From the IMG/VR virus record IMGVR_UViG_3300043639_000076, positions 1-64,000 of that record: a stretch of DNA of 64,000 bases; one strand, 5' to 3'. A program made the position numbers and the translations under genes. The DNA is from a virus. Shown here in pieces: positions 1-64,000 of this stretch (position 1 is its first letter; each line of letters starts with the position of its first letter). Below the pieces are notes generated by a model. That model was not told the DNA's origin, searched no databases, and worked only from the letters and a program-made list of their open reading frames with translations.

Positions 1-540
1 GGCAGGGGCATGGCAGCAGGGGCAGCAGGGGCAGGGGCATGGCTCGGCTCCGGCTCGGCTCCGGCCGGCTCGGCCGATACCCATGGCAGAGGGGCAGCAG
101 CAGAGGGGCACGGCTCCGGCTCGGCCGGCATGACGTCATGACAGGGGCACGGCTCGGCCGGCATGCCATGGCAGGGGCAGCAGAGGGGCAGCAGGGGCAC
201 GGCTCCGGCTCGGCCGGCATGACGGGGCAGAGGGGCACGGCTCGGCCGGCCGATACCCATGGCAGGGGCAGAGGGGCAGGGGCAGCAGGGGCACGGCTCG
301 GCCGGCATGCCATGGCCTGGCAGCAGAGGGGCAGCAGAGGGGCAGGGGCACGGCTCGGCCGGCCGATACCCATGGCAGAGGGGCAGGGGCAGGGGCAGCA
401 GGGGCAGCAGAGGGGCAGGGAACGGCCGGAGTCCTAGGGTTTCCGGGGCAGAGGGGCAGGGGCAGGGGCACGGGGCACGGCCGGCCGGGGCAGGGGCACG
501 GGGCAGCATACCGACTGGACGCTAAGGCGAAAACGGCGGA
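1..540. repeat. G-rich low-complexity repeat block
   Basis: The block is built from variants of GGGGCAG and GGGGCAGCAG units. They are interspersed with at least six copies of an element of the form CACGGCTC(CGGCTC)GGCCGGC, often followed by CATGCCATGG or CGATACCCATGG. Several frames stay open only because the composition is so biased, and I see no credible gene. It sits at the edge of the window, before normal phage coding begins. It could be a true repetitive terminus, a host repeat, or an assembly artefact. Confidence 0.75.
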
Positions 541-618
541 AATGCGTGGGTTTGGATGTCACGAAGCGGAACATTCCGGCTCCGATACCTCGAAAAACGG
601 CGGAAATGCGTGGGTTTG
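530..618. repeat. 25-bp direct repeat pair in non-coding region
   Basis: A 25-bp sequence starting AAAACGGCGGAAATGCG occurs at 530-554 and again at 594-618, a 64-bp spacing. The surrounding 540-870 is much more AT-rich than the rest of the window and has no credible gene. It also contains a short hairpin at 650-665 (CCGCCC/GGGCGG). Confidence 0.7.
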
Positions 619-819
619 CCCCCCCCCTATGCAAAAACGTAACGATGAACCGCCCCACCGGGCGGAGACTTCCAATACCCAATGGAGCCAAAAACACCCC
701 CTTATAGGTGGGAAAAACCCCCATTTGGCGGAAAAAACGCCCCAATACCGGTCAAATATTCTCTTTTTCACGGTTTGTTCGATTTTCGGCCTTTTGCCCC
801 ACCGGAATCGCGCATGCTT

Positions 820-835
820 TGCAAAGCGCTTTGCA
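820..835. promoter_or_regulatory. 16-bp perfect palindrome upstream of first gene
   Basis: TGCAAAGCGCTTTGCA reads the same on both strands. It lies 36 bases before the first start codon, in the leader of the first small-gene group. A dimeric repressor or activator site is the obvious reading, but no promoter hexamers could be placed with confidence. Confidence 0.45.
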
Positions 836-871
836 TGAGGTCATATCCCTTGCAATTCAGGAGATCGCCCC

Positions 872-1276
872 ATGTTCGCCATCAACGGCTACCCCCAGGA
901 CACCATCGTCTCGTGCAACTACGATCCGACCGGACTGGAGTGGGTCGATCTGTTCGACAACCCGCCGCTCGGGTGGCTGGTCGATGAGGCGACCGGCACG
1001 ACCAACCCGGTGGTGACCGGAACCCTGCCGCCACCAGCGCCGGCGACCGGGGCGGTCCTCTCGCCGCAATGGGCGCACATCCACACCGACAACGTCTTCG
1101 TGCCCGACAAATGGCGCGGCGGGGTGATGAACTTCTTCACCTGGCTGGCGACGAACAATGGTGCCCAACGCAAGGTGCGCGGCAACTTCGTGACGCCCAA
1201 TCTCGCGACCGCCATGGAATCCTGGCGGCAGCAGAACCCTGGCCTGTGGAACCCGGAGCCGTTCCCGCCGATCTAG
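872..1276 (+). CDS. hypothetical protein, 134 aa
   Basis: The first credible gene of the window. ATG start with CAGGAG at 859-864. The product is soluble-looking, with a proline-rich stretch near residues 52-58 and a Trp/Pro-rich C-terminus ending NPEPFPPI. No family is recognised. It is followed after 9 bases by a small membrane protein whose ribosome-binding site overlaps this stop codon, so the two are probably co-transcribed. It stands before the terminase genes, where accessory or early genes often sit. Confidence 0.7.
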   Translation: MFAINGYPQDTIVSCNYDPTGLEWVDLFDNPPLGWLVDEATGTTNPVVTGTLPPPAPATGAVLSPQWAHIHTDNVFVPDKWRGGVMNFFTWLATNNGAQRKVRGNFVTPNLATAMESWRQQNPGLWNPEPFPPI

Positions 1277-1285
1277 GAGGTCACC

Positions 1286-1471
1286 GTGCAGGAACGCGCC
1301 ATCGTATTTTTCATCTTCGCCTACCTGGCTTGCTGGGTGGTCGATCTGGTCATTCTGGTGGCTCGTGGCCCGCTGTTGGTCGATCCGGTCCTGAAACTCA
1401 TCATCGTGCTGTTCAGCCTGGTGATAGTCGTGATCGGCATGACCCGGCAGGGATGGTGGACGAACGCGTGA
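1286..1471 (+). CDS. small membrane protein, two TM segments
   Basis: GTG start with an ideal AGGAGG at 1275-1280. The 61-residue product has two hydrophobic segments (about residues 5-25 and 34-51) separated by a short loop, then a short basic/aromatic tail (TRQGWWTNA). The size and topology fit a small inner-membrane protein. A holin role is possible, but it lies far from the lysis genes, so no function is assigned. Its stop overlaps the next GTG start by four bases, indicating translational coupling. Confidence 0.65.
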   Translation: MQERAIVFFIFAYLACWVVDLVILVARGPLLVDPVLKLIIVLFSLVIVVIGMTRQGWWTNA

Positions 1472-1683
1472 GCGACCTCTACTGCGTCCTCAGTCGAACC
1501 GGCGAGTGCATCGCCAACGTCTCCATGGCCTGTCTCTGCCGCCAGATGCTAGAGACGATCTACCGCGCCGAACTGAGGCGGGTTCAGGGACCGCCATGCG
1601 ACCATTCCGCGTGGAAAGGCATGGCCACGCATGGAAGGTGCTGTCCCGACTGCGGGCATTTCATGGTGGATTTCGGTGACTGA
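1468..1683 (+). CDS. small cysteine-rich protein (possible zinc-binding)
   Basis: The GTG start overlaps the upstream TGA as GTGA. The 71-residue product has eight cysteines, among them a C-x-C pair near residue 22 and a C-C-x-x-C knuckle near the C-terminus (CCPDCGH), which suggests metal binding. No family is recognised. A much longer open frame extends upstream (from about 1069), but it only shadows the two preceding genes, so the short start is preferred. Confidence 0.55.
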   Translation: MSDLYCVLSRTGECIANVSMACLCRQMLETIYRAELRRVQGPPCDHSAWKGMATHGRCCPDCGHFMVDFGD

Positions 1684-1855
1684 TCGCGAGTTACTGACGC
1701 TGCTCGCGCAGCAGTTCGTCCTGTTACGCCGGCTGGCCGAGTCTCAGGGTCCGATCCTGTGCAACGGCAAGAGCATGAAAAAGTGGGCCGCGGTGATGAA
1801 CGAGTGCGACGTGGCGCGGGAAACGATCCTAAAACACCTGGAAAATGACGATTGA
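1676..1855 (+). CDS. hypothetical small protein, 59 aa
   Basis: GTG start overlapping the previous gene by eight bases. The product looks largely helical, with a Leu-rich N-terminus (LLTLLAQQFVLLRRLAE) and an acidic C-terminus. No known family. It is the last of four tightly packed small genes before a gap that carries a promoter-like sequence. An upstream ATG at 1631 is in frame but would lie well inside the preceding gene. Confidence 0.5.
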   Translation: MTDRELLTLLAQQFVLLRRLAESQGPILCNGKSMKKWAAVMNECDVARETILKHLENDD

Positions 1856-1911
1856 GAGGCCGGAAGGAGAAAAAAATACTCCAATCGGCTCCAAAACCCC
1901 CGAATCCCTGC

Positions 1912-1961
1912 TTGACAAAAGCGCACACGAATGACCCGTATATTGTCACGATCTAGGGATA
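1912..1961 (+). promoter_or_regulatory. putative promoter/operator before packaging genes
   Basis: TTGACA lies at 1912-1917 and TATATT at 1939-1944, but the spacing of 21 is too long for a standard sigma-70 promoter. The block TGACCCGT (1932-1939), then 14 bases, then TAGGGATA (1954-1961) recurs before the gene at 40472 with a 13-base spacer. That suggests a shared promoter or regulator site. Confidence 0.35.
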
Positions 1962-1991
1962 GTGTCTCAGCGGCCCTGGAAGGCCCCAAAT

Positions 1992-2273
1992 ATGCCCTTC
2001 GCGCCGCCGAAACACCGCCCTCCAGGCTGGCGACCAGCCGCTAAAAAACCCACCGAATCCTTCTATGGCAGCGAACTCTGGAAGAAAACGCGCGATCGGA
2101 TCCGCTATCGCGATGGCGGCATCTGCGCCGGCTGCGGCAAGCCCGATTCGTGGAAGGTCGATCACATCACCCCGCGCGCGCAAGGCGGTCTGGACGTGGA
2201 CTGGAACCTCCGGTTGCTGTGCGACGGCTGCGACGCCAAACGGCACAGCGAGAAGGGCTACGCGTGGCGATAA
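1992..2273 (+). CDS. HNH endonuclease
   Basis: A 93-residue HNH nuclease of the kind found beside terminases of cos-type phages, where it assists DNA maturation and packaging. The core is visible: a CAGC knuckle, then DHITPRAQGG with the catalytic His, then N-x-R-L-L-C-D-G-C closing the zinc site. ATG 1992 is chosen because GGAAGG lies 8 bases upstream. A GTG at 1962 would add ten residues. The position just before the small and large terminase genes supports the packaging role. The nuclease activity is inferred from the motif. Confidence 0.85.
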   Translation: MPFAPPKHRPPGWRPAAKKPTESFYGSELWKKTRDRIRYRDGGICAGCGKPDSWKVDHITPRAQGGLDVDWNLRLLCDGCDAKRHSEKGYAWR

Positions 2274-2427
2274 AGATCAACGATGGCGGGGCACAGTGCA
2301 TCGTTCGGGGAAGCAATCCGCCAGAAGTGACCCCGGCAAGCCGTCTGTTCATCAGGAATAACCGCACTCCAGTAGACGGCTCACGGTGACGGCTCGGAGA
2401 GACGAGCAACCAAACAGGAGACACCTG
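2274..2427. other. non-coding gap between HNH and terminase genes (candidate cos region)
   Basis: This 154-base gap has no credible gene. It contains an inverted repeat, GCCGTCT at 2340-2346 and AGACGGC at 2374-2380, and repeated GACGGCTC words near 2376-2396. In HNH/P27 phages the cos end or terminase-binding site often lies beside these genes, so it is a reasonable cos candidate, but nothing here proves a cut site. Confidence 0.3.
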
Positions 2428-2961
2428 ATGCTCAGAGGCCGGATGATCAAAACGTCGGCGCAGAAGAAGCTGCATGGCTCGACGTGGCCGATCAACAAGG
2501 ATGAGCCGATGCCGGATCATCCGTTGAGCGAGGATCCCACCGCCGCTCCGCGGCACTTCTCCCTGGAACAGCGCGAGGCCTGGGAGTTCGCCATCCGCAA
2601 CTCGCCCGAGAACCTCATCAAGCGCCTCGATAGCGGCGTCCTGGAGGCCTACTGCGTGGCTCTGTGCCTTCACCGGCGCGCGGTCGAGGCGATGGGCAAG
2701 GACGAACTGACGATCATGAAGAAAATGGGCGAAGCGCAGCATCCGCTCATCTCGATCATCAACAAACAGGGCGAACTGGTCCGCAAACACGGCGCGGAAC
2801 TCGGATTTTCGCCGGTTTCGCGACCGCGGATTCTCGCCGACAACTCGAAAACGCCGGCGCTCGGCGCGACGCTCAACAGCCAGGCGCACGCCCAACCCAA
2901 GGACGCGCCGCGCCAGAGCCTCGAATCCTACCTCGCGAACAGCCCAAAAACAGTGAATTGA
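2428..2961 (+). CDS. terS: terminase small subunit (P27 family)
   Basis: The 177-residue product resembles P27-type small terminases, which bind the packaging site and hand DNA to the large subunit. It has a basic N-terminus, a helical middle region with LHRRAVEAMGKDELTI, and the QGELVRKHGAELGFSP segment typical of this family, followed by a flexible tail. ATG 2428 is preferred because AGGAG lies at 2416-2420. The gene sits between the HNH nuclease and the large subunit, as expected. Confidence 0.8.
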   Translation: MLRGRMIKTSAQKKLHGSTWPINKDEPMPDHPLSEDPTAAPRHFSLEQREAWEFAIRNSPENLIKRLDSGVLEAYCVALCLHRRAVEAMGKDELTIMKKMGEAQHPLISIINKQGELVRKHGAELGFSPVSRPRILADNSKTPALGATLNSQAHAQPKDAPRQSLESYLANSPKTVN

Positions 2962-2971
2962 GGCGAAAAAG

Positions 2972-3169
2972 ATGGGAAATGAGCCTCTTTTGCAGTTTTT
3001 CAGCTACGAACACCTTCCGGCGCATCTCCAGGTGGTTTCCCGGCCATTTTGCGACCTCGCGGTCAGTATCGTGGACACTTTACCCCGGAATCCGGAGCGT
3101 ACGGTCTGCCTTCGCAAGCTGCTTGAGGCAAAGGACTGCGCGGTTCGTGCATGCCTGATGGCCCCGTAA
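2972..3169 (+). CDS. Acb2/Tad1-hairpin-like small protein (candidate anti-CBASS sponge)
   Basis: A 65-residue helical protein: an aromatic start (LLQFFSYEHLPAHLQ), one helix, then NPERTVCLRKLLEAKDCAV. The pattern T-x-x-L/I-R-K-x-x-E-A in the last helix resembles phage Acb2, which forms small helical hexamers that sequester cyclic nucleotides used by CBASS and, in Tad1-type relatives, Thoeris signals. That functional reading is family inference. The sequence shows only the size, helix pattern and motif. It overlaps the large-terminase start by 19 bases and is therefore in the late operon. It could instead be a packaging accessory protein. Confidence 0.6.
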   Translation: MGNEPLLQFFSYEHLPAHLQVVSRPFCDLAVSIVDTLPRNPERTVCLRKLLEAKDCAVRACLMAP

Positions 3170-4848
3170 AACGCCCAAAACCATCCGTTGACCCGGTTTC
3201 GGCCTACGCGTGGGACGTAACCCACGGCAAGATCGTCGTCGGAGGCCTCGTTCGACAGGCGTGCGAGCGCCACTTTCGCGACATCCAAAACAGCAAAAAG
3301 ACCGGCTTCGTCTGGCGTCCCGATATCGCGATCAGGGCTATCGAGTTCGCCCATTTCTGCCGCCATTCCAAGGGCGAATGGGCCGGCCAGCGGATCGAGT
3401 TCCAGCCGTGGCAGCAGTTTATCCATGGATCCGCCTTTGGCTGGCTGCGAAAGGATGGTTTGCGGCGCTTTCGCGTGGTTTACGAAGAAATTGGCCGGAA
3501 AAACGGAAAAAGCACCAGCGCGTCCGTCATCGCGTTGAAGTGTTTGGTCGCCGATGGCGAGCCTGGTGCCGATGTCTACTCGGCGGCGACCCGGAAGGAT
3601 CAGGCCCGCATCGTTTTCGATGAAGCGCGGCGTACCGTCCTCAGATCGGAGGATTTGCAGAAAATCGTGTCGGTTTACCGTCTGAGCCTGGCGGTCGATG
3701 GCACGATGTCGAGTTTTCAGCCGTTATCGGCCGATGATCGCACCCTGGATGGCCTGAACCCGCACGCGATCATCATCGATGAACTCCACAAGCACCGGAA
3801 CAGGGCGGTTCTGGACGTTTTGGACACCGCCATGGGGTCCAGACGGCAACCGTTGATGTGGATCATCACCACCGCCGGCGATGATTCACCGGAAAGCGTC
3901 TACGCGCAGGAACACACTTACGCGCGCAACGTGGTGCAACAGGCCTTCGTGGACGACGAATGGCTGGTTTATATCGCGACCCTGGACCCGGAAGACCGCT
4001 GGGACGACCCGAAAGTCTGGATAAAAGCCAACCCCAACTGGAATGTTTCGGTCAAACCGGACGATATGCAGCGCCAGGCGCGGGCCGCGAAGCACAATCC
4101 GGCCAAATTGATGGAGTTCAAAAGGCTCCGTCTGAACATGAGGACCGCGTCGGCCACGCAGCTTATCGCCGGCCCACTCTGGGACGCCAACTCGACCGGC
4201 GCTTTCGACCCGGATGCCCTGCGCGGCCGGCGCTGCTTCGCTGGGCTGGATCTGGCGACCAAGACCGACCTCGCGGCCTACGTGAAGCTGTTCCCACCCG
4301 TGGACCTCGGTGAGCGCTGGCATGTGGTCGCGAATTTTTGGATGCCTGGCGACACCGTCGAACAGAAGGCGGATCGCGATCAGGTCCAGTATCGCCGCTG
4401 GATCTCGGACGGACTGATCGAGCCGACAGAAGGCAACATCATCGACCACAACGAGATCCAAAGGTTCATCGAGGAGGATGGGCGGCTTCACGATATCGCC
4501 GCCATCGCTTACGACCCATGGAACGCCGCGCAGATCGCCGTGGGATTGCAGAACTCCGGCTTCGTGATGGAAGAATTCATCCAGGGAATTCGTTCGTATA
4601 CAGCACCGACCAAAGAATTGCTGGCATGGCTGTTGTCGAACCGCCTGAATCATGGTGGAAATCCCGTACTTCGCTGGATGGCGCTCAATCTTCGCGTACG
4701 GACCGACGTGAACGAGAACTACATGCCGACGAAGAAACTCAGCACCGGGCGGATCGACGGTGTGATGGCGCTGATCATGGCGATCGGCCGCAGCATGAGT
4801 GATGACGCCGCCGGGTTGGCCGGATTCCTGGAAAGACCGGTGATGTAG
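3151..4848 (+). CDS. terL: terminase large subunit
   Basis: The 565-residue packaging motor that translocates and cuts phage DNA. The ATPase domain has a Walker A-like loop GRKNGKS (residues 115-121) and Walker B IIIDE (207-211). The C-terminal RNase H-like nuclease domain begins with GLDLATKTD, with Asp367 as first acidic residue, and has further acidic residues near YDPWN. The type is HK97-like (Terminase_1). The start overlaps the preceding small gene, and the ribosome-binding site is weak, which suggests coupling. Confidence 0.95.
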   Translation: MPDGPVKRPKPSVDPVSAYAWDVTHGKIVVGGLVRQACERHFRDIQNSKKTGFVWRPDIAIRAIEFAHFCRHSKGEWAGQRIEFQPWQQFIHGSAFGWLRKDGLRRFRVVYEEIGRKNGKSTSASVIALKCLVADGEPGADVYSAATRKDQARIVFDEARRTVLRSEDLQKIVSVYRLSLAVDGTMSSFQPLSADDRTLDGLNPHAIIIDELHKHRNRAVLDVLDTAMGSRRQPLMWIITTAGDDSPESVYAQEHTYARNVVQQAFVDDEWLVYIATLDPEDRWDDPKVWIKANPNWNVSVKPDDMQRQARAAKHNPAKLMEFKRLRLNMRTASATQLIAGPLWDANSTGAFDPDALRGRRCFAGLDLATKTDLAAYVKLFPPVDLGERWHVVANFWMPGDTVEQKADRDQVQYRRWISDGLIEPTEGNIIDHNEIQRFIEEDGRLHDIAAIAYDPWNAAQIAVGLQNSGFVMEEFIQGIRSYTAPTKELLAWLLSNRLNHGGNPVLRWMALNLRVRTDVNENYMPTKKLSTGRIDGVMALIMAIGRSMSDDAAGLAGFLERPVM

Positions 4849-4867
4849 CAATGAATTGAGGTGACGT

Positions 4868-6151
4868 ATGTCGTTCTGGAGTCGCCTCAAACTGAAAGCG
4901 GTCACCACCATCGCCTCTGGCATCGGCCTGACCGATCCGCGCCTGTATCAGTATTTCGGGGCCGGCCCCAGCTATGCCGGCGAGACAGTGGGCGTCGAGG
5001 GCGCGCTCAACATCGACACCGTCTGGGCGTGCGTGCGATTGATCTCCAGCACCATCTCGACCCTGCCCATGCAGACTTTCGAGAAGCTGCCTGACGGGCG
5101 TGGCAATCAGGTCAGGGACACGCCGCTCTATTACCTGCTGCACGACCAGCCGAACGCGGACATGTCGGCGGCGACCTTCTGGACCGCCATGACGGCGTGC
5201 CTCTTGTTGTGGGGTAACGGCTACGCCTACATCGATCGGCGTAAGGACGGCTCAGTCATTTCGCTTACGCCATTATTACCCAACCGTGTGTCGGTCAAAA
5301 CCGAGAGAGACGGCTCACTGACTTACGCCTACGCCGATGGTCAGCGGCGCGACGACTTCACCGAGAAGCAGATCTTCCACATTCGCGGTTTCTCGCTCGA
5401 CGGCCGGATGGGCATGTCGCCGATCAGCCAGGCGCGCGAGACGCTGGGGATCGCGGTCGCCGCGGAGAAGAGCGCCGGCAGCTTCTTCCGCAACGGCATG
5501 CGTCCAAGCATGGTGTTGAAGGCTCCCAACTTCCTATCCGATACGCAGCGGGAACGGTTCGGCTCCGAATGGATGGAGAAGTTCACCGGCTCGATCAACA
5601 GCGGCAAGATCCCGTTGGTCGAAGGTGGCTGGGCCTTGGACCAGATCACCATGAAGCCGGAAGACGCGCAGCTTCTGGCGACGCGCGCGTGGTCGGTCGA
5701 ACAGATCTGCCGCTGGTATGGTGTCGCTCCCGTAATGGTTGGGCACATGGAAAAAACCACGGCCTGGGGCACCGGGCTGGAACAGATGAATCTGTGGTTC
5801 CTGACTTACGGTTTGCGGCCGATCCTGCGTTCAATCGAACAGGAGATCACCCGTTCCGTTATGACGCCGGCGCAACGCATCGCCTATTATTGCGAGTTCA
5901 ATGTCGAGGGTCTGCTTCGCACCGACAGTCTCGGCCGCGCCAACGTCATGAAGATCATGGTCGATACCGGCATCAATACGCCGAACGAAATGCGCGCGAA
6001 GAACAACGATCCACCCATGGAAGGCGGCGACAAGCTGACCATGGCCTCGGGCCGTCTGCCGCTCGACAAGCTGGGCGAAACACCGCCCCCGACACTCCCT
6101 CCACCTGATCCGGTCAAGGATCAACCAGCCGCGTCCTCCGCGGGCGCATAG
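4868..6151 (+). CDS. portal protein (HK97 family)
   Basis: The 427-residue portal forms the dodecameric ring through which DNA enters the head. The N-terminus (SLxxW-like start, then NIDTVWACVRLISSTISTLP) and the central QICRWYGVAPVMVGHME block are hallmarks of HK97 gp3-type portals. GAGGTG lies about 5 bases before the ATG. The C-terminus ends in a proline-rich tail. It follows the large terminase by 19 bases and is followed by the protease, the canonical order. Confidence 0.95.
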   Translation: MSFWSRLKLKAVTTIASGIGLTDPRLYQYFGAGPSYAGETVGVEGALNIDTVWACVRLISSTISTLPMQTFEKLPDGRGNQVRDTPLYYLLHDQPNADMSAATFWTAMTACLLLWGNGYAYIDRRKDGSVISLTPLLPNRVSVKTERDGSLTYAYADGQRRDDFTEKQIFHIRGFSLDGRMGMSPISQARETLGIAVAAEKSAGSFFRNGMRPSMVLKAPNFLSDTQRERFGSEWMEKFTGSINSGKIPLVEGGWALDQITMKPEDAQLLATRAWSVEQICRWYGVAPVMVGHMEKTTAWGTGLEQMNLWFLTYGLRPILRSIEQEITRSVMTPAQRIAYYCEFNVEGLLRTDSLGRANVMKIMVDTGINTPNEMRAKNNDPPMEGGDKLTMASGRLPLDKLGETPPPTLPPPDPVKDQPAASSAGA

Positions 6152-6160
6152 GGGATCGAT

Positions 6161-7042
6161 ATGCTCCATCGCGAACGCTACGCGGCGAACGCCGAGTTGA
6201 AATACAAAAAGACCGAGACGGGCGTTGGTGAACTCACCGGCTACGCCTCGGTATTCGGCGTGGAGGACTCGGCGGGTGACGTGATCGATCCAACCGCGTT
6301 CGACAAGACGCTGGCCGATCATAAATCCAAGGGCACCATGCCGCACATGTTCGCGGAGCATTCCGCCTATCAGTTCGGTGGCGATCCGTTGCCCATCGGT
6401 AAGTGGACCGATATGACGGTCGATGAGAAGGGTCTGAAGGTCACCGGTCACCTGATCGCGCTCGACCATCCGGATGTGAAACGCGTTCACGACCTGATGC
6501 TGGAAGATGTCATGGGCGGTATTTCCATCGCCTTTTCCACGCATCCGGACGGCGTTACCTGGGGCACCAAGGCGAACGAGCCGCGCCGGCGCATATCCAG
6601 CCTGGAACTGTATTCGGCTGATCCCGTCTGCGATCCGGCGAACCACCTGGCGCGCATCGACAGCGTCAAGTCGGCCAATCAGATGGCGGCGGTGGAACTC
6701 CGCAATGCCATCGCGCTGGTGAGCGAGATGCCAGACAACGAGGAACGCGCTCTGCTGCGAACGCATCTGGAGCGTGTTTACAAAGAGGTTACCGGCGAGG
6801 AACTGAAGACCAGGACCAAGCCGGAAACGATCCGACAATTCGAAGACTGGTTGCGGGACGCGGCCACCCAGTGCGGGTTTAAGTATTCGAATTCGGAAGC
6901 CCGCGCGATCAGTGAAGGCCGCGCGTGGAAGAAGACGCATACCGCCGATCCTCGGGAAGAGGAGGCAAAATCGAAGCGGAGGGCGTTTGGCGACATTGGC
7001 CACGCTCTCAGCGGCTTTTCCCTTCCAAAGATAGGAGACTGA
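6161..7042 (+). CDS. prohead maturation protease (HK97 family)
   Basis: A 293-residue serine protease that trims the capsid scaffold during head maturation. The N-terminal fold is recognisable from GYASVFGVEDSAGDVIDP and the His-containing MPHMFAEH, followed by the Ser region GGISIAFS and the ELYSADPVCDP block. The last hundred residues are charged and less conserved. It lies directly before the capsid gene with one base between the stop and the next start, as usual for HK97-like heads. Confidence 0.92.
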   Translation: MLHRERYAANAELKYKKTETGVGELTGYASVFGVEDSAGDVIDPTAFDKTLADHKSKGTMPHMFAEHSAYQFGGDPLPIGKWTDMTVDEKGLKVTGHLIALDHPDVKRVHDLMLEDVMGGISIAFSTHPDGVTWGTKANEPRRRISSLELYSADPVCDPANHLARIDSVKSANQMAAVELRNAIALVSEMPDNEERALLRTHLERVYKEVTGEELKTRTKPETIRQFEDWLRDAATQCGFKYSNSEARAISEGRAWKKTHTADPREEEAKSKRRAFGDIGHALSGFSLPKIGD

Positions 7043-7043
7043 C

Positions 7044-8255
7044 ATGCCCGATGGTGGCGACGTTCCAACCGACATCGAACTGAAAGCCTTGAGTGTAGAC
7101 CTCAAGAAAGCGACCGACGAGGTCAAGACCTTCGCGGAAAAGGTCACCACCGAGATGAAGAACCTCGGTGCCGCGACGACCGAGACGAAAGCGGACGCCG
7201 ACAAGGCGCTGACCGCGATGAACGAGTTGTCCACCCGGTTGACGGAAGTGGAACAGAAGATGTCACGCCGTGGCAACGGCGATGTACCGCCGGAAATGAA
7301 AACGCTCGGCCAGCATGTGGTGGACGACGCGGGCGTCAAATCGCTGATGGAACAGAAGAACGGCCAGGCGCGGATCACCGTGGAGTTGAAAGACATCCTG
7401 TCCGGTCCCGGCATCTGGGGCACGGGCGTGTCGCCGACCAACGCGCTGGTGATCCCAGATCGTCAGGCGATGGTCATGCCGCCGCGCCGGCAACTGGTGG
7501 TGCGCGATCTGCTGACGCCGGGAACCACCCGGTCGAACGCGATTGAATACCCGGTCGAAACGGATAACCCGATGACAACGGGTGCCTCGGTGGTTTCGGA
7601 AGGCGCGTTGAAGCCACAGTCGAATATCACGTTCGATCTGAAGTCGTTGCCGGTTCGCACCATCGCGCACTGGATGAAGGCTTCACGGCAGATCATGGAC
7701 GATGTGCCGCAGTTGCAGTCCTACATCGACGGTCGTCTGAGGTATGGACTGGAATACGTCGAGGAGAACGAGTTGCTCTACGGTGACGGCACCGGACAGC
7801 ATCTCCTGGGCATCATCCCCCAGGCGACGGCCTACACGGCGGCGTTCGCGCCGACCGCGCCCCAGGCCATCGACACGCTGCGTCTGGCGGCGCTCCAGGC
7901 CACCCTCGCGCTCTACCCGGCGACCGGATACGTCATGCATCCGACCGATTGGGCGAAGATCGAACTCACCAAAGATGGAATGAATCGCTACATCGTCGGC
8001 GACCCGCAGAACCAGATCGCCGCGAGGCTCTGGACCCTGCCGGTCGTGCAGACCCCGGCGATGCAGGTGTCTAAATTCCTAACTGGTGCGTTTCGTCTCG
8101 GGGCCCAGATCTTTGATCGCATGTCGATTGAGGTTTTAATCTCAACAGAGGACCAGGACAACTTTGTGAGGAATATGATCACAATCCGTGCTGAAGAGCG
8201 GCTGGCACTCGCCGTCTACCGCCCCGCCGCTTTCATCTACGGAACGCTGCCCTGA
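7044..8255 (+). CDS. major capsid protein (HK97 fold)
   Basis: The 403-residue shell protein. Residues 1 to about 85 are charged and coiled-coil-like (the delta scaffold domain that the upstream protease removes). The HK97 core follows, with VRDLLTPGTTRSNAIEYP, then HWMKASRQIMDD and the C-terminal RAEERLALAVYRPAAFIYG signature. GGAG lies just upstream of the ATG. Context (portal, protease, capsid) is textbook. Confidence 0.96.
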   Translation: MPDGGDVPTDIELKALSVDLKKATDEVKTFAEKVTTEMKNLGAATTETKADADKALTAMNELSTRLTEVEQKMSRRGNGDVPPEMKTLGQHVVDDAGVKSLMEQKNGQARITVELKDILSGPGIWGTGVSPTNALVIPDRQAMVMPPRRQLVVRDLLTPGTTRSNAIEYPVETDNPMTTGASVVSEGALKPQSNITFDLKSLPVRTIAHWMKASRQIMDDVPQLQSYIDGRLRYGLEYVEENELLYGDGTGQHLLGIIPQATAYTAAFAPTAPQAIDTLRLAALQATLALYPATGYVMHPTDWAKIELTKDGMNRYIVGDPQNQIAARLWTLPVVQTPAMQVSKFLTGAFRLGAQIFDRMSIEVLISTEDQDNFVRNMITIRAEERLALAVYRPAAFIYGTLP

Positions 8256-8291
8256 TCGACTGACTGATCCGACATCGTAAGGAGACGACAC

Positions 8292-8549
8292 ATGCCCCTC
8301 ATGAGAGCAACGGCTGACTGGTACAACGCGGATCATGAGGGGCAAGTGGAGCGAGGGCAGGAATTCGAAGCATCGGAATACCGCGCGACCGAACTGGAGA
8401 TGGCCGGTCTGGCGGTGCGCGCACTGAGCGAGACGAAGCCAACGCGCGTGGTCGCCGACGAGCCGGAAGATGATGACGACAACAACAATGACGACGACGA
8501 CGACGAGAAGAAAGCGCCACGCAAAGCGGCGGCGAAGCGGAAGCATTGA
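8292..8549 (+). CDS. acidic small protein downstream of capsid
   Basis: An 85-residue protein with AAGGAG before its ATG. The first 55 residues look globular (WYNADHEGQVERGQEF resembles short capsid-associated beta proteins). The tail has an unbroken Asp/Asn run and then a Lys/Ala/Arg-rich end. It may be a head decoration or connector accessory. No family is assigned with confidence. Its stop overlaps the next TTG start. Confidence 0.7.
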   Translation: MPLMRATADWYNADHEGQVERGQEFEASEYRATELEMAGLAVRALSETKPTRVVADEPEDDDDNNNDDDDDEKKAPRKAAAKRKH

Positions 8550-9463
8550 CGCCACTGCACGTTAAAGCGCCGTGGGGCCTGGGCGACGCGATCTACGTGC
8601 GGCCCCTCCTCAAGGCGGCGGCGAAGCAGCGCACGCTCTACGTCGATACGCCGTGGCCGGAATTCTACGACGATATCCCCAACCTTAAATTCGTGCGCGG
8701 CGAGCGGCTGCTGCGGACGCAGAACAAGAATATCCGCCGGCAACCACCGGAGCGTTGGACTCCGCTACCGGCGGGCCTGGGCATGATCGCGCTCGGCTAC
8801 GGCCACCTCGAAATGGAACATGGCGTGTTCGCCGCCATGGAGCGCAAATTGCCGATGACGGCGAAAGAGGCGAAAGCGCCAGACTGGGATTTACCGGAGA
8901 TGGGACCGTGCCCGTTCGACACCGGGGGCGCGCCGCTCGCCGTCGTGAGGCCGGTGATGCGGCGGCTGGAATGGGACAACCAGGCGCGCAACCCGTTGCC
9001 AGAGTATGTCCATTTCGTCGCCGGCGACCTCAAGCGGCGCGGCTTCGCGGTGGTGGTGATCGCCGACACATCCAACACCTACAACGCGGAATGGATCGAG
9101 GGCGACGTGCCGCCACACAATCTGGCCAGACTGCGTGGCGAAAGCACGGTCAATCAGTTAATGGCCATGGTGCGTGACGCGGCGGTGGTCGTGGGAGGTG
9201 TCGGATGGATCGTTCCGGCGGCGATAGCCATGAAAACACCGACGTTCATCGTTCTTGGCGGGAACGGTGGCATGAACTCACCCGAAAAAATCATCGACAG
9301 GCGCATGGACGGATCGAAGATCGGTTTCGCGACACCAAAGGAATTCTGCCAATGCATCGACATGCGACATCAGTGCGAGAAGCAGATACCGGACCTGGAA
9401 AAGCAATGGCGTCGCTGGGCGAGTGCTTTGCCACGCCTTTCCCGATCCTCCCGCGCAGCCTGA
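8546..9463 (+). CDS. GT9-like glycosyltransferase in head module
   Basis: A 305-residue GT-B protein resembling glycosyltransferase family 9 (heptosyltransferase-like). The N-terminal G-L-G-D-A-x-Y loop (residues 11-17), the IADTSNTYNAEWI region and the C-terminal VVGGVGWIVPAAIAMKTPTFIVLGG segment match the family layout. The start is TTG, overlapping the previous stop, and no better start exists. It is followed by a methyltransferase. The pair probably modifies a virion protein or a surface sugar, but substrate and donor cannot be read from sequence. Confidence 0.65.
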   Translation: MTPLHVKAPWGLGDAIYVRPLLKAAAKQRTLYVDTPWPEFYDDIPNLKFVRGERLLRTQNKNIRRQPPERWTPLPAGLGMIALGYGHLEMEHGVFAAMERKLPMTAKEAKAPDWDLPEMGPCPFDTGGAPLAVVRPVMRRLEWDNQARNPLPEYVHFVAGDLKRRGFAVVVIADTSNTYNAEWIEGDVPPHNLARLRGESTVNQLMAMVRDAAVVVGGVGWIVPAAIAMKTPTFIVLGGNGGMNSPEKIIDRRMDGSKIGFATPKEFCQCIDMRHQCEKQIPDLEKQWRRWASALPRLSRSSRAA

Positions 9464-10077
9464 CCAAGGCGTTATCCACTGAACTCTGCTGGTTTCCTGA
9501 ACTGGGCTACGGGTATTTCCCGGCGACTGGCGGCACGCAGATTTATGACGAGGCCTACTTCGAAAAGTATCGCGGCTACGCGCAAACCGAGATGGGAGCG
9601 CGGCTGAACGTGGCGCGCATCGCGCTGGTCGCGCGGCATTACACCGGCCACCTGATCGACATCGGCATCGGCTCGGGGGCTTTCGTCAACGCCCGACCGT
9701 TTACCTGGGGTTATGACATCAACCCGGCGGGCATCGCGTGGCTGAAGGCGCAGGAGAAATTGTGGAACCCCTACCGCCAGCCGTGCCTGGCGATGTCGTT
9801 CTGGGACAGCCTGGAACACATTCCGGACTTCCCAAAGCTTCTGGAACAGGTCGAGGACAGCGTCTTTATTTCGCTTCCGGTCTTTCCTGGTCCCGCCGAG
9901 GTGTTGAATTCGAAACACTATCGGAAAGATGAACATTATTGGTACTTCAGTAAGGCGGGCCTGATCATTTTCATGGACAGGCTTGGCTGGAAGCTGCGCG
10001 AGGTCAGCGACATCGAGACGATCCTGGGCCGCGATGGGATAGCCTCGTTCGCGTTCCGGCGGGTGTCGCGGCCATGA
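9406..10077 (+). CDS. class I SAM-dependent methyltransferase
   Basis: The 223-residue product has motif I as IDIGIGSG (residues 84-91) in the SAM-binding loop, an acidic residue in GYDIN and a post-motif SFWDSLEHIPD block, typical of small-molecule or sugar methyltransferases. The frame is open much further upstream, but that part shadows the glycosyltransferase. ATG 9406 is chosen, which still overlaps it by 58 bases. Its end overlaps the connector gene as ATGA. It probably acts with the glycosyltransferase before it. Confidence 0.7.
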   Translation: MASLGECFATPFPILPRSLTKALSTELCWFPELGYGYFPATGGTQIYDEAYFEKYRGYAQTEMGARLNVARIALVARHYTGHLIDIGIGSGAFVNARPFTWGYDINPAGIAWLKAQEKLWNPYRQPCLAMSFWDSLEHIPDFPKLLEQVEDSVFISLPVFPGPAEVLNSKHYRKDEHYWYFSKAGLIIFMDRLGWKLREVSDIETILGRDGIASFAFRRVSRP

Positions 10078-10742
10078 AATCATCCATCATCGAGGTGATC
10101 GCGCCGGCCATCACGCACGACCTGACGACACTGGATATCGCCAAGGAAGAACTCGGCATCGACACCGATGAGAATGACGCGCGGCTGGCGCGGTGGATAC
10201 GTGAAACCAGCGTTTACATCGAGCGACACTGCAATCGCACCCTGGTCAAGGAGACGGTCAAGGAGATCTGGCATGGCGCGGATTACTGGTACCTGCCGGA
10301 GGTGTCCCAGGAGATCCGGCCGCTGAACCTGCGCCGCTATCCGGTGGTGGAGATCACCTCGTTCGGTTCGGTCGATGAAGACCCGCCGCTGACCATGGAT
10401 GATTACCAGCTTGACGCCTTCAGGGGACGGCTGTGGCGGCTGCACGAGGGGCAGCGGTCTTACTGGTCATGGCACTGGTCGAACACCGCCCTGATGAGCC
10501 TGGAGATCACTTACACGGGCGGCTACGACAACCCCGACAACCTGCCGCCGGATCTTCAGGCGGCGTGCCTGGCGCTGCTGAAGATCCGCAACGACACGTT
10601 TGGCCGCGACCGGTTCATCCGTTCGCAGGAAATCCCAGGCGTGATCAAGGAAGAATACAACAATCCGGCGTCACCCGGTCAGTCGGGTCTGCCGCCGGAA
10701 ATATGCGAGATGCTCCAGCCGTTCCAGGAGTTCAACGCGTGA
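10074..10742 (+). CDS. head-tail connector (gp6-like)
   Basis: A 222-residue protein of the HK97 gp6-like connector family that binds under the portal. The N-terminal LDIAKEELGIDTDENDARL helix and the IRETSVYIERHCNRTL region fit the family signature. It ends with a proline-containing tail. The ATG overlaps the upstream stop, and the stop overlaps the next GTG. The length is somewhat above the smallest members. Confidence 0.85.
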   Translation: MKSSIIEVIAPAITHDLTTLDIAKEELGIDTDENDARLARWIRETSVYIERHCNRTLVKETVKEIWHGADYWYLPEVSQEIRPLNLRRYPVVEITSFGSVDEDPPLTMDDYQLDAFRGRLWRLHEGQRSYWSWHWSNTALMSLEITYTGGYDNPDNLPPDLQAACLALLKIRNDTFGRDRFIRSQEIPGVIKEEYNNPASPGQSGLPPEICEMLQPFQEFNA

Positions 10743-11089
10743 ACAAGGGGGACTATGTGGCCAAACAGGTGGCCGACGCCATCGCGCGGGTCGGTGAGCC
10801 GGGTCTGTTGATCCGGCTGGCGGGACGCACCACGCCGCGGGTCGAGGTGGCGGTGAAATGCGTACCCACCTTCACGGCTCCTGGGGAGGCCACTGGCGGC
10901 GTCGTGCAGGGGCGCATCGATGTTCGGATCAGCAACCGGGAGATCGCCGCCAGCGGATGGCCAGCGCCTGTCCGCAGGGGCGATCAGATCATCATCGCCC
11001 AGACGACCTACACCGTGCAGGGCGTTCAGGTCGCCGCCCCCGGCGGCGTGATCGCGGAGCATATCATGCAGGTCATGGGGATGGCGTGA
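10739..11089 (+). CDS. head-tail joining (head closure) protein
   Basis: A 116-residue protein, GTG start in a GTGA overlap, with CCAGGAG at 10724-10730. It is beta-rich (VAVKCVPTFTAP, then VRRGDQIIIAQTTYTVQGV), the pattern expected of head-closure proteins. The assignment rests on position between the connector and the neck/tail genes, plus size and predicted fold. A longer in-frame extension to 10433 is a shadow of the connector gene. Confidence 0.65.
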   Translation: MNKGDYVAKQVADAIARVGEPGLLIRLAGRTTPRVEVAVKCVPTFTAPGEATGGVVQGRIDVRISNREIAASGWPAPVRRGDQIIIAQTTYTVQGVQVAAPGGVIAEHIMQVMGMA

Positions 11090-11829
11090 TGGCGGCGGTC
11101 GCGAGGGGTTTCACGCCACAGGTGGTCAATGACCTCATCGATTATCATCAGGCCGCGACACGCAAGGTTCTGATCAGCGAGACGCGGCGACTGGTGGCGC
11201 TCAACGAACAGGCCATCATGGACACGTTCGGTTCGCCGGCGGAAATCGAGCAAACCGTGGACGGCCAGGTGGGTCGGGCGCTGGATCAGGCGCTGAAATA
11301 CACCGACACGGTGTTTCATCTGCATGCCAACGTGGTCGATGAGGCGCTGCGGCTGCTGATCACGCGCTCGCCGATCGGCCCTGGCCGGCATGGCCACTAC
11401 AAGGACGCGCACTGGCTCTACGTCAACGGCACCCGGCGCGACGTGCAACTGGAAGGCAACAAGGTCGAACTGAAGCGGGGCGACAAGATCGTCATCGTCA
11501 ATGTCAAGCCCTACGCACGCAAGATCGAGGGCACGCCGTATCAGCGGTTCAAACAGCGAATGACCCATCGCCGGCCCGGTCTGTCGGTCCAGGCACCAGA
11601 CGGCGTCTACGAGGTCACCGCGCGCGATTTGCAAAAGCTGTACGGCAAGATCGCGATCATCAATTTCACGTATCGCGGCAACGTGGAAGGCGCTCTGTTG
11701 GAACAGGCGACGGTGGCCCGGTCACCGAAACGCAATCGCAGCGGCCGTTATCATTCGCAGGGCGGGCCGCGCTCGGGTGGCGATGCCAAGGATCGTTTCC
11801 CGGCGCTGGAGATCGAAGCGAGGTTCTAA
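11089..11829 (+). CDS. neck/tail completion protein (gp10-like position)
   Basis: A 246-residue protein whose ATG overlaps the preceding stop. The N-terminal half is helical, and the middle contains SPIGPGRHGHYKDAHWLYVNG, a motif of tail-completion proteins that act at the head-tail interface. The last 40 residues are basic and Gly/Ser-rich. Located between head closure and tail terminator, as expected. Exact family not certain. Confidence 0.6.
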   Translation: MAAVARGFTPQVVNDLIDYHQAATRKVLISETRRLVALNEQAIMDTFGSPAEIEQTVDGQVGRALDQALKYTDTVFHLHANVVDEALRLLITRSPIGPGRHGHYKDAHWLYVNGTRRDVQLEGNKVELKRGDKIVIVNVKPYARKIEGTPYQRFKQRMTHRRPGLSVQAPDGVYEVTARDLQKLYGKIAIINFTYRGNVEGALLEQATVARSPKRNRSGRYHSQGGPRSGGDAKDRFPALEIEARF

Positions 11830-11830
11830 A

Positions 11831-12268
11831 ATGCTGGCACCGGCGATCAAGGCCATCCGCGAGCGCGTGGAGGCCAACTTCACCGCGCTTCCGATGCGGT
11901 GGGCAAACGAAAACTGGGACGGGCAGGATCCGATGCAGACCGCGTCTCCATTCGTGGAATGCGAGATCGTCGGTGGCTACAACGCGCTGACCGGGTTCAG
12001 CCAGCGCGGCAATCAACTCTACATCCATCCCGGACTGATCAGATTCTACATCTGGACGCCGTGGAACACCGGCATGGATGACTCCCTGGAGGTCGCCGAC
12101 GCGCTGGCGTTGTTCATGGAGCGCACTGAGTTTGGTCGCGTGCCGGAACTCGGCCAAACCGTCAGAACTCTCGACTTTTCGGCATACGACAGCGTGGCCA
12201 CGGATGAAGCGGGAAACTATGCGATTCTGCTTTGTAGCGTGCCGTTCGATTTCTATTACACGGCCTGA
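11831..12268 (+). CDS. tail terminator protein (DUF4128-like)
   Basis: A 145-residue protein matching the phage tail-terminator-like DUF4128 family: an N-terminal helix that opens AIKAIRERVEANF, a beta-strand core with LYIHPGLIRFYIW, and a C-terminal strand ending PFDFYYTA. It caps the tail tube and joins it to the head. The gene directly precedes the tail tube gene. Confidence 0.75.
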   Translation: MLAPAIKAIRERVEANFTALPMRWANENWDGQDPMQTASPFVECEIVGGYNALTGFSQRGNQLYIHPGLIRFYIWTPWNTGMDDSLEVADALALFMERTEFGRVPELGQTVRTLDFSAYDSVATDEAGNYAILLCSVPFDFYYTA

Positions 12269-12294
12269 AAGGCCCGCTCACAGGAGTTGTTGCC

Positions 12295-13557
12295 ATGGCG
12301 TACCAAACACAATCCAATGCCATCGTCGCCTACAAGGCGCAGTCTGGACTTGGGGTTCCCGCGACCGGTGCCGGCGCGCAGGTCTTGCGTGTCGCCGGCG
12401 GTGCCGGCGGCGATCTGACGAAGGCGGCGACTGAAAGTAACGAAGTTCGCTATGACGGCATGCGGACCCGCGGTCGTCATGGCATCCAAAAGACCACGGG
12501 CGCGTGGTCTGGCGAGGCCTCGCTCGGCACCTTCGATGTCATCGCCGAGGCGATCTCGCGCGACACCATGTCGGCGGCCGATCTGACGATCACCGAGACG
12601 ACCGGTGGCCTGACCTCGATCACCACGACGGCCTACATCCAGGTCAGCAACACGCTGCCCACCATCGTCGCGACGGCGGGTTCGTGGATCACGGCGGGGC
12701 TGCGCGTTGGCGATGTCATCCGTCTGAGCGGCGTCACGCCAGCGGGCAACAACAACCGCAACGTACGGATCGTCGGGCTGACCCCCACGGTCATCACCGT
12801 GGCCGATCAGTGGCTGGAACAGAACGCCACGCCGATGACCACGTTCACCGTCATTCGTCCCGGCAAAAAACTGATCCAGACCGGCACGCAGTTGATCAAA
12901 CGCTACTTCACGGTCGAGGAATACGAGATCGACATCGATCAGTCCCAGGTGCTGACTGACTTTGTCTGGGGCGCGATGCGCGTGGGCATGGCCCCGAACG
13001 GCATCATCACCATCGATCCATCCGGTATCGGAACGGGTCAGATGAACGTCAACGACCCGGCTTCATCGCCGGTCTTCACCACGCCGACAACCTCCAACTC
13101 GCTGCCGCTCGCGGTGGTGGACGCGACCATCCGCATCGGCGGCAAGGACATGGTCGATCTGACCAGCTTCGACCTGACGATGGATATCTCGCCGATGGCA
13201 CCGGACGTGTTCGGTTCCGGAAACATCAAGTATGCGCCTGATGTTTTCACTGGTCAGATGGGACTTGGCGTCAACTTCACCTGTCTGCGGAAAGACCTCC
13301 AGATGTTGAAGGATTTCATCGCGGAGACGCAATATTCGATCTCCATCCTGGCGGTGGAAAACGAAGCGGAGCCGAAAAGCTTCATGTCCATCTACATCCC
13401 GAATCTGACGCTCGGCGGTCTGACGAAATCCGCTTACGCGAAGGAAGGCGGGCCGCGCACGCAGTCCGTCACCGTGCCGATGGCGCTGATTGGTAAGGAT
13501 ATCGGCGGGCCGGAAATCGACGGAACGATGATCAAGATCCAGACCAGCGCCACATAA
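12295..13557 (+). CDS. major tail tube protein
   Basis: A 420-residue tail tube protein with CAGGAG before the ATG. The N-terminal block (SNAIVAYKAQSGLGVPATG, then VRYDGMRTRGRHGIQKT) and the C-terminal half with the VDLTSFDLTMDI strand fit the larger tube proteins of siphophages. An inserted Thr/Val-rich domain (about residues 95-190) is probably surface exposed. It sits between the terminator and the chaperone. Confidence 0.85.
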   Translation: MAYQTQSNAIVAYKAQSGLGVPATGAGAQVLRVAGGAGGDLTKAATESNEVRYDGMRTRGRHGIQKTTGAWSGEASLGTFDVIAEAISRDTMSAADLTITETTGGLTSITTTAYIQVSNTLPTIVATAGSWITAGLRVGDVIRLSGVTPAGNNNRNVRIVGLTPTVITVADQWLEQNATPMTTFTVIRPGKKLIQTGTQLIKRYFTVEEYEIDIDQSQVLTDFVWGAMRVGMAPNGIITIDPSGIGTGQMNVNDPASSPVFTTPTTSNSLPLAVVDATIRIGGKDMVDLTSFDLTMDISPMAPDVFGSGNIKYAPDVFTGQMGLGVNFTCLRKDLQMLKDFIAETQYSISILAVENEAEPKSFMSIYIPNLTLGGLTKSAYAKEGGPRTQSVTVPMALIGKDIGGPEIDGTMIKIQTSAT

Positions 13558-13583
13558 AAGTTAAACCAGGAACAGGAGAGTTC

Positions 13584-14084
13584 ATGCAAAACGGGGAACT
13601 TAACGGGAGCGCGGGCGGTGATTCGTTCGATCTCGATGATCTGAGATCGACCGACACCGACGAACTGGCCATCGTGCATCCCAAAACGGGTGAAGTGACG
13701 ACGTGGATCTGGACGCTGGCCGGCCCAGGTCATCCACGTTCGATCGAAGCGGCGAACATCGCCGCGCGCGAGGCGCTGCGGGTGCAGCGGCTGCGCGAAC
13801 AGGCCATGGTGAACCGGCGCAAGTGGATCGAGCCGGATCGCACACCAGACGAAATGCGGCGCGAGAACGCGGAAAGCTTCGCCATTCGCGTTCTCGACTG
13901 GACGCCGGTCAGGCTGAGTGGCAACGACTATCCCTACTCCAGGGAAAACGTGGTCAAGCTGTTGCTCGATCCGTCATTCGGAAAGATTTACTTGCAGTTG
14001 CTGGAGTATTTCAATTCGGATGAAAGTTTTACCAGACACTCGGCGCGGAACTCACCGACTTCGCCGAGTGTGAATTCCGACTGA
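13584..14084 (+). CDS. tail assembly chaperone, short product (gpG-like)
   Basis: A 166-residue protein with a good AGGAGAG before the ATG. It lies exactly where lambda-type phages encode the tape-measure chaperone G. Residues up to FNSDESF read as a compact protein. After that the frame becomes Ser/Thr-rich with little structure (HSARNSPTSPSVNSD), as expected for the tail past a ribosomal slip site. A -1 shift at TTTT (14027-14030) would continue into the next frame, giving a G-T-like fusion. Confidence 0.8.
   Translation: MQNGELNGSAGGDSFDLDDLRSTDTDELAIVHPKTGEVTTWIWTLAGPGHPRSIEAANIAAREALRVQRLREQAMVNRRKWIEPDRTPDEMRRENAESFAIRVLDWTPVRLSGNDYPYSRENVVKLLLDPSFGKIYLQLLEYFNSDESFTRHSARNSPTSPSVNSD
14024..14034 (+). 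promoter_or_regulatory. putative -1 programmed frameshift site
   Basis: In the zero frame the codons are GAA-AGT-TTT-ACC. TTT at 14028-14030 can slip one base back onto TTT at 14027-14029, moving reading into a frame that is open from 14024 to 14422. The joined product reads ESFYQTLGAELTDFAECEF and continues as a plausible folded protein. The heptamer is not a canonical X-XXY-YYZ slip site. Confidence 0.55.
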
Positions 14085-14422
14085 GCGCCACCGACAAGAA
14101 TGGCGTGACCTGGCGGGACACGCTGGAGGGGTTGGTGAAGCGAACCCGGCGCAATGAAAAGCGCGCCGAGTACGAGGCGGAACTGTGGATGCCGGAATTC
14201 CCCATGTCGGCGATGTATCTGTGGCGGGTTTTCCACCGGATACGCAGCCGCAAGGGGGGTGCCGGCATGGGCATTTCGCCTTTGGAATGGCCTGACATCG
14301 AGGCGTTCTCACGCCTGTCGGGCATGCGCCTGTTGCCGTGGGAGGTCACCATGATCGAGAAGATGGACGACCTCTGGCTGCGAAGCATGGCGGAAGCCAC
14401 GCGGAGCAACGCCGATGTCTGA
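14030..14422 (+). CDS. tail assembly chaperone, frameshift extension (gpT-like)
   Basis: This frame is open from 14024 and makes the C-terminal part of a G-T-type chaperone fusion. It runs TLGAELTDFAECEFRLSAT, then MPEFPMSAMYLWRVFHRIRS and the ISPLEWPDIEAF segment, characteristic of siphophage T-like extensions that bind the tape measure. It could start independently at GTG 14105, but the sequence before that point already looks protein-like, favouring a frameshift. The stop overlaps the tape-measure start. Confidence 0.7.
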   Translation, partial: YQTLGAELTDFAECEFRLSATDKNGVTWRDTLEGLVKRTRRNEKRAEYEAELWMPEFPMSAMYLWRVFHRIRSRKGGAGMGISPLEWPDIEAFSRLSGMRLLPWEVTMIEKMDDLWLRSMAEATRSNADV

Positions 14423-17400
14423 AACCCGGCGGGTCGTCACCGAGATCATCGTTGATGCCCGCCAGGCCGAGGCGGGTCTGGCGGCGGTCGCGGCGGCATC
14501 GCGCGCGGCGCAGCGCGAGTTCGACAAGCACATCGCCAAGACCCTGGAAATCGACGCCGCCAACAAGCGGGTCAAGCAGTCGGGGAAAGAAGCCTCCGAG
14601 GTACTGACCCTCTCGGCGGCGGGCCTGAACAGAGCCGCCACGGCGGCGGATGCCTATCGTGGCCGGCTCGATCCCCTGGTGTTCGCTCAGAACGCGTTGG
14701 GTAAGGAACTAAAGAACGTCGGAGCGGCGATCACGGCCACCGACGCGCTGTTGCTGAAACGTAAGATCTCCGACACCGAGGCGATCGAGCGAACTCAACA
14801 ATTCAAGCTTCGTCAGGCCGAACTGGCTGACGTGATGGACAAACTAACAGCCAAAACCATCAGCGTCGCCGACGCGCTGACCTACCTGAAGACGGCGCAC
14901 GAACGCGCCAGCGAGCCGGCCAAGGTCGCCGCCGTCGATGCCGACGCGCTGCGACTGAAATACGACAAGCTGTATGCCTCGCAAAAGATATATGCCCAGG
15001 CGGTCAAGGACATCATCGCGGCGCGGAACGAGGAGAAGATCTCCATCGATCTGGCCAAGGCGGCGCTGCAACAGGAGGTCGAGGCGCTCAACGCGCGCGA
15101 CGCGGCGATCAAGAAGGGAGCCACCGGCGGCGGCGACGCCGAGGCGGCGCGGCTTCAGGCGTTGCGGCTTAAATACGACGATGTCTATCGGATCGCGAAA
15201 CAATACAAAGATGCCCTGAACGATATCGCCGAGGCGGAAGAAAAGGCCGGCCTGGGTTCCGTCGAAGCCACCGCGGCGCGGGAAAAAGCCCGCCTCTCCA
15301 TGGAAACCTCCGTCGCGACCCTTAAGAAAAGCATGGCGGGTCCATCCGCCGCCGACACCGCGGCGGAAATGAACAAGCTGCGCGCCAGCATCGATCCGCT
15401 GTTCGCGACGTGGCAGAAATATCAGGCCGAACTGACCAAGATCGCCGAGGTGGAAAAGAAGGTCGGCGGGATCACCAACGAGGCGAACGCGGCGCGCGCG
15501 CGCGCCCTGACCACGTATCAGAAAGAGGCCGACGCGATCATCGGTGTCGGCAAAGGTCACGAAGACCTCGACAAAAAGATGAAGGACGGCACCGCGTCGG
15601 CGGGTCAGATGAAGTTCGCCACGCAGCAGTTGACCGTGCAGATGAGCCAGATGTTCTCTGGCATCGCCACCGGCCAGCCGATTCTCATCACGCTGATCCA
15701 ACAAGGCCATCAGGTCGCCGACGTGATGTGGGCCACCGGCACCAGCGTCAAGCAGCTTGGCGAACAGTTCATGACGGTGCTGAGTGGCGCGCTGAAGGCG
15801 ATGACCAGCCCCATGGGCCTCCTGATCACCGGTGCCGCCGCTCTCGTCGGCAGCTTCATCCTCCTGGTGAAGTACGCGGAAGACGCGGCACAGGCGTTCA
15901 ACGACCTGAAGGTATCGCTGTCGGCGACGCGCGGAGACTATGGCGCGGTCGCCGAAACCATCGAGAAGGATTCTCGCCGCATCGCCGCGTCACTGGGCCT
16001 GTCGCGCGACGAAGTGACCAAGACCATGGGGTCGATCGCCGCTCTGCCGCTGCCGGCCGGCCTGAACTCCAGCCTGGAGGATCTGACCCGCACCGCGGCG
16101 AACCTGGGGACGGTGCTGGGCAGCGGTCTGGCCGGCGGGCTGAAGAGCGTCAGCGCCGCGCTGGAAGACCCCAAGAAAGCCGCCGAGGCGTTCGCCGGCA
16201 CGGCGACCGGGCTACGCACGCTGAGTGGCGCGTTGCTGCGGAACATCTCGGACCTGCAAAACGCCGGCGACAAGGTCGGAGCCACCAACGTGTTGCTGGT
16301 GGCGATGAAGACGTCCGCCGAGATCGCCGAGAAGCAGGGGCTGACGCCGCTGGGGCTGGCGATGCGGCACCTCAACGAGGCATTCGTTGACGGCAGCAAG
16401 AACGGCAAGAATTTCTTCAAGGATCTGGGTGAGGGGCTTGGCGGCGCGGTCGCCAAGGCGATCGAGGGTGTCGCTCTTCTCGTTGGCGGCATCAACAAAC
16501 TTTACGAACTGGCCGGGAAGATCCCTGGCGGCGTGACCACGCTTGGGACGATCCTGTTTCCCTTCGCCGGAGCCGCCACCGCCGCGTTCGGCATCGGCAA
16601 CGGCATCACTGATTTCTTCAATCCCGGCAACGGCTCGGGCGGGCTGATCACGGGTGCCAAGAACTCGACCGCCGCCGACCTGGCTCTGGTCGAGAAGTGG
16701 CGGCAGGATCCGAGGGCGGTGCGGACGGCGGTGTCGCCGGCCAACGCGCTCGGCGTGGGTCAGTTGATCCCCGGCACGGCGGCGGGTGAGGGCGTCAACC
16801 CGATGATCCCCACCGAGAACATCAAGGGGATGATGTCGTATCTGCAAAAGATGCTGAATCAGTTTCACGATTTCGATGAGGCGGCGGCGCATTACAACAC
16901 GGGACCGGCGGGCGGCGGGAAGAGTTCGGCGGCTGGCCAGGATTACCTGCGCGCCATGGCCATATCCAACCCCGGCGGCATGCCGCAAACCACCATCGAT
17001 TATATCGAATACTGGGGCAAATTCTTCGGTATGTCGCGGGAACAGATCGAACTCGGCAAGCGGATCGCCGCGACCGAGAACGCGGGTATGCAAGGCCCCC
17101 GCAGCGTCATGTTCAGGCATATCGATCCAGTGGGGACGGGCGGGTCGTCGGTCACCCCCGACGTTGATCCGAACACCGGCCAGCCGCGCGTGGGCGCGAA
17201 CAAGGATACCGCCGCCGGCAAGGCGCAGGTCGATGCCTACACCGCCTCCATCGAGGCGCTGAAGGAACAGCAACGCCAACTCAACAAGGCACGCGCGGAA
17301 GAAGCGATCACGGCCGACGAACACGCCAAGCGCACGGCGCAGATCACCCTGCTTATCGCCAGGGAAACCGACAAGATGATGGAGGCGAACCGGGCGTCGG

Positions 17401-20400
17401 TTCAGGGCAACGAGGTAAGCAAGCAGACGACGGCGGCGGACGCGGCGATGTTGCGGAACCGTCAGGAGATGGAGAATCAGCGCCGTAACGATCCGACCAT
17501 CACCGACGCCCAGGCGGCGGGGCGACTGGCGCAACAGGAAAAGGATCTGGCGAACGCGTACAACCAGACGGTCATTGAACTCGACAAGAAACTCGCCATC
17601 GATGACAAAGCCGCCCAGGCCGTGCTGGAGGGCACCGACGCGACGCTGAAACAGGAAGCGGCGCAACTGGCCCTGAACAAGGCCAACGAATCTTTCGTCT
17701 CCAACAGCGACGGGCATCGCGACGCGGTGGCCAACCTGACCCAGAAGTATCTGGAAGCCGCCGGCGCGACGCAGAAGATCAACGGGGCCAGGGAGCATAT
17801 GGCCGCGGTGGACACGACCACCATCCTCAAGGCCGAGAGTGAGGCGCTGCACATGCAGGCCGACGCCGGCGCGCTTTACGTGCAGCACGCCAAGGACATC
17901 ATCTCGGTCAACAAAGAATATTCGCGCATGTCGCCGGAGTATCGCGCCGACCGGTTGAAGGAGCGCGACGCGCTGGCGCAACTGACTCAGGAACTGAACA
18001 ACCAGCGCGCCATCGGGCAATATCTCGCCGGCCAGTTCGACACGATGTTCAGCACCATCGGCACCGCCATCACCCAGGCGTTCACGCAGGGTCAGGGCGC
18101 GGCGGTGAACTGGGGCAACGTGACCAAGGCGGTCATCACCCAGGTGGAACAGGCGCTGATCCAACTGGCGATCATCAACCCGATCAAACAGATGTTCCTG
18201 GGGTCGTCCATCGCGTCGGCCCCGACGATCTTCGATGTGCTGGGCTATTTCGGCAGCGGAGCCACGGGTGGCGTCGGCAACACCGGCTCCGGCGCATCCG
18301 CCGGCGGTGCCAGCGGAACCAAGGGCGGTGGCCTTCTTGGCAGTCTCAGCAGCCTCGCCAGCGTGTTCTCCGGGGCCAAGACTGTCGGCGAGTTCACCGG
18401 CCTCACCGGGGCCGGCGGCATCTTCAGTTCGACCGGCCTGTTCGGTTCCGCCGGGTCGGTGGCCAACCTGTTCGCCACCCCGGTCTTTGGCTCGGTCAGC
18501 GCCACCGCGACGAACACCGCGCTCGCGGGGCTTGGTCCGGGGGTCTACGGCCCCGCCACCGCATCGTCCTACACGGCGGCGGGTGGTGCCATACCATCGA
18601 CCCTTGGCACGTTCGCCGGTCCCGCCGCTGGCGTGGTCGGCGGCTTCGCGCTGGGCAGTCTGGCGGGTGAGGGCATCCAGGGGATGCGCGGGACCACCGG
18701 ACCCGCCCCAGAGATCGGCGCGGCCATCGGTGCCGGGATCGGCACCGCGATTGGCGCGATCTTTGGACCCATTGGCGCGCTTCTCGGCGGTCTGGCCGGC
18801 GGCTTGCTCGGCGGCGGTGCCGGCGGCTTCATCGGCCCGAAAAAAGCCAGCCCGTTCTCCTCCACGATGCTTGAACTCACCGATGGCCGCGCCGGTCTGG
18901 GGCAGACGCTGGGCCAGGGTGTCGATACCGCGGCGGAACGCGCCGCGCTGATGGACGACATCACCAAGCTGAACACCTACCTGGACAACACCGGGCTGAA
19001 GCTGACCGGGCTGGGCAAGGTGGCCCAGATCGGCAGCAACACGCCTGGCGGGTTCCAGGATCCGTCGAAGTTCGCCAACCTGGGCACGGCGTTCAGCGAG
19101 CTGCGTTTTGGTTCCGCGACCGATACGGATCTGAACAAATACCTGAAGGATCGGTCGTTCAAGGATGACGCCGCGTTCCAGGAAGCGATCAAGGGCTACC
19201 GCGATCTGGTGGACAACACGATCCCCGGCCTGATGGCGTTCGGGAAAACGACCGGTAGCGTGAACGATGCGATCAAAGAACTGAACGACGCGTTCAACGC
19301 CGGCATCGCCAAGGCGAAAGAATACGGCCTCGCCACCGACGCCCTGTCCAAGGCCCAGGCCGATGGCGAGAAGAAGATCCGCGACCAGGCCAACACCACG
19401 ATCAGCAACGTCGATTTCCAGTTCCGCATGCGGAAGCGGATCGCCGAGGGCACCAGCGATCCCCAGAGCCTGGAACTGGAGAATTTCGACCAGGGTGCCA
19501 AGGAACAGCGCGACGCGTTCAAGGCGCAGATGGTCGGCCTGTTCGGCGACGCGTTCACCAGCACGACCTATTACGCGGACCAAATGAAATTACTGGAGGA
19601 GACGCTCGGCGCGGAACGCGCGGCGATCGTCAAGCGCTACGCGGACCAGATCGTGCAGCAAGAAAAACAGATGCGGCAGATCAACGCCAACCTCGATGTC
19701 CGCGCGATGAACGCGTCGAGCGCGAGCGCCGTGGACAAGGCGTTGTTCACTTTCGACACGAACGCGCGCCAGGAGCGCGAGTCGTTCGGCGACAGTCTGG
19801 CGGGGATTTACGGCGAGGCCTACCGGAAGACGGAGGCCTACGCCAAGGAGATGCAGCGGCTGGAAACCGTGCAGGGCATGGAGCGGGTGGCGATCGTCAA
19901 ACAGTACGCCGACGCGCTGAAAGAAGCCGAGAAGAACATCATGCGCGGCGACGCCTCGTTCCGGATCAGGATCAACAACGCCACGCCTGGGATCTCCGAT
20001 CTGGACAAGCGGCTGTATGCCTTCGACATCAACGCGCAAAACGAGCGCGAGGATTACGCCAGAAGCCTGATCAATGTTTACGGCGAGTCCTACGCGACCA
20101 CCGTCGATTACGCCAACCACATCGCGTTGCTGGAGAAGGCGCTCGGCGCGGAGCGCCTCGCCATCGTCACCGAGTCGAACGACGCCATCGCGCAGCAGAC
20201 CGAGGCCGCTCAGAACAAGGCGGCGAGCGCCATCCAGTCGCTGGTGAACTACGCGACCGGGCTGCAAACCTCCTCCGCGTCTCCGCTGTCGGCGCAGGAT
20301 CAGTACACGCTGGCGCGCAACAAATTCAACGCCGTGGCCGGTGCCGCCGCCGCCGGCGATTACAACTCGATCACGCAATTGCAGGGCTTCAGCGACACCT

Positions 20401-20651
20401 TCCTGAACGCCTCGCGCACCGTCTATGGCTCGGGCGAGGTCTACGCCAGCGACTTCCAGCGGGTGCTGGACGCGTTGAACCAGGTCGCCTCCGTGGCACC
20501 GGATACGCTGACCGCGTCGGTGCTGGCGACCGAGACGCGCACGCAAACGGCCGAACTGGTGGCCTCGCTGGCCGACCTCAAGGCGGCGGTCGAGTCAATC
20601 ACCACGCAACTGCGGCAAAACGCCACAGCCCCAGCCAGGATCGCCGCATGA
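14415..20651 (+). CDS. tape measure protein with SLT-like domain
   Basis: The 2078-residue tail length ruler. Residues 1-400 are helical and coiled coil. A hydrophobic stretch lies at about 462-490. An SLT (lytic transglycosylase-like) region lies at about 755-850, with ALGVGQLIPGTA and AAHYNTGP. The residue aligned with the usual catalytic Glu appears to be Asp765, so activity is uncertain. A Gly/Ala-rich zipper spans about 1340-1480. Three tandem repeats of about 90-100 residues occupy roughly 1660-1940. The start overlaps the chaperone gene. The end overlaps the giant fibre gene as ATGA. Confidence 0.93.
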   Translation: MSETRRVVTEIIVDARQAEAGLAAVAAASRAAQREFDKHIAKTLEIDAANKRVKQSGKEASEVLTLSAAGLNRAATAADAYRGRLDPLVFAQNALGKELKNVGAAITATDALLLKRKISDTEAIERTQQFKLRQAELADVMDKLTAKTISVADALTYLKTAHERASEPAKVAAVDADALRLKYDKLYASQKIYAQAVKDIIAARNEEKISIDLAKAALQQEVEALNARDAAIKKGATGGGDAEAARLQALRLKYDDVYRIAKQYKDALNDIAEAEEKAGLGSVEATAAREKARLSMETSVATLKKSMAGPSAADTAAEMNKLRASIDPLFATWQKYQAELTKIAEVEKKVGGITNEANAARARALTTYQKEADAIIGVGKGHEDLDKKMKDGTASAGQMKFATQQLTVQMSQMFSGIATGQPILITLIQQGHQVADVMWATGTSVKQLGEQFMTVLSGALKAMTSPMGLLITGAAALVGSFILLVKYAEDAAQAFNDLKVSLSATRGDYGAVAETIEKDSRRIAASLGLSRDEVTKTMGSIAALPLPAGLNSSLEDLTRTAANLGTVLGSGLAGGLKSVSAALEDPKKAAEAFAGTATGLRTLSGALLRNISDLQNAGDKVGATNVLLVAMKTSAEIAEKQGLTPLGLAMRHLNEAFVDGSKNGKNFFKDLGEGLGGAVAKAIEGVALLVGGINKLYELAGKIPGGVTTLGTILFPFAGAATAAFGIGNGITDFFNPGNGSGGLITGAKNSTAADLALVEKWRQDPRAVRTAVSPANALGVGQLIPGTAAGEGVNPMIPTENIKGMMSYLQKMLNQFHDFDEAAAHYNTGPAGGGKSSAAGQDYLRAMAISNPGGMPQTTIDYIEYWGKFFGMSREQIELGKRIAATENAGMQGPRSVMFRHIDPVGTGGSSVTPDVDPNTGQPRVGANKDTAAGKAQVDAYTASIEALKEQQRQLNKARAEEAITADEHAKRTAQITLLIARETDKMMEANRASVQGNEVSKQTTAADAAMLRNRQEMENQRRNDPTITDAQAAGRLAQQEKDLANAYNQTVIELDKKLAIDDKAAQAVLEGTDATLKQEAAQLALNKANESFVSNSDGHRDAVANLTQKYLEAAGATQKINGAREHMAAVDTTTILKAESEALHMQADAGALYVQHAKDIISVNKEYSRMSPEYRADRLKERDALAQLTQELNNQRAIGQYLAGQFDTMFSTIGTAITQAFTQGQGAAVNWGNVTKAVITQVEQALIQLAIINPIKQMFLGSSIASAPTIFDVLGYFGSGATGGVGNTGSGASAGGASGTKGGGLLGSLSSLASVFSGAKTVGEFTGLTGAGGIFSSTGLFGSAGSVANLFATPVFGSVSATATNTALAGLGPGVYGPATASSYTAAGGAIPSTLGTFAGPAAGVVGGFALGSLAGEGIQGMRGTTGPAPEIGAAIGAGIGTAIGAIFGPIGALLGGLAGGLLGGGAGGFIGPKKASPFSSTMLELTDGRAGLGQTLGQGVDTAAERAALMDDITKLNTYLDNTGLKLTGLGKVAQIGSNTPGGFQDPSKFANLGTAFSELRFGSATDTDLNKYLKDRSFKDDAAFQEAIKGYRDLVDNTIPGLMAFGKTTGSVNDAIKELNDAFNAGIAKAKEYGLATDALSKAQADGEKKIRDQANTTISNVDFQFRMRKRIAEGTSDPQSLELENFDQGAKEQRDAFKAQMVGLFGDAFTSTTYYADQMKLLEETLGAERAAIVKRYADQIVQQEKQMRQINANLDVRAMNASSASAVDKALFTFDTNARQERESFGDSLAGIYGEAYRKTEAYAKEMQRLETVQGMERVAIVKQYADALKEAEKNIMRGDASFRIRINNATPGISDLDKRLYAFDINAQNEREDYARSLINVYGESYATTVDYANHIALLEKALGAERLAIVTESNDAIAQQTEAAQNKAASAIQSLVNYATGLQTSSASPLSAQDQYTLARNKFNAVAGAAAAGDYNSITQLQGFSDTFLNASRTVYGSGEVYASDFQRVLDALNQVASVAPDTLTASVLATETRTQTAELVASLADLKAAVESITTQLRQNATAPARIAA

Positions 20652-23600
20652 CGAAGATCAGCGAACTCGACCCGCTGCACGAGTTCACGCCGACCCTGGA
20701 TCTAATCCCGGTTGTTCACGCCGGCAAAACTTATTCAATGCGGGTCAGCGACTTTCAGATATCAGCCGAGGGCAGCACCTTCCTGCCCACCACCGGCGGA
20801 TATTTGACCGGCCCCCTCTATTTGTACGATCTCCCAACATTTCCCAACGAAGCCGCGACCAAGGGCTACGTCGATAGTCACGTCCAGGCTGGTGGACCCT
20901 TCCTGCCCATAAGCGGCGGGCAGATGCTGGGTAATCTGTCCCTGGTGGGCGATCCCCAGGAAAGCCTGGACGCGGCCTCGAAATCCTATGTCGATTCACT
21001 GATGGCGGCGACCGCGTCGGGCGGCGTCACGGTCATGGAGTATACCATCAAGACCGTGATCGCCTCTGGCGATCCTGGCACTGGCGCGATCAACTTCAAC
21101 GTATCCAATCAGAGCGACGCGACGGCGCTCTACATCGATCAGGTCAGCAACGCCGGCCGCGATTGGACACTTTTGTTGATGGCGCTGAAGGTTGGCCAGA
21201 AGGTCAGCATCCAGCCGCTCGGCGATCATAACCGTGTCGCGCGTTGGACGATCGCCGCGCCATCGGAAGACATGAGCGGATACACCATCCTGCATGTCAC
21301 GCCGGTCAGCGCGACCGGCTTTCCGCTGCCGAACAACACCACCGTCGCCATCGCCATTCAGGGCGATACCGTCGCTGAGTTCCTACCGTTATCCGGCGGT
21401 ACGATGCAGGGCGGGATTTCGTTCGGTCAGCGTTTCGGCGCGAACCTGACGGACCTGACGCAGCACATCTCTTTGTATGACGGCTGGGGCGGTTTCAACG
21501 TTACCGGCAACAGCCTCAACATGATCGCCGGTAGCGTGAACGTGTTGTCCTCTGATGGTAGCTGGCTCTACGCGAAGGCACCGATCTACCTGCCGCGCAC
21601 GCCGATCGACCCATGGGAAGCCGCCCCAAAGAATTACATAGACACCAATTTCGCGCCCATCGCGAACGGTGGGTATGTGATGAAGACCGGCGACCAGATG
21701 ACCGGTGCGCTTTATATCACCAGCGATACGGATGCGACGATCCGCGTGATCGGCACGGGCGGCGACTGGCCCGCGGTCAAGTGGAACACGACGACGGCGA
21801 CCAGCGCCGCCGGCTATTTCGAGAGCCAACGCTACGGCAAGCCGCGCTGGAGCATCGAGTTCGGCACTGGCGGCGGCGAGCCGGGTGGCAACGTCGGCAC
21901 CGACTACATCATGAACCGTTTCGATGATGACGGTAACTGGATCTCGCCGACGCCGCTCGTCATCCGGCGCGGCACGGGTGCCATCGAAACCTACACGCCG
22001 CTGTATCTGATGGGCGACCCGACCACGGGTCTGCAAGCCGTGCCGATGCGGTGGGTGACGAACAACTTCGCGCCCATCAAGGACGGCGGGTATGTCGCCA
22101 AAACCGGCGATGTAATGACCGGCCCATTATCGATTACCGGCACCGGAACGCTGACGATCACCGGGGAAACCAACGAACTGCCGATGTTGGTGATCGACGC
22201 GACCAACACGTTTCTGTCGAACCCGACGATCTACATCGCCAACATGGGGACGAAGAACGAAGGCTGGTGGCCGGGGATCACCTTCGATCACAAGAAGAAC
22301 GTCGGCCTCGCCAACGCCCTCGCCAGCCAGGTGGACAGCGTCTCGCGCTGGGTGATCGAGTTCGGCGACAGCGCGTATGAGGCGGGTGGCAACACCGGTA
22401 CCAACTTCACGCTGTTCCGTTGCGCCGACGACGGAGGTTATATCGCCGGTCCCCAGCCGCTGCATATCGAACGCTCCACCGGACAGGTGACCATTGGTGC
22501 GACGCACGGCACCTCGCCGCTGACCTTGCTCGACATCGAACAGTGGAACGCGCCGCTCAAGACGCCGCACCCCGATACCATCCTGATGCTGAACGGGAGG
22601 GCGACCGGCCCGAACACCAACATCGAGATAGTCACCTACGGCGGCGCGAACATCATTCGCGGCTACGCGGCGGAAGGCTCGCCTGGGGCCGTGAGGGCTA
22701 CCGGCCAGAACCGCAACATGCTGATCGTCACCGGCAGCGGCTACGATGGAGCGGTCTGGCAGGGCGGGCGCGGGGCCATGTGGTTCACCGCCAGCGAGAA
22801 CTGGACGCCAACAGCCAACGGCACGCAAATCTCCTGGCGCACCACGCGCAATGGTCAGACCGCCCAGCAAGACTCGATGCTGTTGTCGAACGCCGGGGCA
22901 CTAAGCCTCGCCTATGGTGGCCTCAGTTTTGGCAACGATACGGTCGGCGCACCCCAGGATACCTCGCGCCACATCAACCTCTACAACGGCTTCGCCGGGT
23001 TTAGCGTCACGGGCGGAACACTCAACATCGTATCGGGCTGGGATACGCATTTCGTAAGCACTGACGGAACGGTGTTGTTGCAGCTTAACAACGCTGGCGA
23101 CCTGGAACTGAAACGCGATCCGGTCTTCCCGATGCACGCCGTCAACCGGGGATGGATCGAAACCAACTATCTGACGACCACACAGGCCGACGCTCGTTTC
23201 GTGAATGTAACCGGCGACCAAATGTCTGGTCCATTGGCGATATCGGCGAGCGGGAACGCGTGGTCCTTGTTCGTCGGCGGGAACGTGGGCGGCGCTTTCC
23301 CAGCCGCCAACTTTGGCCAGTATATCGGCTACAACGTGACCGGCGGCGGTGAGGCCAGCTTCGTCAATTCATGGGTATCCGCGCAAACCAGTTTTCAGTG
23401 GTGGCAGATGAACGCCGCTGGCAACGCGCTCATCTCGCTGGCGACACTGGGACCACAGGGGAATTTCGCCGCCGTTGGCAACATTGATGCTGGCAGCGGC
23501 ACGACCCGGAATAACAGCATCAGGGTCAACTCAGCGAAGACCAACTGGCCTGACGCCACCAGCGGCGCTGGTTACTCCTGGCTCGCTGGCGGCTCGCAGC

Positions 23601-26600
23601 GTTGGTTCTTTGGCACTGACGGCTACCCAAACGAAGATGGCTCCGACGTTGGCACCGCGCTGACGCTGCATCGTTACGGCGACGATGGGCGCTACCTTGG
23701 CTCCGCGTTCAACGTGGATCGCAAGGTTGGAAAGGTTTACTTCCAGGGCGGCATCTACTTCTGGAACGAGATCGGCGCGGACTTTGGTGGCGCGGTCGGC
23801 GCGAACAACTGGGATGTCAGCAAACACATCAGGCTGCACTACGCGGGCTACGGCATCTCGGTCACCAGCAATCGGTTGAACTACGTGGCCCCCGCCAGTA
23901 GTCGGCATGAGTTCGTGGTGAACACCGCCGACGTGGCCAACCTGGACGCGACCGGGCTGCACATGAACAACCTGGGCATCAGTCTGGGTGAGTTTCAGGT
24001 AGCTGGCGACTATGACCTGTCGAAGCACATCCTGCTTTACGATGGTGCCGGTCAGCACACCTACGGCCTCAACGTCCAATGGAACGGGGTCAACCCGGCG
24101 CACTTCAACTACGTCGCCGGATTGGATGGGGTTCACCAGTTCCTGATCCAGGGCACCGGGCTGATCGCCACTTTCCAGCCCGCTGGTCTGCTGATGAACG
24201 CGGGAATCAGTTTCGGCGGCGCGATCACCGGGAACAACAACACCGATCTGACGAAGCATATATCGCTCTATCCAAACCACGGTATCAACGTCTCCTACCG
24301 TGGCCTGAACGTCGTCGCCGGGTCCACGTTCTTCGTCAACAACGGCGTCACCATCGTCGCGCTCAACGACACGACGGTGACCGTCAATGGCGGCATGACC
24401 TTCGGCAACCTCACCACGCCGAGTAGCAGGCCCACCGACCTCACGAGGCATCTGTCGCTGTTTGGTGGCGGGGGCGACGGAAGCTATGGCTTCTCGATCA
24501 CCGCCAATCGCCTGAACATCGTCAGCCCCGTCTGGACGTATTTCAACAGCGGCGGCAACGACATCGCCCGGTTCGACGCCACCGGTCTGACCTTCGACGG
24601 CTTCTACACCGTCACGCTGGGACGCGAGCCGACAGCCGATATGGAAGCGGCGACGAGGAAGTACGCCGATGGGGTGCTGGACCGCGCTGGCGGGCCGTTC
24701 CTGCCGCTGACGGCGGGATCTGGGATGGCGCTGACCGGCATGCTTTACCTGCCGCACACGACGCCCACGGTCGATGAACACGCGACGCCGTTGTTCTACG
24801 TGCGGAACGCCGATCAGGTCTTGCAGGACCAGATATCGGCGGTCGCCGCCGGTAACCTCGTGTTCTATGGCCAGTTGCACCTGAACGCCGCGGGAACGCG
24901 CGACGAGGTGTTCTACAAAACCATGCTGAACCTTCCCAACGGGCCGTTGCCCGACCCGACCACGCTGGTCAAGGGAAGTTACTTCATCGTGGTCGAGGCG
25001 GGCATTCCACCAGCCTCTGGAACGCATGTTCCGCCGATGCCAGCGGGCACCTCGCAATACGTGCGCGGCGATTGGTTCATCTCCGATGGCGAGGACTGGA
25101 TCTTCCTGCCGCTCGGCCTGGTCTACTTCACCGCGTCGGCGGTGGCGGTCGATCCGCCGGTCCAGGGCACCTACAATGTGCAGGACACATTGCAGTGGTT
25201 CGACGCCAACGACCTGAAAATCGCTGGCGGAACGATGCAGGGTCATCTCTATCTGGATGGCATTCCCACCACCGGCACCCAGGCGGCGAGCAAGGACTAC
25301 GTCGATAACAAAGCGTTTCTGAAGCTGACCGGCGGGGTACTGAGCGGAGGACTCAGTTTCGGTTCCGAGGGCGTTCCTAGCGGTAACCCCACCGACCTGT
25401 CGCGTCACATCGCGCTGTGGGGCACGTCGCTGGGCTTCTCGGTCACCGGCTACCAACTGAACTACGTGACCGACACGCTCACCAGCCACGTTTTCTACGT
25501 TGGTGGCGGCGAATCGATGCGAGTTAATTCCACCGGCCTGAAGATCGGCACGGGAAACATTCTCACGCTCGCGCGCGATCCACAAAATGACTACGAAGCT
25601 GCAACGAAGCACTACGTCGATGTGCAGGGCAACGCTTTTCTGAAGCTGACCGGCGGCACGATGCTCGGCGACATTCAGATGTCGGGGTCGTATCAGGTGC
25701 GTTTCGGCAACGCCAGCCAGTTCATCGGCGGCGGTCCCGCCGACGCGGCATGGTTCGGCGGCGTCAACTATCACATGGGATCGTGGAACGGCATCGGCAT
25801 GACGACCTCATGCGGCGGGCAGTTCGTTCCACCCGGCATATACGGCATCGTGTTCGGCACACGCGATGGAAACCTCGACCTGCACGGGCAACTCGCTGTC
25901 CATGACAGCCGGAACGCCGTGAAGAGCCAGATCCAGACCATCGGCTTCTTCAACGTGGGCACCGACCAGACCATCGAGGTGAACGGGATATCGATCATCC
26001 CGTCGCTCGGGTCCATCGCCAATGGCGGCGGCTCGGTCAACGTGAACGACCGCTTCTATGACGACTACGGCAACATCTACACCGCGCTGGCGACCTCCGG
26101 TGGCCAGGTCACCGACCTCCGCATGGACAGCGCGCGGGCGACGATCTGGAACGCCAACGCCAACCCGGTGCCGTTGCACGCCATCGCGCCTTCAATCGCG
26201 TTCAACGTCAGCGTCAACATCAACTGGAGAAACCCGAACCGGCTGATGATCCAGCACACCAACGGTGTGGCGGCTCTGTATGGCTACCGCGGCACACAAC
26301 TGGATGGTGGGATCGGCGGCATCCTGCTTGCCGGTGGCGGTCCCGGCGTCACGGTTGGCGGCACGTTGTGGATGCAGAATGGCCTGGACTTCAACTATGC
26401 CGTATCTGGAAATCCGCAGGATACATCTCGCGGTATCACGTTTTTTGGCCCACAGACCGGATCGAACTACGGCATCGTCGTCACCGGCTCGACGCTAAAC
26501 TACAACGTCTACTCGCCAGACAATAAGCACGACTTCTGGGCGGGCGGAAACTTGCTGTTCCGCATTTGGGGTGGTGACAAGGTCTATTCGTATTTGCCGC

Positions 26601-29600
26601 TGACCGCGAAAACATATGTGCAGATTGACGGAGTTCCTGGGCCGGGAGCGAACGCGCAACTGGTGCTGAACGCCACATCAGGCGGGTCATCATTTATTTC
26701 GGCTTACAATGGCGGTTCCATCCGTTGGCAGATGTTTTTCTCCGACGCGGGCGAAAGCGGCGTGGCGACGGAAAACGGAGGCTCCAACTTCGTCCTCAAT
26801 GCGTTTCGGAATGACGGAGCGTTCATCGGTCAACCGATGTGGATCACGCGCGGCGGCGATACTTCGTTCACCGGCTACGTCTACGTCGGCAAAGACCCAT
26901 GGCAACCGACCAGCGCGGTGACGCTGCGCTACCTCCAGGGAAACTACACCACGACCGCCGATGGAGACGCCCGGTGGGTGAACGTCAGCGGCGACGAGAT
27001 GCACGGGCAGCTTGTCGTGAGCGGCACGCTGTTCGCCAACGGGCGGTTCCTGTTCAACGACTCCAACGGCGGCAATCCATGGCCCGCGGCGGGGGCCGGA
27101 TATCTCGGCTGGAACAGTCTGGGTTGGTGCGGCGAGGTGGACTTCGTCAACGGCTGTGACTGGGTGCCGAATGGCGCGGGCTTCGATTGGAAGCAGATCG
27201 TCTCGGGTGGCGGCATGGCCACGCTGGCGACCCTTCGCGCGGACGCGATTCTGCGGCTTTATGGGCTTGGCGTCGGCTATCCCGGTCTTCCAGGCGGTGG
27301 CAACACCATCGGCTTTGTCTGGACCGGCAGCAACGCCGCCAGGATGTTCGTGGATGGTAGCGACGTAGGGCTTCTGGCTGGGCAAGGCTGGGTCGATGGT
27401 AATTACCTGAAACTATCGGGCGGGACGGTTACAGGCGTAACTACCTTTAACGCCACGACGTTCTTCTCACCCGCTATCGTGGTGAGCAACGGCGCGTCGA
27501 ATTTTCAGGTTCTCCCAAGCCTCGCTGGCGGCTCCTACAACGGGATCGTGCAGACCGGTGATGTGGTTCTGCTCGCGGCTGGTCCAGCGAATGATCTGAA
27601 CGCGCTCACGCTCACGGCATGGAGTAATTACCCTATCGGCATTCGCATCGATGCCGTGGCGAAAAGCATAAACATGCGGGCCGACAACGGAATCACGGCC
27701 AACAATACCCTGTACATCGCCAACAATCAGAACCTCCAGTTCAACGACCCATTCGGAACTGGTGTACGAATGATTATCGGCGGCGACAAGCATTTCGGCG
27801 TCTATTCCAATGATACCGATGGCGGCGTCATAGCGGTCTGGGATTTCTATTCGCGCACGACCAACCCGGCGCAGAACTTTTGGCTGGAGACGTGGTTCCA
27901 GCGGATGACGCACCACGGCAGCGGGCTGTCATGGTCTGGTGGCGATTACCGGCAAGGTTCCGTCTACACTGATGGCAACTGGGGAACCTTGATCAGGGGC
28001 CTCCCAGGCAACATCGCGGATGTCGCTTTCGCTGATCGAGACGGCAACATTCCGCTTCGCATCGTGTTCGGCAATCAGGTGAAACTGGCGGGGCCGACCG
28101 CCTTTGTATCCGCTGACACACTCACCCTTGGCCGCGATCCATCGGCGGCGATGGAAGCGGTTCCGAGACAATATGTCGAAGCCAACTTCGCGCCAAAAAT
28201 TGGCGGTGGCTATGTCGCGAAATCCGGCGATGTGATGAGTGGGGGCCTTGGATTTGGCCAGGTCAACGTACAACCGACCGACACCTCGCACCACATCAGG
28301 CTGTACGACGGGGGCGTGGGGAACCACTATGGCTTCAGTGTGTCATGGGACGGTGTCTCCATCGCGCGCCTGAATTATGTCGTGACAGAACCAGGCCATA
28401 CCTATCACGCATTCTGGAACGGGACTTTAGAAACTCTTCGTATCGGCCCGAACGGTGTGGATATCCGGTCGCCCGACACATCGGATATGGGTCAACTTCA
28501 GTTGCGCCCCAGCAACTGGGGTAGCAAGCTGTCGAGCAAGCTGCGCTTCTATGGCTCGTTTGATTATGCCGGGGGCGACTACGGCCCGCGCATGGTCGCC
28601 TCGCTGCGCGGCGGTTACGAGGGCGGCGCGTGGTATAACGAACATCTCGATGTCTGGATCACGAACCAGGTGATCACTGGTCTGGACACCGACGCCATGC
28701 AGACCAGGGTCGCGCGCTTCACGGCGGGGATGGTCACAATAGACCGAGACCTCACGGTCACCGGGCATGCCGGGTTCCGCTCTGGCATCGACTTCAACCC
28801 AAATGTCGTCACCAACTCGACCGACCTGTCAAAGCATGTTGACCTGTATGCCGGGGTTTATGGGTTCTCAGTAAGTAATGACGGAGCGACGAACCACGTC
28901 AGCGGCGGGTTCCACAACTTCTATGTCGGCGGCGGGGGTTCGGTCGCCACATTCACATCTGCACTCGCGACCATTAAAACAAACCTTCAAGCGAACGGAA
29001 TTATTTCAATTCCGAATGGCGGCATTGATCTCGTCAATGGCGTGTCAGGCCCGTATGACAGTTCACGCGGCATCACGTTCTGGGGTTCTCCGACCGGACC
29101 TAATTACAGCATCGTCGTCAGTGGCAGCACGTTGAATTACAATGTCAACAACGTCGTTGATCATCATGACTTCAATAGTGGTCAGGCGCTGCGGTTTCGC
29201 ATAAGCGATACGATCACCTCGTATATGCCGATGATCGTGAACGGCAACCTAAGTGTATCCGCCGGCTCACTGGCGGTCAGCTATGATGTTACGTTCGGAT
29301 TTAATGGTGCCGGATACTCGGCCATTTATATGAACGCCGCGCCGAACACCAACCGCATCACGTACTACCAGTCGAACGGCAAGACGCGCTGGCTCTATGG
29401 CACGGGTGCCGGGGCCGAGAGCGGCGGCAACGTGGGATCGGACTTCTTCCTCGCCGCCTATAACGATGCTGGCACGGCGATACACACCTCGCTGTATTTC
29501 TCTCGCGCCACCGGCCTGGGGACCGTGGAGGGCGATCCAACCGCGCCGCTTGGAATCGCGACGAAGCAATATACCGACAACAAGTTCGTTGCCATTTCAG

Positions 29601-31135
29601 GAGGGAATTACGTCAAAAAAGACGGCGACACGATGACCGGATCACTGACCGTGAACCCCGATATCACCGCGTCTGGGGCGATGTATGCCGGGGTATTCTC
29701 GTCTGTTCAGGCCAATGGCTATCCGCAATTCCGTTGGACGAATACGGCGGCGGGGGTGAACCTAAAGAAGCTGGTCGCCTTCATAAGTCCGGCCGGCGAC
29801 TTCACGATGCAATTTGAGAATGACGCCAGCAGTCAGGCGGCTGCGTTCCTTCAGGCGACGCGCAGCGGCTACGCCGTGGCGACGGTGACGTTGACCGCGC
29901 CTAACATTTATCTGAGCGGCGTCACGCGCGCGAACGACATCTACAGCCCGGTCTACAGGTTCACCAACACGGGCGGCTACATCTACGGCGACACCAACGT
30001 CACCCAGTTCATTCAGGACAGTGGCATGTGGCGCTGGGAATATGCCAGAGCCACGGGCCAACTGACGTGGATGCAGGGCGGCACCAACCTGACCTTGTTT
30101 CAGGTCACTCCGAATGGCGCGCTTTGGAACAACGATTATCACTCGGTCGGCGGCAACGGAATCATCTACCGGGGCTTCACCGGCAACGCCATCGCGTTCA
30201 ACTGGGATAGCGCGAACACTTGCATCAACCAATACATCGACGGCTCATGGCAAGGGACCGTCGCCACACGGGGCTGGGCCGGTGCCACTTTCAAAGGCAT
30301 CGGCGCATACACGCCAAATCAGGTCGTCGATTACGGTTCCGGTCCTGTTTTTGGTGGCGTGACGATCACGGGTGACGCCGTCACGCACAACGTCTTTTGC
30401 GACGGCAGTGTCGGCATCAAGTATCGGGCTTACTCCAACGTATTCACCGCGTTCGGTTGGAATGGCCGCGTGCAATGCTGGCTCGATGGCGGTGGGGCGT
30501 ACGTCGAACTGCGCGACACACGCGATTACATACCAAACCAGAACGTTGATGTCAGTGCCGGTCCTACTTTCAGCATCGTCTGGCTCAATAATAACGGCAT
30601 CGTCTACTCACCCTGGAACGGTTCCGCCGTCGCCCTCCCGTGGGACGGTTATAGCCTCAGTTTTAAGCTGGACGGAGGTGACCGTGGACGGCTTCTCAGG
30701 TCGTTTGATACCGGGGGCGGCTGGACCGGTTGTCATCAGTTGATGCTAAACGGTAACGGAACCTGTGGCATCTGGTGGCCTGACAATAACTTCGCGGGTT
30801 GGACAATCGTCTGGTCCGACCGTCGCCTGAAAAGCAACATCCGGCCCGCCACCATCGACGCGCTTGGCCTGATCAACAGACTGACGGTCCACGAACTCGA
30901 TCTTCTGCCGCCGGTCCCTCACGCCGTCAGCCAGCACTGGGATTGCGCGCTGATCGCCGACGAGGTGGAAGAGGTCATTCCACTCGCCGTCGTCAACTAC
31001 GAAGAAGGCGAAGGATACGCGCAGATCAGGGAAATGCCGCTGATCGCGACGATGGCACGCGCTATTCAGCAGTTGACGGAACAGAATGTCGCGCTCATGG
31101 CGCGCATGGAACAACTTGAACAGAGGATGCACTGA
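20648..31135 (+). CDS. giant tail fibre, repeat-built, with C-terminal S74 chaperone
   Basis: A 3495-residue receptor-binding or side fibre. It alternates KxYVD-type linkers (EAATKGYVD, DAASKSYVD, QAASKDYVD) and GDxMTGPL strands with about eleven copies of a module of the form G-x-S-F-G ... D-L/T-S-x-H-I-x-L-Y ... G-F-S-V-T ... L-N-Y-V. The last 110 residues form an S74 intramolecular chaperone that auto-cleaves: SDRRLK places the Ser/Lys dyad at Ser3390 and Lys3395, followed by a coiled coil. The size is exceptional for a siphophage fibre. Confidence 0.93.
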   Translation: MTKISELDPLHEFTPTLDLIPVVHAGKTYSMRVSDFQISAEGSTFLPTTGGYLTGPLYLYDLPTFPNEAATKGYVDSHVQAGGPFLPISGGQMLGNLSLVGDPQESLDAASKSYVDSLMAATASGGVTVMEYTIKTVIASGDPGTGAINFNVSNQSDATALYIDQVSNAGRDWTLLLMALKVGQKVSIQPLGDHNRVARWTIAAPSEDMSGYTILHVTPVSATGFPLPNNTTVAIAIQGDTVAEFLPLSGGTMQGGISFGQRFGANLTDLTQHISLYDGWGGFNVTGNSLNMIAGSVNVLSSDGSWLYAKAPIYLPRTPIDPWEAAPKNYIDTNFAPIANGGYVMKTGDQMTGALYITSDTDATIRVIGTGGDWPAVKWNTTTATSAAGYFESQRYGKPRWSIEFGTGGGEPGGNVGTDYIMNRFDDDGNWISPTPLVIRRGTGAIETYTPLYLMGDPTTGLQAVPMRWVTNNFAPIKDGGYVAKTGDVMTGPLSITGTGTLTITGETNELPMLVIDATNTFLSNPTIYIANMGTKNEGWWPGITFDHKKNVGLANALASQVDSVSRWVIEFGDSAYEAGGNTGTNFTLFRCADDGGYIAGPQPLHIERSTGQVTIGATHGTSPLTLLDIEQWNAPLKTPHPDTILMLNGRATGPNTNIEIVTYGGANIIRGYAAEGSPGAVRATGQNRNMLIVTGSGYDGAVWQGGRGAMWFTASENWTPTANGTQISWRTTRNGQTAQQDSMLLSNAGALSLAYGGLSFGNDTVGAPQDTSRHINLYNGFAGFSVTGGTLNIVSGWDTHFVSTDGTVLLQLNNAGDLELKRDPVFPMHAVNRGWIETNYLTTTQADARFVNVTGDQMSGPLAISASGNAWSLFVGGNVGGAFPAANFGQYIGYNVTGGGEASFVNSWVSAQTSFQWWQMNAAGNALISLATLGPQGNFAAVGNIDAGSGTTRNNSIRVNSAKTNWPDATSGAGYSWLAGGSQRWFFGTDGYPNEDGSDVGTALTLHRYGDDGRYLGSAFNVDRKVGKVYFQGGIYFWNEIGADFGGAVGANNWDVSKHIRLHYAGYGISVTSNRLNYVAPASSRHEFVVNTADVANLDATGLHMNNLGISLGEFQVAGDYDLSKHILLYDGAGQHTYGLNVQWNGVNPAHFNYVAGLDGVHQFLIQGTGLIATFQPAGLLMNAGISFGGAITGNNNTDLTKHISLYPNHGINVSYRGLNVVAGSTFFVNNGVTIVALNDTTVTVNGGMTFGNLTTPSSRPTDLTRHLSLFGGGGDGSYGFSITANRLNIVSPVWTYFNSGGNDIARFDATGLTFDGFYTVTLGREPTADMEAATRKYADGVLDRAGGPFLPLTAGSGMALTGMLYLPHTTPTVDEHATPLFYVRNADQVLQDQISAVAAGNLVFYGQLHLNAAGTRDEVFYKTMLNLPNGPLPDPTTLVKGSYFIVVEAGIPPASGTHVPPMPAGTSQYVRGDWFISDGEDWIFLPLGLVYFTASAVAVDPPVQGTYNVQDTLQWFDANDLKIAGGTMQGHLYLDGIPTTGTQAASKDYVDNKAFLKLTGGVLSGGLSFGSEGVPSGNPTDLSRHIALWGTSLGFSVTGYQLNYVTDTLTSHVFYVGGGESMRVNSTGLKIGTGNILTLARDPQNDYEAATKHYVDVQGNAFLKLTGGTMLGDIQMSGSYQVRFGNASQFIGGGPADAAWFGGVNYHMGSWNGIGMTTSCGGQFVPPGIYGIVFGTRDGNLDLHGQLAVHDSRNAVKSQIQTIGFFNVGTDQTIEVNGISIIPSLGSIANGGGSVNVNDRFYDDYGNIYTALATSGGQVTDLRMDSARATIWNANANPVPLHAIAPSIAFNVSVNINWRNPNRLMIQHTNGVAALYGYRGTQLDGGIGGILLAGGGPGVTVGGTLWMQNGLDFNYAVSGNPQDTSRGITFFGPQTGSNYGIVVTGSTLNYNVYSPDNKHDFWAGGNLLFRIWGGDKVYSYLPLTAKTYVQIDGVPGPGANAQLVLNATSGGSSFISAYNGGSIRWQMFFSDAGESGVATENGGSNFVLNAFRNDGAFIGQPMWITRGGDTSFTGYVYVGKDPWQPTSAVTLRYLQGNYTTTADGDARWVNVSGDEMHGQLVVSGTLFANGRFLFNDSNGGNPWPAAGAGYLGWNSLGWCGEVDFVNGCDWVPNGAGFDWKQIVSGGGMATLATLRADAILRLYGLGVGYPGLPGGGNTIGFVWTGSNAARMFVDGSDVGLLAGQGWVDGNYLKLSGGTVTGVTTFNATTFFSPAIVVSNGASNFQVLPSLAGGSYNGIVQTGDVVLLAAGPANDLNALTLTAWSNYPIGIRIDAVAKSINMRADNGITANNTLYIANNQNLQFNDPFGTGVRMIIGGDKHFGVYSNDTDGGVIAVWDFYSRTTNPAQNFWLETWFQRMTHHGSGLSWSGGDYRQGSVYTDGNWGTLIRGLPGNIADVAFADRDGNIPLRIVFGNQVKLAGPTAFVSADTLTLGRDPSAAMEAVPRQYVEANFAPKIGGGYVAKSGDVMSGGLGFGQVNVQPTDTSHHIRLYDGGVGNHYGFSVSWDGVSIARLNYVVTEPGHTYHAFWNGTLETLRIGPNGVDIRSPDTSDMGQLQLRPSNWGSKLSSKLRFYGSFDYAGGDYGPRMVASLRGGYEGGAWYNEHLDVWITNQVITGLDTDAMQTRVARFTAGMVTIDRDLTVTGHAGFRSGIDFNPNVVTNSTDLSKHVDLYAGVYGFSVSNDGATNHVSGGFHNFYVGGGGSVATFTSALATIKTNLQANGIISIPNGGIDLVNGVSGPYDSSRGITFWGSPTGPNYSIVVSGSTLNYNVNNVVDHHDFNSGQALRFRISDTITSYMPMIVNGNLSVSAGSLAVSYDVTFGFNGAGYSAIYMNAAPNTNRITYYQSNGKTRWLYGTGAGAESGGNVGSDFFLAAYNDAGTAIHTSLYFSRATGLGTVEGDPTAPLGIATKQYTDNKFVAISGGNYVKKDGDTMTGSLTVNPDITASGAMYAGVFSSVQANGYPQFRWTNTAAGVNLKKLVAFISPAGDFTMQFENDASSQAAAFLQATRSGYAVATVTLTAPNIYLSGVTRANDIYSPVYRFTNTGGYIYGDTNVTQFIQDSGMWRWEYARATGQLTWMQGGTNLTLFQVTPNGALWNNDYHSVGGNGIIYRGFTGNAIAFNWDSANTCINQYIDGSWQGTVATRGWAGATFKGIGAYTPNQVVDYGSGPVFGGVTITGDAVTHNVFCDGSVGIKYRAYSNVFTAFGWNGRVQCWLDGGGAYVELRDTRDYIPNQNVDVSAGPTFSIVWLNNNGIVYSPWNGSAVALPWDGYSLSFKLDGGDRGRLLRSFDTGGGWTGCHQLMLNGNGTCGIWWPDNNFAGWTIVWSDRRLKSNIRPATIDALGLINRLTVHELDLLPPVPHAVSQHWDCALIADEVEEVIPLAVVNYEEGEGYAQIREMPLIATMARAIQQLTEQNVALMARMEQLEQRMH

Positions 31136-31136
31136 C

Positions 31137-31487
31137 ATGGCCGCGATTATCATTCCGAACAGCACGACATTTGGGCAGATGACCAACAGTGTCGTCTCCC
31201 GGCTGGCGGGCCTCAACACCACCGTGGTGCGGCTCAACGAGGCCGTGGCGACCGCCTCGACTGGTTTCATGGGGACGGCGGGGACCGAGTTCGAAGCCGC
31301 CAGCGGCGGCATGGGGATGCCCTACACGCAGAACAATTTCGGCGTGCAGCCAGACGCCACCACGCCCGGTTTGAACGGCACCGCCTACGCCGAGGCCGTG
31401 CAGGCCCTGGCCGTGCAGTGGGAAGCGTTCTGGGCGCTGGCCGCGCCGATCATCAAGACCCTCGACAACGGCCAGGCGGCGATGTGA
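31137..31487 (+). CDS. small virion-associated protein, 116 aa
   Basis: A 116-residue protein one base after the giant fibre stop. It is Ala/Thr/Gly-rich, with an N-terminal helical region (VVSRLAGLNTTVVRLNEAV) and a C-terminal helix ending IKTLDNGQAAM. Its position between fibre and baseplate genes suggests a minor tail component or fibre accessory. No family recognised. Its stop overlaps the next start. Confidence 0.65.
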   Translation: MAAIIIPNSTTFGQMTNSVVSRLAGLNTTVVRLNEAVATASTGFMGTAGTEFEAASGGMGMPYTQNNFGVQPDATTPGLNGTAYAEAVQALAVQWEAFWALAAPIIKTLDNGQAAM

Positions 31488-31774
31488 TGGGAGATACCGT
31501 ATCCGGTGGGGGACCGCCCCCTCCCGCTCCGAACGCCAATCCGGACTGCCCGCACAAGCCGGATTATAGCCAGTGCCGGGTGACGCGAACGGCGAGCGTG
31601 GTCGAGCCGGTCATCGCCTGGGAGCCGATCTATGACGGCACCGGGCGGATGACCAACAGCGATCCGAACACGCATGTGTCCACGTTTACCTGCGCCACCT
31701 GTTCGCAGATGTGGGAAGCCTCCCAGGTCGCCGGTCAGGCGGTGCGACACAAGAAGCTGCCCGACAAGATCTGA
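31487..31774 (+). CDS. hypothetical protein with Pro-rich N-terminus and cysteine pairs
   Basis: A 95-residue protein, ATG overlapping the previous stop (TGATG). It has a Gly/Pro-rich start (GGGPPPPAPNANPD), two cysteines in CPHKPDYSQC and a CATC knuckle later, which may form a zinc site or disulfides. Found among tail genes, so probably a minor tail or assembly protein. No family recognised. Confidence 0.6.
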   Translation: MGDTVSGGGPPPPAPNANPDCPHKPDYSQCRVTRTASVVEPVIAWEPIYDGTGRMTNSDPNTHVSTFTCATCSQMWEASQVAGQAVRHKKLPDKI

Positions 31775-31881
31775 TATCGGCGGTCGTTCTCGATTGAGAT
31801 GGGGCACACCATGCGATGCTATGGATTTTTGGCGGTCCTTACGCGATCAGAATGGAAGAGAACGGGGAGGACGCGCTGACC

Positions 31882-33588
31882 ATGGAAGACAGCATCACCC
31901 CGATCGAGATCGAGCATTACGATGATATCCCAGGACCGGACATCCGGTTTCTGGTGGTGGAACTCGATGTCTATCGGCCGGGTGGCGTCGTCACGGTGAC
32001 CACCGCCGAGGGTCACCTGACGCATCCGCATCTGGCGCTGGCGATGACGGAAGATCCGGCCGAGGTGTCCGCGCGCCTTCTCGCGTCCGACCTGGGCTAC
32101 CGCACGCTGGCGACCGATCCGGGTGGGATCGTTCCCTACGCACCCGTATTGGATCAGGCGTTCCAGGTAGACAACAAGGTCAATCTCGACATGGCGGCGT
32201 CCGGTGTCGGCGCGGCCTGGGGCACGATCGTGTTGTCCAACGCCGACGATCAGTATGACGAGATCGCCGGCACCTATAACTGCGACGGCCGCAACGTGCG
32301 GATCCTGACCGGGGTGAAAACCTGGGACAGCCCGCGCCAGTATCATCGCGACCCGCCCTACGCCTCGCTGCATTTCATGTGGGCCGGCGTGGCGACGCCG
32401 TGGTTCCTCTCCGACACCGCGCTGACCATCCCCGTGCGCGACGCCACGTACTGGTTGGACCGGCCGTATCAGAATTCCCTGTATTCCGGCACCGGAACCT
32501 ATTTCGGCACGCCCACCCTGTCTGGCAAACCGCTGCCGCGGGTGCGCGGTGGCACCACCGCCAACCCGGTGCAGAACGTCACGCCGGTGCTGGTCGATCC
32601 GATCAACAGGATTTACCAGTACACCGATGGTCCTGGCACCATCGTGCATCTCTATGAGGGCGGCGCGGAGGTCATCACTTATGCTGGTGACACCAACAAC
32701 CTCTACGTCGGCGGAACCCAGCAAGGCCGTTACCGCAGCGACAACTCGCGTGGCATGTTCCAGCTTGGCAGCAACCCGGTCCACGCGATTACCTGCGACG
32801 TGACCGGGCAATTTCCGCTGTCGGGCAATGTCACCACGTTCAGCCAGATCGCGCGCTGCATCCTGACCGAGGATCTGTTGCTGCCGGCGGACCTGATCGA
32901 CATCGGCTCGTTCAACGCGGTCGATGCGTACTGGCCCTACATCGCCGGCGGCTACTACGGCTCCGACGCGGCGGTCACCGGCGTCGATGTGCTGACCGCG
33001 ATGCTCTCGGGACCGGGCTGCAAACTGATCTCCAAACGCGACGGCCGGCTCGGGTTGTTCATGCTGCGCGCGCTGCCGGAGAACTATCACTCCGACATCA
33101 TCTTCGACCTGTCGAACATCGTGCAGATCGAGCCGATCCCGCTGCCTTCCTCGCTCGACCCGCCGCCGTATCGTATCCGTTCCGAGTTCGCGCATAACTT
33201 CACCGTGCAGACGAGCGACATGAACACCGCGTCGATGTCGGCCGCGCACAAGCAATTTGTCGAGATGACCGGCAGCTACGCCTACTGGTCATCGACGGCG
33301 GTGCTGACCGCCTTCCGCCGGCCGAACGACCCGCCGCCGATCACCGGGACGCTTCTGCGGCAGGAAGACGCCCAGGCGGTGGTGAACGACCTGGGCGCGC
33401 TGTGGGGCGTGCGTAGGCGGCTCTACGATGTCACGGTGCCGGCGTTCACCGGCGTGGCGCTCGACATCGGCCACGTCGTCTCGATCATCTATCCCATGGA
33501 TGATCTGGTGCATGGCCGGGTCGGGCAGATCGTTGGATACTCGTTCCGTTCACCCGACGCCGCCGTCACCGTGAGGGTTCTGATCTGA
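31882..33588 (+). CDS. putative baseplate/tail-tip protein
   Basis: A 568-residue protein in the tail-tip position, rich in beta strands. It has a segment with repeated Gly/Thr-Tyr motifs (YSGTGTYFGTPTLSG) typical of phage baseplate or hub proteins, and a C-terminal VRRRLYDVTVPAFTGVALDIGHVV block seen in tail-tip proteins. ATG 31882 is preferred for GGGGAGG at 31864-31870, although the spacing is long. ATG 31816 or 31852 would add 22 or 10 residues. The stop overlaps the next start. Confidence 0.6.
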   Translation: MEDSITPIEIEHYDDIPGPDIRFLVVELDVYRPGGVVTVTTAEGHLTHPHLALAMTEDPAEVSARLLASDLGYRTLATDPGGIVPYAPVLDQAFQVDNKVNLDMAASGVGAAWGTIVLSNADDQYDEIAGTYNCDGRNVRILTGVKTWDSPRQYHRDPPYASLHFMWAGVATPWFLSDTALTIPVRDATYWLDRPYQNSLYSGTGTYFGTPTLSGKPLPRVRGGTTANPVQNVTPVLVDPINRIYQYTDGPGTIVHLYEGGAEVITYAGDTNNLYVGGTQQGRYRSDNSRGMFQLGSNPVHAITCDVTGQFPLSGNVTTFSQIARCILTEDLLLPADLIDIGSFNAVDAYWPYIAGGYYGSDAAVTGVDVLTAMLSGPGCKLISKRDGRLGLFMLRALPENYHSDIIFDLSNIVQIEPIPLPSSLDPPPYRIRSEFAHNFTVQTSDMNTASMSAAHKQFVEMTGSYAYWSSTAVLTAFRRPNDPPPITGTLLRQEDAQAVVNDLGALWGVRRRLYDVTVPAFTGVALDIGHVVSIIYPMDDLVHGRVGQIVGYSFRSPDAAVTVRVLI

Positions 33589-34373
33589 TGGGCAACACCG
33601 TTCTGGGCCTGAAGAACCTGATCAAGAGCGGCTCGCTCGTCGCCGGCTCGTCGGTGCCGACGATGCCGATCACCAATCTCCAGACCGATTCGGGCGCGCC
33701 CTCGATGGCGTGGCAGACCGTGTCTGGGGTGCTGACCCCCGCCGCCGGCGCGACTTTTCGGGTCACCGACGCGCGGCAGATGTGGCGGCTGTTCGGATTG
33801 TTCCGGACCAACCTGTCGCAGACCGCCTCGATCACTTTCAGCTTGTTCATCAACCCGTCGAACCTGATCTGGAGCGGCACGGTGACGGGGCCGCAACCGG
33901 GCTACGCCCAGGTCGTCGCCGTGGCACCACAGGACATCTACGCTGATTATTGCGTGGTCGATATCACCGACACGGCGAACACCGATAATTTCATCAACGT
34001 ACCGTTGGCCTACGCGGGACCGGCGTGGATCCCCAGGCTTGGCTTTACCTGGAATTCCACTTACGGCCGAGACAGCACCGTCGATGAAATGGTCAGTCGT
34101 GGTGGGCAGGAATATCCCACCTACAGGTTTCAGCAACGCCGATGGGAAGCCGCCTTCGACGCGATCTCGGACAGTGAACTGTGGACCGAGGCGCAGAACC
34201 TCGACCGAACATCACGCTATGGCGGCAACATCCTGTTCGTTCCGGATCTGGGATCGATCACCGCGTCGAACGAAGCGGTGTTCGGCCGTGTGACGGTGAC
34301 GGCGGATGTGTCTTACATCGCCGGCTTTCATGATCGGCACGCCTGGAAATTCAGGATCAAGGAGCGCCTCTGA
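33588..34373 (+). CDS. putative baseplate/distal tail protein
   Basis: A 261-residue protein, start overlapping the upstream stop. It looks like an all-beta protein with a lectin/jellyroll-like N-terminal half (AMAWQTVSGVLTPAAGATFRV, Trp and Asn/Thr-rich strands) and a C-terminal part with RYGGNILFVPDLGS. Its place between the tail-tip protein and the second fibre suggests a baseplate or fibre-anchoring component. The family is not certain. Confidence 0.55.
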   Translation: MGNTVLGLKNLIKSGSLVAGSSVPTMPITNLQTDSGAPSMAWQTVSGVLTPAAGATFRVTDARQMWRLFGLFRTNLSQTASITFSLFINPSNLIWSGTVTGPQPGYAQVVAVAPQDIYADYCVVDITDTANTDNFINVPLAYAGPAWIPRLGFTWNSTYGRDSTVDEMVSRGGQEYPTYRFQQRRWEAAFDAISDSELWTEAQNLDRTSRYGGNILFVPDLGSITASNEAVFGRVTVTADVSYIAGFHDRHAWKFRIKERL

Positions 34374-36347
34374 ATGCTCGGCAACCTCATCCTCGAAACA
34401 TGCAACGCGCCGGGGACGGCGGCGGACTGCAATCTGTTGGGCGCGACCTCCGGCCGTCTGCCGTTCAGCTTCTGGTTCACATCGGGCACGCAATGTTTTT
34501 ACTGCATGTCGGACGGCTCGCAGATGGAATGGGGCATCGGCACTTTCACCGCCGGATCGCCCAACAAACTCAACCGCACCATCGTGCTGAAGAATTCCGC
34601 CAACTCCACCGCGCGCCTGAATTTCCTTGGCACCACCAACGTCTACAATGAAACGCCGGCGGAACGGGAACTCTGGGTCGATAACAACGGCAACGTCAGT
34701 GTTCCCGGCTCGATGGTGGCCGGGGGTTTCAACGCGTACAAGGCTGGCGGCGCGGTGATGACGCTGACCGATCCATCCGCCGCGGTGAACGCCAAATACT
34801 GGGACTTCCTGTCTCAGGCGGGAAACTTCGTCGGTCGCGCGGTCAACGATGTTTACAACGCGGCGACCAACTGGCTGACCGTCACGCGCTCGGGCACGAC
34901 GGTGACCGGCATCACCCTGGCGGCGACCAACCTCGCGCTGAACGGTGCCACCGTCGTCAACGGCTCACTGAATATCACCGGCGCTTTTACCTTCGCGCAG
35001 AGCGTCAACACCGCCAATGGGATCACCGCCGGATATCTCCAAAGTACGGGAGATATGAACGTCGCTCGCAATTTCGCGGCTGGCAACAACGTCTGGTGCG
35101 TTTCCCTTAACACCGGGACACTGAATGTTTCGGGTAACGCCGGCATCGTCGGAAATCTTGGTGCCGCCTACCTCAACAGTTCCGGCAGCGTTGATGGCGG
35201 CTATCTCTACAGTCGCGGTGACGGGTCGGCGGCTGGCACTTTCACCGCCGCCAACCTCACCGCCAACAACGCTCTGAACGTCGGTGGTACCGCCAACATC
35301 AGCGGCATCCTCACCACCGGCACGCGCATCAGGATCGGCGTCGGCGACAACGGCTTCCAGGCCAATACACATAACTATTACGTAACGATCAATGGCAGCA
35401 TCGAGTTCGCCTACGCCGCCAACTTCATCGTCAGCGGCGGCGGGCGCGGGGCCTACGGCTTTGAATGGTACTGGGGCACCGGGCGGATCGCCGAGATGGA
35501 TACCGGTGGCAGTCTCTCGCTGCGTGGCAACATCACCACCGGCAACACGGGATACTTTGGCGCGCTGCAATCCAGCACCGGATTGTTCCAGGTCGGGCCG
35601 GGATATTATCTGCAACGCGGCGGTGATGGGCACTGGCGCTTTGTCGAGGCCAACACTGAAAACTTTCGGGTCGGCACCGATGGGAATATCTATCCGCGCT
35701 CCGGCCTGATCACCCAGAACCTTCTCCTCTATGGCGACTCGGACTGCCGCGGGCGGGCCTACGCCGCTGATCAGAACATGTGGATGGGCTACGGCGGCAA
35801 TGGCCGCGTCATGCAGTTCAATCCTGGAGCCTACTGGGAATGGGGCGGCGACTGGGCGCTGCAATACTATCGGGCCGACAGGGGTCCGCACTTCATCATG
35901 CGGAACGACGGCTGGGTCGAGAACCGCCTGGGCGGCGGCGGGGGACAGGATCTCTGGTACAGAATCAGCGACATCCGGACCAAGGAAAACGTCGTCAGGG
36001 CAACCGCCGGTCTGGCCGAGATCCTCCAGTTGAAACCGATCCGCTACACGCGGATCAAACGCGCGATCGGCGACGAGACGAACGAGCATCGAATCCCCCA
36101 GGTCGGCTTCAGCGCCCAGCAGATCCGCCCCTTCATTCCGGAAGCGGTGCGGGCTTTCCCGGACTCGGACAAACCGGATGATCCGGAACCGCTCCTGGCG
36201 GTGGCTGATGGGCCGATCGTGGCGGCGCTGGTGAACGCCTTCCGCGAACTGCACGACCTGCTAAACGAGACACGCGAACAACTCGGTGTCGCCACCCGGC
36301 GCATCATTCAACTGGAGAGCCGCGCCGCGGCTTCGCCGGCAACCTGA
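34374..36347 (+). CDS. second tail fibre with S74 chaperone
   Basis: A 657-residue fibre. The N-terminus (about 1-110) looks like a virion-anchoring domain. A Thr/Asn/Gly-rich beta-fibre with runs such as NISGILTTGTRIRIG follows. The C-terminus is an S74 auto-cleaving chaperone: SDIRTK gives Ser532 and Lys537, then VGFSAQQIRPFIPEAV and a final coiled coil. It starts one base after the preceding stop. It shares its chaperone type with the giant fibre but not its repeat module. Confidence 0.9.
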   Translation: MLGNLILETCNAPGTAADCNLLGATSGRLPFSFWFTSGTQCFYCMSDGSQMEWGIGTFTAGSPNKLNRTIVLKNSANSTARLNFLGTTNVYNETPAERELWVDNNGNVSVPGSMVAGGFNAYKAGGAVMTLTDPSAAVNAKYWDFLSQAGNFVGRAVNDVYNAATNWLTVTRSGTTVTGITLAATNLALNGATVVNGSLNITGAFTFAQSVNTANGITAGYLQSTGDMNVARNFAAGNNVWCVSLNTGTLNVSGNAGIVGNLGAAYLNSSGSVDGGYLYSRGDGSAAGTFTAANLTANNALNVGGTANISGILTTGTRIRIGVGDNGFQANTHNYYVTINGSIEFAYAANFIVSGGGRGAYGFEWYWGTGRIAEMDTGGSLSLRGNITTGNTGYFGALQSSTGLFQVGPGYYLQRGGDGHWRFVEANTENFRVGTDGNIYPRSGLITQNLLLYGDSDCRGRAYAADQNMWMGYGGNGRVMQFNPGAYWEWGGDWALQYYRADRGPHFIMRNDGWVENRLGGGGGQDLWYRISDIRTKENVVRATAGLAEILQLKPIRYTRIKRAIGDETNEHRIPQVGFSAQQIRPFIPEAVRAFPDSDKPDDPEPLLAVADGPIVAALVNAFRELHDLLNETREQLGVATRRIIQLESRAAASPAT

Positions 36348-36358
36348 AGGAGAAGACC

Positions 36359-36583
36359 ATGGAACTCACCGACAAAGTAGCGATCACCCTGGAAGCCGGC
36401 ATGTGGAACGGGGTGCTGGACGCGCTGCACAGCGCACCCTACCGCCAGGCCGCGCCGGTCATCGCCGAGATCATGCGACAGGTGCAGGATGTCGAGATGA
36501 AACGCCAGATGGCGTCACGCGATGCCCCGGTCGAGGGTCAGGTGATCCCGCCGACAGCGAACGGAGCCGCGCACGCGCCATGA
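36359..36583 (+). CDS. hypothetical small protein before lysozyme
   Basis: A 74-residue, mostly helical soluble protein with AAGGAGAAG upstream. It contains a conserved-looking ALHSAPYRQAAPVIAEIMRQV stretch, as seen in small phage proteins placed before lysis genes. The C-terminal 20 residues are flexible. The stop overlaps the lysozyme start as ATGA, so the two are translated together. No function assigned. Confidence 0.65.
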   Translation: MELTDKVAITLEAGMWNGVLDALHSAPYRQAAPVIAEIMRQVQDVEMKRQMASRDAPVEGQVIPPTANGAAHAP

Positions 36584-37401
36584 TCAAGAACAACCCCGTC
36601 ATCGACATCAGTCACTGGAATGAAGTGACCGACTGGAACGCCATCAAGGCCTCCGGCGTGATCGGTGTGATCCATAAGTTTTCCCAGGGCACCGGCTATC
36701 GGGATCCGATGTTCGACGCCGCGCGCGAGGGCTGTAAGAAGGCGGGGTTGTTGTTTGGTCGTTATCATTTCGCCGAGGGATCGGATGTCATGGCCCAGGT
36801 GCGTAACTTCCTGGCCGACTTCGCGGACGGTGAACTCCTGGCGCTCGACTGGGAAGACAATACCAGCAACTCCACCGGAACGATGTCGCTGTCCCAGGCC
36901 GTGACGTTCGTGGAAGAGGTTCACGGGCTGACCGGGCAGATACCGGTCCTCTACTCGGGTCATGTGGTCAAGGAAGCGCTGGGGGCACCCAACGCGACCT
37001 TGTCCAAATGCCGGCTCTGGCTGGCGCAGTATGCCAGCCAACCGGAATGCCCACCCGGCTGGGACAAGCCCTGGCTGTGGCAATGGACCGATGAGGGTCA
37101 TGTGCCGGGGGTCGCCGGCAACGTCGATATGGACGCCTTCGAAGGATCCGAGGCGACGCTTGAGGCGGAATGGTGCGGCGAGCGTCCGCTCCTGGTATCG
37201 GAACGGCCGGCGCGGCCGGCGCTGCCAGCGCGGCCGGAGCGGCACCCGCGTCCTCCCACGCGCATGGAGGAGGCTTACGACTTCATCTCGCTGGTCGTGC
37301 CGGGATCGGTCAAGGAAGGCATGCTGACCATACGGGTGCCGGCGGGCGCGGGGCTGATGATCCACACGACGGGCAACCCCCGCGACATTGTCGTAACGTA
37401 A
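36580..37401 (+). CDS. endolysin, GH25 lysozyme
   Basis: A 273-residue glycoside hydrolase family 25 muramidase that cleaves the glycan strand of peptidoglycan. The catalytic pattern is visible: Asp9 in VIDISHWN, and Asp90 with Glu92 in LALDWED. YHFAEG and the C-terminal Trp motifs (LWQWTDEGHVPGV) also fit. A Pro/Arg-rich linker (about 207-230) joins a short C-terminal domain that may bind the wall. No signal peptide is seen, so release needs a holin. Confidence 0.92.
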   Translation: MIKNNPVIDISHWNEVTDWNAIKASGVIGVIHKFSQGTGYRDPMFDAAREGCKKAGLLFGRYHFAEGSDVMAQVRNFLADFADGELLALDWEDNTSNSTGTMSLSQAVTFVEEVHGLTGQIPVLYSGHVVKEALGAPNATLSKCRLWLAQYASQPECPPGWDKPWLWQWTDEGHVPGVAGNVDMDAFEGSEATLEAEWCGERPLLVSERPARPALPARPERHPRPPTRMEEAYDFISLVVPGSVKEGMLTIRVPAGAGLMIHTTGNPRDIVVT

Positions 37402-37415
37402 CAAGGAGAACTCAA

Positions 37416-38027
37416 ATGGATCAGGCCAAAGGCGTCATCGACCGCGCCTTGGCCTTCATCGGCGACAAACCGTGGAAAGCCGCTTTCGTTGTTATAGCGT
37501 TTCTTATATGCGGCAGCGCCTGGGTTTTATATGAGAAGCGTGATGAAATCATCGAGGCATGGTTGACGCCATCGGCACCGGAACTGCGGAACGATCTGGT
37601 GCCCGAGGCGCTCGACAAGCTGATCACTGAAACGAGCGCCGACATCGTGCAAATCTGGGCCGTCGATCTCGCTTCCAACTCGCAATGGTTTCTCGCCGCG
37701 CGTCGCGCGGATGGCGAGCGTCCGGTGATCCCGCCGCCACGCAGACTGCCGATCATCGTTCACACCAGCGACGTGCGGGCGCTGATAGATGTGATGGAAG
37801 GGCACCCGACCTGCGTCGATCTGGAAAAGACCGGATCACCGTTGGCGCGTCGGCTGGCCGACCGGGGCATGCATCGTGGCTGCGCCGTTCCCATTCCCCC
37901 GAATCCGGAAAGCTTCGTCGGCGTGATCTACCTGGCCTGGACGAAAGATACCGTGCCAGACGAATCGCAGCAGAAGGTAGCGGTCGGCGCGGCACGCGAG
38001 GTCGCCAAGAAACTCGCCACGCACTGA
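37416..38027 (+). CDS. membrane-anchored protein with C-terminal globular (GAF-like) domain
   Basis: A 203-residue protein with an AAGGAG site. A single membrane segment lies near residues 22-40, followed by a cytoplasmic or periplasmic domain of about 150 residues with GCAVPIPPNPESFVGVIYLAW, a GAF-like strand pattern. It lies between the lysozyme and the BPSL0067 protein, so a lysis-related role (holin or spanin-like partner) is conceivable, but the long soluble domain is unusual for a holin. Confidence 0.6.
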   Translation: MDQAKGVIDRALAFIGDKPWKAAFVVIAFLICGSAWVLYEKRDEIIEAWLTPSAPELRNDLVPEALDKLITETSADIVQIWAVDLASNSQWFLAARRADGERPVIPPPRRLPIIVHTSDVRALIDVMEGHPTCVDLEKTGSPLARRLADRGMHRGCAVPIPPNPESFVGVIYLAWTKDTVPDESQQKVAVGAAREVAKKLATH

Positions 38028-38036
38028 GGAGGCACC

Positions 38037-38402
38037 ATGATCATCGCGAGCGATCCCCATGAAGCGCTTGGTTGCGTGGTCGATAACGGCCACTGCATGC
38101 GCCACGTTCAGGAGTGCCATGGCGTGCCGCACTCATCGGCGCTGCGGCGCGGAGCCAGGGTGGGTCCGGACACGCCGCCGGGAGCCATCATCGCCACCTT
38201 CAACGCCGCCGGCCGCTACGCCAACAGGACGGACGGCTCATCGCACATCGCCGTGTTCCTGGCCTGGAACGAGGATGGGTCGATCGACGTGGTCGATCAG
38301 TGGCGGGGTCAGCCGGTGCATGAGCGAACGATCCGCGACAAGGCCGGCGCGGGCACGGCGAATAACGACGCGTCGCGGTACTTCGTCGTTGAAACGGCCT
38401 GA
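38037..38402 (+). CDS. BPSL0067-family putative cell-wall amidase
   Basis: A 121-residue protein matching the BPSL0067 family (NlpC/P60-related fold). The expected Cys lies in NGHCMRHVQEC (Cys20) and the His in SSHIAVF (His70). GAIIATFNAAGRYANRTDG and VVDQWRGQ are typical. Such proteins are thought to cleave peptide cross-links. Here it would complement the GH25 muramidase. The pairing of two wall enzymes in one lysis cassette is notable. Enzymatic activity is inferred. Confidence 0.8.
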   Translation: MIIASDPHEALGCVVDNGHCMRHVQECHGVPHSSALRRGARVGPDTPPGAIIATFNAAGRYANRTDGSSHIAVFLAWNEDGSIDVVDQWRGQPVHERTIRDKAGAGTANNDASRYFVVETA

Positions 38403-38414
38403 GAGGGGATCGCC

Positions 38415-38573
38415 ATGCCACGCAACGTTCTCGTATTCATTGTCCTGATCGTGCTGCTGATCGCGGTGCTGCCGTCCTGGCCGTATAGCGCGTCCTGGGG
38501 CTACGCCCCGACCGGCGTCCTCTCGACGGTGCTAATTATCGTGCTGATTCTGGTCCTGCTTGGCATGCTCTAG
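38415..38573 (+). CDS. DUF3309-family small membrane protein (holin candidate)
   Basis: A 52-residue protein with GAGAGGGG before its ATG. It has two hydrophobic helices around a central LPSWPYSASWGYAP signature that matches DUF3309, a family of tiny membrane proteins common in Alphaproteobacteria. It is the last gene before a strong terminator in the lysis region, so a holin role is an attractive inference. Equally, it may be a host-derived cargo gene. Confidence 0.75.
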   Translation: MPRNVLVFIVLIVLLIAVLPSWPYSASWGYAPTGVLSTVLIIVLILVLLGML

Positions 38574-38614
38574 CGCGGTCGCCCCCGCGACCGCACACAC
38601 CCGTTCCACCTCTA

Positions 38615-38643
38615 CCCCGGAGCCTTGGCTCCGGGGTTTTTTA
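38615..38643 (+). terminator. intrinsic terminator after lysis genes
   Basis: A perfect 10-bp stem, CCCCGGAGCC (38615-38624) and GGCTCCGGGG (38627-38636), is followed by a run of T. It closes the late operon and separates it from the converging leftward cluster. Confidence 0.93.
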
Positions 38644-38695
38644 TTGTCCGCTTCATCGACGGGACCGAGGCACTCGCAACTCGTGAGGTGCAGCA

Positions 38696-38914
38696 TCAGG
38701 CCTTATCTCCATCGGGCTTCCAGAATTCCATCTGGCTTTCGAGTTGTTCGCGTATGTCGGCCAGCGTCTCCTTGGCCGAACGGATGCGGGCCTTCATGTC
38801 GTACATCTCCAGGATGATGCGGTGGAACGCTTCAGTGGTCCGCTCGCGCTCAGTGGGATCGGCGATGCGCGCGAGCGCGACCTGAACCATTCCCATGTCG
38901 TCCCTGATGGTCAT
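38696..38914 (-). CDS. hypothetical protein, last of leftward small-gene cluster
   Basis: A 72-residue helical protein. ATG 38914 is chosen because it overlaps the upstream stop as ATGA and has GGGAG eight bases before it. A start at 38935 would lie well inside the preceding gene. Coiled-coil propensity around KARIRSAKETLADIREQLE. No family recognised. It converges on the lysis operon terminator. Confidence 0.65.
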   Translation of the reverse strand: MTIRDDMGMVQVALARIADPTERERTTEAFHRIILEMYDMKARIRSAKETLADIREQLESQMEFWKPDGDKA

Positions 38915-39303
38915 GCGCGCTCTCCCGGTGGCCATGGTTCAAGCCGATCGACCCAACCAAATGTCTCGCCCTCCGGACGCGGCCCGCCGCCATCCCAGGC
39001 CAGGGCGTAAAGCAAGGCGAGGTTCCCCTCCGGGTTGGTCACGATGGCGGCGCGGATGTCGCGCAGTTCCTCCCGCCAGCCTTCCGACCATCGGTCGAGA
39101 GCGTCGATCTGGCAGTCCAGCGCGACCTTCAGATACTGGTGCGCGAGCCGATCGCCGTTGGGCGTCTCCCAGTCCAACGGCTCACCGTTGACCTCTTCGT
39201 ACAGCGCGAACACCTCGTTGGCGAACAGGCGGGTTCGGTCTTTGTTGGGGTCTGGGAACACCTCGACCGATTGGTTTTTGACCCAGACGAACGAGCGCAT
39301 CAT
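38911..39303 (-). CDS. hypothetical protein, 130 aa, leftward cluster
   Basis: The largest member of this cluster. Soluble, acidic and Trp-rich (WSEGWREELRDIRAAIV, WDGGGPRPEGE). The start and stop each overlap the neighbouring gene by four bases. No known family. Linked by coupling to the other cluster members, so probably one function or one expression time (early, anti-host or regulatory). Confidence 0.65.
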   Translation of the reverse strand: MMRSFVWVKNQSVEVFPDPNKDRTRLFANEVFALYEEVNGEPLDWETPNGDRLAHQYLKVALDCQIDALDRWSEGWREELRDIRAAIVTNPEGNLALLYALAWDGGGPRPEGETFGWVDRLEPWPPGERA

Positions 39304-39575
39304 GGCACCAGGCTCTCGCCGGGGCCTTCAATGCGCCAGCCGTTATTGCCGTGGATGACGACATTGTGCGGGATCTCGCGGTTCTGTCGGTCGCGCAGAC
39401 TACCTTTGATCCAACAGCGTTCCTCGACGTGCCATTCCCAGCATACGCGGATGTCGGGCAGGACCGGCGGGCCACCGTAGCCAGGGGCATGATCGACCTC
39501 CCGGCGGGTGATCCACCAGAAGCCGCGCACGGTGGGGTCCGGTGGCTCGATCCACCCGGTTGGCCTGTCGGTCAT
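39300..39575 (-). CDS. hypothetical protein, 91 aa, leftward cluster
   Basis: Rich in Trp and Pro (PTGWIEPPDPTVRGFWWITR), with two cysteines near the middle (VCWEWHVEERC). The composition suggests a compact beta protein. Four-base overlaps at both ends. No family recognised. Confidence 0.65.
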   Translation of the reverse strand: MTDRPTGWIEPPDPTVRGFWWITRREVDHAPGYGGPPVLPDIRVCWEWHVEERCWIKGSLRDRQNREIPHNVVIHGNNGWRIEGPGESLVP

Positions 39576-39808
39576 GGTTGCTCTCCCCTCACGAAGTCAG
39601 GCCCCGGCGCGTATTCCAGGGTCAGGCTGTCATGGTCGTCGCCGCGCAAAACCCTGACGGTGCCGTCTTCGAACATCACCACGGTATGCGCGGAGATCGC
39701 CGGGTTATCCGTGGCGTCGATGATGGTGCGCCACGCGGGACCGTCCGCGCGTAGCCGCACGATGCCGCCGCGGGCGATGTAGCGATTGATCTGATCGGCG
39801 CGGCTCAT
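39572..39808 (-). CDS. hypothetical protein, 78 aa, leftward cluster
   Basis: ATG 39808 is preferred as it overlaps the upstream stop as ATGA. A start at 39856 would cover more of the previous gene. A small beta-rich protein (GGIVRLRADGPAWRTIIDA, VVMFEDGTVRVLRGDD) with an acidic C-terminus. No family recognised. Confidence 0.65.
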   Translation of the reverse strand: MSRADQINRYIARGGIVRLRADGPAWRTIIDATDNPAISAHTVVMFEDGTVRVLRGDDHDSLTLEYAPGPDFVRGEQP

Positions 39809-40014
39809 CGCTTGTCCTCTATGTGTGCCTTCAGCAACGAGTAGCTGTGAACCCACTTGTGGAGCGCCAGCCAGGTATCCGGCTCCATGGCGACGCGGTG
39901 ATCGCCCTCTGGACGTGGCGCGCGCAACCAGACGCGGAAGCCGTCGAAGGATGCGTACAGACCATCGCCGAGGTAGGTTTCCGCGTCGCGCTCGGGCAGT
40001 CGTTCGTCGGTCAT
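39805..40014 (-). CDS. hypothetical protein, 69 aa, leftward cluster
   Basis: A short protein with a beta segment (LYASFDGFRVWLRAP) and a helical C-terminal half rich in His and Trp (WLALHKWVHSYSLLKAHIE). Four-base overlaps at both ends. No family recognised. Confidence 0.65.
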   Translation of the reverse strand: MTDERLPERDAETYLGDGLYASFDGFRVWLRAPRPEGDHRVAMEPDTWLALHKWVHSYSLLKAHIEDKR

Positions 40015-40211
40015 GACTGGTTTTCCTCCGGTATGAATGAGACGGTGTCGGTATCGCTGCTATCGAAGCACCGTTGAAAGGCGCGCCACTCGACTTCGCG
40101 GAACACCAGTTCGCCGTTCATCGCGAAGCCGCCACCCTCGATGGCGGCGGCGAACACACGCGCGTGGACGTGGTTGCCCTGGCGTTTCCAACGCACGCGG
40201 AAGTGGCTCAC
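40011..40211 (-). CDS. hypothetical protein, 66 aa, leftward cluster
   Basis: The GTG start at 40211 overlaps the upstream TGA as GTGA. The frame stays open to 40373, but that part shadows the first gene of the cluster. A beta-rich protein opening VSHFRVRWKRQGNHVHARVF and ending acidic. No family recognised. Confidence 0.6.
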   Translation of the reverse strand: MSHFRVRWKRQGNHVHARVFAAAIEGGGFAMNGELVFREVEWRAFQRCFDSSDTDTVSFIPEENQS

Positions 40212-40357
40212 GTCGCCACCGTCAGCATCCAGATGATGACGGAGCCGGCGGTCAACGCGACCAGCATCGTGTCGGGCAGCGCGGCCAGGAAGGCCTCCAG
40301 GCGCACGACGCGCCGGCGTTGGTGGTGACGGTGCCAGGCGAGAGGATGGTTCAGCAT
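40208..40357 (-). CDS. small membrane protein, first gene of leftward cluster
   Basis: A 49-residue protein with a strongly basic start (HRHHQRRRVVRLEAF) and one hydrophobic segment at about 27-48 (PDTMLVALTAGSVIIWMLTV). AAAGGG precedes the ATG, within a leader AAAGGGAAACCCG shared with three genes at the right end of the window. Its end overlaps the next GTG. It opens the seven-gene cluster. Confidence 0.6.
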   Translation of the reverse strand: MLNHPLAWHRHHQRRRVVRLEAFLAALPDTMLVALTAGSVIIWMLTVAT

Positions 40358-40435
40358 CGGGTTTCCCTTTCATATGCCGGCGGCTCTTCGCATCGATCTG
40401 GACTGGTCGTCAAGTGGGATATTTCCCCTCTGCTG

Positions 40436-40465
40436 TTGACCCGTTGAAATAATCGTGTAGGGATA
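40436..40465 (+). promoter_or_regulatory. putative promoter of replication operon
   Basis: TTGACC at 40436-40441 is followed after 16 bases by TAGGGA. TGACCCGT and TAGGGATA (40437-40444 and 40458-40465) repeat the pair before the HNH gene at 1932-1961. It lies in the gap between the divergent cluster and the HTH gene, which fits an early promoter or operator. Confidence 0.4.
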
Positions 40466-40471
40466 TCGCCC

Positions 40472-40678
40472 ATGTATGAGATCATGGAAAAAGAGTTGTT
40501 GCGAGCCATTGAGTCTTATCTCCGAGAAACCGGAGAGGCGAGTACGGCGTTTGGCAAGCGCGTGGCCGGCGATTCCCATTTGGTCCTGGATCTCCGTAAT
40601 GGTCGGAGCGTCGGGATGAAGATGCGGCGCAGGATCGAGGCGGCGCTGATCACCACGCAAAGGAAAAGGGCATCATGA
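40472..40678 (+). CDS. small HTH regulator-like protein
   Basis: A 68-residue helical protein. The ESYLRETGEASTAFGKRVAG and HLVLDLRNGRSVGMKM segments fit a small helix-turn-helix family common in Alphaproteobacteria (the AFG...D-P-H-x-V-x-D-L-R-x-G-R type). It would bind DNA and control the operon it opens, or the adjacent divergent cluster. Its stop overlaps the clamp start as ATGA. Confidence 0.65.
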   Translation: MYEIMEKELLRAIESYLRETGEASTAFGKRVAGDSHLVLDLRNGRSVGMKMRRRIEAALITTQRKRAS

Positions 40679-41874
40679 GCGAAGTAAAGACAAGGCAACC
40701 GCGCGCCAAAAAGGCGGCGGCGTCGGCCGCGCCGGCCGCGCCGGCCGTGACGCTGGACATCAAGGTCACCAATCGCGCGTTTGGTGAAACCTTGACCCGC
40801 GCCAGGGATCTGATCGCGCGGGCCACCGTGTTGCCAATTTTGAAATGCGTGGCGCTGACCGTGGGCGGCGGCTCCATGACGGTCGAGTCCAGCAACCTGG
40901 AACAGGCGTTGCGCCAGACCACGCCGATCGCCGGCATGGGATCGGGTGGCGGCTGCGTGGACGCGGAGCGCCTGTCGGCCGTGATCGCGCGTCTGCCGCC
41001 CGATGAGGAGACGACGCTGGAATTCTCGCCGGCGGCGCTGCTGATCCGCTGTGGCGCGGTGAAGGTCACGCTGACCTCGTGGCCGCTCTCCGACTTCCCG
41101 GTGTTCGCGGTGCGTGACGAGAGGCGCACCGCTTTCGCCATGAGCGCGGCGACATTGGTGACGGCGCTGCGGCGGGTGTCCTGGGCCATGTCGGAGGAAC
41201 AGACGCGGTTCTATCTCTGTGGTGTCTCCCTGAACGTGGCCGGCGAGGGCGAGGCGGCGCGGCTGCGCGCGTGCGCGACCAATGGCAACGACATGGCGTT
41301 GGCGCGCATGCCCTTGCCGGAGGGCGCTGACGGCATGCCGGCCATCATCGTTCCGTCCCCGGCGGTCGAGGAACTGGAGAAGGTGCTGAAGAACGCCGAC
41401 ATCGTGGACCTGACGATCAGTGAGGCGGCGCTGGTCGCCGAGATCGGCGGCACGGTGTTCCTGACCAAACTGATCGCGGCCTCGTTCCCGAATTATGACC
41501 GCATCATCCCGGAGCCGGCGGGTCGCAAATTCTCCGTCGCCGGAGCCGAACTGGTTCGCGTCACCCGGTTGGCGTCGCTGTTTTCGAAAAGCGAGAAGGT
41601 GAAGCCGTGGGCACGGCTGAATCTGTCGGCCGAACGCGCGGTGGTTTTCGCCGGCGAAGGCAACGACCGGGTGGTCAGCGAACTGGCCGCGGAGACATTC
41701 TCCTTTGAAGGTGAGAAGCTGGACATCGTCGCCACCGCGTTCGCGCTGCTTGAGACGGCGAGCCGGGTGCGGGACAGGATCGCCCTGCACATGACGGCGG
41801 AAGACGCGCCCATCCTTATCCTGGATGAGAGCGATCCAGAGGTGCTTTGCATGACCAGTCCGGTGAGGGGTTGA
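40675..41874 (+). CDS. dnaN: DNA polymerase sliding clamp (beta subunit)
   Basis: A 399-residue processivity clamp, phage-encoded. After a Lys/Ala/Pro-rich extension (residues 1-25) come three clamp domains. VLPILKCVALTV near the N-terminus, LSDFPVF, FPNYDRIIP in the third domain and a C-terminus resembling VLCMTSPVRG match DnaN. It encircles DNA and recruits the host polymerase. No polymerase gene is seen in the window. The start overlaps the HTH gene. Confidence 0.88.
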   Translation: MSEVKTRQPRAKKAAASAAPAAPAVTLDIKVTNRAFGETLTRARDLIARATVLPILKCVALTVGGGSMTVESSNLEQALRQTTPIAGMGSGGGCVDAERLSAVIARLPPDEETTLEFSPAALLIRCGAVKVTLTSWPLSDFPVFAVRDERRTAFAMSAATLVTALRRVSWAMSEEQTRFYLCGVSLNVAGEGEAARLRACATNGNDMALARMPLPEGADGMPAIIVPSPAVEELEKVLKNADIVDLTISEAALVAEIGGTVFLTKLIAASFPNYDRIIPEPAGRKFSVAGAELVRVTRLASLFSKSEKVKPWARLNLSAERAVVFAGEGNDRVVSELAAETFSFEGEKLDIVATAFALLETASRVRDRIALHMTAEDAPILILDESDPEVLCMTSPVRG

Positions 41875-41880
41875 TGAAGA

Positions 41881-42108
41881 ATGAAGAAGCCCAGGAGCGG
41901 CGCGACGATATCGGAGATCCGGCGGTTGATCAGGATGATAGAGGAGCAGGGACCGGACACCAACGAGCCAAGGGACTTTCCAAGGCCGTACGAGAAAGCG
42001 ATCCTGATCGAGGCGTTGGATCTGCTGGCAGATATGATCGAGCGGGAACGTGGCGTCCGCATAAAGGCCGCGGATCAGGGAGTTACCGTCCGCTCATTCC
42101 CCAGGTGA
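41881..42108 (+). CDS. hypothetical protein, 75 aa
   Basis: A basic, helical protein (ATISEIRRLIRMIEEQG, then KAILIEALDLLADMIERERG) in the replication operon. It competes with a longer open frame starting at 41847, whose first half only shadows this gene. The stop overlaps the next ATG. No family recognised. Confidence 0.6.
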   Translation: MKKPRSGATISEIRRLIRMIEEQGPDTNEPRDFPRPYEKAILIEALDLLADMIERERGVRIKAADQGVTVRSFPR

Positions 42109-42323
42109 TGGTCCGAGTCTGCCGCCAGATGGCGGTGGATTTGCGCGCGGAGCATGCCATGGGCGAGCCAGGGATTACTCTGACCGGCGAGACGTTCGGC
42201 GTCATCACCCGCGAGGAAGCGGCGATCCGGATGGACGCCCAGGCGGATCGCTGGGAACTTGAGATCAGGACCGGCGAGTTGAACCTGTATGATCGTAAGC
42301 TGATGGGGGCGGCTCCGCGATGA
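42108..42323 (+). CDS. hypothetical protein, 71 aa
   Basis: ATG 42108 overlaps the previous stop (TGATG). The frame is open from 41847, but that part is not coding. Soluble, charged, with GEPGITLTGETFGVITREEA. No family recognised. The end overlaps the next gene by four bases. Confidence 0.6.
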   Translation: MVRVCRQMAVDLRAEHAMGEPGITLTGETFGVITREEAAIRMDAQADRWELEIRTGELNLYDRKLMGAAPR

Positions 42324-42652
42324 AGTGGCGGCTGAAGCGCACGCGTCAATGCGTCGCATGTCCATGGCGGGTGGCGACGGACCCGGCGCGCGACATTCCG
42401 AATGGTTACGATGCCGAGAAACATCGGGCGCTGGCCTTGACCATCGCCACGCCGGGTAGCTGGGTGGATAATCTCCACGTCATGGCGTGCCACGAAACGG
42501 AGGACAGCCACTGCATCGGCTGGCTGGTGAACCAGTTAGGACCAGGCAACAACATCCCTCTGCGGATCAGGATACGCGACTGCGAGAATGCCGGGAACAT
42601 CCGGTTGCGCGGCAAACAGCACGGGACATTTGAGGATACGTTACCAGAATGA
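42320..42652 (+). CDS. DUF6283-family protein
   Basis: A 110-residue protein with the DUF6283 pattern: C-V-A-C-P-W near the N-terminus, DIPNGYDAEKHRALALTIA, MACHE and CIGWLVNQLGPGNNIPLRI. The four cysteines and the His could bind zinc. The function of the family is unknown. It is common in phages near replication genes. Four-base overlaps at both ends. Confidence 0.75.
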   Translation: MKWRLKRTRQCVACPWRVATDPARDIPNGYDAEKHRALALTIATPGSWVDNLHVMACHETEDSHCIGWLVNQLGPGNNIPLRIRIRDCENAGNIRLRGKQHGTFEDTLPE

Positions 42653-42993
42653 TATGCGCGCGGCCAGGATGCGGACGTGAGATTCCAACGGGACCGGGTC
42701 ACAAGGAAATGGCGCATAAGCGATATTGCTCGCAGGACTGCCAGCAGAAATTCAATCGCGGCAAAGCCGACAGAGAGCGGCGCATGGCGTGGCATCTGTT
42801 CCGATATATGCAACGGAATTCGCCAAAGGCGCTGGCGAAACTGATGGCCTGGATGAACGAGGAGAAGGAACGGAATGCACGATCCAATGGAGCGTCCGAA
42901 AGAGCGGGCCTGGCATCCGGCGGCGCTGGAATTGCTGGACCGGCTGGTGCTGTCAAATATGTACATCGGGGCGATCAGGGGCCGGATGCGTAG
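42649..42993 (+). CDS. zinc-finger protein, 114 aa
   Basis: The N-terminal 45 residues form a treble-clef-like finger: CARPGC, then RYCSQDCQQKFNRGKADR. This type binds zinc and often DNA. A basic helical region follows. The last 40 residues are Gly/Ala-rich and overlap the next gene by 119 bases, so the true C-terminus may be dispensable. Start overlaps the upstream stop as ATGA. Confidence 0.6.
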   Translation: MICARPGCGREIPTGPGHKEMAHKRYCSQDCQQKFNRGKADRERRMAWHLFRYMQRNSPKALAKLMAWMNEEKERNARSNGASERAGLASGGAGIAGPAGAVKYVHRGDQGPDA

Positions 42994-43159
42994 CGTCCTG
43001 GGCTGGTATCCAAGCGAGCATGAGGTGCTGTGGCAAGCCGGCCGCTGGAATCGCTCGCCGCCGCCGCCGGCGGAACGACCAGCGAAACCGATGCCGGCAC
43101 CGGATCGGCCGCGGCTGGGCAAGGGTGGTTTTACCATGCTGGGAGGACGCGCGCGGTGA
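42875..43159 (+). CDS. hypothetical protein, 94 aa
   Basis: ATG 42875 follows an excellent GAGGAGAAGG site, which argues that it is expressed even though it overlaps the zinc-finger gene by 119 bases. It has a helical core (LELLDRLVLSNMYIGAIRGR) with HPAAL and YPSEHEV motifs, and a Pro/Arg-rich C-terminus. No family recognised. Its end overlaps the next GTG. Confidence 0.6.
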   Translation: MHDPMERPKERAWHPAALELLDRLVLSNMYIGAIRGRMRSVLGWYPSEHEVLWQAGRWNRSPPPPAERPAKPMPAPDRPRLGKGGFTMLGGRAR

Positions 43160-43461
43160 CCACCTGGTGGCGGGCCGATGGGTTCCCGATCGTCCTGATC
43201 CGAGACGCGGCCTACATGTGGCGGCTGCACGACAAGTTGCGGAAACGCATGCCGGTCTGGGTGATCTACAGGCCGACGACGCGCGAATATCCAGGCCTGT
43301 GGGTGACCCGAATGCATGTCATCCTGCCCGAGGCGCGGCCCACGCGGTTCGTCATGAGCCATGACACGCTGGAGGAGTTGCGGACCTTGCTGCCGCCGGG
43401 TCTGGTCAAAGCCGCCGCCGATCCACGCGACGTGCCAGAGATACAGGAGACGTGGTTGTGA
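43156..43461 (+). CDS. hypothetical protein, 101 aa
   Basis: GTG start in a GTGA overlap. The product is aromatic and beta-rich (TTWWRADGFPIVLIRDAAYMW, then VWVIYRP), with a helical C-terminal end. No family recognised. Sits directly before the RusA-type resolvase in the replication operon. Confidence 0.6.
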   Translation: MTTWWRADGFPIVLIRDAAYMWRLHDKLRKRMPVWVIYRPTTREYPGLWVTRMHVILPEARPTRFVMSHDTLEELRTLLPPGLVKAAADPRDVPEIQETWL

Positions 43462-43516
43462 TATGCTCGGCTGGCGTTGACCGCGACGGGTTCCAACTGT
43501 CGGGCGGCGGAACCCC

Positions 43517-43984
43517 GTGAGCGGCCCTCACTGGTCCGACGCACCGCCCGACCGGGTGCTGACGATGCGCCGCGGGCCATCGACCAATGCCTTGTGGATA
43601 CGAGGTAACGGGCGGGCGCGGGTGCGTAGCCCAGACTACGTCAAATGGATCAACGAGGCGGGTTGGGAGATCAAGATGCAGATGGTCGGCATGCCCATCG
43701 TGGCGTGCCGGTTTAACTGCGTCATCGAGGTTCCGATATCGAAACGTGATACCGGAAACTGGGAAAAAGCCATCCTCGATCTGTTGGAACATGTCCATGT
43801 GGTCAGCAACGACGGCAACATGCACCAGTTGGAGGTGCGTCCCATGGAGCGCGCCGACGTGATGGTCGCGCTGTGGCTTTTACCAGGGATGGGCAACGTC
43901 AGGCCCCAGGCCCCGGATCGCTACATCGGCAAGGAATGGCGTCGGCCAAAGAGCAAGGGGCTGCAATGGAAACTGCCGTTATGA
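43517..43984 (+). CDS. rusA: RusA-like Holliday junction resolvase
   Basis: A 155-residue resolvase that cuts recombination or replication junctions. The signature block is RDTGNWEKAILDLLE, followed by VVSNDGN: Asp78 and Asn81 in the first motif, Asp88, and Asp99 in the second acidic motif match the RusA D-x-D-N...D...D-D pattern, though the first motif is less acidic than in E. coli RusA. GTG start. The long N-terminal region before residue 55 is somewhat unusual. Confidence 0.8.
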   Translation: MSGPHWSDAPPDRVLTMRRGPSTNALWIRGNGRARVRSPDYVKWINEAGWEIKMQMVGMPIVACRFNCVIEVPISKRDTGNWEKAILDLLEHVHVVSNDGNMHQLEVRPMERADVMVALWLLPGMGNVRPQAPDRYIGKEWRRPKSKGLQWKLPL

Positions 43985-44027
43985 CGGATGCGACACCAGC
44001 ACAACGGGCCGCGTGCCGCAACGGACA

Positions 44028-44267
44028 ATGAAGATGCCCACGATTTACCGCTATCAAGGCCGATGGTGGCATGGCGGCTTTAAAGCGTTCCCCGAAGAAA
44101 CCGCGTGGAGCTTGCTAAAAGAATTAGCCTGGCTATTGCGCCACGGGGAATGGTGCGCCGGGTGGGAAGGATCGCAACTGATCTTCGGCTTCGGGCGCAT
44201 GTGGTATGACGGGCCGCACTGGCATCTGAATGTCGGAGTGGCGTCCATTTCTCTGTCGGCAAACTGA
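44028..44267 (+). CDS. hypothetical aromatic-rich protein
   Basis: A 79-residue protein from ATG 44028 (GTG 44013 or ATG 44034 are alternatives). Trp- and Gly-rich: YRYQGRWWHGGFKAF, LLRHGEWCAGWEGSQL, FGRMWYDGPHWHLNV. The regular aromatic spacing suggests a compact beta fold. No family recognised. Confidence 0.5.
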   Translation: MKMPTIYRYQGRWWHGGFKAFPEETAWSLLKELAWLLRHGEWCAGWEGSQLIFGFGRMWYDGPHWHLNVGVASISLSAN

Positions 44268-44289
44268 CAATATTAAACGGAGAACTGAG

Positions 44290-44397
44290 ATGGTCGACCC
44301 GCGCATTGCCGCAGCAGATTTTCTGTTGGTCAGTGGGCCTATATTTGCGAAAGCCGCCCGCTTTCGAAATCACAACCCTAAACGGACCACTGTCTGA
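44290..44397 (+). CDS. possible very small ORF (35 aa)
   Basis: ATG with GGAGA nearby encodes MVDPRIAAADFLLVSGPIFA and a basic tail. The only candidate in the 144-base gap between neighbours. Too short to judge by composition alone. It could be spurious. Confidence 0.3.
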   Translation: MVDPRIAAADFLLVSGPIFAKAARFRNHNPKRTTV

Positions 44398-44411
44398 AGC
44401 ATTTCGTTGAG

Positions 44412-44660
44412 ATGACTACCTACGCGTGGGCGATTTTGCACCGGTCGAAGAATCTTTTGGACGGCGACCGGTCATGGTTGGAGGGCGTGCCGGATGGCAT
44501 GACACGAACCCGACTGTTCGCCACGCGGCGTGAGGCGCGAGCCTGGTGCGTGGAACAGCATGGCTGGATCAGGCGACGGCCAGACTGCCGCGCGGAGCCG
44601 CATGGCATGTTCATGCCGCGTGTCGTTCGGGTGCGAATCGAGATTGAAATTTACCCTTGA
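44412..44660 (+). CDS. hypothetical protein, 82 aa
   Basis: A basic, Trp-rich protein with an RTRLFATRREARAWCVEQHG segment, as in small phage proteins that precede recombination genes. No family recognised. Ends with a beta-like RVVRVRIEIEIYP. Confidence 0.55.
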   Translation: MTTYAWAILHRSKNLLDGDRSWLEGVPDGMTRTRLFATRREARAWCVEQHGWIRRRPDCRAEPHGMFMPRVVRVRIEIEIYP

Positions 44661-44707
44661 CCAAGGTGCGTGTGAGGTGCTTACTCGCACCTCCACGGGG
44701 AGGAGCC

Positions 44708-44878
44708 ATGAGCGAACTATCACCCAGGACAGTTCATTTTACCCAGCCGCAATCTTCATACTTACGTGAGGAGTCAGACCGGCTCGGGATAACCGTGTCG
44801 GAACTGATACGACGTATCATCGACCAGTTCAGAGGAAATAAAAATGCCAGACGGGATCGTAACGAAGCGGCGAACTAA
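44708..44878 (+). CDS. ribbon-helix-helix-like regulator
   Basis: A 56-residue protein with a superb GGGGAGGAG site. The layout VHFTQPQSSYLREESDRLGI, then TVSELIRRIIDQF fits a ribbon-helix-helix (Arc/MetJ-like) DNA-binding protein: a beta strand for the groove, then two helices. The short Arg/Asn tail overlaps the recombinase gene by 35 bases. An in-frame extension back to 44657 is unlikely. Confidence 0.7.
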   Translation: MSELSPRTVHFTQPQSSYLREESDRLGITVSELIRRIIDQFRGNKNARRDRNEAAN

Positions 44879-45761
44879 ACTTCTCGGCACCGCCGCCACG
44901 ATTATCAAGGCGCGGCATCCGACCATGCTGCTTTACGGCGGTGCTGGTGTTGGTAAGACTATGCTGACCACGCAGTTTCCGGATGTCTATTTTATTGATT
45001 CGGAAGGCGGCGCGACGCAGCCGGAATACCGCCAGAAGCTGCGTGACGCGGGCGCTTTGTATCTCGGTCCCGATGATGGGGCCGCGTCCATGGATGTGGT
45101 TCTGGATCAGGTTCGCGCACTGGCGACGACACAGCATGATCGCAAGACGCTGGTCATCGATAGCATCACCAAGCTTTTCGCCAATGAGATCGCGCGTGAG
45201 GCCGAGAGATTGTCGGACGCCGGCAAGAAGAACGAATTCGGCCTGGATCGGAAACCGGCGGTAAACCAGATGCGCCAGCTTGTGGCGTGGCTCCCCCGGC
45301 TCTCGATGAACGTCATCCTGACGGCGGGCGAGGTCGCCGAATGGGGCCTGATCAACGGCGAGCGGGCACAGGTCGGCACCACGTTCGATGCCTGGGTACG
45401 CCTGGAATACGAACTCGATCTGGCCATCAATATGTTCAAGTCTGGTCCTCGCAGGATGGCGCGGGTGCGGAAGACGCGGCTGGCGGCGTTCGTGCAAGGT
45501 GACACGTTCGAATGCACCTATGAAGAGTTCAGTCAGCGCATGGGTAGCGTGATCGAGGAAGCGCCGGAACCGGAGAAGTTCGCGACACCGGTCCAGTTGG
45601 CCGAGGTGGCGCGGTTGCTGGACATCGTTCGTCTCGATGAAGGAACGGTCGATAAGTGGCTCGCCGCCGCCAACGTCAGTTCGTGGGATGAGATGTCGGA
45701 AGAGCGGATCGGCAAGGCCATCACCTATTTGCAGGGGAAAATCGCCCCGGCGGGTGGCTGA
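44844..45761 (+). CDS. Sak4-type AAA/RecA-like ATPase
   Basis: A 305-residue ATPase with Walker A GGAGVGKT (residues 32-39) and Walker B TLVIDSIT. The arrangement matches the phage Sak4 family (RecA-like core used for single-strand annealing or recombination, often with an SSB). Residues after 200 include SGPRRMARVRKTRL and a helical C-terminal domain. The SSB-like gene three genes downstream supports a recombination role. Confidence 0.82.
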   Translation: MPDGIVTKRRTKLLGTAATIIKARHPTMLLYGGAGVGKTMLTTQFPDVYFIDSEGGATQPEYRQKLRDAGALYLGPDDGAASMDVVLDQVRALATTQHDRKTLVIDSITKLFANEIAREAERLSDAGKKNEFGLDRKPAVNQMRQLVAWLPRLSMNVILTAGEVAEWGLINGERAQVGTTFDAWVRLEYELDLAINMFKSGPRRMARVRKTRLAAFVQGDTFECTYEEFSQRMGSVIEEAPEPEKFATPVQLAEVARLLDIVRLDEGTVDKWLAAANVSSWDEMSEERIGKAITYLQGKIAPAGG

Positions 45762-46123
45762 TGGAGGGGTTCGATTCCGCCTTCATCGAGATCGGCCTGA
45801 AGGACGAACTGACCGCGATCAACGCCATGGCGGCGGCGCGGGTCACCATCATGGCGATGCTGCGGTATCCGTTCGCGGAGATCTCGCTGGTGATCGGCGG
45901 CTTCGATGCTGATCCGCGCGAGGTTTGGGATATTCCGGAAGCGAAAGACTATTTCGAAATGTTCATCGGCGCGATGTTCGTTCTCAACGCGCCTCATGTC
46001 AGGGAGTGGCGGCTGGACAAGGCCACCATGGGTGTCGTCGCCATGTGTTGCGGTTTCGGAAAGATCGTGGGGCGTGACCCAAAGACCGGTGCTTACGATA
46101 TTCGGATCGCCTGGAAGGAATGA
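45761..46123 (+). CDS. hypothetical protein, 120 aa
   Basis: Its ATG overlaps the Sak4 stop by one base, its end overlaps the next gene by four. Acidic and mostly helical, with ELTAINAMAAARVTIMAMLR and GAMFVLNAPHVREWR. No family recognised. Its tight position between Sak4 and SSB-like genes suggests a recombination accessory. Confidence 0.6.
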   Translation: MEGFDSAFIEIGLKDELTAINAMAAARVTIMAMLRYPFAEISLVIGGFDADPREVWDIPEAKDYFEMFIGAMFVLNAPHVREWRLDKATMGVVAMCCGFGKIVGRDPKTGAYDIRIAWKE

Positions 46124-46347
46124 AGTTCGTTCCGGTGCCCTCGCGCTCGCCGCGCGTGCTGCGGCGTGTGGTCCTGGAAACCGAACCACCCATGGTCCTG
46201 GAACTGATTCATGACCGGGTGGCGAAGTGTAACATTCTGTCGGTCGGCATCGGGCGTGGAGCGCTTCGCCGGGTCTGGCTGAATGAAGCCGATACCGCGA
46301 AGCTGGTATCGTCAATCGTTAGTTTAACCATGGAGAAACCCAGATGA
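46120..46347 (+). CDS. hypothetical protein, 75 aa
   Basis: A basic, compact protein (SRSPRVLRRVVLETEPPMVL) with a beta-like C-terminal half. Four-base overlaps on both sides. No family recognised. Confidence 0.6.
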   Translation: MKFVPVPSRSPRVLRRVVLETEPPMVLELIHDRVAKCNILSVGIGRGALRRVWLNEADTAKLVSSIVSLTMEKPR

Positions 46348-46841
46348 GAATCCCCACACCAGCGTCACAGGCGGAAGCCGACAAGGGCGGCAACTTCACG
46401 CCGTGGCCGGCCGGCGACTACGATTTCGAGGTCGAGAACGCGGAGGACGAAACGTCGAAAGCGAGCGGTCGCGATCAAATGAAGCTGACCTTGTTGGTGT
46501 TCAACGCGAAAGGCGAACAACGTAAGGTCTTCGACTACCTGGGCGCGGACGAAAAATCGCAGTGGAAAGTCAGGCACTTTTGCGGCGCGATCGGCCTGAT
46601 CCCGCAATACGAAAGCGGCGAACTGGAACCCTACGATTGCATCGCCAAGCAGGGTCGTCTGGCGATGATCGTGCGGCCGGCGCGTGGCGAGTATGGCGCG
46701 TCGAACAGCGTGCGTGACTACATCCAGCCAGACGAGAACGCGACGGCGAAGCGGCCGGCACCGGCGCGGCCAGCCGCGACCCAGGCGGCGCGTAAGCCGG
46801 TCCCCGCCGGCAATGTCGAGGACGATGACATACCGTTCTGA
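46344..46841 (+). CDS. SSB-like ssDNA-binding protein (DUF669-like)
   Basis: A 165-residue protein with a PAGDYDFEVENAEDETSKAS strand, then RDQMKLTLLVFNAKGEQRKV and DYLGADEKSQWKV, the pattern of DUF669-like phage SSBs. The tail is Pro/Ala-rich and ends DDDIPF, the acidic tip that bacterial SSBs use to recruit partner enzymes. It would protect single strands and work with the Sak4-type ATPase upstream. Confidence 0.78.
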   Translation: MRIPTPASQAEADKGGNFTPWPAGDYDFEVENAEDETSKASGRDQMKLTLLVFNAKGEQRKVFDYLGADEKSQWKVRHFCGAIGLIPQYESGELEPYDCIAKQGRLAMIVRPARGEYGASNSVRDYIQPDENATAKRPAPARPAATQAARKPVPAGNVEDDDIPF

Positions 46842-46854
46842 TATGGAGGTTTCG

Positions 46855-47070
46855 ATGCGGACGAAGCCAGAACCTGATGCGCTGACCGACGAGGAGGTGG
46901 AGCGCATCAGGGAGATCGTCAAAGAGTCTGAACACACCAATGTGCTGACCGACTGGGAGGCCGCGTTCATCGACGATGTCGGGGATCGCCTCCTCGACTA
47001 CGGAAACAAGACGCGGATCTCCGACAGGATGTGGGAGATCATCAACCGGATCGAGGAAAAGCTTGGCTGA
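46855..47070 (+). CDS. hypothetical protein, 71 aa
   Basis: ATG 46855 is preferred with GGAGG at 46845-46849. Acidic and helical (DEEVERIREIVKESEHTNVL, DRMWEIINRIEEKLG). No family recognised. Its stop overlaps the next TTG start. Confidence 0.6.
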   Translation: MRTKPEPDALTDEEVERIREIVKESEHTNVLTDWEAAFIDDVGDRLLDYGNKTRISDRMWEIINRIEEKLG

Positions 47071-47353
47071 TTTCAAAGACGATGACGTTAACAGGGGAGT
47101 GCCGGGTGTCGTGCGGGATTTTGTCCCGCCCGACACGCCGCCGCATTTCACTGGACTCTTGTGGAAGAACAAGAATGGTTCTCTCGGCATAACGATCAAC
47201 GATCTGCTGAACTGGCCGATCCACCTGATCGGCACACTGGAGGCCGGCGTCTATTACCTGCGCGGCTGGCGCGGTGTGGTGCCGGCGGAAATTCATTTCC
47301 CTTTGATTGATGGGCCGCTGCCCGACGATGGTGAACCCAAGGAAGAAGAATGA
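47063..47353 (+). CDS. hypothetical protein, 96 aa
   Basis: TTG start inside the previous gene with GAGG just upstream. GTG 47099 is an alternative. A compact protein with LLWKNKNGSLGITINDLLN and an acidic C-terminus (GPLPDDGEPKEEE). No family recognised. The end overlaps the zinc ribbon gene by four bases. Confidence 0.5.
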   Translation: MADFKDDDVNRGVPGVVRDFVPPDTPPHFTGLLWKNKNGSLGITINDLLNWPIHLIGTLEAGVYYLRGWRGVVPAEIHFPLIDGPLPDDGEPKEEE

Positions 47354-47553
47354 CGCGCTGGAAGTCTTCCTCGTTCAGCCACGAGGGGCCGGAATGCCCC
47401 GGCTGTGGCCACACCTGGAAACTCGATGAGTCATGCTACTTTGATGAGAACGGTTACGAATTGCATTGTGATGAATGTGAAACAGATTTTTCCGTGCAGC
47501 CGCACGCCCTGTGGTCGTGGACCGGCAGGAAAATAACAGAGGAAGACAAATGA
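47350..47553 (+). CDS. zinc-ribbon protein, 67 aa
   Basis: Two knuckles, CPGC (with GHTW) and CDEC, about 24 residues apart, form a zinc ribbon. The rest is acidic and aromatic. It probably binds nucleic acid or a partner. Its stop overlaps the helicase start as ATGA, suggesting a link to the helicase. Confidence 0.65.
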   Translation: MTRWKSSSFSHEGPECPGCGHTWKLDESCYFDENGYELHCDECETDFSVQPHALWSWTGRKITEEDK

Positions 47554-48911
47554 AAATCGCTGGCGAAGAGGTTGTCGTGTCCCTGGAGGCACGGCGTCTG
47601 GGGGCGGAGAAGCTGAACGCCTGGATCAATGACCCGCCGCCGACGCCGGTGCCGGATATCACGCTCACCGAGGACCAGCTTCGCGCCAAACAGGAGATGG
47701 AAGCCAGCATCGAGATGCGACGGTTCCATCTGTTGACCGGGTCGGCTGGCACGGGAAAGACCACGCTCGTCCAGATCATGGCGCGCGAGGCTTACGCGCG
47801 GGGCCTGATCGTGCGCCTCGCGGCACCCACGCACAAAGCCGCCGGCGTGCTGCGCGCCAAGCTGGGACTGCCGTGTGGCACCATCCACAGCCTCCTGTCG
47901 CTGCGGCCGAAAGCCGATCGGGACCGGCAGGTGTTCGTGCGCTCGGCCAACGCCAGACCACTCACGGGCGACCTGTTCATCATTGACGAGTGCAGCATGC
48001 TTGGCGAGGAGTTGATGCGCCATGTGCGGCGTTTGCTCAATGGTCACGCGGTTATCCTGGTGGGTGATCCCGCCCAGATCCCGCCAGTGGGTGAGGCGAA
48101 CTCGGAGTCGTTTGATACGGTTCCGGCTTCGCATCTCACGACCGTGGTGAGACAGGCGGCGGGCAACCCGATCATCGCCGCGGCGCAGATTATCCGCGCC
48201 ACCCAGGATGACCCGGACGCGCCGATGGACTGGTCCTGGTGCCGCCAGGAGCGGGTCGGCGACATCGGCGTGTTCCTGCCGCCACGCGGTCAGGCGGATG
48301 CCTGGTTGAAAAAAGCGATCATGTCGGACGCGTTCAAGGAAGATCCGGATTTCGCGCGTTACCTTTGCCACACCAACGATCGTGTCCTGCACGTCAACAC
48401 CCGTGTCAGGACGTGGCTGTTCGGCAAGGACGCGCTCGCCGCGCCGTTCCTGGAAGGCGAGATGCTGTTGATGCGCTCGCCGCTGGTGCTGGACGACGCC
48501 ATCGCCATCGCCACGAACGAAGAGGTGCGGGTGCTGGATATCGATTACGGCTCGCACCAGAACGTCGGCACCTGGGAGATCAAGGTGCGGACGGACATGG
48601 ACAAGGTTTACAACATCCACGTCCCGCGCGACTGGAATGAATACCAGTTGGCGCTCGCGGAAATGCGCGACGCGTGCAAGGGCGGCACGCAGGAATGGGA
48701 AGCGCTGCACGAGTTCACCGCGTCGTTCATCCGCGCCCAGAGCATCTATGCCATGACCCTGCACGCGAGCCAGGGAAGCACCTTCCAGTGGGCGTTCCTC
48801 GACGTGCCGAACGCACGCGCGCGCATGATGGACAACCCGCTGGAGGTGCGCCGGCTCCTTTACACGGGGGCGACGCGCGCGGCGAAGGGTTTGGTGCTGG
48901 TGGGAGTGTGA
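47550..48911 (+). CDS. Dda/RecD2-type SF1B DNA helicase
   Basis: A 453-residue 5'-3' helicase. Walker A is GSAGTGKT (residues 64-71), Walker B is FIIDECSML, motif III is VGDPAQIPPVGE, and the C-terminal motifs include LHASQGSTFQ and YTGATRAAKGLVLV. The layout matches T4 Dda and RecD2-like enzymes, which open forks or remove proteins. The start overlaps the zinc ribbon gene. It is the longest helicase of the operon apart from the VirE-type protein. Confidence 0.9.
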   Translation: MKIAGEEVVVSLEARRLGAEKLNAWINDPPPTPVPDITLTEDQLRAKQEMEASIEMRRFHLLTGSAGTGKTTLVQIMAREAYARGLIVRLAAPTHKAAGVLRAKLGLPCGTIHSLLSLRPKADRDRQVFVRSANARPLTGDLFIIDECSMLGEELMRHVRRLLNGHAVILVGDPAQIPPVGEANSESFDTVPASHLTTVVRQAAGNPIIAAAQIIRATQDDPDAPMDWSWCRQERVGDIGVFLPPRGQADAWLKKAIMSDAFKEDPDFARYLCHTNDRVLHVNTRVRTWLFGKDALAAPFLEGEMLLMRSPLVLDDAIAIATNEEVRVLDIDYGSHQNVGTWEIKVRTDMDKVYNIHVPRDWNEYQLALAEMRDACKGGTQEWEALHEFTASFIRAQSIYAMTLHASQGSTFQWAFLDVPNARARMMDNPLEVRRLLYTGATRAAKGLVLVGV

Positions 48912-48913
48912 TC

Positions 48914-49618
48914 ATGGGTGAAACAATTACAAAGGCAGAATACAACCTTCGTTTTTCTGGAGGATGTAGCATATGTCATCTTCCAGTTTGTCTGATCCCC
49001 AATGGACCAGCTATGTGGCTATGTGAACATGCGGGGTATTTAGGTGATGTGATCATCGAAGATGATCCGCCCTCCACACCTTCGCGGCAAATCCAGACTA
49101 CGTGGCACCTCTATGTATTAACCTGTCATCCAACCGGACAAAGGTATATCGGCCAGACACGCCGTCCCGTCGCGGTCAGGTTTGGTCAACATCTGCAAGA
49201 TGCCTCTTCTCAGAGGTATGATTGGTTGATCGCCAAAGCCATGAGGGAACATGGTCCCGATGCTTTTTCAATCGAGCATGTCGCTTGTTGTCGCTCTCGG
49301 AACGAAGCAAACGAATGTGAGGTGTTGCTGATAAAGCAATATGGCACTTTAGCCCCAGACGGCCTCAACATGACGTTGGGTGGTCATGGACGCAAAGGCA
49401 TGAAGATGTCCGACCAATGGCGCGCCGGTCAAAGTGCGAGGATGAAAGTTATTTCAGACCAGCCAGCGTGGCGAGCGGATGTCAGCGCACGCCTGAAAGC
49501 CAGATGGGCCACCTTATCCCCCGCCGAAAGATCGGCGATTGTGCGTAAGGGTTACCTGACCAGGAGTCGCGCCATTAATCAAACAGGACAACATCCTTTG
49601 TTTGATTTGGATTGTTGA
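48914..49618 (+). CDS. GIY-YIG homing endonuclease
   Basis: A 234-residue homing nuclease. A short Cys-rich start (CSICHLPVCL, LCEHAG) is followed by the GIY-YIG core LYVLTCHPTG and RYIGQTRRPVAVRF, with EVLLIKQYGTLAP later. The C-terminal basic region with SDQWRAGQSARMKV and SPAERSAIVRKGYLTR resembles the DNA-binding modules of such enzymes. It is visibly more AT-rich than its neighbours and breaks the otherwise overlapping gene order, which indicates later insertion. No intron was seen. Confidence 0.88.
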   Translation: MGETITKAEYNLRFSGGCSICHLPVCLIPNGPAMWLCEHAGYLGDVIIEDDPPSTPSRQIQTTWHLYVLTCHPTGQRYIGQTRRPVAVRFGQHLQDASSQRYDWLIAKAMREHGPDAFSIEHVACCRSRNEANECEVLLIKQYGTLAPDGLNMTLGGHGRKGMKMSDQWRAGQSARMKVISDQPAWRADVSARLKARWATLSPAERSAIVRKGYLTRSRAINQTGQHPLFDLDC

Positions 49619-49621
49619 GTG

Positions 49622-49831
49622 ATGAACAGCTTCTTCGACGGCGAGCCGACGTTTCCCGCCAGGATCACTTTTAGTTTCGGTAACGAAGCGGTGAAGATCA
49701 TTCTGAACGCGGATGGGACGTTCGACGGGGATCCCGCGGCGATGCGGGCCGCGATGGAACGCTCGCGCGGCGGGGAGTCGCATCCCGTGATCCTCGCCTG
49801 GTTGCTGCTGCGAGCGATGGAGAAGGGCTGA
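49622..49831 (+). CDS. hypothetical protein, 69 aa
   Basis: ATG 49622 directly after the homing nuclease (GTG 49619 is in frame). Contains FFDGEPTFPARITFSFGNEA and a helical C-terminus. Its stop overlaps the next ATG. No family recognised. Confidence 0.6.
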   Translation: MNSFFDGEPTFPARITFSFGNEAVKIILNADGTFDGDPAAMRAAMERSRGGESHPVILAWLLLRAMEKG

Positions 49832-50001
49832 TGAGCGGCGTCGAGGATGAACCGGAAGTGATCGTCACCCGCGTCACCCAGGAGGGTGAGATCATGGTCA
49901 CGCTGCCGTCCGGACGGGTGATGTTCATGGGGTTTCTGGTGGGTGCGCGGTTCGTGATCGACGCGACCAGGAACGGCTTCAAGGTGACGGTCGAGGATTA
50001 G
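49831..50001 (+). CDS. hypothetical beta-rich protein, 56 aa
   Basis: ATG 49831 overlaps the upstream stop (TGATG). The product alternates beta-like strands (EVIVTRVTQEGEIMVTLPSG, GRVMFMGFLVGARFVIDAT) in an SH3/OB-like pattern. No family recognised. Confidence 0.6.
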   Translation: MSGVEDEPEVIVTRVTQEGEIMVTLPSGRVMFMGFLVGARFVIDATRNGFKVTVED

Positions 50002-50098
50002 CCGCGCCACGGTGACGGGACCGGCGACCGGCGTATAACGGTCGCCCAAGAAAAAGGGGATGGGGTACCATGAGGATCATAAAACCGGCGGGTGAGTG

Positions 50099-50932
50099 AT
50101 GCACCCGGAACTGGAGCGTGTCGCCCTGTTGGGCTGGCACGTCTATCCCTGTTCGCGTACGTCGAAAGCCGGCCTCTGGAAAGGGGCGCAAAGCGAGGCG
50201 ACCTCCGATCTGAATGTGCTGTCGCGCTGGAGCCGGGACCACCCGGACGCGAACTGGCGCGTGGTGTTCGGCCGCTCCGGCCTCTGGGGCCTGGACGTGG
50301 ACAGCGCGGAGACGCACGCGCACGACGGGCTGGCGTCCATGGCGGCGCTGGTCGATCGGAACGGACCCTTGCCGGTCGGGCCGCGGGCCAGATCCGGTGG
50401 CGGCGGCGTGTTGTTGTTCTGGCGCGACCCCGGCGGGCTGGCGATCGTGGGGTCAGCGGAGCGGCTGGGAGCGGCGTGGGCCGGCATCGATCCGAAACGC
50501 GGAGCGCAGACGCAAACGATCCCTCCCTCCGTCCACACGCTCACCGGACGGCCGTATCGCTGGCTGGTATCGCCATGGGAAGTGGCACCGCCCGACGCGC
50601 CGAAATGGCTCTCGACCGCTTTACGGACTCCACCCGCGCCAGTGGCGACGTATCGCGCGATTGGTGACCAAAGGGGGGCGGACGCGCATGAGCGTTTGCA
50701 TCGGGCGGCGCGCGCGATCATGCAAGCCCGCGAGGGGGCGCGCAACATCACCTTGAACCGTCGCGCCTACGGCGTGGCGCGCATGGTCGGAGCCGGCCTG
50801 TTGGATGAGCGGGTCATGGTCGATGTGCTGTACCGGGTTGGCCGCGACATTGGTCTGGATCACGATGAAGTCCGCAACACGATCCACTCCGCGCTGGTAG
50901 CGGGACGGCGGAAACCAACGGAGAGCCGCTAA
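50099..50932 (+). CDS. Prim-Pol type primase/polymerase
   Basis: A 277-residue protein of the bifunctional DNA primase/polymerase (Prim-Pol) N-terminal family. Opening LGWHVYPCSRTSKAGLWKG, then GRSGLWGLDVDSAE places the catalytic acidic residues, with HTLTGRPYRW later. It would make primers or short DNA. It is directly followed by the VirE/D5-type helicase, a common primase-helicase pairing. A GTG at 50096 is also in frame. Confidence 0.8.
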   Translation: MHPELERVALLGWHVYPCSRTSKAGLWKGAQSEATSDLNVLSRWSRDHPDANWRVVFGRSGLWGLDVDSAETHAHDGLASMAALVDRNGPLPVGPRARSGGGGVLLFWRDPGGLAIVGSAERLGAAWAGIDPKRGAQTQTIPPSVHTLTGRPYRWLVSPWEVAPPDAPKWLSTALRTPPAPVATYRAIGDQRGADAHERLHRAARAIMQAREGARNITLNRRAYGVARMVGAGLLDERVMVDVLYRVGRDIGLDHDEVRNTIHSALVAGRRKPTESR

Positions 50933-52311
50933 TGGCCGAACAGGATGACCCGCCTTCAGCACCATTCTGGATGCGCCGGCTAAAATATCCCGCCAACGGC
51001 GGCGAACCCTGGCCGACGCTCGGCAACGCCATCCTGATCCTGACCAACGACACGGTGTTCGCCGGCATGTTCGGCCTCGATCGATTCACCGGACAACGCG
51101 TGTTGATGCGCGCCCCGCCCCGGATCGAGGACGACGATCCAGAGATCCCCGGACCCTATCCACGCGGCTGGACCGAGGACGAGGATGTCTCGCTGATCCT
51201 GGCCTGGATGCAGGGAACCTGGGGCCGCAAGTGGGCGCGCAACACCATCGTGGACGCGATGATCGTGGTGTCGCGGCGCAACACGTTCCATCCGATCCTC
51301 GACTGGATCGACAAGTTGGTCTGGGACGGCCAGGACCGGCTCGACACCTGGCTACGCAGTGCCTTCGACGTGAAGAATGAGTTCAATCCATTGAGCGACG
51401 ATCCGGCGGAACGGAAGCGGTGGAAGGAGAAGAACGACTATTTCGCCATGATCGGAGCCAGATTTCTGATCGCCGCCGTGCGCCGGCTGCGCCAACCCGG
51501 CTGCAAATTCGATCACCTTCTGATCCTTGAGGGCGCGCAGCGGATCGGCAAATCGACGGCGGTGGCTCTCCTGTTTGGCGCGGAATATTTCACCGACGAC
51601 GTGCCAACCGATTTGAAAAACAAGGACGCGGCGCTTGGATTGCACGGCAAATGGTGCATCGAGTTCGCGGAAATCGAGCATCTGGTCAGGACCGAGGTGG
51701 AGGTGATCAAGGCGTTTTTGTCGCGCGCCACCGATCATTACCGACCCCCTTACGGTGAGAAATACATCGATGTGCCACGCGCGTCGGTGCTGATCGGCAC
51801 GACCAATTCGGATGATTACCTGCGGGACGGGACCGGAAACACGAGAATGTGGCCGGCCTGGTGCCAGAGCGTGGATCTGGTCTGGCTGGCGATGTGGCGC
51901 GACCAGCTATGGGCCGAGGCGGCGGCGCGCGAGGCGAAGGGCGAGGTCATCTGGCTGGACGACGAGAAGCTACAGGACGAGGCGAAGACGGCGACCGCGC
52001 ACCGCCTGGCCGGCGAGGTATGGGAGCCGGCGATCGTGAAGTGGCTGGGCGAGAACGCCCTCCAGATCGATGAGGATCGTCCGCTGACGATCGCGCGCGT
52101 GCTGGAACACGGGATCGGTATGTCGAAAGACAAAATGACCCGCGCTTCCGAGATGCGCGTGGGAGCGGTGCTGCGCTCGCTCGGCTACCAGAGAAAATTC
52201 GGATCAATCGGCGGCAAAACCATTCGGGTGTGGCGCATGCCTGATTTGCCTAACAATGATGCAGTTTCTCAGGAAAAAGATTGGTCGGAAGACCCCATCG
52301 GATTTGGTTGA
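50932..52311 (+). CDS. VirE/D5-like replicative helicase
   Basis: A 459-residue SF3-like helicase of the virulence-associated E family. Walker A is GAQRIGKS (residues 201-208). Walker B-like residues lie in CIEFAEIEH. GTTNSDDYLRDGTGNTRMWP is a family signature. The N-terminal 180 residues contain HPILDWIDKLVWDGQDRL. It is the likely main replicative helicase, coupled to the Prim-Pol gene by a one-base overlap, and is the last gene before a terminator. Confidence 0.9.
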   Translation: MAEQDDPPSAPFWMRRLKYPANGGEPWPTLGNAILILTNDTVFAGMFGLDRFTGQRVLMRAPPRIEDDDPEIPGPYPRGWTEDEDVSLILAWMQGTWGRKWARNTIVDAMIVVSRRNTFHPILDWIDKLVWDGQDRLDTWLRSAFDVKNEFNPLSDDPAERKRWKEKNDYFAMIGARFLIAAVRRLRQPGCKFDHLLILEGAQRIGKSTAVALLFGAEYFTDDVPTDLKNKDAALGLHGKWCIEFAEIEHLVRTEVEVIKAFLSRATDHYRPPYGEKYIDVPRASVLIGTTNSDDYLRDGTGNTRMWPAWCQSVDLVWLAMWRDQLWAEAAAREAKGEVIWLDDEKLQDEAKTATAHRLAGEVWEPAIVKWLGENALQIDEDRPLTIARVLEHGIGMSKDKMTRASEMRVGAVLRSLGYQRKFGSIGGKTIRVWRMPDLPNNDAVSQEKDWSEDPIGFG

Positions 52312-52330
52312 CAGGGTTTGTCTTTGGTTA

Positions 52331-52357
52331 AAACGGCAGGTTTCCTGCCGTTTTTTT
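52331..52357 (+). terminator. intrinsic terminator after replication operon
   Basis: AAACGGCAGG (52331-52340), a three-base TTT loop, then CCTGCCGTTT and continuing T run. A strong stem with a U-tract, ending the operon that starts at 40472. Confidence 0.9.
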
Positions 52358-52378
52358 GTTTTAGGCCCACCCTGTTTT

Positions 52379-52534
52379 AGGTCGTGTTTTGAGGTCGTGG
52401 TCCAAAATCCATAGACACTGTCTGCATCCCACTACTATAACCACCTCCACTACCTATGGGGTTAGTTATATTGATTTAAGGGGGGAGATTCCCATAGAAC
52501 TTTTTGGCCACTACGTGGAGGAGGAGGTCGTGGT
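52379..52534. other. candidate replication origin or cis-regulatory region
   Basis: No gene fills 52312-52594. Within it AGGTCGTG occurs three times (52379, 52392, 52525), twice as the longer GAGGTCGTGGT. Two nested inverted repeats flank an AT-rich core: CCTCCAC 52444-52450 with GTGGAGG 52515-52521, and CTATGGG 52454-52460 with CCCATAG 52491-52497. Iterons and an AT-rich stem directly after the primase-helicase pair suggest an origin. Confidence 0.45.
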
Positions 52535-52594
52535 GGGTTGAACCGGCCTCGTATCGCGCCTTGCATCACGTTAAAATTCAATTTAGAAAAACGA

Positions 52595-52834
52595 ATGTCT
52601 ACAGCTACTTTTCGTTATCGCGTGTTTGGTAATGGCAGCGTTCATGCCGGATGCGCTGAACTGGATACGGCGCGCGAGATCGCGCGCCTGATGAGTAAGC
52701 GACTGAAATGCGCGTTCACCGTGTTCGACCATCCGTACGGCGCGGGACGCTATGGTTCCACGCCGGTCGCGTGGTTTCTCAGAGGCCTGGAGGATGCACA
52801 TGATCCAACTGAAGCCGATCACTCATCTGACTGA
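52595..52834 (+). CDS. hypothetical protein, 79 aa
   Basis: ATG 52595 is chosen, though its ribosome-binding site is weak. TTG 52538, preceded by GGAGGAGG, would add 19 residues. A beta-rich start (TFRYRVFGNGSVHAGC) then a helical part with RLMSKRLKCAF. No family recognised. Its end overlaps the next gene. Confidence 0.5.
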   Translation: MSTATFRYRVFGNGSVHAGCAELDTAREIARLMSKRLKCAFTVFDHPYGAGRYGSTPVAWFLRGLEDAHDPTEADHSSD

Positions 52835-53090
52835 TGAGGAACACGCGGAAGCCGCCAGATTGCTGAACGAGGTCGAGGCGCATCTGAAGCAAGTGGCCAG
52901 CATCGTCAGACGAGCGCCCTACACCGACCAGGCCTTGCGGGTCAGCAAGGCGGTTCAGGAGGTGCTGATCGATCCGCTGCGCGAAGGGTGGAGCGGCGAC
53001 AAATGGGACCGAGACGGCAATCCGTATCAGTCCCACGGTTACGGTGTGTCGAACTACAAAAGGTTCATCGACAAGATCGCCGCCGGTTAG
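52800..53090 (+). CDS. hypothetical protein, 96 aa
   Basis: ATG 52800 with GGAGG at 52789-52793. ATG 52794 is too close to that site. Helical and charged (TDEEHAEAARLLNEVEAHLK, VSKAVQEVLIDPLREGW). Converges on the leftward repressor gene, with no gap between them. No family recognised. Confidence 0.55.
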   Translation: MIQLKPITHLTDEEHAEAARLLNEVEAHLKQVASIVRRAPYTDQALRVSKAVQEVLIDPLREGWSGDKWDRDGNPYQSHGYGVSNYKRFIDKIAAG

Positions 53091-53312
53091 TCACGCCGCG
53101 TCGGGCGAGGGGCCGTAAATGTCGGGCCGCAGCCGGTAACGGGACACGCCGCTGATCCGCTCGACCGAGAGGACGCGCAGCGAGGGGACGCGGGTCCACT
53201 GCGAGACGGCGGGGCTGGCGATGTTGAGGTGACGCGCGAGCGCCTTCACGCCGCCGGCGCGTTGGATGGCTTCGCGCAGGGCTTCCCGCATCATTTTTTT
53301 CGGTTCCGTCAT
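53091..53312 (-). CDS. YdaS/Cro-type HTH repressor
   Basis: A 73-residue protein whose layout, LREAIQRAGGVKALARHLNI, then SPAVSQWTRVPSLRVLSVER and RYRLRPDIYG, matches the YdaS/Cro-like antitoxin-repressor fold, with a clear helix-turn-helix (residues 20-42). It reads away from the ParB-like gene, and its predicted promoter overlaps that gene's promoter. A control role in a lysis-lysogeny or early switch is likely, though not proven. Confidence 0.78.
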   Translation of the reverse strand: MTEPKKMMREALREAIQRAGGVKALARHLNIASPAVSQWTRVPSLRVLSVERISGVSRYRLRPDIYGPSPDAA

Positions 53313-53320
53313 TTCGCTCG

Positions 53321-53370
53321 TTGACAGGTCATTCGCGGTAAGAATAGCTTATCGACCGTGCCGATGGCAA
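53321..53370. promoter_or_regulatory. divergent overlapping promoters with palindromic operator
   Basis: Rightward: TTGACA 53321-53326 and TAGCTT 53345-53350, spacer 18. Leftward: TTGCCA (53370-53365) and TATTCT (53346-53341), spacer 18. Both -10 elements lie within an imperfect palindrome, CGGTAAG-AATAG-CTTATCG at 53336-53354 (6 of 7 arm pairs). Binding there would block both promoters. Confidence 0.5.
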
Positions 53371-53400
53371 TTCCGCCGCAGGGCACGCGAGGAGACGAAA

Positions 53401-54402
53401 ATGGCTGCTATCCCCAAGGGTGACGGGTGGAAACCCGCCGTCACGCTGAGTCTCGATACCGCCGGGACCAACGCTTTCGAGGAGGCCAAGAAGCAATTCG
53501 CCGAATGGTCGAAGACCCAGCCGCCGCCGGGTCCGATCGGCATGCAGAACGGCTGGTACGACATCACGCCGAAAATCGCCGAGGACTTGTTGCGGCGCAA
53601 TATCGGTAACCGCAAGGCCACGTTGTCCGTCGTCAAGAAATACGCCAAGGCGATGAAGAGCGGGGACTGGGTGGGCACCGGACAGCCGATCCTGGTCAAC
53701 AAAGACGGCAAGCTGGAGGACGCCGCGCATCGTTGCTGGGCTTCCTATCTGGGGCAGGTGACCTTCCACAGCTACGTGATCACCGACGTTCCGGTCGTCG
53801 CGGATCTGTTCGCCTACCTGGATGACTGCAAGCCGCGCAGCGTCGCCGACGCGCTCTACACGTCGGGGTCGAACGGCTTGTCGGGCGTGCTGGCGGCGAC
53901 GATCAAGCTGGCCGGCCGCTATGACGACGGCACGCTGAACGCGTTTCAGGGGAGCCGCTCCGGCGACATGAGCGTGCGGGAGGCGCTGGCTTATTCCCGG
54001 TTCCACCCGCGGCTGGGCGAGGTCACCCATCTGGTCATGTCGGACTATTCGAACGCCGTCGATGCGATCGGTCATAAGGCGGTGGCCGCGTTGTTCTGTT
54101 GGAAAGTCGAGGAGGCGTTCGGTCACGAAGTGCTGGATGATTTCCTGGTCGCGATGGCGGCGGATGATCTGGAAGTGGATGATCCGATCGTAGGTTACCA
54201 GTCGCGGCTTCTCAAACAGGAAAAGATGAAGGAGCCACTGAAGGCACCGCACATGCTGGCGCTCCTGATCAAGGCGTTCCAGCTTCGCGCCGCCGGCCAG
54301 AAGATCAACGTCAAGAAGGGGCTGTACCTGACCGACAGCGAGCCGTTCCCGCAGATCGAGGACGCCCAGATCGACGCGGCGATGGCGGAAGCGGCCGACT
54401 GA
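53401..54402 (+). CDS. ParB/sulfiredoxin-like protein
   Basis: A 333-residue protein. The central GTGQPILVNKDGKLEDAAHR block resembles the ParB/sulfiredoxin-type core (usually with G-x-H-R, here A-A-H-R), followed by ITDVPVVADLFAYLDD. C-terminal helical half. Such phage proteins act in DNA binding or as nucleases. Here it opens the operon under the divergent switch. An in-frame extension to 53266 shadows the repressor gene and is rejected. It ends before a strong terminator. Confidence 0.65.
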   Translation: MAAIPKGDGWKPAVTLSLDTAGTNAFEEAKKQFAEWSKTQPPPGPIGMQNGWYDITPKIAEDLLRRNIGNRKATLSVVKKYAKAMKSGDWVGTGQPILVNKDGKLEDAAHRCWASYLGQVTFHSYVITDVPVVADLFAYLDDCKPRSVADALYTSGSNGLSGVLAATIKLAGRYDDGTLNAFQGSRSGDMSVREALAYSRFHPRLGEVTHLVMSDYSNAVDAIGHKAVAALFCWKVEEAFGHEVLDDFLVAMAADDLEVDDPIVGYQSRLLKQEKMKEPLKAPHMLALLIKAFQLRAAGQKINVKKGLYLTDSEPFPQIEDAQIDAAMAEAAD

Positions 54403-54426
54403 TTTTGGTTGGTCGATCGAAACCAG

Positions 54427-54456
54427 GGGGGTGGGGAAACCCGCCCCCTTTTTTTT
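54427..54456 (+). terminator. intrinsic terminator after ParB-like gene
   Basis: GGGGGTGGG (54427-54435) pairs with CCCGCCCCC (54440-54448), one G-U pair, loop GAAA, then eight T. It lies between 54402 and the next start at 54480, so the next gene may need its own promoter or readthrough. Confidence 0.88.
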
Positions 54457-54479
54457 CATGATGGGGTGATGGTGTTTCA

Positions 54480-55538
54480 ATGAAAAAGTCTGATGTTTCC
54501 TCCGTTCCGAACGCGCCGGATCTGATGCGCCGTCTTCGCGATACGGACTTCGATGACGACCGGTTACGGAAATCGCTGGAGGCCAACGGCTGGGTCAGTG
54601 AACTGCCGGCGATCATGGATGAGCATGGCGTGGTGCTGATCGGCGAACGGCGGGTGCGGATCGCCGGCGAGATCGGCATCGAGCCGGTGATCCGGCGGGT
54701 CGAGTTCGGTGCCGGCGCGGAAGTCGATGTCGCGCGCGTCAGGCTGGCGATGGTGTCCAACGCCGGCGGCGTGGCGATGTCGCCCAACGAGCGGCGTCGG
54801 CTCGCCAACCATCTGTTCGGGCTTGCCTGGACCCAACAGGCGACCGCCTACGCGCTTGGCGTGAGCCAGCGGCAGATCAAACGCGACGTCAATCATGTGG
54901 ACAGCACGGCCAAACCAAAGCGCGGAAGGCCGGCGAAACCATCGTTTGTCCCCAGAAAAGCGGCCAGGAATCCAGAGTTTGATTTCGCCGCGAAGCCGGA
55001 GAAGGTGGCGAGCGAACCGCCGCGGCCGAAACCGGTGCCGGCATGGAAGATGGCGGTCGGCGTCTCGCCGCCGCGGGAACTGACCGGCAAACCCGGTCCC
55101 GGCTCCTCCATCGAGGAGCATAACGCCTACGATGAGGAGTATGGCCGCACGCCGCTGCACCCCAAGGTCGTCATGGACCTGACCCGCGCCGCTCGGCGGG
55201 TCAGCAGCCTGACCGAATGCGTGGCCGGCGTGGAGCGTGCCGATCGACCTACCGTCGAGGGGTATCTGGAAGCGGTCGAGGCCATGCTGGCTTACGTTCC
55301 GGACAAAGACCAGACTGATGGACGCGAGAACGATTACGCGGCCGAGGCGCGCAAATCGCTCTCGCGCATGCGTAAGGCGCTGCCGGGTGCGCTGACGAAA
55401 CTCCAGGATCTGGAAGATCGACTGCGCCGGCGCGACGGGGACAAGGTCAAATCACAGCCGGTACCGGAAGTGGTGCATGAGATCGTGTCGCCGGAGTCCG
55501 AGATCATGCGGCCGGCCTGGGCGAGAGCAAGGCCATGA
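54480..55538 (+). CDS. ParB-like protein with HTH
   Basis: A 352-residue protein. Residues 20-75 (SLEANGWVSELPAIMDEHG, VVLIGERRVRIAGEIGI) are a ParB N-terminal-type domain with G-E-R-R in place of the usual G-x-x-R. A helix-turn-helix follows at WTQQATAYALGVSQRQIKRD. The rest is charged and helical. A DNA-binding regulator or partition-like protein. No ParA was found nearby. Confidence 0.75.
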   Translation: MKKSDVSSVPNAPDLMRRLRDTDFDDDRLRKSLEANGWVSELPAIMDEHGVVLIGERRVRIAGEIGIEPVIRRVEFGAGAEVDVARVRLAMVSNAGGVAMSPNERRRLANHLFGLAWTQQATAYALGVSQRQIKRDVNHVDSTAKPKRGRPAKPSFVPRKAARNPEFDFAAKPEKVASEPPRPKPVPAWKMAVGVSPPRELTGKPGPGSSIEEHNAYDEEYGRTPLHPKVVMDLTRAARRVSSLTECVAGVERADRPTVEGYLEAVEAMLAYVPDKDQTDGRENDYAAEARKSLSRMRKALPGALTKLQDLEDRLRRRDGDKVKSQPVPEVVHEIVSPESEIMRPAWARARP

Positions 55539-55554
55539 GCGACTGGTAACCGTC

Positions 55555-55917
55555 ATGCCACGAAAAAATTCAAACCAAATGGGTCTGTTCGAACCGCACA
55601 CCCGCGCGCGGCCTGGCGATCCCGATACATCGCATGCCGCCGCGAGGCGCATCCAGCATACGATGACGGATATTCAGCATAAGGTGTTGACTTACTTCCG
55701 CGCGATTTATCCGCGCGCGATCACCGACCTGGACCTCCAGGCGTATTTCAATGATGACAAAAGCACCTACCGCACCCGGCGCTCGGAACTGGTCGCGATG
55801 GGGTTGATCGTTGATACCTTGCAGCGACGCTTTCAGGACGGTTCGAATCGCGTGTTGTGGGTCGCGGTGAAAGAGGAGCCGGAACATGAGGGTCCGCGTC
55901 AGGAAGACATCTTTTGA
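55555..55917 (+). CDS. winged-helix-like DNA-binding protein
   Basis: A 120-residue protein from ATG 55555. Opens with a PGDPDTSHAAARRI motif seen in phage HTH proteins, then a winged-helix-like segment (YPRAITDLDLQAYFND, YRTRRSELVAMGLIVDT). It probably regulates nearby genes. The C-terminus overlaps the next gene by 32 bases. An in-frame extension back to 55477 is unlikely. Confidence 0.6.
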   Translation: MPRKNSNQMGLFEPHTRARPGDPDTSHAAARRIQHTMTDIQHKVLTYFRAIYPRAITDLDLQAYFNDDKSTYRTRRSELVAMGLIVDTLQRRFQDGSNRVLWVAVKEEPEHEGPRQEDIF

Positions 55918-56161
55918 TGAACTGAAGCGGCTCGACGCGGCGCGCCGGCGCGAGGAGGCGTTTCGTCTGGAGAACGGTACCGTGCGCCACTGGGTGGAGT
56001 GCCATGGCCTGTCCACGCGTGTCGCGCGGCTCCTGGCCAATGATGGGTTTCACAATCTGGCATCGTTACGCTCGGGCAAATGGTTTCTGATCCCGCGTTG
56101 CGGCGAGAAGATGCGGCTGGAGATCTTCAGGTTGTTGGGAAGGATCGAGAATGAGCGATGA
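55886..56161 (+). CDS. small protein with alpha-CTD-like helix-hairpin-helix
   Basis: A 91-residue protein. The C-terminal half, LSTRVARLLANDGFHNLASL, then FLIPRCGEKMRLEIFRLLG, closely follows the pattern of RNA polymerase alpha C-terminal domains (L-S-x-R-x-x-x-x-L...G-I...L...I-x-x-x-G-x-K...I...L). It might bind DNA or mimic the alpha CTD. Overlaps both neighbours. Resemblance is by eye. Confidence 0.6.
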   Translation: MRVRVRKTSFDELKRLDAARRREEAFRLENGTVRHWVECHGLSTRVARLLANDGFHNLASLRSGKWFLIPRCGEKMRLEIFRLLGRIENER

Positions 56162-56441
56162 CATGAGCCATCGGCTGGTGGCGCTGACGCGGGCGGTGGA
56201 CATGACCCTGGTCACCGCGCATGGGCTGCTGCACGATCTTCTGGCGCACCATGAAAAGGCCGGGACCGTGATGCCGCCATTCCGGATCGTGTCGGGTGAT
56301 CTGACGGTGGAGGAGAACCGCAGCGCCTCGATGGCGGCGGCGCTGCGGGCCTACGGTGGGGTGCCGGGGCCATTATTCAATTTGTGGCAACACCTGGCGG
56401 CGTTCGACCAGCTTCGTTTGGCGTGGCTGGGAGGAAGATGA
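56151..56441 (+). CDS. hypothetical protein, 96 aa
   Basis: Helical, with a His-rich part (VTAHGLLHDLLAHHEKAG) and a C-terminal FNLWQHLAAFDQLRLAWLG. Overlaps the previous gene by 11 bases and the next by one. No family recognised. Confidence 0.6.
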   Translation: MSDDMSHRLVALTRAVDMTLVTAHGLLHDLLAHHEKAGTVMPPFRIVSGDLTVEENRSASMAAALRAYGGVPGPLFNLWQHLAAFDQLRLAWLGGR

Positions 56442-56860
56442 TGGGCACGCCGATGACGGATGACGCGGTGAAGACCTTGCGTGAATACGTGAAGCGAGCG
56501 GCGTGGGACATGGTTTACGCCGAACATATGCGTCTGCTGAATCGGCGGCGGCTTTCTTTCATCAAGGAAATTCTGCGCCGCGGCGGATTTCCCACGAACA
56601 TCCCGGCGTCGGGAGACGACGACGAAAGTGATGAAGATACCTGCCTGACCGTTGAGGAATTCGCCGCCTGGATGATCTCCGATGCGAAGACCAGCATTGA
56701 ATTCCATGAAAATAATATGCCGCGCTACACGGCGAAATTCGCTTGCGTGCGGATCATGGTCGATCAAATCGATTGTGGCCTGGATGTCGAGGACGTCCTG
56801 CGCGGGGTGCGCGCCGAGATGGAAGAGAAATGGCCGTTGCTGGGAGCGGGGGGCGAATGA
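56441..56860 (+). CDS. hypothetical protein, 139 aa
   Basis: ATG 56441 follows GGGAGG at 56429-56434 (ATG 56438 and 56453 are in frame). Helical with an acidic stretch in the middle (SGDDDESDEDT), then IRIMVDQIDCG-like C-terminal helices. No family recognised. Its end overlaps the next gene. Confidence 0.6.
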   Translation: MGTPMTDDAVKTLREYVKRAAWDMVYAEHMRLLNRRRLSFIKEILRRGGFPTNIPASGDDDESDEDTCLTVEEFAAWMISDAKTSIEFHENNMPRYTAKFACVRIMVDQIDCGLDVEDVLRGVRAEMEEKWPLLGAGGE

Positions 56861-57237
56861 CCCGCCAGGTCTACGAGGTCGTTTTCGCGTGGACCGAGAT
56901 GGCCGAGGCCATCGCCGCGAAAGTCGCTGACGGCGACAAGGGAGCGGCGCGGGTGATGTTCATGATGGAGGCGGCGGCGGTGCGCTGGATCGATGATCCG
57001 GCGCGCTCGTGCTGTCTGCTGTGCGAGCGCACCGTGACGCTGGAAGGCTGGCATCTGGTCGGTGGGATGTTCGATGACGATGATGGTCTGCGCTGCACGT
57101 TCTATGTCTGCGACGATTGTGGACCGCCGTTGAAAATGAACCTGATGGCGACGATCAGGGACAAGATGGCCAGGGTCATGCACGCCGACGTCAACGTGAT
57201 CCACGGCGTGGGGCGGAACGGTGAAGGGCACGCGTGA
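56857..57237 (+). CDS. hypothetical protein with zinc-knuckle cysteines
   Basis: A 126-residue protein, start overlapping the previous gene. Two cysteine pairs, CCLLC (with one extra Cys) and CDDC (with GPPL), flank a 40-residue segment, suggesting a zinc site. Helical at both ends. No family recognised. Confidence 0.6.
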   Translation: MTRQVYEVVFAWTEMAEAIAAKVADGDKGAARVMFMMEAAAVRWIDDPARSCCLLCERTVTLEGWHLVGGMFDDDDGLRCTFYVCDDCGPPLKMNLMATIRDKMARVMHADVNVIHGVGRNGEGHA

Positions 57238-57470
57238 TGAAAGTTCCGGCCTGGGGACGCTGCACCTTCTGCCATTCATATCAGCCCCGGATCATCCTGG
57301 AGTGCCAGGTTGAACCGGATGACGGCGGTTACACCCAGTTGTTCAGGTTTTTTTGTAATGCCGCGTGTCATGCGAACTGGGGCACCAATCAGGAAAAGCC
57401 GCCGATCGGCAAAGCGAAAGGGAAACCAGTGAAAGTCGTTCGGAAAGTTCAGGTGGGACTGGGATTATGA
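57237..57470 (+). CDS. small zinc-finger-like protein
   Basis: ATG 57237 overlaps the previous stop. GTG 57234 is in frame. CTFCHSYQ and CNAACHANW give four cysteines in two pairs, as in a zinc finger. The C-terminus is basic (GKAKGKPVKVVRKVQV), consistent with nucleic-acid binding. Overlaps the next start. Confidence 0.6.
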   Translation: MKVPAWGRCTFCHSYQPRIILECQVEPDDGGYTQLFRFFCNAACHANWGTNQEKPPIGKAKGKPVKVVRKVQVGLGL

Positions 57471-57631
57471 AAGTCAGCGAGAGCGATGATCTGCTGCGGG
57501 CGCGGATCGAGGAACTGGAACGCCTGGTGGCGGACCTGACCCGGCATAATGTTGAGTTGCGCGAGACGGTGAAGGCGTTGCTGGAGCCGACGAAAGCGCC
57601 GATCGACACCATGGGTGGTCGGTTCGGATGA
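57467..57631 (+). CDS. small coiled-coil protein, 54 aa
   Basis: ATG overlaps the previous stop. Mostly a coiled coil (RARIEELERLVADLTRHNVE) with Leu heptads. The stop overlaps the next gene as ATGA. No family recognised. Confidence 0.55.
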   Translation: MKVSESDDLLRARIEELERLVADLTRHNVELRETVKALLEPTKAPIDTMGGRFG

Positions 57632-57759
57632 TGTTCCGGCTTTACCTCGTGTTGGGCCTGACGGTGTTTCTGGTTATTCTGGTGGTGGGATGCATCGTTG
57701 TCGTCGTCCAATCAGATACCGGCATCGAACGCCTTCAGACGGAGCCGCCCCGCATGTGA
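57628..57759 (+). CDS. small single-TM protein, 43 aa
   Basis: ATG overlaps the upstream stop. One strong hydrophobic helix (LYLVLGLTVFLVILVVGCIV), then a short soluble tail. Not a convincing holin by position, far from the lysis genes. Might be a membrane anchor for the coiled-coil partner. Confidence 0.5.
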   Translation: MMFRLYLVLGLTVFLVILVVGCIVVVVQSDTGIERLQTEPPRM

Positions 57760-57896
57760 GGTGGGAGGGCCGGCGTCGGAAGAGTTTACGGTTCGCCGCC
57801 AAACGCCGAGTTTCGTTCTTTAAGCTGTTGTTCTTATTATTCCATCCCAAGAAACGAGACGAGACGATTGTGCATTCCAGTAAAAGGGAACCCTCC

Positions 57897-57943
57897 TACA
57901 ATGGATAACGCGGCGGGATAGACGCCGCGTCATCCATGGGAGA
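57897..57943 (+). promoter_or_regulatory. leader of PEP-CTERM genes: -10, hairpin and Shine-Dalgarno
   Basis: A TACAAT-like -10 (57897-57902) lacks a clear -35. The leader folds: ATGGAT 57901-57906 with ATCCAT 57932-57937, and ACGCGGCG 57908-57915 with CGCCGCGT 57923-57930, one mismatch between. GGGAGA follows at 57938-57943, so the hairpin could hide or expose the ribosome-binding site. Confidence 0.5.
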
Positions 57944-57950
57944 CATCACC

Positions 57951-58676
57951 TTGAGAAAGTTACTCTACGCGGCCACGGCTCTGAGTGCCATGGCCTTTGT
58001 GCAGCCCGCGTCGGCGGTGTTGCAGATCAGCGCCGACATCAACGGCGCGCTGTTTAGCTGCCAGGATCAGGCGGCATGCGACACCAACGTCACGCCTGGC
58101 ATCCTGTCCATCGCCGATCAGACCATCGGCGGCGTGCAGTTCCTGGGATCGGCGCAGACCCAGGTCATCGGCGCGACCAACTCACTCAACACCTCGACTT
58201 TTCAGGTCAACAACCTGACCGGCGGCACGGTGCCGATCACGGTGGCGATCTCGGGCACCAACTTCCAGGGTCCGGTGCTGGCGTTCTCGGCGTCCGGTTC
58301 AGGGACGTTCCAGACCGCCGATGGGTCATCGGCGACCTTGACGTTCTGGGGTAGCGCGCTGAACGAGCAAGGCGCGGACACGCCCACCGATCTGCCGGGT
58401 GTGTTGCTGGCGACGATGACGGAGGTGGCGACGGGCGACACGGATTCGTTCAACCAGGACTTCAGCGGGCCGTTCGCGGGACCGGCGCTCTACTCGATGA
58501 GCCTGGGAACGTCGGGTTTCCTGACGGCTGGCGGGTCGCTGGTCGGTCGGTCACAGGCCATCGTCACCCGTGAGGATGTGCCGGAACCGGCCAGCCTCGC
58601 GATCCTGGGTGCCGGTCTGGTGGGTCTGGGGCTGACGCGCCGCTTCCGGCGCGATAGCTTTGAGGTGGCGGCATGA
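57951..58676 (+). CDS. secreted protein with PEP-CTERM sorting signal (1)
   Basis: A 241-residue protein. TTG 57951 is preferred since GGGAGA lies 7 bases before it. ATG 57936 has no site. N-terminal signal peptide with ALSAMAFVQPASA cleavage region, then a Thr/Gly/Asn-rich beta domain, then the sorting signal: VPEPASLAILGAGLVG, followed by an RRFRR basic stop. In the known pathway host EpsH/exosortase recognises PEP-CTERM. The substrate is probably exported to the cell surface or matrix. Confidence 0.85.
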   Translation: MRKLLYAATALSAMAFVQPASAVLQISADINGALFSCQDQAACDTNVTPGILSIADQTIGGVQFLGSAQTQVIGATNSLNTSTFQVNNLTGGTVPITVAISGTNFQGPVLAFSASGSGTFQTADGSSATLTFWGSALNEQGADTPTDLPGVLLATMTEVATGDTDSFNQDFSGPFAGPALYSMSLGTSGFLTAGGSLVGRSQAIVTREDVPEPASLAILGAGLVGLGLTRRFRRDSFEVAA

Positions 58677-59473
58677 ACAGGGCGACAACCTTTCACGCGG
58701 CCATCGTCGGAGCCATGGGTGTCCTCGCCGTCGCCCTGGCTCCGACTCCGGTCGCCGCGCATCTCGTGTTCCAGGGTGGTATCGATCTTGGTGGCACCGG
58801 GTTGGGCGCGGTCGATACGATTTTGACCATGAATGGTCAGGGATCGGAGACTGAGGAGTCGGGCAAGGTATCGTGGAACGGCACGACCAACGTCGTCGTG
58901 GGCGATCCCACGGGCGTCGGCGGGCCGTTGGCGGGCGGGGCGTATACCCTGGCTGGGTCCACGACGATGACCGGGCAGAACCACACGGTGACCATGACGC
59001 AAACCGGCTGGACCGCGGGGGAGGGGCTTGGCATCGTGTTCAACCCGGCGGAACCCGGCCCGGTGGGTGGGGCGGCGAACGCGATCACGTTGCGCCAGAT
59101 GACCATGACGATCTACGCGTCAGACGGCTCGGTGCAGTTCACCGCGCCGTGGTCGGAAGGGCCGTTGACCTTGCTGGCGGTCGATCCTGGGACCGGCAAT
59201 ACCGGTTATCTGTTCACCCTGGATCAGGCCGAGACGAACGCGCTCAACCATGTCACGGGGATCGGGCCTGATAGCCGCGTGGGCCTGTTCGCCTACGTCA
59301 CCGATGCCACGGGCGGTAACGAGACGTTCTTTGGCACCGTGATCCAGGCTGGTCTTTGCGACGACTGCACGATCACCCCGGTGATCGTGGACACGCCGGA
59401 ACCGGTGTCCATGGCGTTGCTGGGATCGGGGCTGGTCGGCCTCGCCGTGGCGCGTCGGCGTCGCCGTGCCTGA
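58673..59473 (+). CDS. secreted protein with PEP-CTERM sorting signal (2)
   Basis: A 266-residue protein that overlaps the first by four bases. Signal peptide with VALAPTPVAA, a beta-rich Gly/Thr domain with VTMTQTGWTAGEG and a cysteine pair (CDDC), then the sorting signal TPEPVSMALLGSGLVG and a basic RRRRR tail. The sequence is not a duplicate of the first beyond the signals, so it is probably a paired surface component. Host exosortase would be needed. Confidence 0.85.
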   Translation: MNRATTFHAAIVGAMGVLAVALAPTPVAAHLVFQGGIDLGGTGLGAVDTILTMNGQGSETEESGKVSWNGTTNVVVGDPTGVGGPLAGGAYTLAGSTTMTGQNHTVTMTQTGWTAGEGLGIVFNPAEPGPVGGAANAITLRQMTMTIYASDGSVQFTAPWSEGPLTLLAVDPGTGNTGYLFTLDQAETNALNHVTGIGPDSRVGLFAYVTDATGGNETFFGTVIQAGLCDDCTITPVIVDTPEPVSMALLGSGLVGLAVARRRRRA

Positions 59474-59549
59474 TGGTTTGGCCCGGTTGGCGGCGCTCGT
59501 GCTGTTCATCTGGGCGGTGATTTGCCTCGCGGTCTGGACCGTGTGGTGA
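59466..59549 (+). CDS. possible tiny membrane peptide
   Basis: GTG start overlapping the end of the second PEP-CTERM gene. Encodes 27 residues, mostly one hydrophobic helix (AALVLFIWAVICLAVW). Could be a real small membrane protein or chance. Confidence 0.3.
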   Translation: MPDGLARLAALVLFIWAVICLAVWTVW

Positions 59550-59623
59550 CGAGGTTGGCCTGGATATCCCCACCCCCTCCAGGCCGACAGGCGATGGTCT
59601 ATCATCGTCACGACCCCCAACTG

Positions 59624-59671
59624 GACCCGGTTTCCGCCTCTTGCCAGAGGGCTGGAGCCGGGTCTTTTTTT
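59624..59671 (+). terminator. intrinsic terminator closing the PEP-CTERM unit
   Basis: GACCCGG (59624-59630) pairs with CCGGGTC (59658-59664), with inner pairing of CCTC and GAGG, followed by seven T. It ends the rightward unit and faces the end of the leftward beta-helix gene. Confidence 0.88.
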
Positions 59672-60848
59672 AGTTCGACCAGCGGTCGCCGGGAATCACC
59701 CCCAGCACCGTGGTGCTGTTCATTTCCTTGCTGAACACTTTCAGGGTCTGCGGTTTGGTGGACAGTTTCGGATTGAGCGCGGCCCAGGCCGCGAAATCGG
59801 CGAGGATAGTGGCGTGGTATTGCTCGAGTGGAGAGAGGACCGGTGATGGCGGTGGGTCAGGCGTGGGCATGGGTGGGATCGGCGGTGGCGGCTGTTCTGG
59901 TGGCGGTGGCGACGGCGACGGTGGTGGTGATGCTCCTGATCCAAGGAAAGCGATGGGAGCGAGGTCGAGGACCGGCCGATCCGCGAGAGTGACGATGTTC
60001 GACGGGGTCACTGGTCCCGACACAGCCTGTGATCCAAACACATTGATGTTAGTATATGTAACGGGCACGTTAGTCGCGTTCCAGAGGCTGGTGCCACTGG
60101 AGCGGTCGTTGATGATGGTGTCGCCGTCGATCGTGGCGCTGGCGTTGGCGATCAGGTTGCCTTCCTCGCCGTAGGCGATGATGGCGGGGTTCTGCGTGTT
60201 CGGGCCTTGCTGGATGATGTTGTTGGCGATCGTGGCGTTACCGCCGTTCGGCAGGTCGATGGAGTAGCTGGCGCTGCCGGCGTTGTCGAAGATTCGGTTG
60301 CCGGTGATGACGTTGTTGGTGGCGCGGGATTTGACCTCGTGGCCGATCACGGCGTCGTGGATATAGCTGTTGGTCAACGTGAAAGTGTTGAGCGGGCCTA
60401 CGTAGATGTTGTGGGTATGGCCGTCGCCGCCGATCCCGTTGTGGCTGAATTCCGAGTTGGTGATGGTGATGTTGCCGGCGGGATCGGCGGCGGCGAGGAT
60501 GCCGTCCTGGTTGTCGTGGATGAAGACGTTGTCCAGCGTGAGGTTGCCGCCCTGGTAGCGAATGCCGGCCCCGTTGGCGTCGGGCACGGTCACGCCGGAT
60601 ATGTCGAAGCCGCTGATGGTGACGTTGCCGCTCTCGGTGATGTAGGCCTTGCCATCCGGCGGTTGCGCCGTGGCGAGAAGCTTCACCCAGCCGCCTTGGG
60701 CGATCAGCGTCAGGTCGTGGTCGATCTGGAGCCAGTCGTTGGTGTAGGTGCCGGCATTGACGGTGATGGTGTCGCCGGCGGATGAGGCGGCGACGGCGGC
60801 TGAGATGGTGGCGTAGGCTTGGTTTTGTCCGACCGAGAGGATGGCCAT
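59670..60848 (-). CDS. right-handed beta-helix protein
   Basis: A 392-residue protein. ATG 60848 with AAGGAA on the leftward strand is chosen over 60992, which would extend into the divergent gene. Residues 20-270 show the repeat pattern of a pectate-lyase-like beta-helix (ITESGNVTISGFDISGVT, GGNLTLDNVFIHDNQDG). A Pro-rich linker follows (about 315-345), then a C-terminal domain with EQYHATILADFAAW. Candidate surface or depolymerase-type protein. No catalytic residues are clear. Confidence 0.75.
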   Translation of the reverse strand: MAILSVGQNQAYATISAAVAASSAGDTITVNAGTYTNDWLQIDHDLTLIAQGGWVKLLATAQPPDGKAYITESGNVTISGFDISGVTVPDANGAGIRYQGGNLTLDNVFIHDNQDGILAAADPAGNITITNSEFSHNGIGGDGHTHNIYVGPLNTFTLTNSYIHDAVIGHEVKSRATNNVITGNRIFDNAGSASYSIDLPNGGNATIANNIIQQGPNTQNPAIIAYGEEGNLIANASATIDGDTIINDRSSGTSLWNATNVPVTYTNINVFGSQAVSGPVTPSNIVTLADRPVLDLAPIAFLGSGASPPPSPSPPPPEQPPPPIPPMPTPDPPPSPVLSPLEQYHATILADFAAWAALNPKLSTKPQTLKVFSKEMNSTTVLGVIPGDRWSN

Positions 60849-60885
60849 TTGGTGGTTCCTTGTGTGGTCGGGTCGGAGGTGTCGC

Positions 60886-61413
60886 ATGTCGAAGCTGAGT
60901 GATCCAGACGTGGCTGAAATCGTACTGGCGCTGAAGGCGAAATATGACATCGACGTACTGGTCGAGACGGGCACGTTCGAAGGTGACAGCACTCTCTGGG
61001 CGGCGGAACGATTTCGTCACGTCTTCACCATCGAGGTGTTCTCGGACTTTCAGGATTTGGCCCGCGAACACTGCGCCAGTCATGCCAATGTGACGTTTCT
61101 TTCCGGCAACACGCGGTTCGTCCTGCCGTTCGTCGCGTCGGTGCTGACGGGGCCGTCGATGTTCTGGCTGGATGCCCACTCGGCACCCGGCCTGTTCGGC
61201 GAGGCGGATGACTGGCCGGTCATGGAGGAACTGGCGGTGATCGAGCAATCACAATTCCATCATGTGATTCTAATCGATGACGCGCACTGTTTTATGCCGG
61301 GGACGCCGCATCCGGCGTGTCCGCCGCTCGGCGCGGTGGAAAAATGGGCGCTGTTGTCTGGCTACGACTGCGCGGTCAGGGGCGACGTGATCGTGCTGAC
61401 GCCGGTCGAGTGA
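60886..61413 (+). CDS. Rossmann-fold (SAM-methyltransferase-like) protein
   Basis: A 175-residue protein from ATG 60886 with CGGAGG before it. DVLVETGTFEGDSTLWAAE resembles motif I of class I methyltransferases, and FWLDAHSAPGLFG with HVILIDDAHCF marks a family of phage and bacterial sugar- or nucleotide-linked methyltransferase-like proteins. Divergent from the beta-helix gene. Substrate unknown. Confidence 0.65.
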   Translation: MSKLSDPDVAEIVLALKAKYDIDVLVETGTFEGDSTLWAAERFRHVFTIEVFSDFQDLAREHCASHANVTFLSGNTRFVLPFVASVLTGPSMFWLDAHSAPGLFGEADDWPVMEELAVIEQSQFHHVILIDDAHCFMPGTPHPACPPLGAVEKWALLSGYDCAVRGDVIVLTPVE

Positions 61414-61476
61414 ATTTTTGAATCAGGTGCAAAAACCGGGGGTCGGATTTTTGAATCAGGTGCAAAAACCGGGGGT
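61414..61476. repeat. 30-bp direct repeat pair
   Basis: Two identical copies starting ATTTTTGAATCAGGTG lie at 61414-61443 and 61447-61476, 33-bp period, immediately after the methyltransferase-like stop. Perfect identity at this length is not expected by chance. Confidence 0.9.
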
Positions 61477-61508
61477 TGCTTTTAAGCGACCGGCTTAAAA
61501 GCAACCCC
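61472..61508. terminator. 16-bp perfect inverted repeat, probable bidirectional terminator
   Basis: GGGGTTGCTTTTAAGC (61472-61487), spacer of five, GCTTAAAAGCAACCCC (61493-61508). It lies between convergent genes. T-rich bases follow on the plus strand, and a short U run is present on the other strand, so it could end both. Confidence 0.7.
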
Positions 61509-61530
61509 ATTTTCGGATTTTCCAGGCCTT

Positions 61531-61590
61531 TTTTTCGGCGGTTTTCGGCGGTTTTCGGCGGTTTCAGGCGGTTTCAGGCGGTTTCAGGCG
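61531..61590. repeat. 10-bp tandem repeat array
   Basis: Six units: GTTTTCGGCG three times (first preceded by an extra T run), then GTTTCAGGCG three times. The array reaches into the stop codon of the leftward HTH-like gene. Confidence 0.9.
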
Positions 61591-61844
61591 GCGCTCGGAC
61601 GCCGGCCGGCGACCCGGCGGATCGGCGGCGGCGGGTTGTCGAGGTGCAGCGCGGCCAGCCGCTCGACCCAGGCCACGACATCCTCCGGCGGCGCGGTGCG
61701 GCCGTCGCACCAGTAGATCGCCGTCGTGTGACCGATCTGGATCTGTTCGGAGAGCGTCGCGCGGGTCCAGCCGACCGTGTCCATGGCCGCGCGCAGCCGT
61801 TCACCGAGTGTCGGTGGCGTCGGTGTCTTCCTTGGCTTTTTCAT
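61584..61844 (-). CDS. HTH-type small protein, end of right leftward cluster
   Basis: An 86-residue protein. TLGERLRAAMDTVGWTRATL, then SEQIQIGHTTAIYWCDG fit a phage XRE-like helix-turn-helix, followed by a Pro-rich C-terminus whose end lies in the 10-bp repeat array. Overlaps the next gene by 44 bases. Likely a regulator. Confidence 0.6.
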   Translation of the reverse strand: MKKPRKTPTPPTLGERLRAAMDTVGWTRATLSEQIQIGHTTAIYWCDGRTAPPEDVVAWVERLAALHLDNPPPPIRRVAGRRPSAA

Positions 61845-62040
61845 CGTTGATCTCCTGGATCAGATCCCAGTGGTGGATGCGCGCGGTGTAGCGGCCATTC
61901 CGGCCGTAAAAGGCGACCTCGCCTTTCGTGTTGATGCCGGCGAACCGGTTGGTCCCCGTGGCGGTGGTTTCGCATTCGATGGTGATGCGCTCGCCGCGGC
62001 GGTTCAGGTATGAACCGCCGACTTTCAGCGTGACTGGCAT
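61801..62040 (-). CDS. hypothetical protein, 79 aa, right leftward cluster
   Basis: A beta-rich protein (VTLKVGGSYLNRRGERITIE, YTARIHHWDLIQEI) with an acidic C-terminus. Overlaps the HTH-type gene by 44 bases. Resembles small KOW/SH3-like proteins but no family can be named. Confidence 0.55.
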   Translation of the reverse strand: MPVTLKVGGSYLNRRGERITIECETTATGTNRFAGINTKGEVAFYGRNGRYTARIHHWDLIQEINDEKAKEDTDATDTR

Positions 62041-62043
62041 GGC

Positions 62044-62982
62044 TCATCCCCGCAGGATCTTGACCGCGTCCACGGTCGTCAGGTTACGCATCAGCCCGTC
62101 GTCGCCCATCTGTTGGATGACGTGGACGGATTTGTCGTGGCGTTTCATGTCCTTCTGACCCCAGGCGATGATGTCACCGGGCTTGCAGGGGAGGCGCATG
62201 ATGCCGGCCTCGCCGACGCGGCCGATCCACTCGCCCCAGTTGTACGTCAGCTTGCCGGCGGCGGCGTCGAGCGTGACGGTGGCGCACCAGGGCTTGCCAT
62301 CGCGGCGGGAATTGTAGGCCGCGGTTTCCCGCTCCCAGTAGCCGCTTTCCAGGCGTCCCGCTCCCAGCGCGACCAGCGCCGCCTTTTTCTCGGCCGCTTC
62401 GATGGCGGCGGCTTCGGCTGAGATCTTGTCGGCTTCCACCTTCTCCTCGCGCAGCCGTGGCAGGGCTGCTTCGATGGCGGCGTTGTTCCTGACTTCGATG
62501 GCGTTGGTCATGGCGCTGAACGCCGCCTCGAGACGCGCCCAGATCGGATCCGCGCGACGGTCGGCGGTGACCCTCCGGTCATACATCCCTGGACGCGGAA
62601 TGTGCGGCGGCTTCCAGTTGGTCAGTTCGCCCAGTGCCGCGAAGGTGTCGGGATCGCGGATGAGCCGCTGGTATTCGATCGGCTCGGCGGCGCGCGTCGC
62701 CGCGATGGCGGCTTCGATCTCGGCCGTGATCTCGTTCCAGCCGGCTTCGAAGTAGGCCTTGTCGGCCGCGACGGCGGCGATGACCGCCTCGATGGTCGGT
62801 GCGGCGATGTTGCGCGCCTGGCAGACCGCTGACCCGTCATTGGACAGGTCGAGCGCGGCGACGACATCGGGCCAGGCGTCGCCAAAATCCGCCGGCGCGG
62901 CGTCGAGGACGGCGGTCTGGCCAATCTCGTGGCCGGCCAACAGCGCGGCGCGGCGGTCGATGTTGCGGAGCGTGATCTTCAT
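62044..62982 (-). CDS. hypothetical protein, 312 aa, right leftward cluster
   Basis: The largest gene of this cluster. Leader AGAGGGAAACCCTGCC before the ATG. Helical, Ala- and Glu-rich in the middle (EKVEADKISAEAAAIEAAEK), then a beta-like C-terminal part (WCATVTLDAAAGKLTYNWGE). No family recognised. Function unknown. Confidence 0.65.
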   Translation of the reverse strand: MKITLRNIDRRAALLAGHEIGQTAVLDAAPADFGDAWPDVVAALDLSNDGSAVCQARNIAAPTIEAVIAAVAADKAYFEAGWNEITAEIEAAIAATRAAEPIEYQRLIRDPDTFAALGELTNWKPPHIPRPGMYDRRVTADRRADPIWARLEAAFSAMTNAIEVRNNAAIEAALPRLREEKVEADKISAEAAAIEAAEKKAALVALGAGRLESGYWERETAAYNSRRDGKPWCATVTLDAAAGKLTYNWGEWIGRVGEAGIMRLPCKPGDIIAWGQKDMKRHDKSVHVIQQMGDDGLMRNLTTVDAVKILRG

Positions 62983-63009
62983 GGCAGGGTTTCCCTCTGG
63001 GGATTAATC

Positions 63010-63063
63010 GTCCGCGGGATGCGGACCATCTCGCTGGGTATCCTGGACATCCCAGGCATACCC
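63010..63063. other. two stem-loops between leftward genes
   Basis: GTCCGC (63010-63015)/GCGGAC (63021-63026), and GGGTATCCTGG with CCAGGCATACCC (63036-63063, one bulge). They lie before the 312-aa gene and lack a U run, so they might be RNA processing or stability elements rather than terminators. Confidence 0.55.
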
Positions 63064-63073
63064 GGCGGCATGG

Positions 63074-63280
63074 TCAGGCGTCGTGATCGATGAGCGCGCC
63101 AATGGCCTCGTTATTGGCGTGTGCCTGGGCGCGGTAGGCCTTCCTGATCCAGGCCTGGGCGTCCGCTCTGGTTTCGAAGGTGGCGCAGTTCTGAGCGGGA
63201 AGGTTGAAGGGTTTGCGCCGCACCATCCAGGGCTTGTTCGTGGGTTCCTGGAGGTGATGGATGAGGTAGCTGTAGGTCAT
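63074..63280 (-). CDS. hypothetical protein, 68 aa, right leftward cluster
   Basis: A basic, helical protein with YSYLIHHLQEPTNKPWMVRR and RADAQAWIRKAYRAQAHANN. It starts three bases after the preceding gene. No family recognised. Confidence 0.6.
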   Translation of the reverse strand: MTYSYLIHHLQEPTNKPWMVRRKPFNLPAQNCATFETRADAQAWIRKAYRAQAHANNEAIGALIDHDA

Positions 63281-63283
63281 GGT

Positions 63284-63550
63284 TCAGGCCTTCTGGCTTT
63301 TGATGGCGCGGATGATCGCGCCCAGTTCGTCATAGATCGCGACGACCGACCGGACCCGCTGGCTGTTCTGTTCCTGGGCCAGCGAGAAGGTGGAGGGGGT
63401 CTGGATGTAATAGTCGCGGCCGTTCGGCGCGGCGTCCTGCAAGGTCAGAGCGGCCTCGTGGAGCGCGTTGCGTGCCCGCATCAGACCTTCGATCAGGTCG
63501 TCCTTGTCGGAGCCGTTGGAGTGGATCGTGGGGACTGCGATGGTGGTCAT
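63284..63550 (-). CDS. hypothetical protein, 88 aa, right leftward cluster
   Basis: Leader AGAGGGAAACCCGAC before the ATG. Helical, with GLMRARNALHEAALTLQDAA and a C-terminal VVAIYDELGAIIRAIK. Preceded by a 9-bp hairpin. No family recognised. Confidence 0.6.
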   Translation of the reverse strand: MTTIAVPTIHSNGSDKDDLIEGLMRARNALHEAALTLQDAAPNGRDYYIQTPSTFSLAQEQNSQRVRSVVAIYDELGAIIRAIKSQKA

Positions 63551-63579
63551 GTCGGGTTTCCCTCTGGGATGGTGGAGTA

Positions 63580-63601
63580 GCCCGCTCCTCGTGGAGCGGG
63601 C
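63580..63601. other. 9-bp perfect stem-loop between leftward genes
   Basis: GCCCGCTCC (63580-63588), loop TCGT, GGAGCGGGC (63593-63601). No U run on the leftward strand, so probably an RNA stability or attenuation element. Confidence 0.6.
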
Positions 63602-63609
63602 CGGGTTGG

Positions 63610-63840
63610 TCAGTCGATGGTGGGTTTGACTTCCTGGATGAGGCCGTTGTCCCAGTGCGGGTAAACCAGGGGGCCGGTGGCATCGATGGCGCGGAACAAG
63701 CGGGCCAGATCGTCGTCCTTGTTGAAGGCGCTGCCGGCGACCCGGTTGACCGCGGTGTAGGGGTTGGTGGCCATGGCGAAGGCAATCTCTTTCGCGATGT
63801 AGACGAGTTCGCGAACAGCGTGGAGTTCCTGGGCGTTCAT
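63610..63840 (-). CDS. hypothetical protein, 76 aa, first gene of right leftward cluster
   Basis: Leader AGAAGGGAAACCCGATC before the ATG, as in its neighbours. Helical (QELHAVRELVYIAKEIAFAM) with TNPYTAVNRVAGSAF and LFRAIDATGPLVY. No family recognised. The first gene after the promoter near 63900. Confidence 0.6.
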   Translation of the reverse strand: MNAQELHAVRELVYIAKEIAFAMATNPYTAVNRVAGSAFNKDDDLARLFRAIDATGPLVYPHWDNGLIQEVKPTID

Positions 63841-63891
63841 GATCGGGTTTCCCTTCTGTGTGGCGGCCGGTTCGTCTCGGCCAGTGGTGAT

Positions 63892-63920
63892 TAATTAGTC
63901 CCGTGATCTCACAAAGGCAA
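63892..63920 (-). promoter_or_regulatory. promoter of right leftward cluster
   Basis: Leftward TTGCCT (63920-63915) and TAATTA (63897-63892) with an exact 17-base spacer. Transcription would start about 63885, and the leader then contains a GGCCG/CGGCC hairpin at 63866-63883. Confidence 0.55.
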
Positions 63921-63960
63921 GCGATATTTTGTGATCATCGTGATTTAATCTGTCACAAAA
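63909..63960. promoter_or_regulatory. repeated TTTGTGA half-sites upstream of cluster
   Basis: TCACAAA at 63909-63915, TTTGTGA at 63928-63934 and TCACAAA at 63953-63959. The last two, extended to 8 bp, form an inverted repeat (63927-63934 with 63953-63960). The first overlaps the -35 region, so a repressor site is likely. Confidence 0.5.
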
Positions 63961-64000
63961 ACGCATGCCAGCCATGCGCGCCGGCATTTGGTCTGGCGTT

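Follow-up and report, generated by a model that had tools for sequence, protein, structure and literature searches.

Exosortase substrates, with their C-terminal PEP-CTERM tails, have so far been treated as bacterial matrix proteins. The window analyzed here, a 64,000-nucleotide stretch of DNA (bases 1–64,000 of a 67,462-base IMG/VR record), encodes two such proteins, A and B, side by side among phage genes. The locus raises the questions of whether A and B are genuine sorting substrates, whether they belong to the phage, and what they might do at the infected cell. No report of phage use of the PEP-CTERM/exosortase system was found in the open-access literature searched.

Two PEP-CTERM genes form one unit in a tailed phage

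The window is identified as tailed-phage DNA by genes for a large terminase, portal, head protease, HK97-type major head protein and tape measure. It also encodes an endolysin, sliding clamp, Sak4-like protein, helicases, PrimPol, a VapE-type helicase and a 3,495-aa tail-fibre-like protein; the last is a single open reading frame with repeated tail-fibre matches (20648–31135, + strand), immediately 3′ of the 2,078-aa tape measure gene. A GIY-YIG-type homing endonuclease match (48674–49618, +) overlaps the 3′ end of the Dda-like helicase gene. A short protein at 61584–61844 (−) and two in L009 (6595–6864 and 6868–7437, −) have similar HTH-like stretches and are apparently a paralogous set, located towards the contig's right end. 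The closest isolate phages, compared by TerL, head, tail and portal proteins, stand at about 28–54% and mostly infect Pseudomonadota, with Myxococcus among the portal matches, which we read as a host hint only. A chimera with host DNA, the artefact of which the original prediction had warned, is ruled out, because identical A–B junctions repeat in the independent viral contigs L010, L011 and L074. The features of the locus are listed below.

57843–57950, +: conserved leader (four-phage alignment and fold), with a TACAAT box at about 57898–57903, a hairpin at 57901–57937 and a ribosome site, GGGAG, at about 57939–57943
57951–58676, +: gene A, 241 aa from TTG (246 aa from ATG 57936), with a signal peptide to about 58016, a predicted all-beta ectodomain and a PEP-CTERM tail
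58017–58577, +: A ectodomain, the unit exchanged among phages
58578–58673, +: A sorting tail, VPEPASLAILGAGLVGLGLTRRFRRDSFEVAA, a constant part
58673–59473, +: gene B, with a signal peptide, an ectodomain of type B1 and a PEP-CTERM tail from 59393
58760–59392, +: B ectodomain, type B1, in place of which L011, L012 and L074 have unrelated ectodomains
59466–59549, +: possible 27-aa single-TM micropeptide, MPDGLARLAALVLFIWAVICLAVWTVW, with a GTG start (DNA read by hand)
59623–59671, +: Rho-independent terminator of the A–B unit (fold)
59670–60845, −: convergent gene for a right-handed beta-helix protein, kept beside A–B in other viral contigs
60841–61413, +: conserved neighbour with a weak Methyltransf_24 match below cut-off, which accompanies the module in both L010 and L011

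The prediction of two adjacent secreted-type PEP-CTERM proteins at this place was borne out. Both tails, each made up of a PEP motif, a transmembrane helix and a basic end, exceed the curated cut-offs when analyzed by the C-terminal prediction that had been proposed as a check: against Pfam PEP-CTERM (PF07589, cut-off 20.7 bits), A scores 27.3 in the protein scan and 31.8 in the genome scan and B scores 22.8 and 27.3, respectively, and against TIGR02595 (cut-off 16) they score 22.6 and 21.1. A chance PEP motif is very unlikely, because none of 14 control genomes contains a match above cut-off, and is less likely still given the conservation of the tails in dozens of phages; we therefore rejected it. 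Cleavable-looking Sec signal peptides can be read at both N-termini, with cleavage between PASA and VLQ in A and between PVAA and HLV in B, and the structure model has an N-terminal helix; neither cleavage site has a lipobox cysteine. Both genes are under purifying selection, with dN/dS values of 0.13 for A and 0.25 for B relative to L010 and of 0.02–0.30 over the pairs compared, and the ectodomain is conserved with 21 invariant residues. Judged by sequence, A and B are genuine PEP-CTERM proteins of the exosortase-substrate type.

A and B share with the bacterial PEP-CTERM substrates (PF07589, TIGR02595; floc protein PepA, XDP1, THxN, EDSAP-1) a signal peptide, the Pro-Glu-Pro motif, a transmembrane helix, a basic end and a variable ectodomain, but differ from them in being encoded by phages that lack an exosortase. 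No whole-protein match above cut-off was found to the named PEP-CTERM subfamilies (PepA, THxN, EDSAP-1, XDP1 and others), the matches being mostly tail-only and far below it, and none of the ectodomain families A and B1–B8 reaches the cut-off of a named subfamily.

A and B make one transcription unit, with the start of gene B overlapping the stop of gene A (ATGA). Gene A was originally listed at 57936–58676 with an ATG start, but its start is probably TTG 57951, which is likelier since the GGGAG ribosome site fits it and L012 has an ATG at the equivalent position of the alignment. The claim that the unit has its own leader and terminator holds fully for the terminator, which comprises a 12-bp stem and T7 (−29.3 kcal/mol, z −3.5) and was overlooked by a simple scan because of its long loop; terminator-like hairpins were also found by eye 3′ of B in L010, L012, L020 and L021. 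At the 5′ end, the TACAAT box and the conserved leader are present, but no canonical −35 element was found. The folded stretch of the leader reaches −26.7 kcal/mol (z −5.0), and L010 and L011 retain its hairpin, which can also be recognised in L074. The 27-codon GTG frame overlaps the end of B and encodes one hydrophobic helix; L010, L011 and L074 have a frame of equal length that stops at the same position, and the unit may include it as a third, very small membrane gene. Overall, A–B matches the moron-like cargo originally described, namely a self-contained unit in a genuine tailed phage.

Distribution of family A among phage backbones

Profile searches found family A in 43 IMG/VR viral contigs. 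Two pattern scans, which covered 84,980 genomes of bacteria and archaea, found no relative; they depend on short conserved peptides and may miss distant cellular relatives. In addition, 50,697 isolate phages gave no real match to A and 72,556 plasmids none, and neither A, B1 nor B2 was found in isolate phages. PEP-CTERM passes its cut-off in 36 of 39 A-family viral records, and a frame-by-frame check found that every A homologue but one ends in PEP-CTERM. The exception, at 8001–8930 (+) of L036, has a GEPG variant followed by extra residues in place of a terminal PEP tail, which may have decayed or been frameshifted.

Family A occurs with four unrelated terminase types: phrog_9 (the window, G004, G030, G031, G036 and G037), phrog_15 (G011 and G015), phrog_2 (G024, G025 and G026) and Terminase_6N (G016, G020, G025, G027 and G038). 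The terminase large-subunit matches G004:C1:50642-52426 and G042:C1:14544-16079 each continue across a single in-frame stop codon, TAG in the former and TGA in the latter. In L050 (G036), A lies 3′ of the terminase and 5′ of what appear by eye to be head–tail joining genes. These comparisons indicate that A is a phage family, carried as cargo that moves between unrelated backbones. Related samples contributed many near-duplicate viral loci, and our counts refer to contigs rather than to independent origins.

The window contig has no tyrosine integrase, and one is present in 2 of the 39 A-family records, many of which are fragments; as most contigs are incomplete, little weight can be put on a missing integrase or second gene. 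The suggestion that lysogens use A and B is not supported for this contig. Like phage morons and lysogenic conversion cargo, A–B is a self-contained unit with leader and terminator between phage genes, but family A differs from these in lying mostly on contigs without a tyrosine integrase and in recurring on unrelated backbones as a module with the beta-helix gene.

This neighbour accompanies A–B in L010, L011, L020–L024 and, by DNA, L074, and the association spans at least two backbones, phrog_9 (the window) and phrog_15 (G011/G015). The beta-helix protein has a proline-rich linker and a conserved C-terminal part, and no signal peptide was seen in it. Its best plasmid relative (49%), annotated as carbohydrate-binding, is from Roseomonas and serves as a host hint only.

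Constant sorting signals and variable ectodomains

A second PEP-CTERM gene lies directly 3′ of A in 17 of 44 A loci, the window included, some of them near-identical. The other 27, some of which are cut short, show no such gene, so the A–B pair is not obligatory. At least eight types of second-gene ectodomain can be distinguished, and most of them share no detectable similarity. B1, the type found in the window, is common only to the window and L010, whereas B2 occurs with three A subclades in the tree, and its profile finds 158 viral contigs. The phrog_2 terminase is present in 12–13 of 25 B2 contigs longer than 30 kb, and a tyrosine integrase in 9 of 25 B2-family contigs, which are mostly fragments.

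Pairwise DNA comparisons place the breaks in similarity at the borders of the sorting signals. Between the window and L074, similarity runs through the leader and signal peptide to 58022 (the signal junction is at 58017), returns at 58578, the first base of the A PEP motif, is lost again, and resumes from 59386 (the B PEP motif is at 59393) on through the beta-helix gene. Between the window and L011, A is common to both and the B ectodomain is replaced, with similarity back at 59395. L015 and L037 have flanks that are 95–99% identical and retain the sorting signals, and both ectodomains are replaced; L014 and L037 have only the A tail and the whole of B in common (96%), with flanks that lack similarity. 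In L120 and L122, whose flanks are 94–97% identical, divergence is confined to the inside of one ectodomain. The breaks in identity thus lie no more than a few bases from the signal-peptide junction and the PEP motif, a pattern that, read from aligned DNA, indicates that the signals are constant and the ectodomains swapped. Because replaced ectodomains, such as B2, have homologues in other phages, this reflects exchange and not only fast divergence.

The tails themselves fall into classes. Simple motif patterns applied to 56 distinct B2 proteins gave about 23 tails of PEP-CTERM type or a close variant, about 15 of VPLPA/PIPG type, about 14 of VPGPxxGAGLPGL type and 2 of PEAST/PELST type. The tail of some B2-family phage proteins resembles the known VPLPA-CTERM signal (TIGR03370): L126 passes this model (27.6 versus a cut-off of 25.35), whereas the remaining VPLPA-like phage tails fall below the cut-off and the window has no such tail. 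Both adjoining genes of L128 have VPLPA-like tails, and the tail of L111 is nearest to PEPxxWA-CTERM. The VPGPxxGAGLPGL tails, followed by a transmembrane helix and a basic end, are found in the B2 genes of L103, L106, L109, L123–L125, L127, L134, L140–L144 and L146. No NCBIfam model matched the two proteins of this type that were scanned, and a search of plasmids gave one weak match (E 0.1), to an unannotated Microvirga sequence; this tail could be an undescribed sorting signal. The simplest reading would be that one displayed domain is fitted with whichever tail the sorting enzyme of the local host accepts. Beyond the original prediction, the analysis thus adds the family-wide spread, the exchange of variable ectodomains between constant tails, the variety of tail classes and the conserved beta-helix gene next to A–B.

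Possible roles at the infected-cell surface

The structure of A gives few clues to function. The model reaches a pLDDT of 80 for the whole protein and 95 for the ectodomain alone, which is predicted to be all-beta. The best Foldseek matches are jelly-roll or CBM-like folds with TM scores of about 0.35–0.42, all below 0.5, with phage fibre and receptor-binding domains also resembled at low score, and a sequence search of solved structures gave no match. Since the best structural matches are weak, we dropped fold-based assignment and claim no function from the fold of A.

Our best explanation is that A and B are a phage display cassette that uses the host exosortase to remodel the surface or matrix of the infected cell. 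Both proteins would be secreted through the host Sec pathway, with the PEP-CTERM tail holding them in the inner membrane until the host's own exosortase processes them and removes the tail, as established exosortase biology suggests (PMC12188702, PMC9850573), allowing the ectodomains to reach the infected cell's outer surface or its exopolysaccharide matrix. Searches of 39 A-family and 25 B2-family viral records (64 in total) revealed no exosortase gene, so the tails, if processed, are processed by a host enzyme. Host-sorted surface display, for which we infer both exosortase processing and surface location, is very probable.

Recombination within the constant leader, signal-peptide and PEP-tail sequences would swap ectodomain modules between phages, and the ectodomains, by masking or altering receptors or matrix, would exclude rival phages or spare progeny from loss on debris. 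The retention of tags alongside the swapping of exposed domains suggests that the viruses redecorate the infected-cell surface. Two considerations favour exclusion or receptor masking: the recombination of exposed domains resembles that of arms races, and no integrase is seen in most A carriers, such that A and B would act during infection. T5 Llp is a phage surface-exclusion protein, and we propose a comparable role for A and B. P22 SieA is also a phage surface-exclusion protein (PMC10883804). Like these small phage-encoded envelope proteins, A and B would act at the envelope of the infected or lysogenic cell, but they have an exosortase tail, no lipobox and modular ectodomain exchange, and exclusion is, for them, a proposal only. 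As their main purpose, we advance superinfection exclusion tentatively, as the likeliest role, though one that falls somewhat short of an even chance. Lytic infection would give little time for surface display, which counts against our explanation, and ectodomain exchange would also be compatible with adhesion or other surface roles. Taken as a whole, the display-cassette explanation appears to us evenly poised between right and wrong.

The main rival to exclusion is matrix binding, in which A and B would bind or cross-link exopolysaccharide like PepA-type proteins in flocs, causing infected or lysogenic cells to aggregate or to keep virions in the biofilm. In Aquincola and Zoogloea, PEP-CTERM proteins keep exopolysaccharide attached to the cell (PMC9850573, PMC12188702), and such a role would suit the polysaccharide-type relatives of the beta-helix neighbour and the weak CBM-like jelly-roll matches of A, while the integrases of the B2-family contigs would permit lysogenic use. 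However, a matrix role alone does not explain ectodomain exchange, and beyond the tail no named floc-protein family is matched at its cut-off, and we consider this role rather unlikely.

Alternatively, abundant phage substrates could act as decoys that saturate the host exosortase, leaving host PEP-CTERM proteins and matrix unanchored and easing the release and spread of progeny. The constant parts are indeed the sorting signals, the tail classes vary among phages and could track the host enzyme, and no phage exosortase was found; yet a decoy needs neither a conserved ectodomain with its invariant residues, nor purifying selection, nor ectodomain exchange, and the conservation and constraint of the ectodomain make this reading improbable.

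Passenger host DNA, whether a recent bacterial gene capture or an assembly chimera with no phage role, is very improbable: PEP-CTERM proteins are normally bacterial and some B types may come from host repertoires, but the same junctions recur in independent contigs, the scans used found no family A member in the cellular genomes, L050 has A among its structural genes, and both genes are under constraint. We give equally little credence to ectodomains in or on the virion, with the tail merely a membrane hold during assembly, since the low-scoring resemblance to fibre and receptor-binding domains is opposed by the Sec signal peptides, the exosortase-type tails, and a leader and terminator of the unit's own, away from the tail genes of the window.

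Returning to host-sorted display, unrelated phages of exosortase-bearing bacteria may share an exchangeable display system with constant signal peptides, host-matched tails, including the VPGPxxGAGLPGL class covered by no NCBIfam model, and recombining ectodomains that specify the competitors or surfaces met, a generalization that we hold as nearly, if not quite, an even prospect. If true, the match between tail class and host exosortase class would offer a possible hint of host range, and the swapped domains would provide a direct handle on the function of PEP-CTERM ectodomains, still largely an open question. Phages that hijack a host sorting enzyme and recombine the domains it exposes would be taking over the surface of environmental Gram-negative bacteria by a new route.
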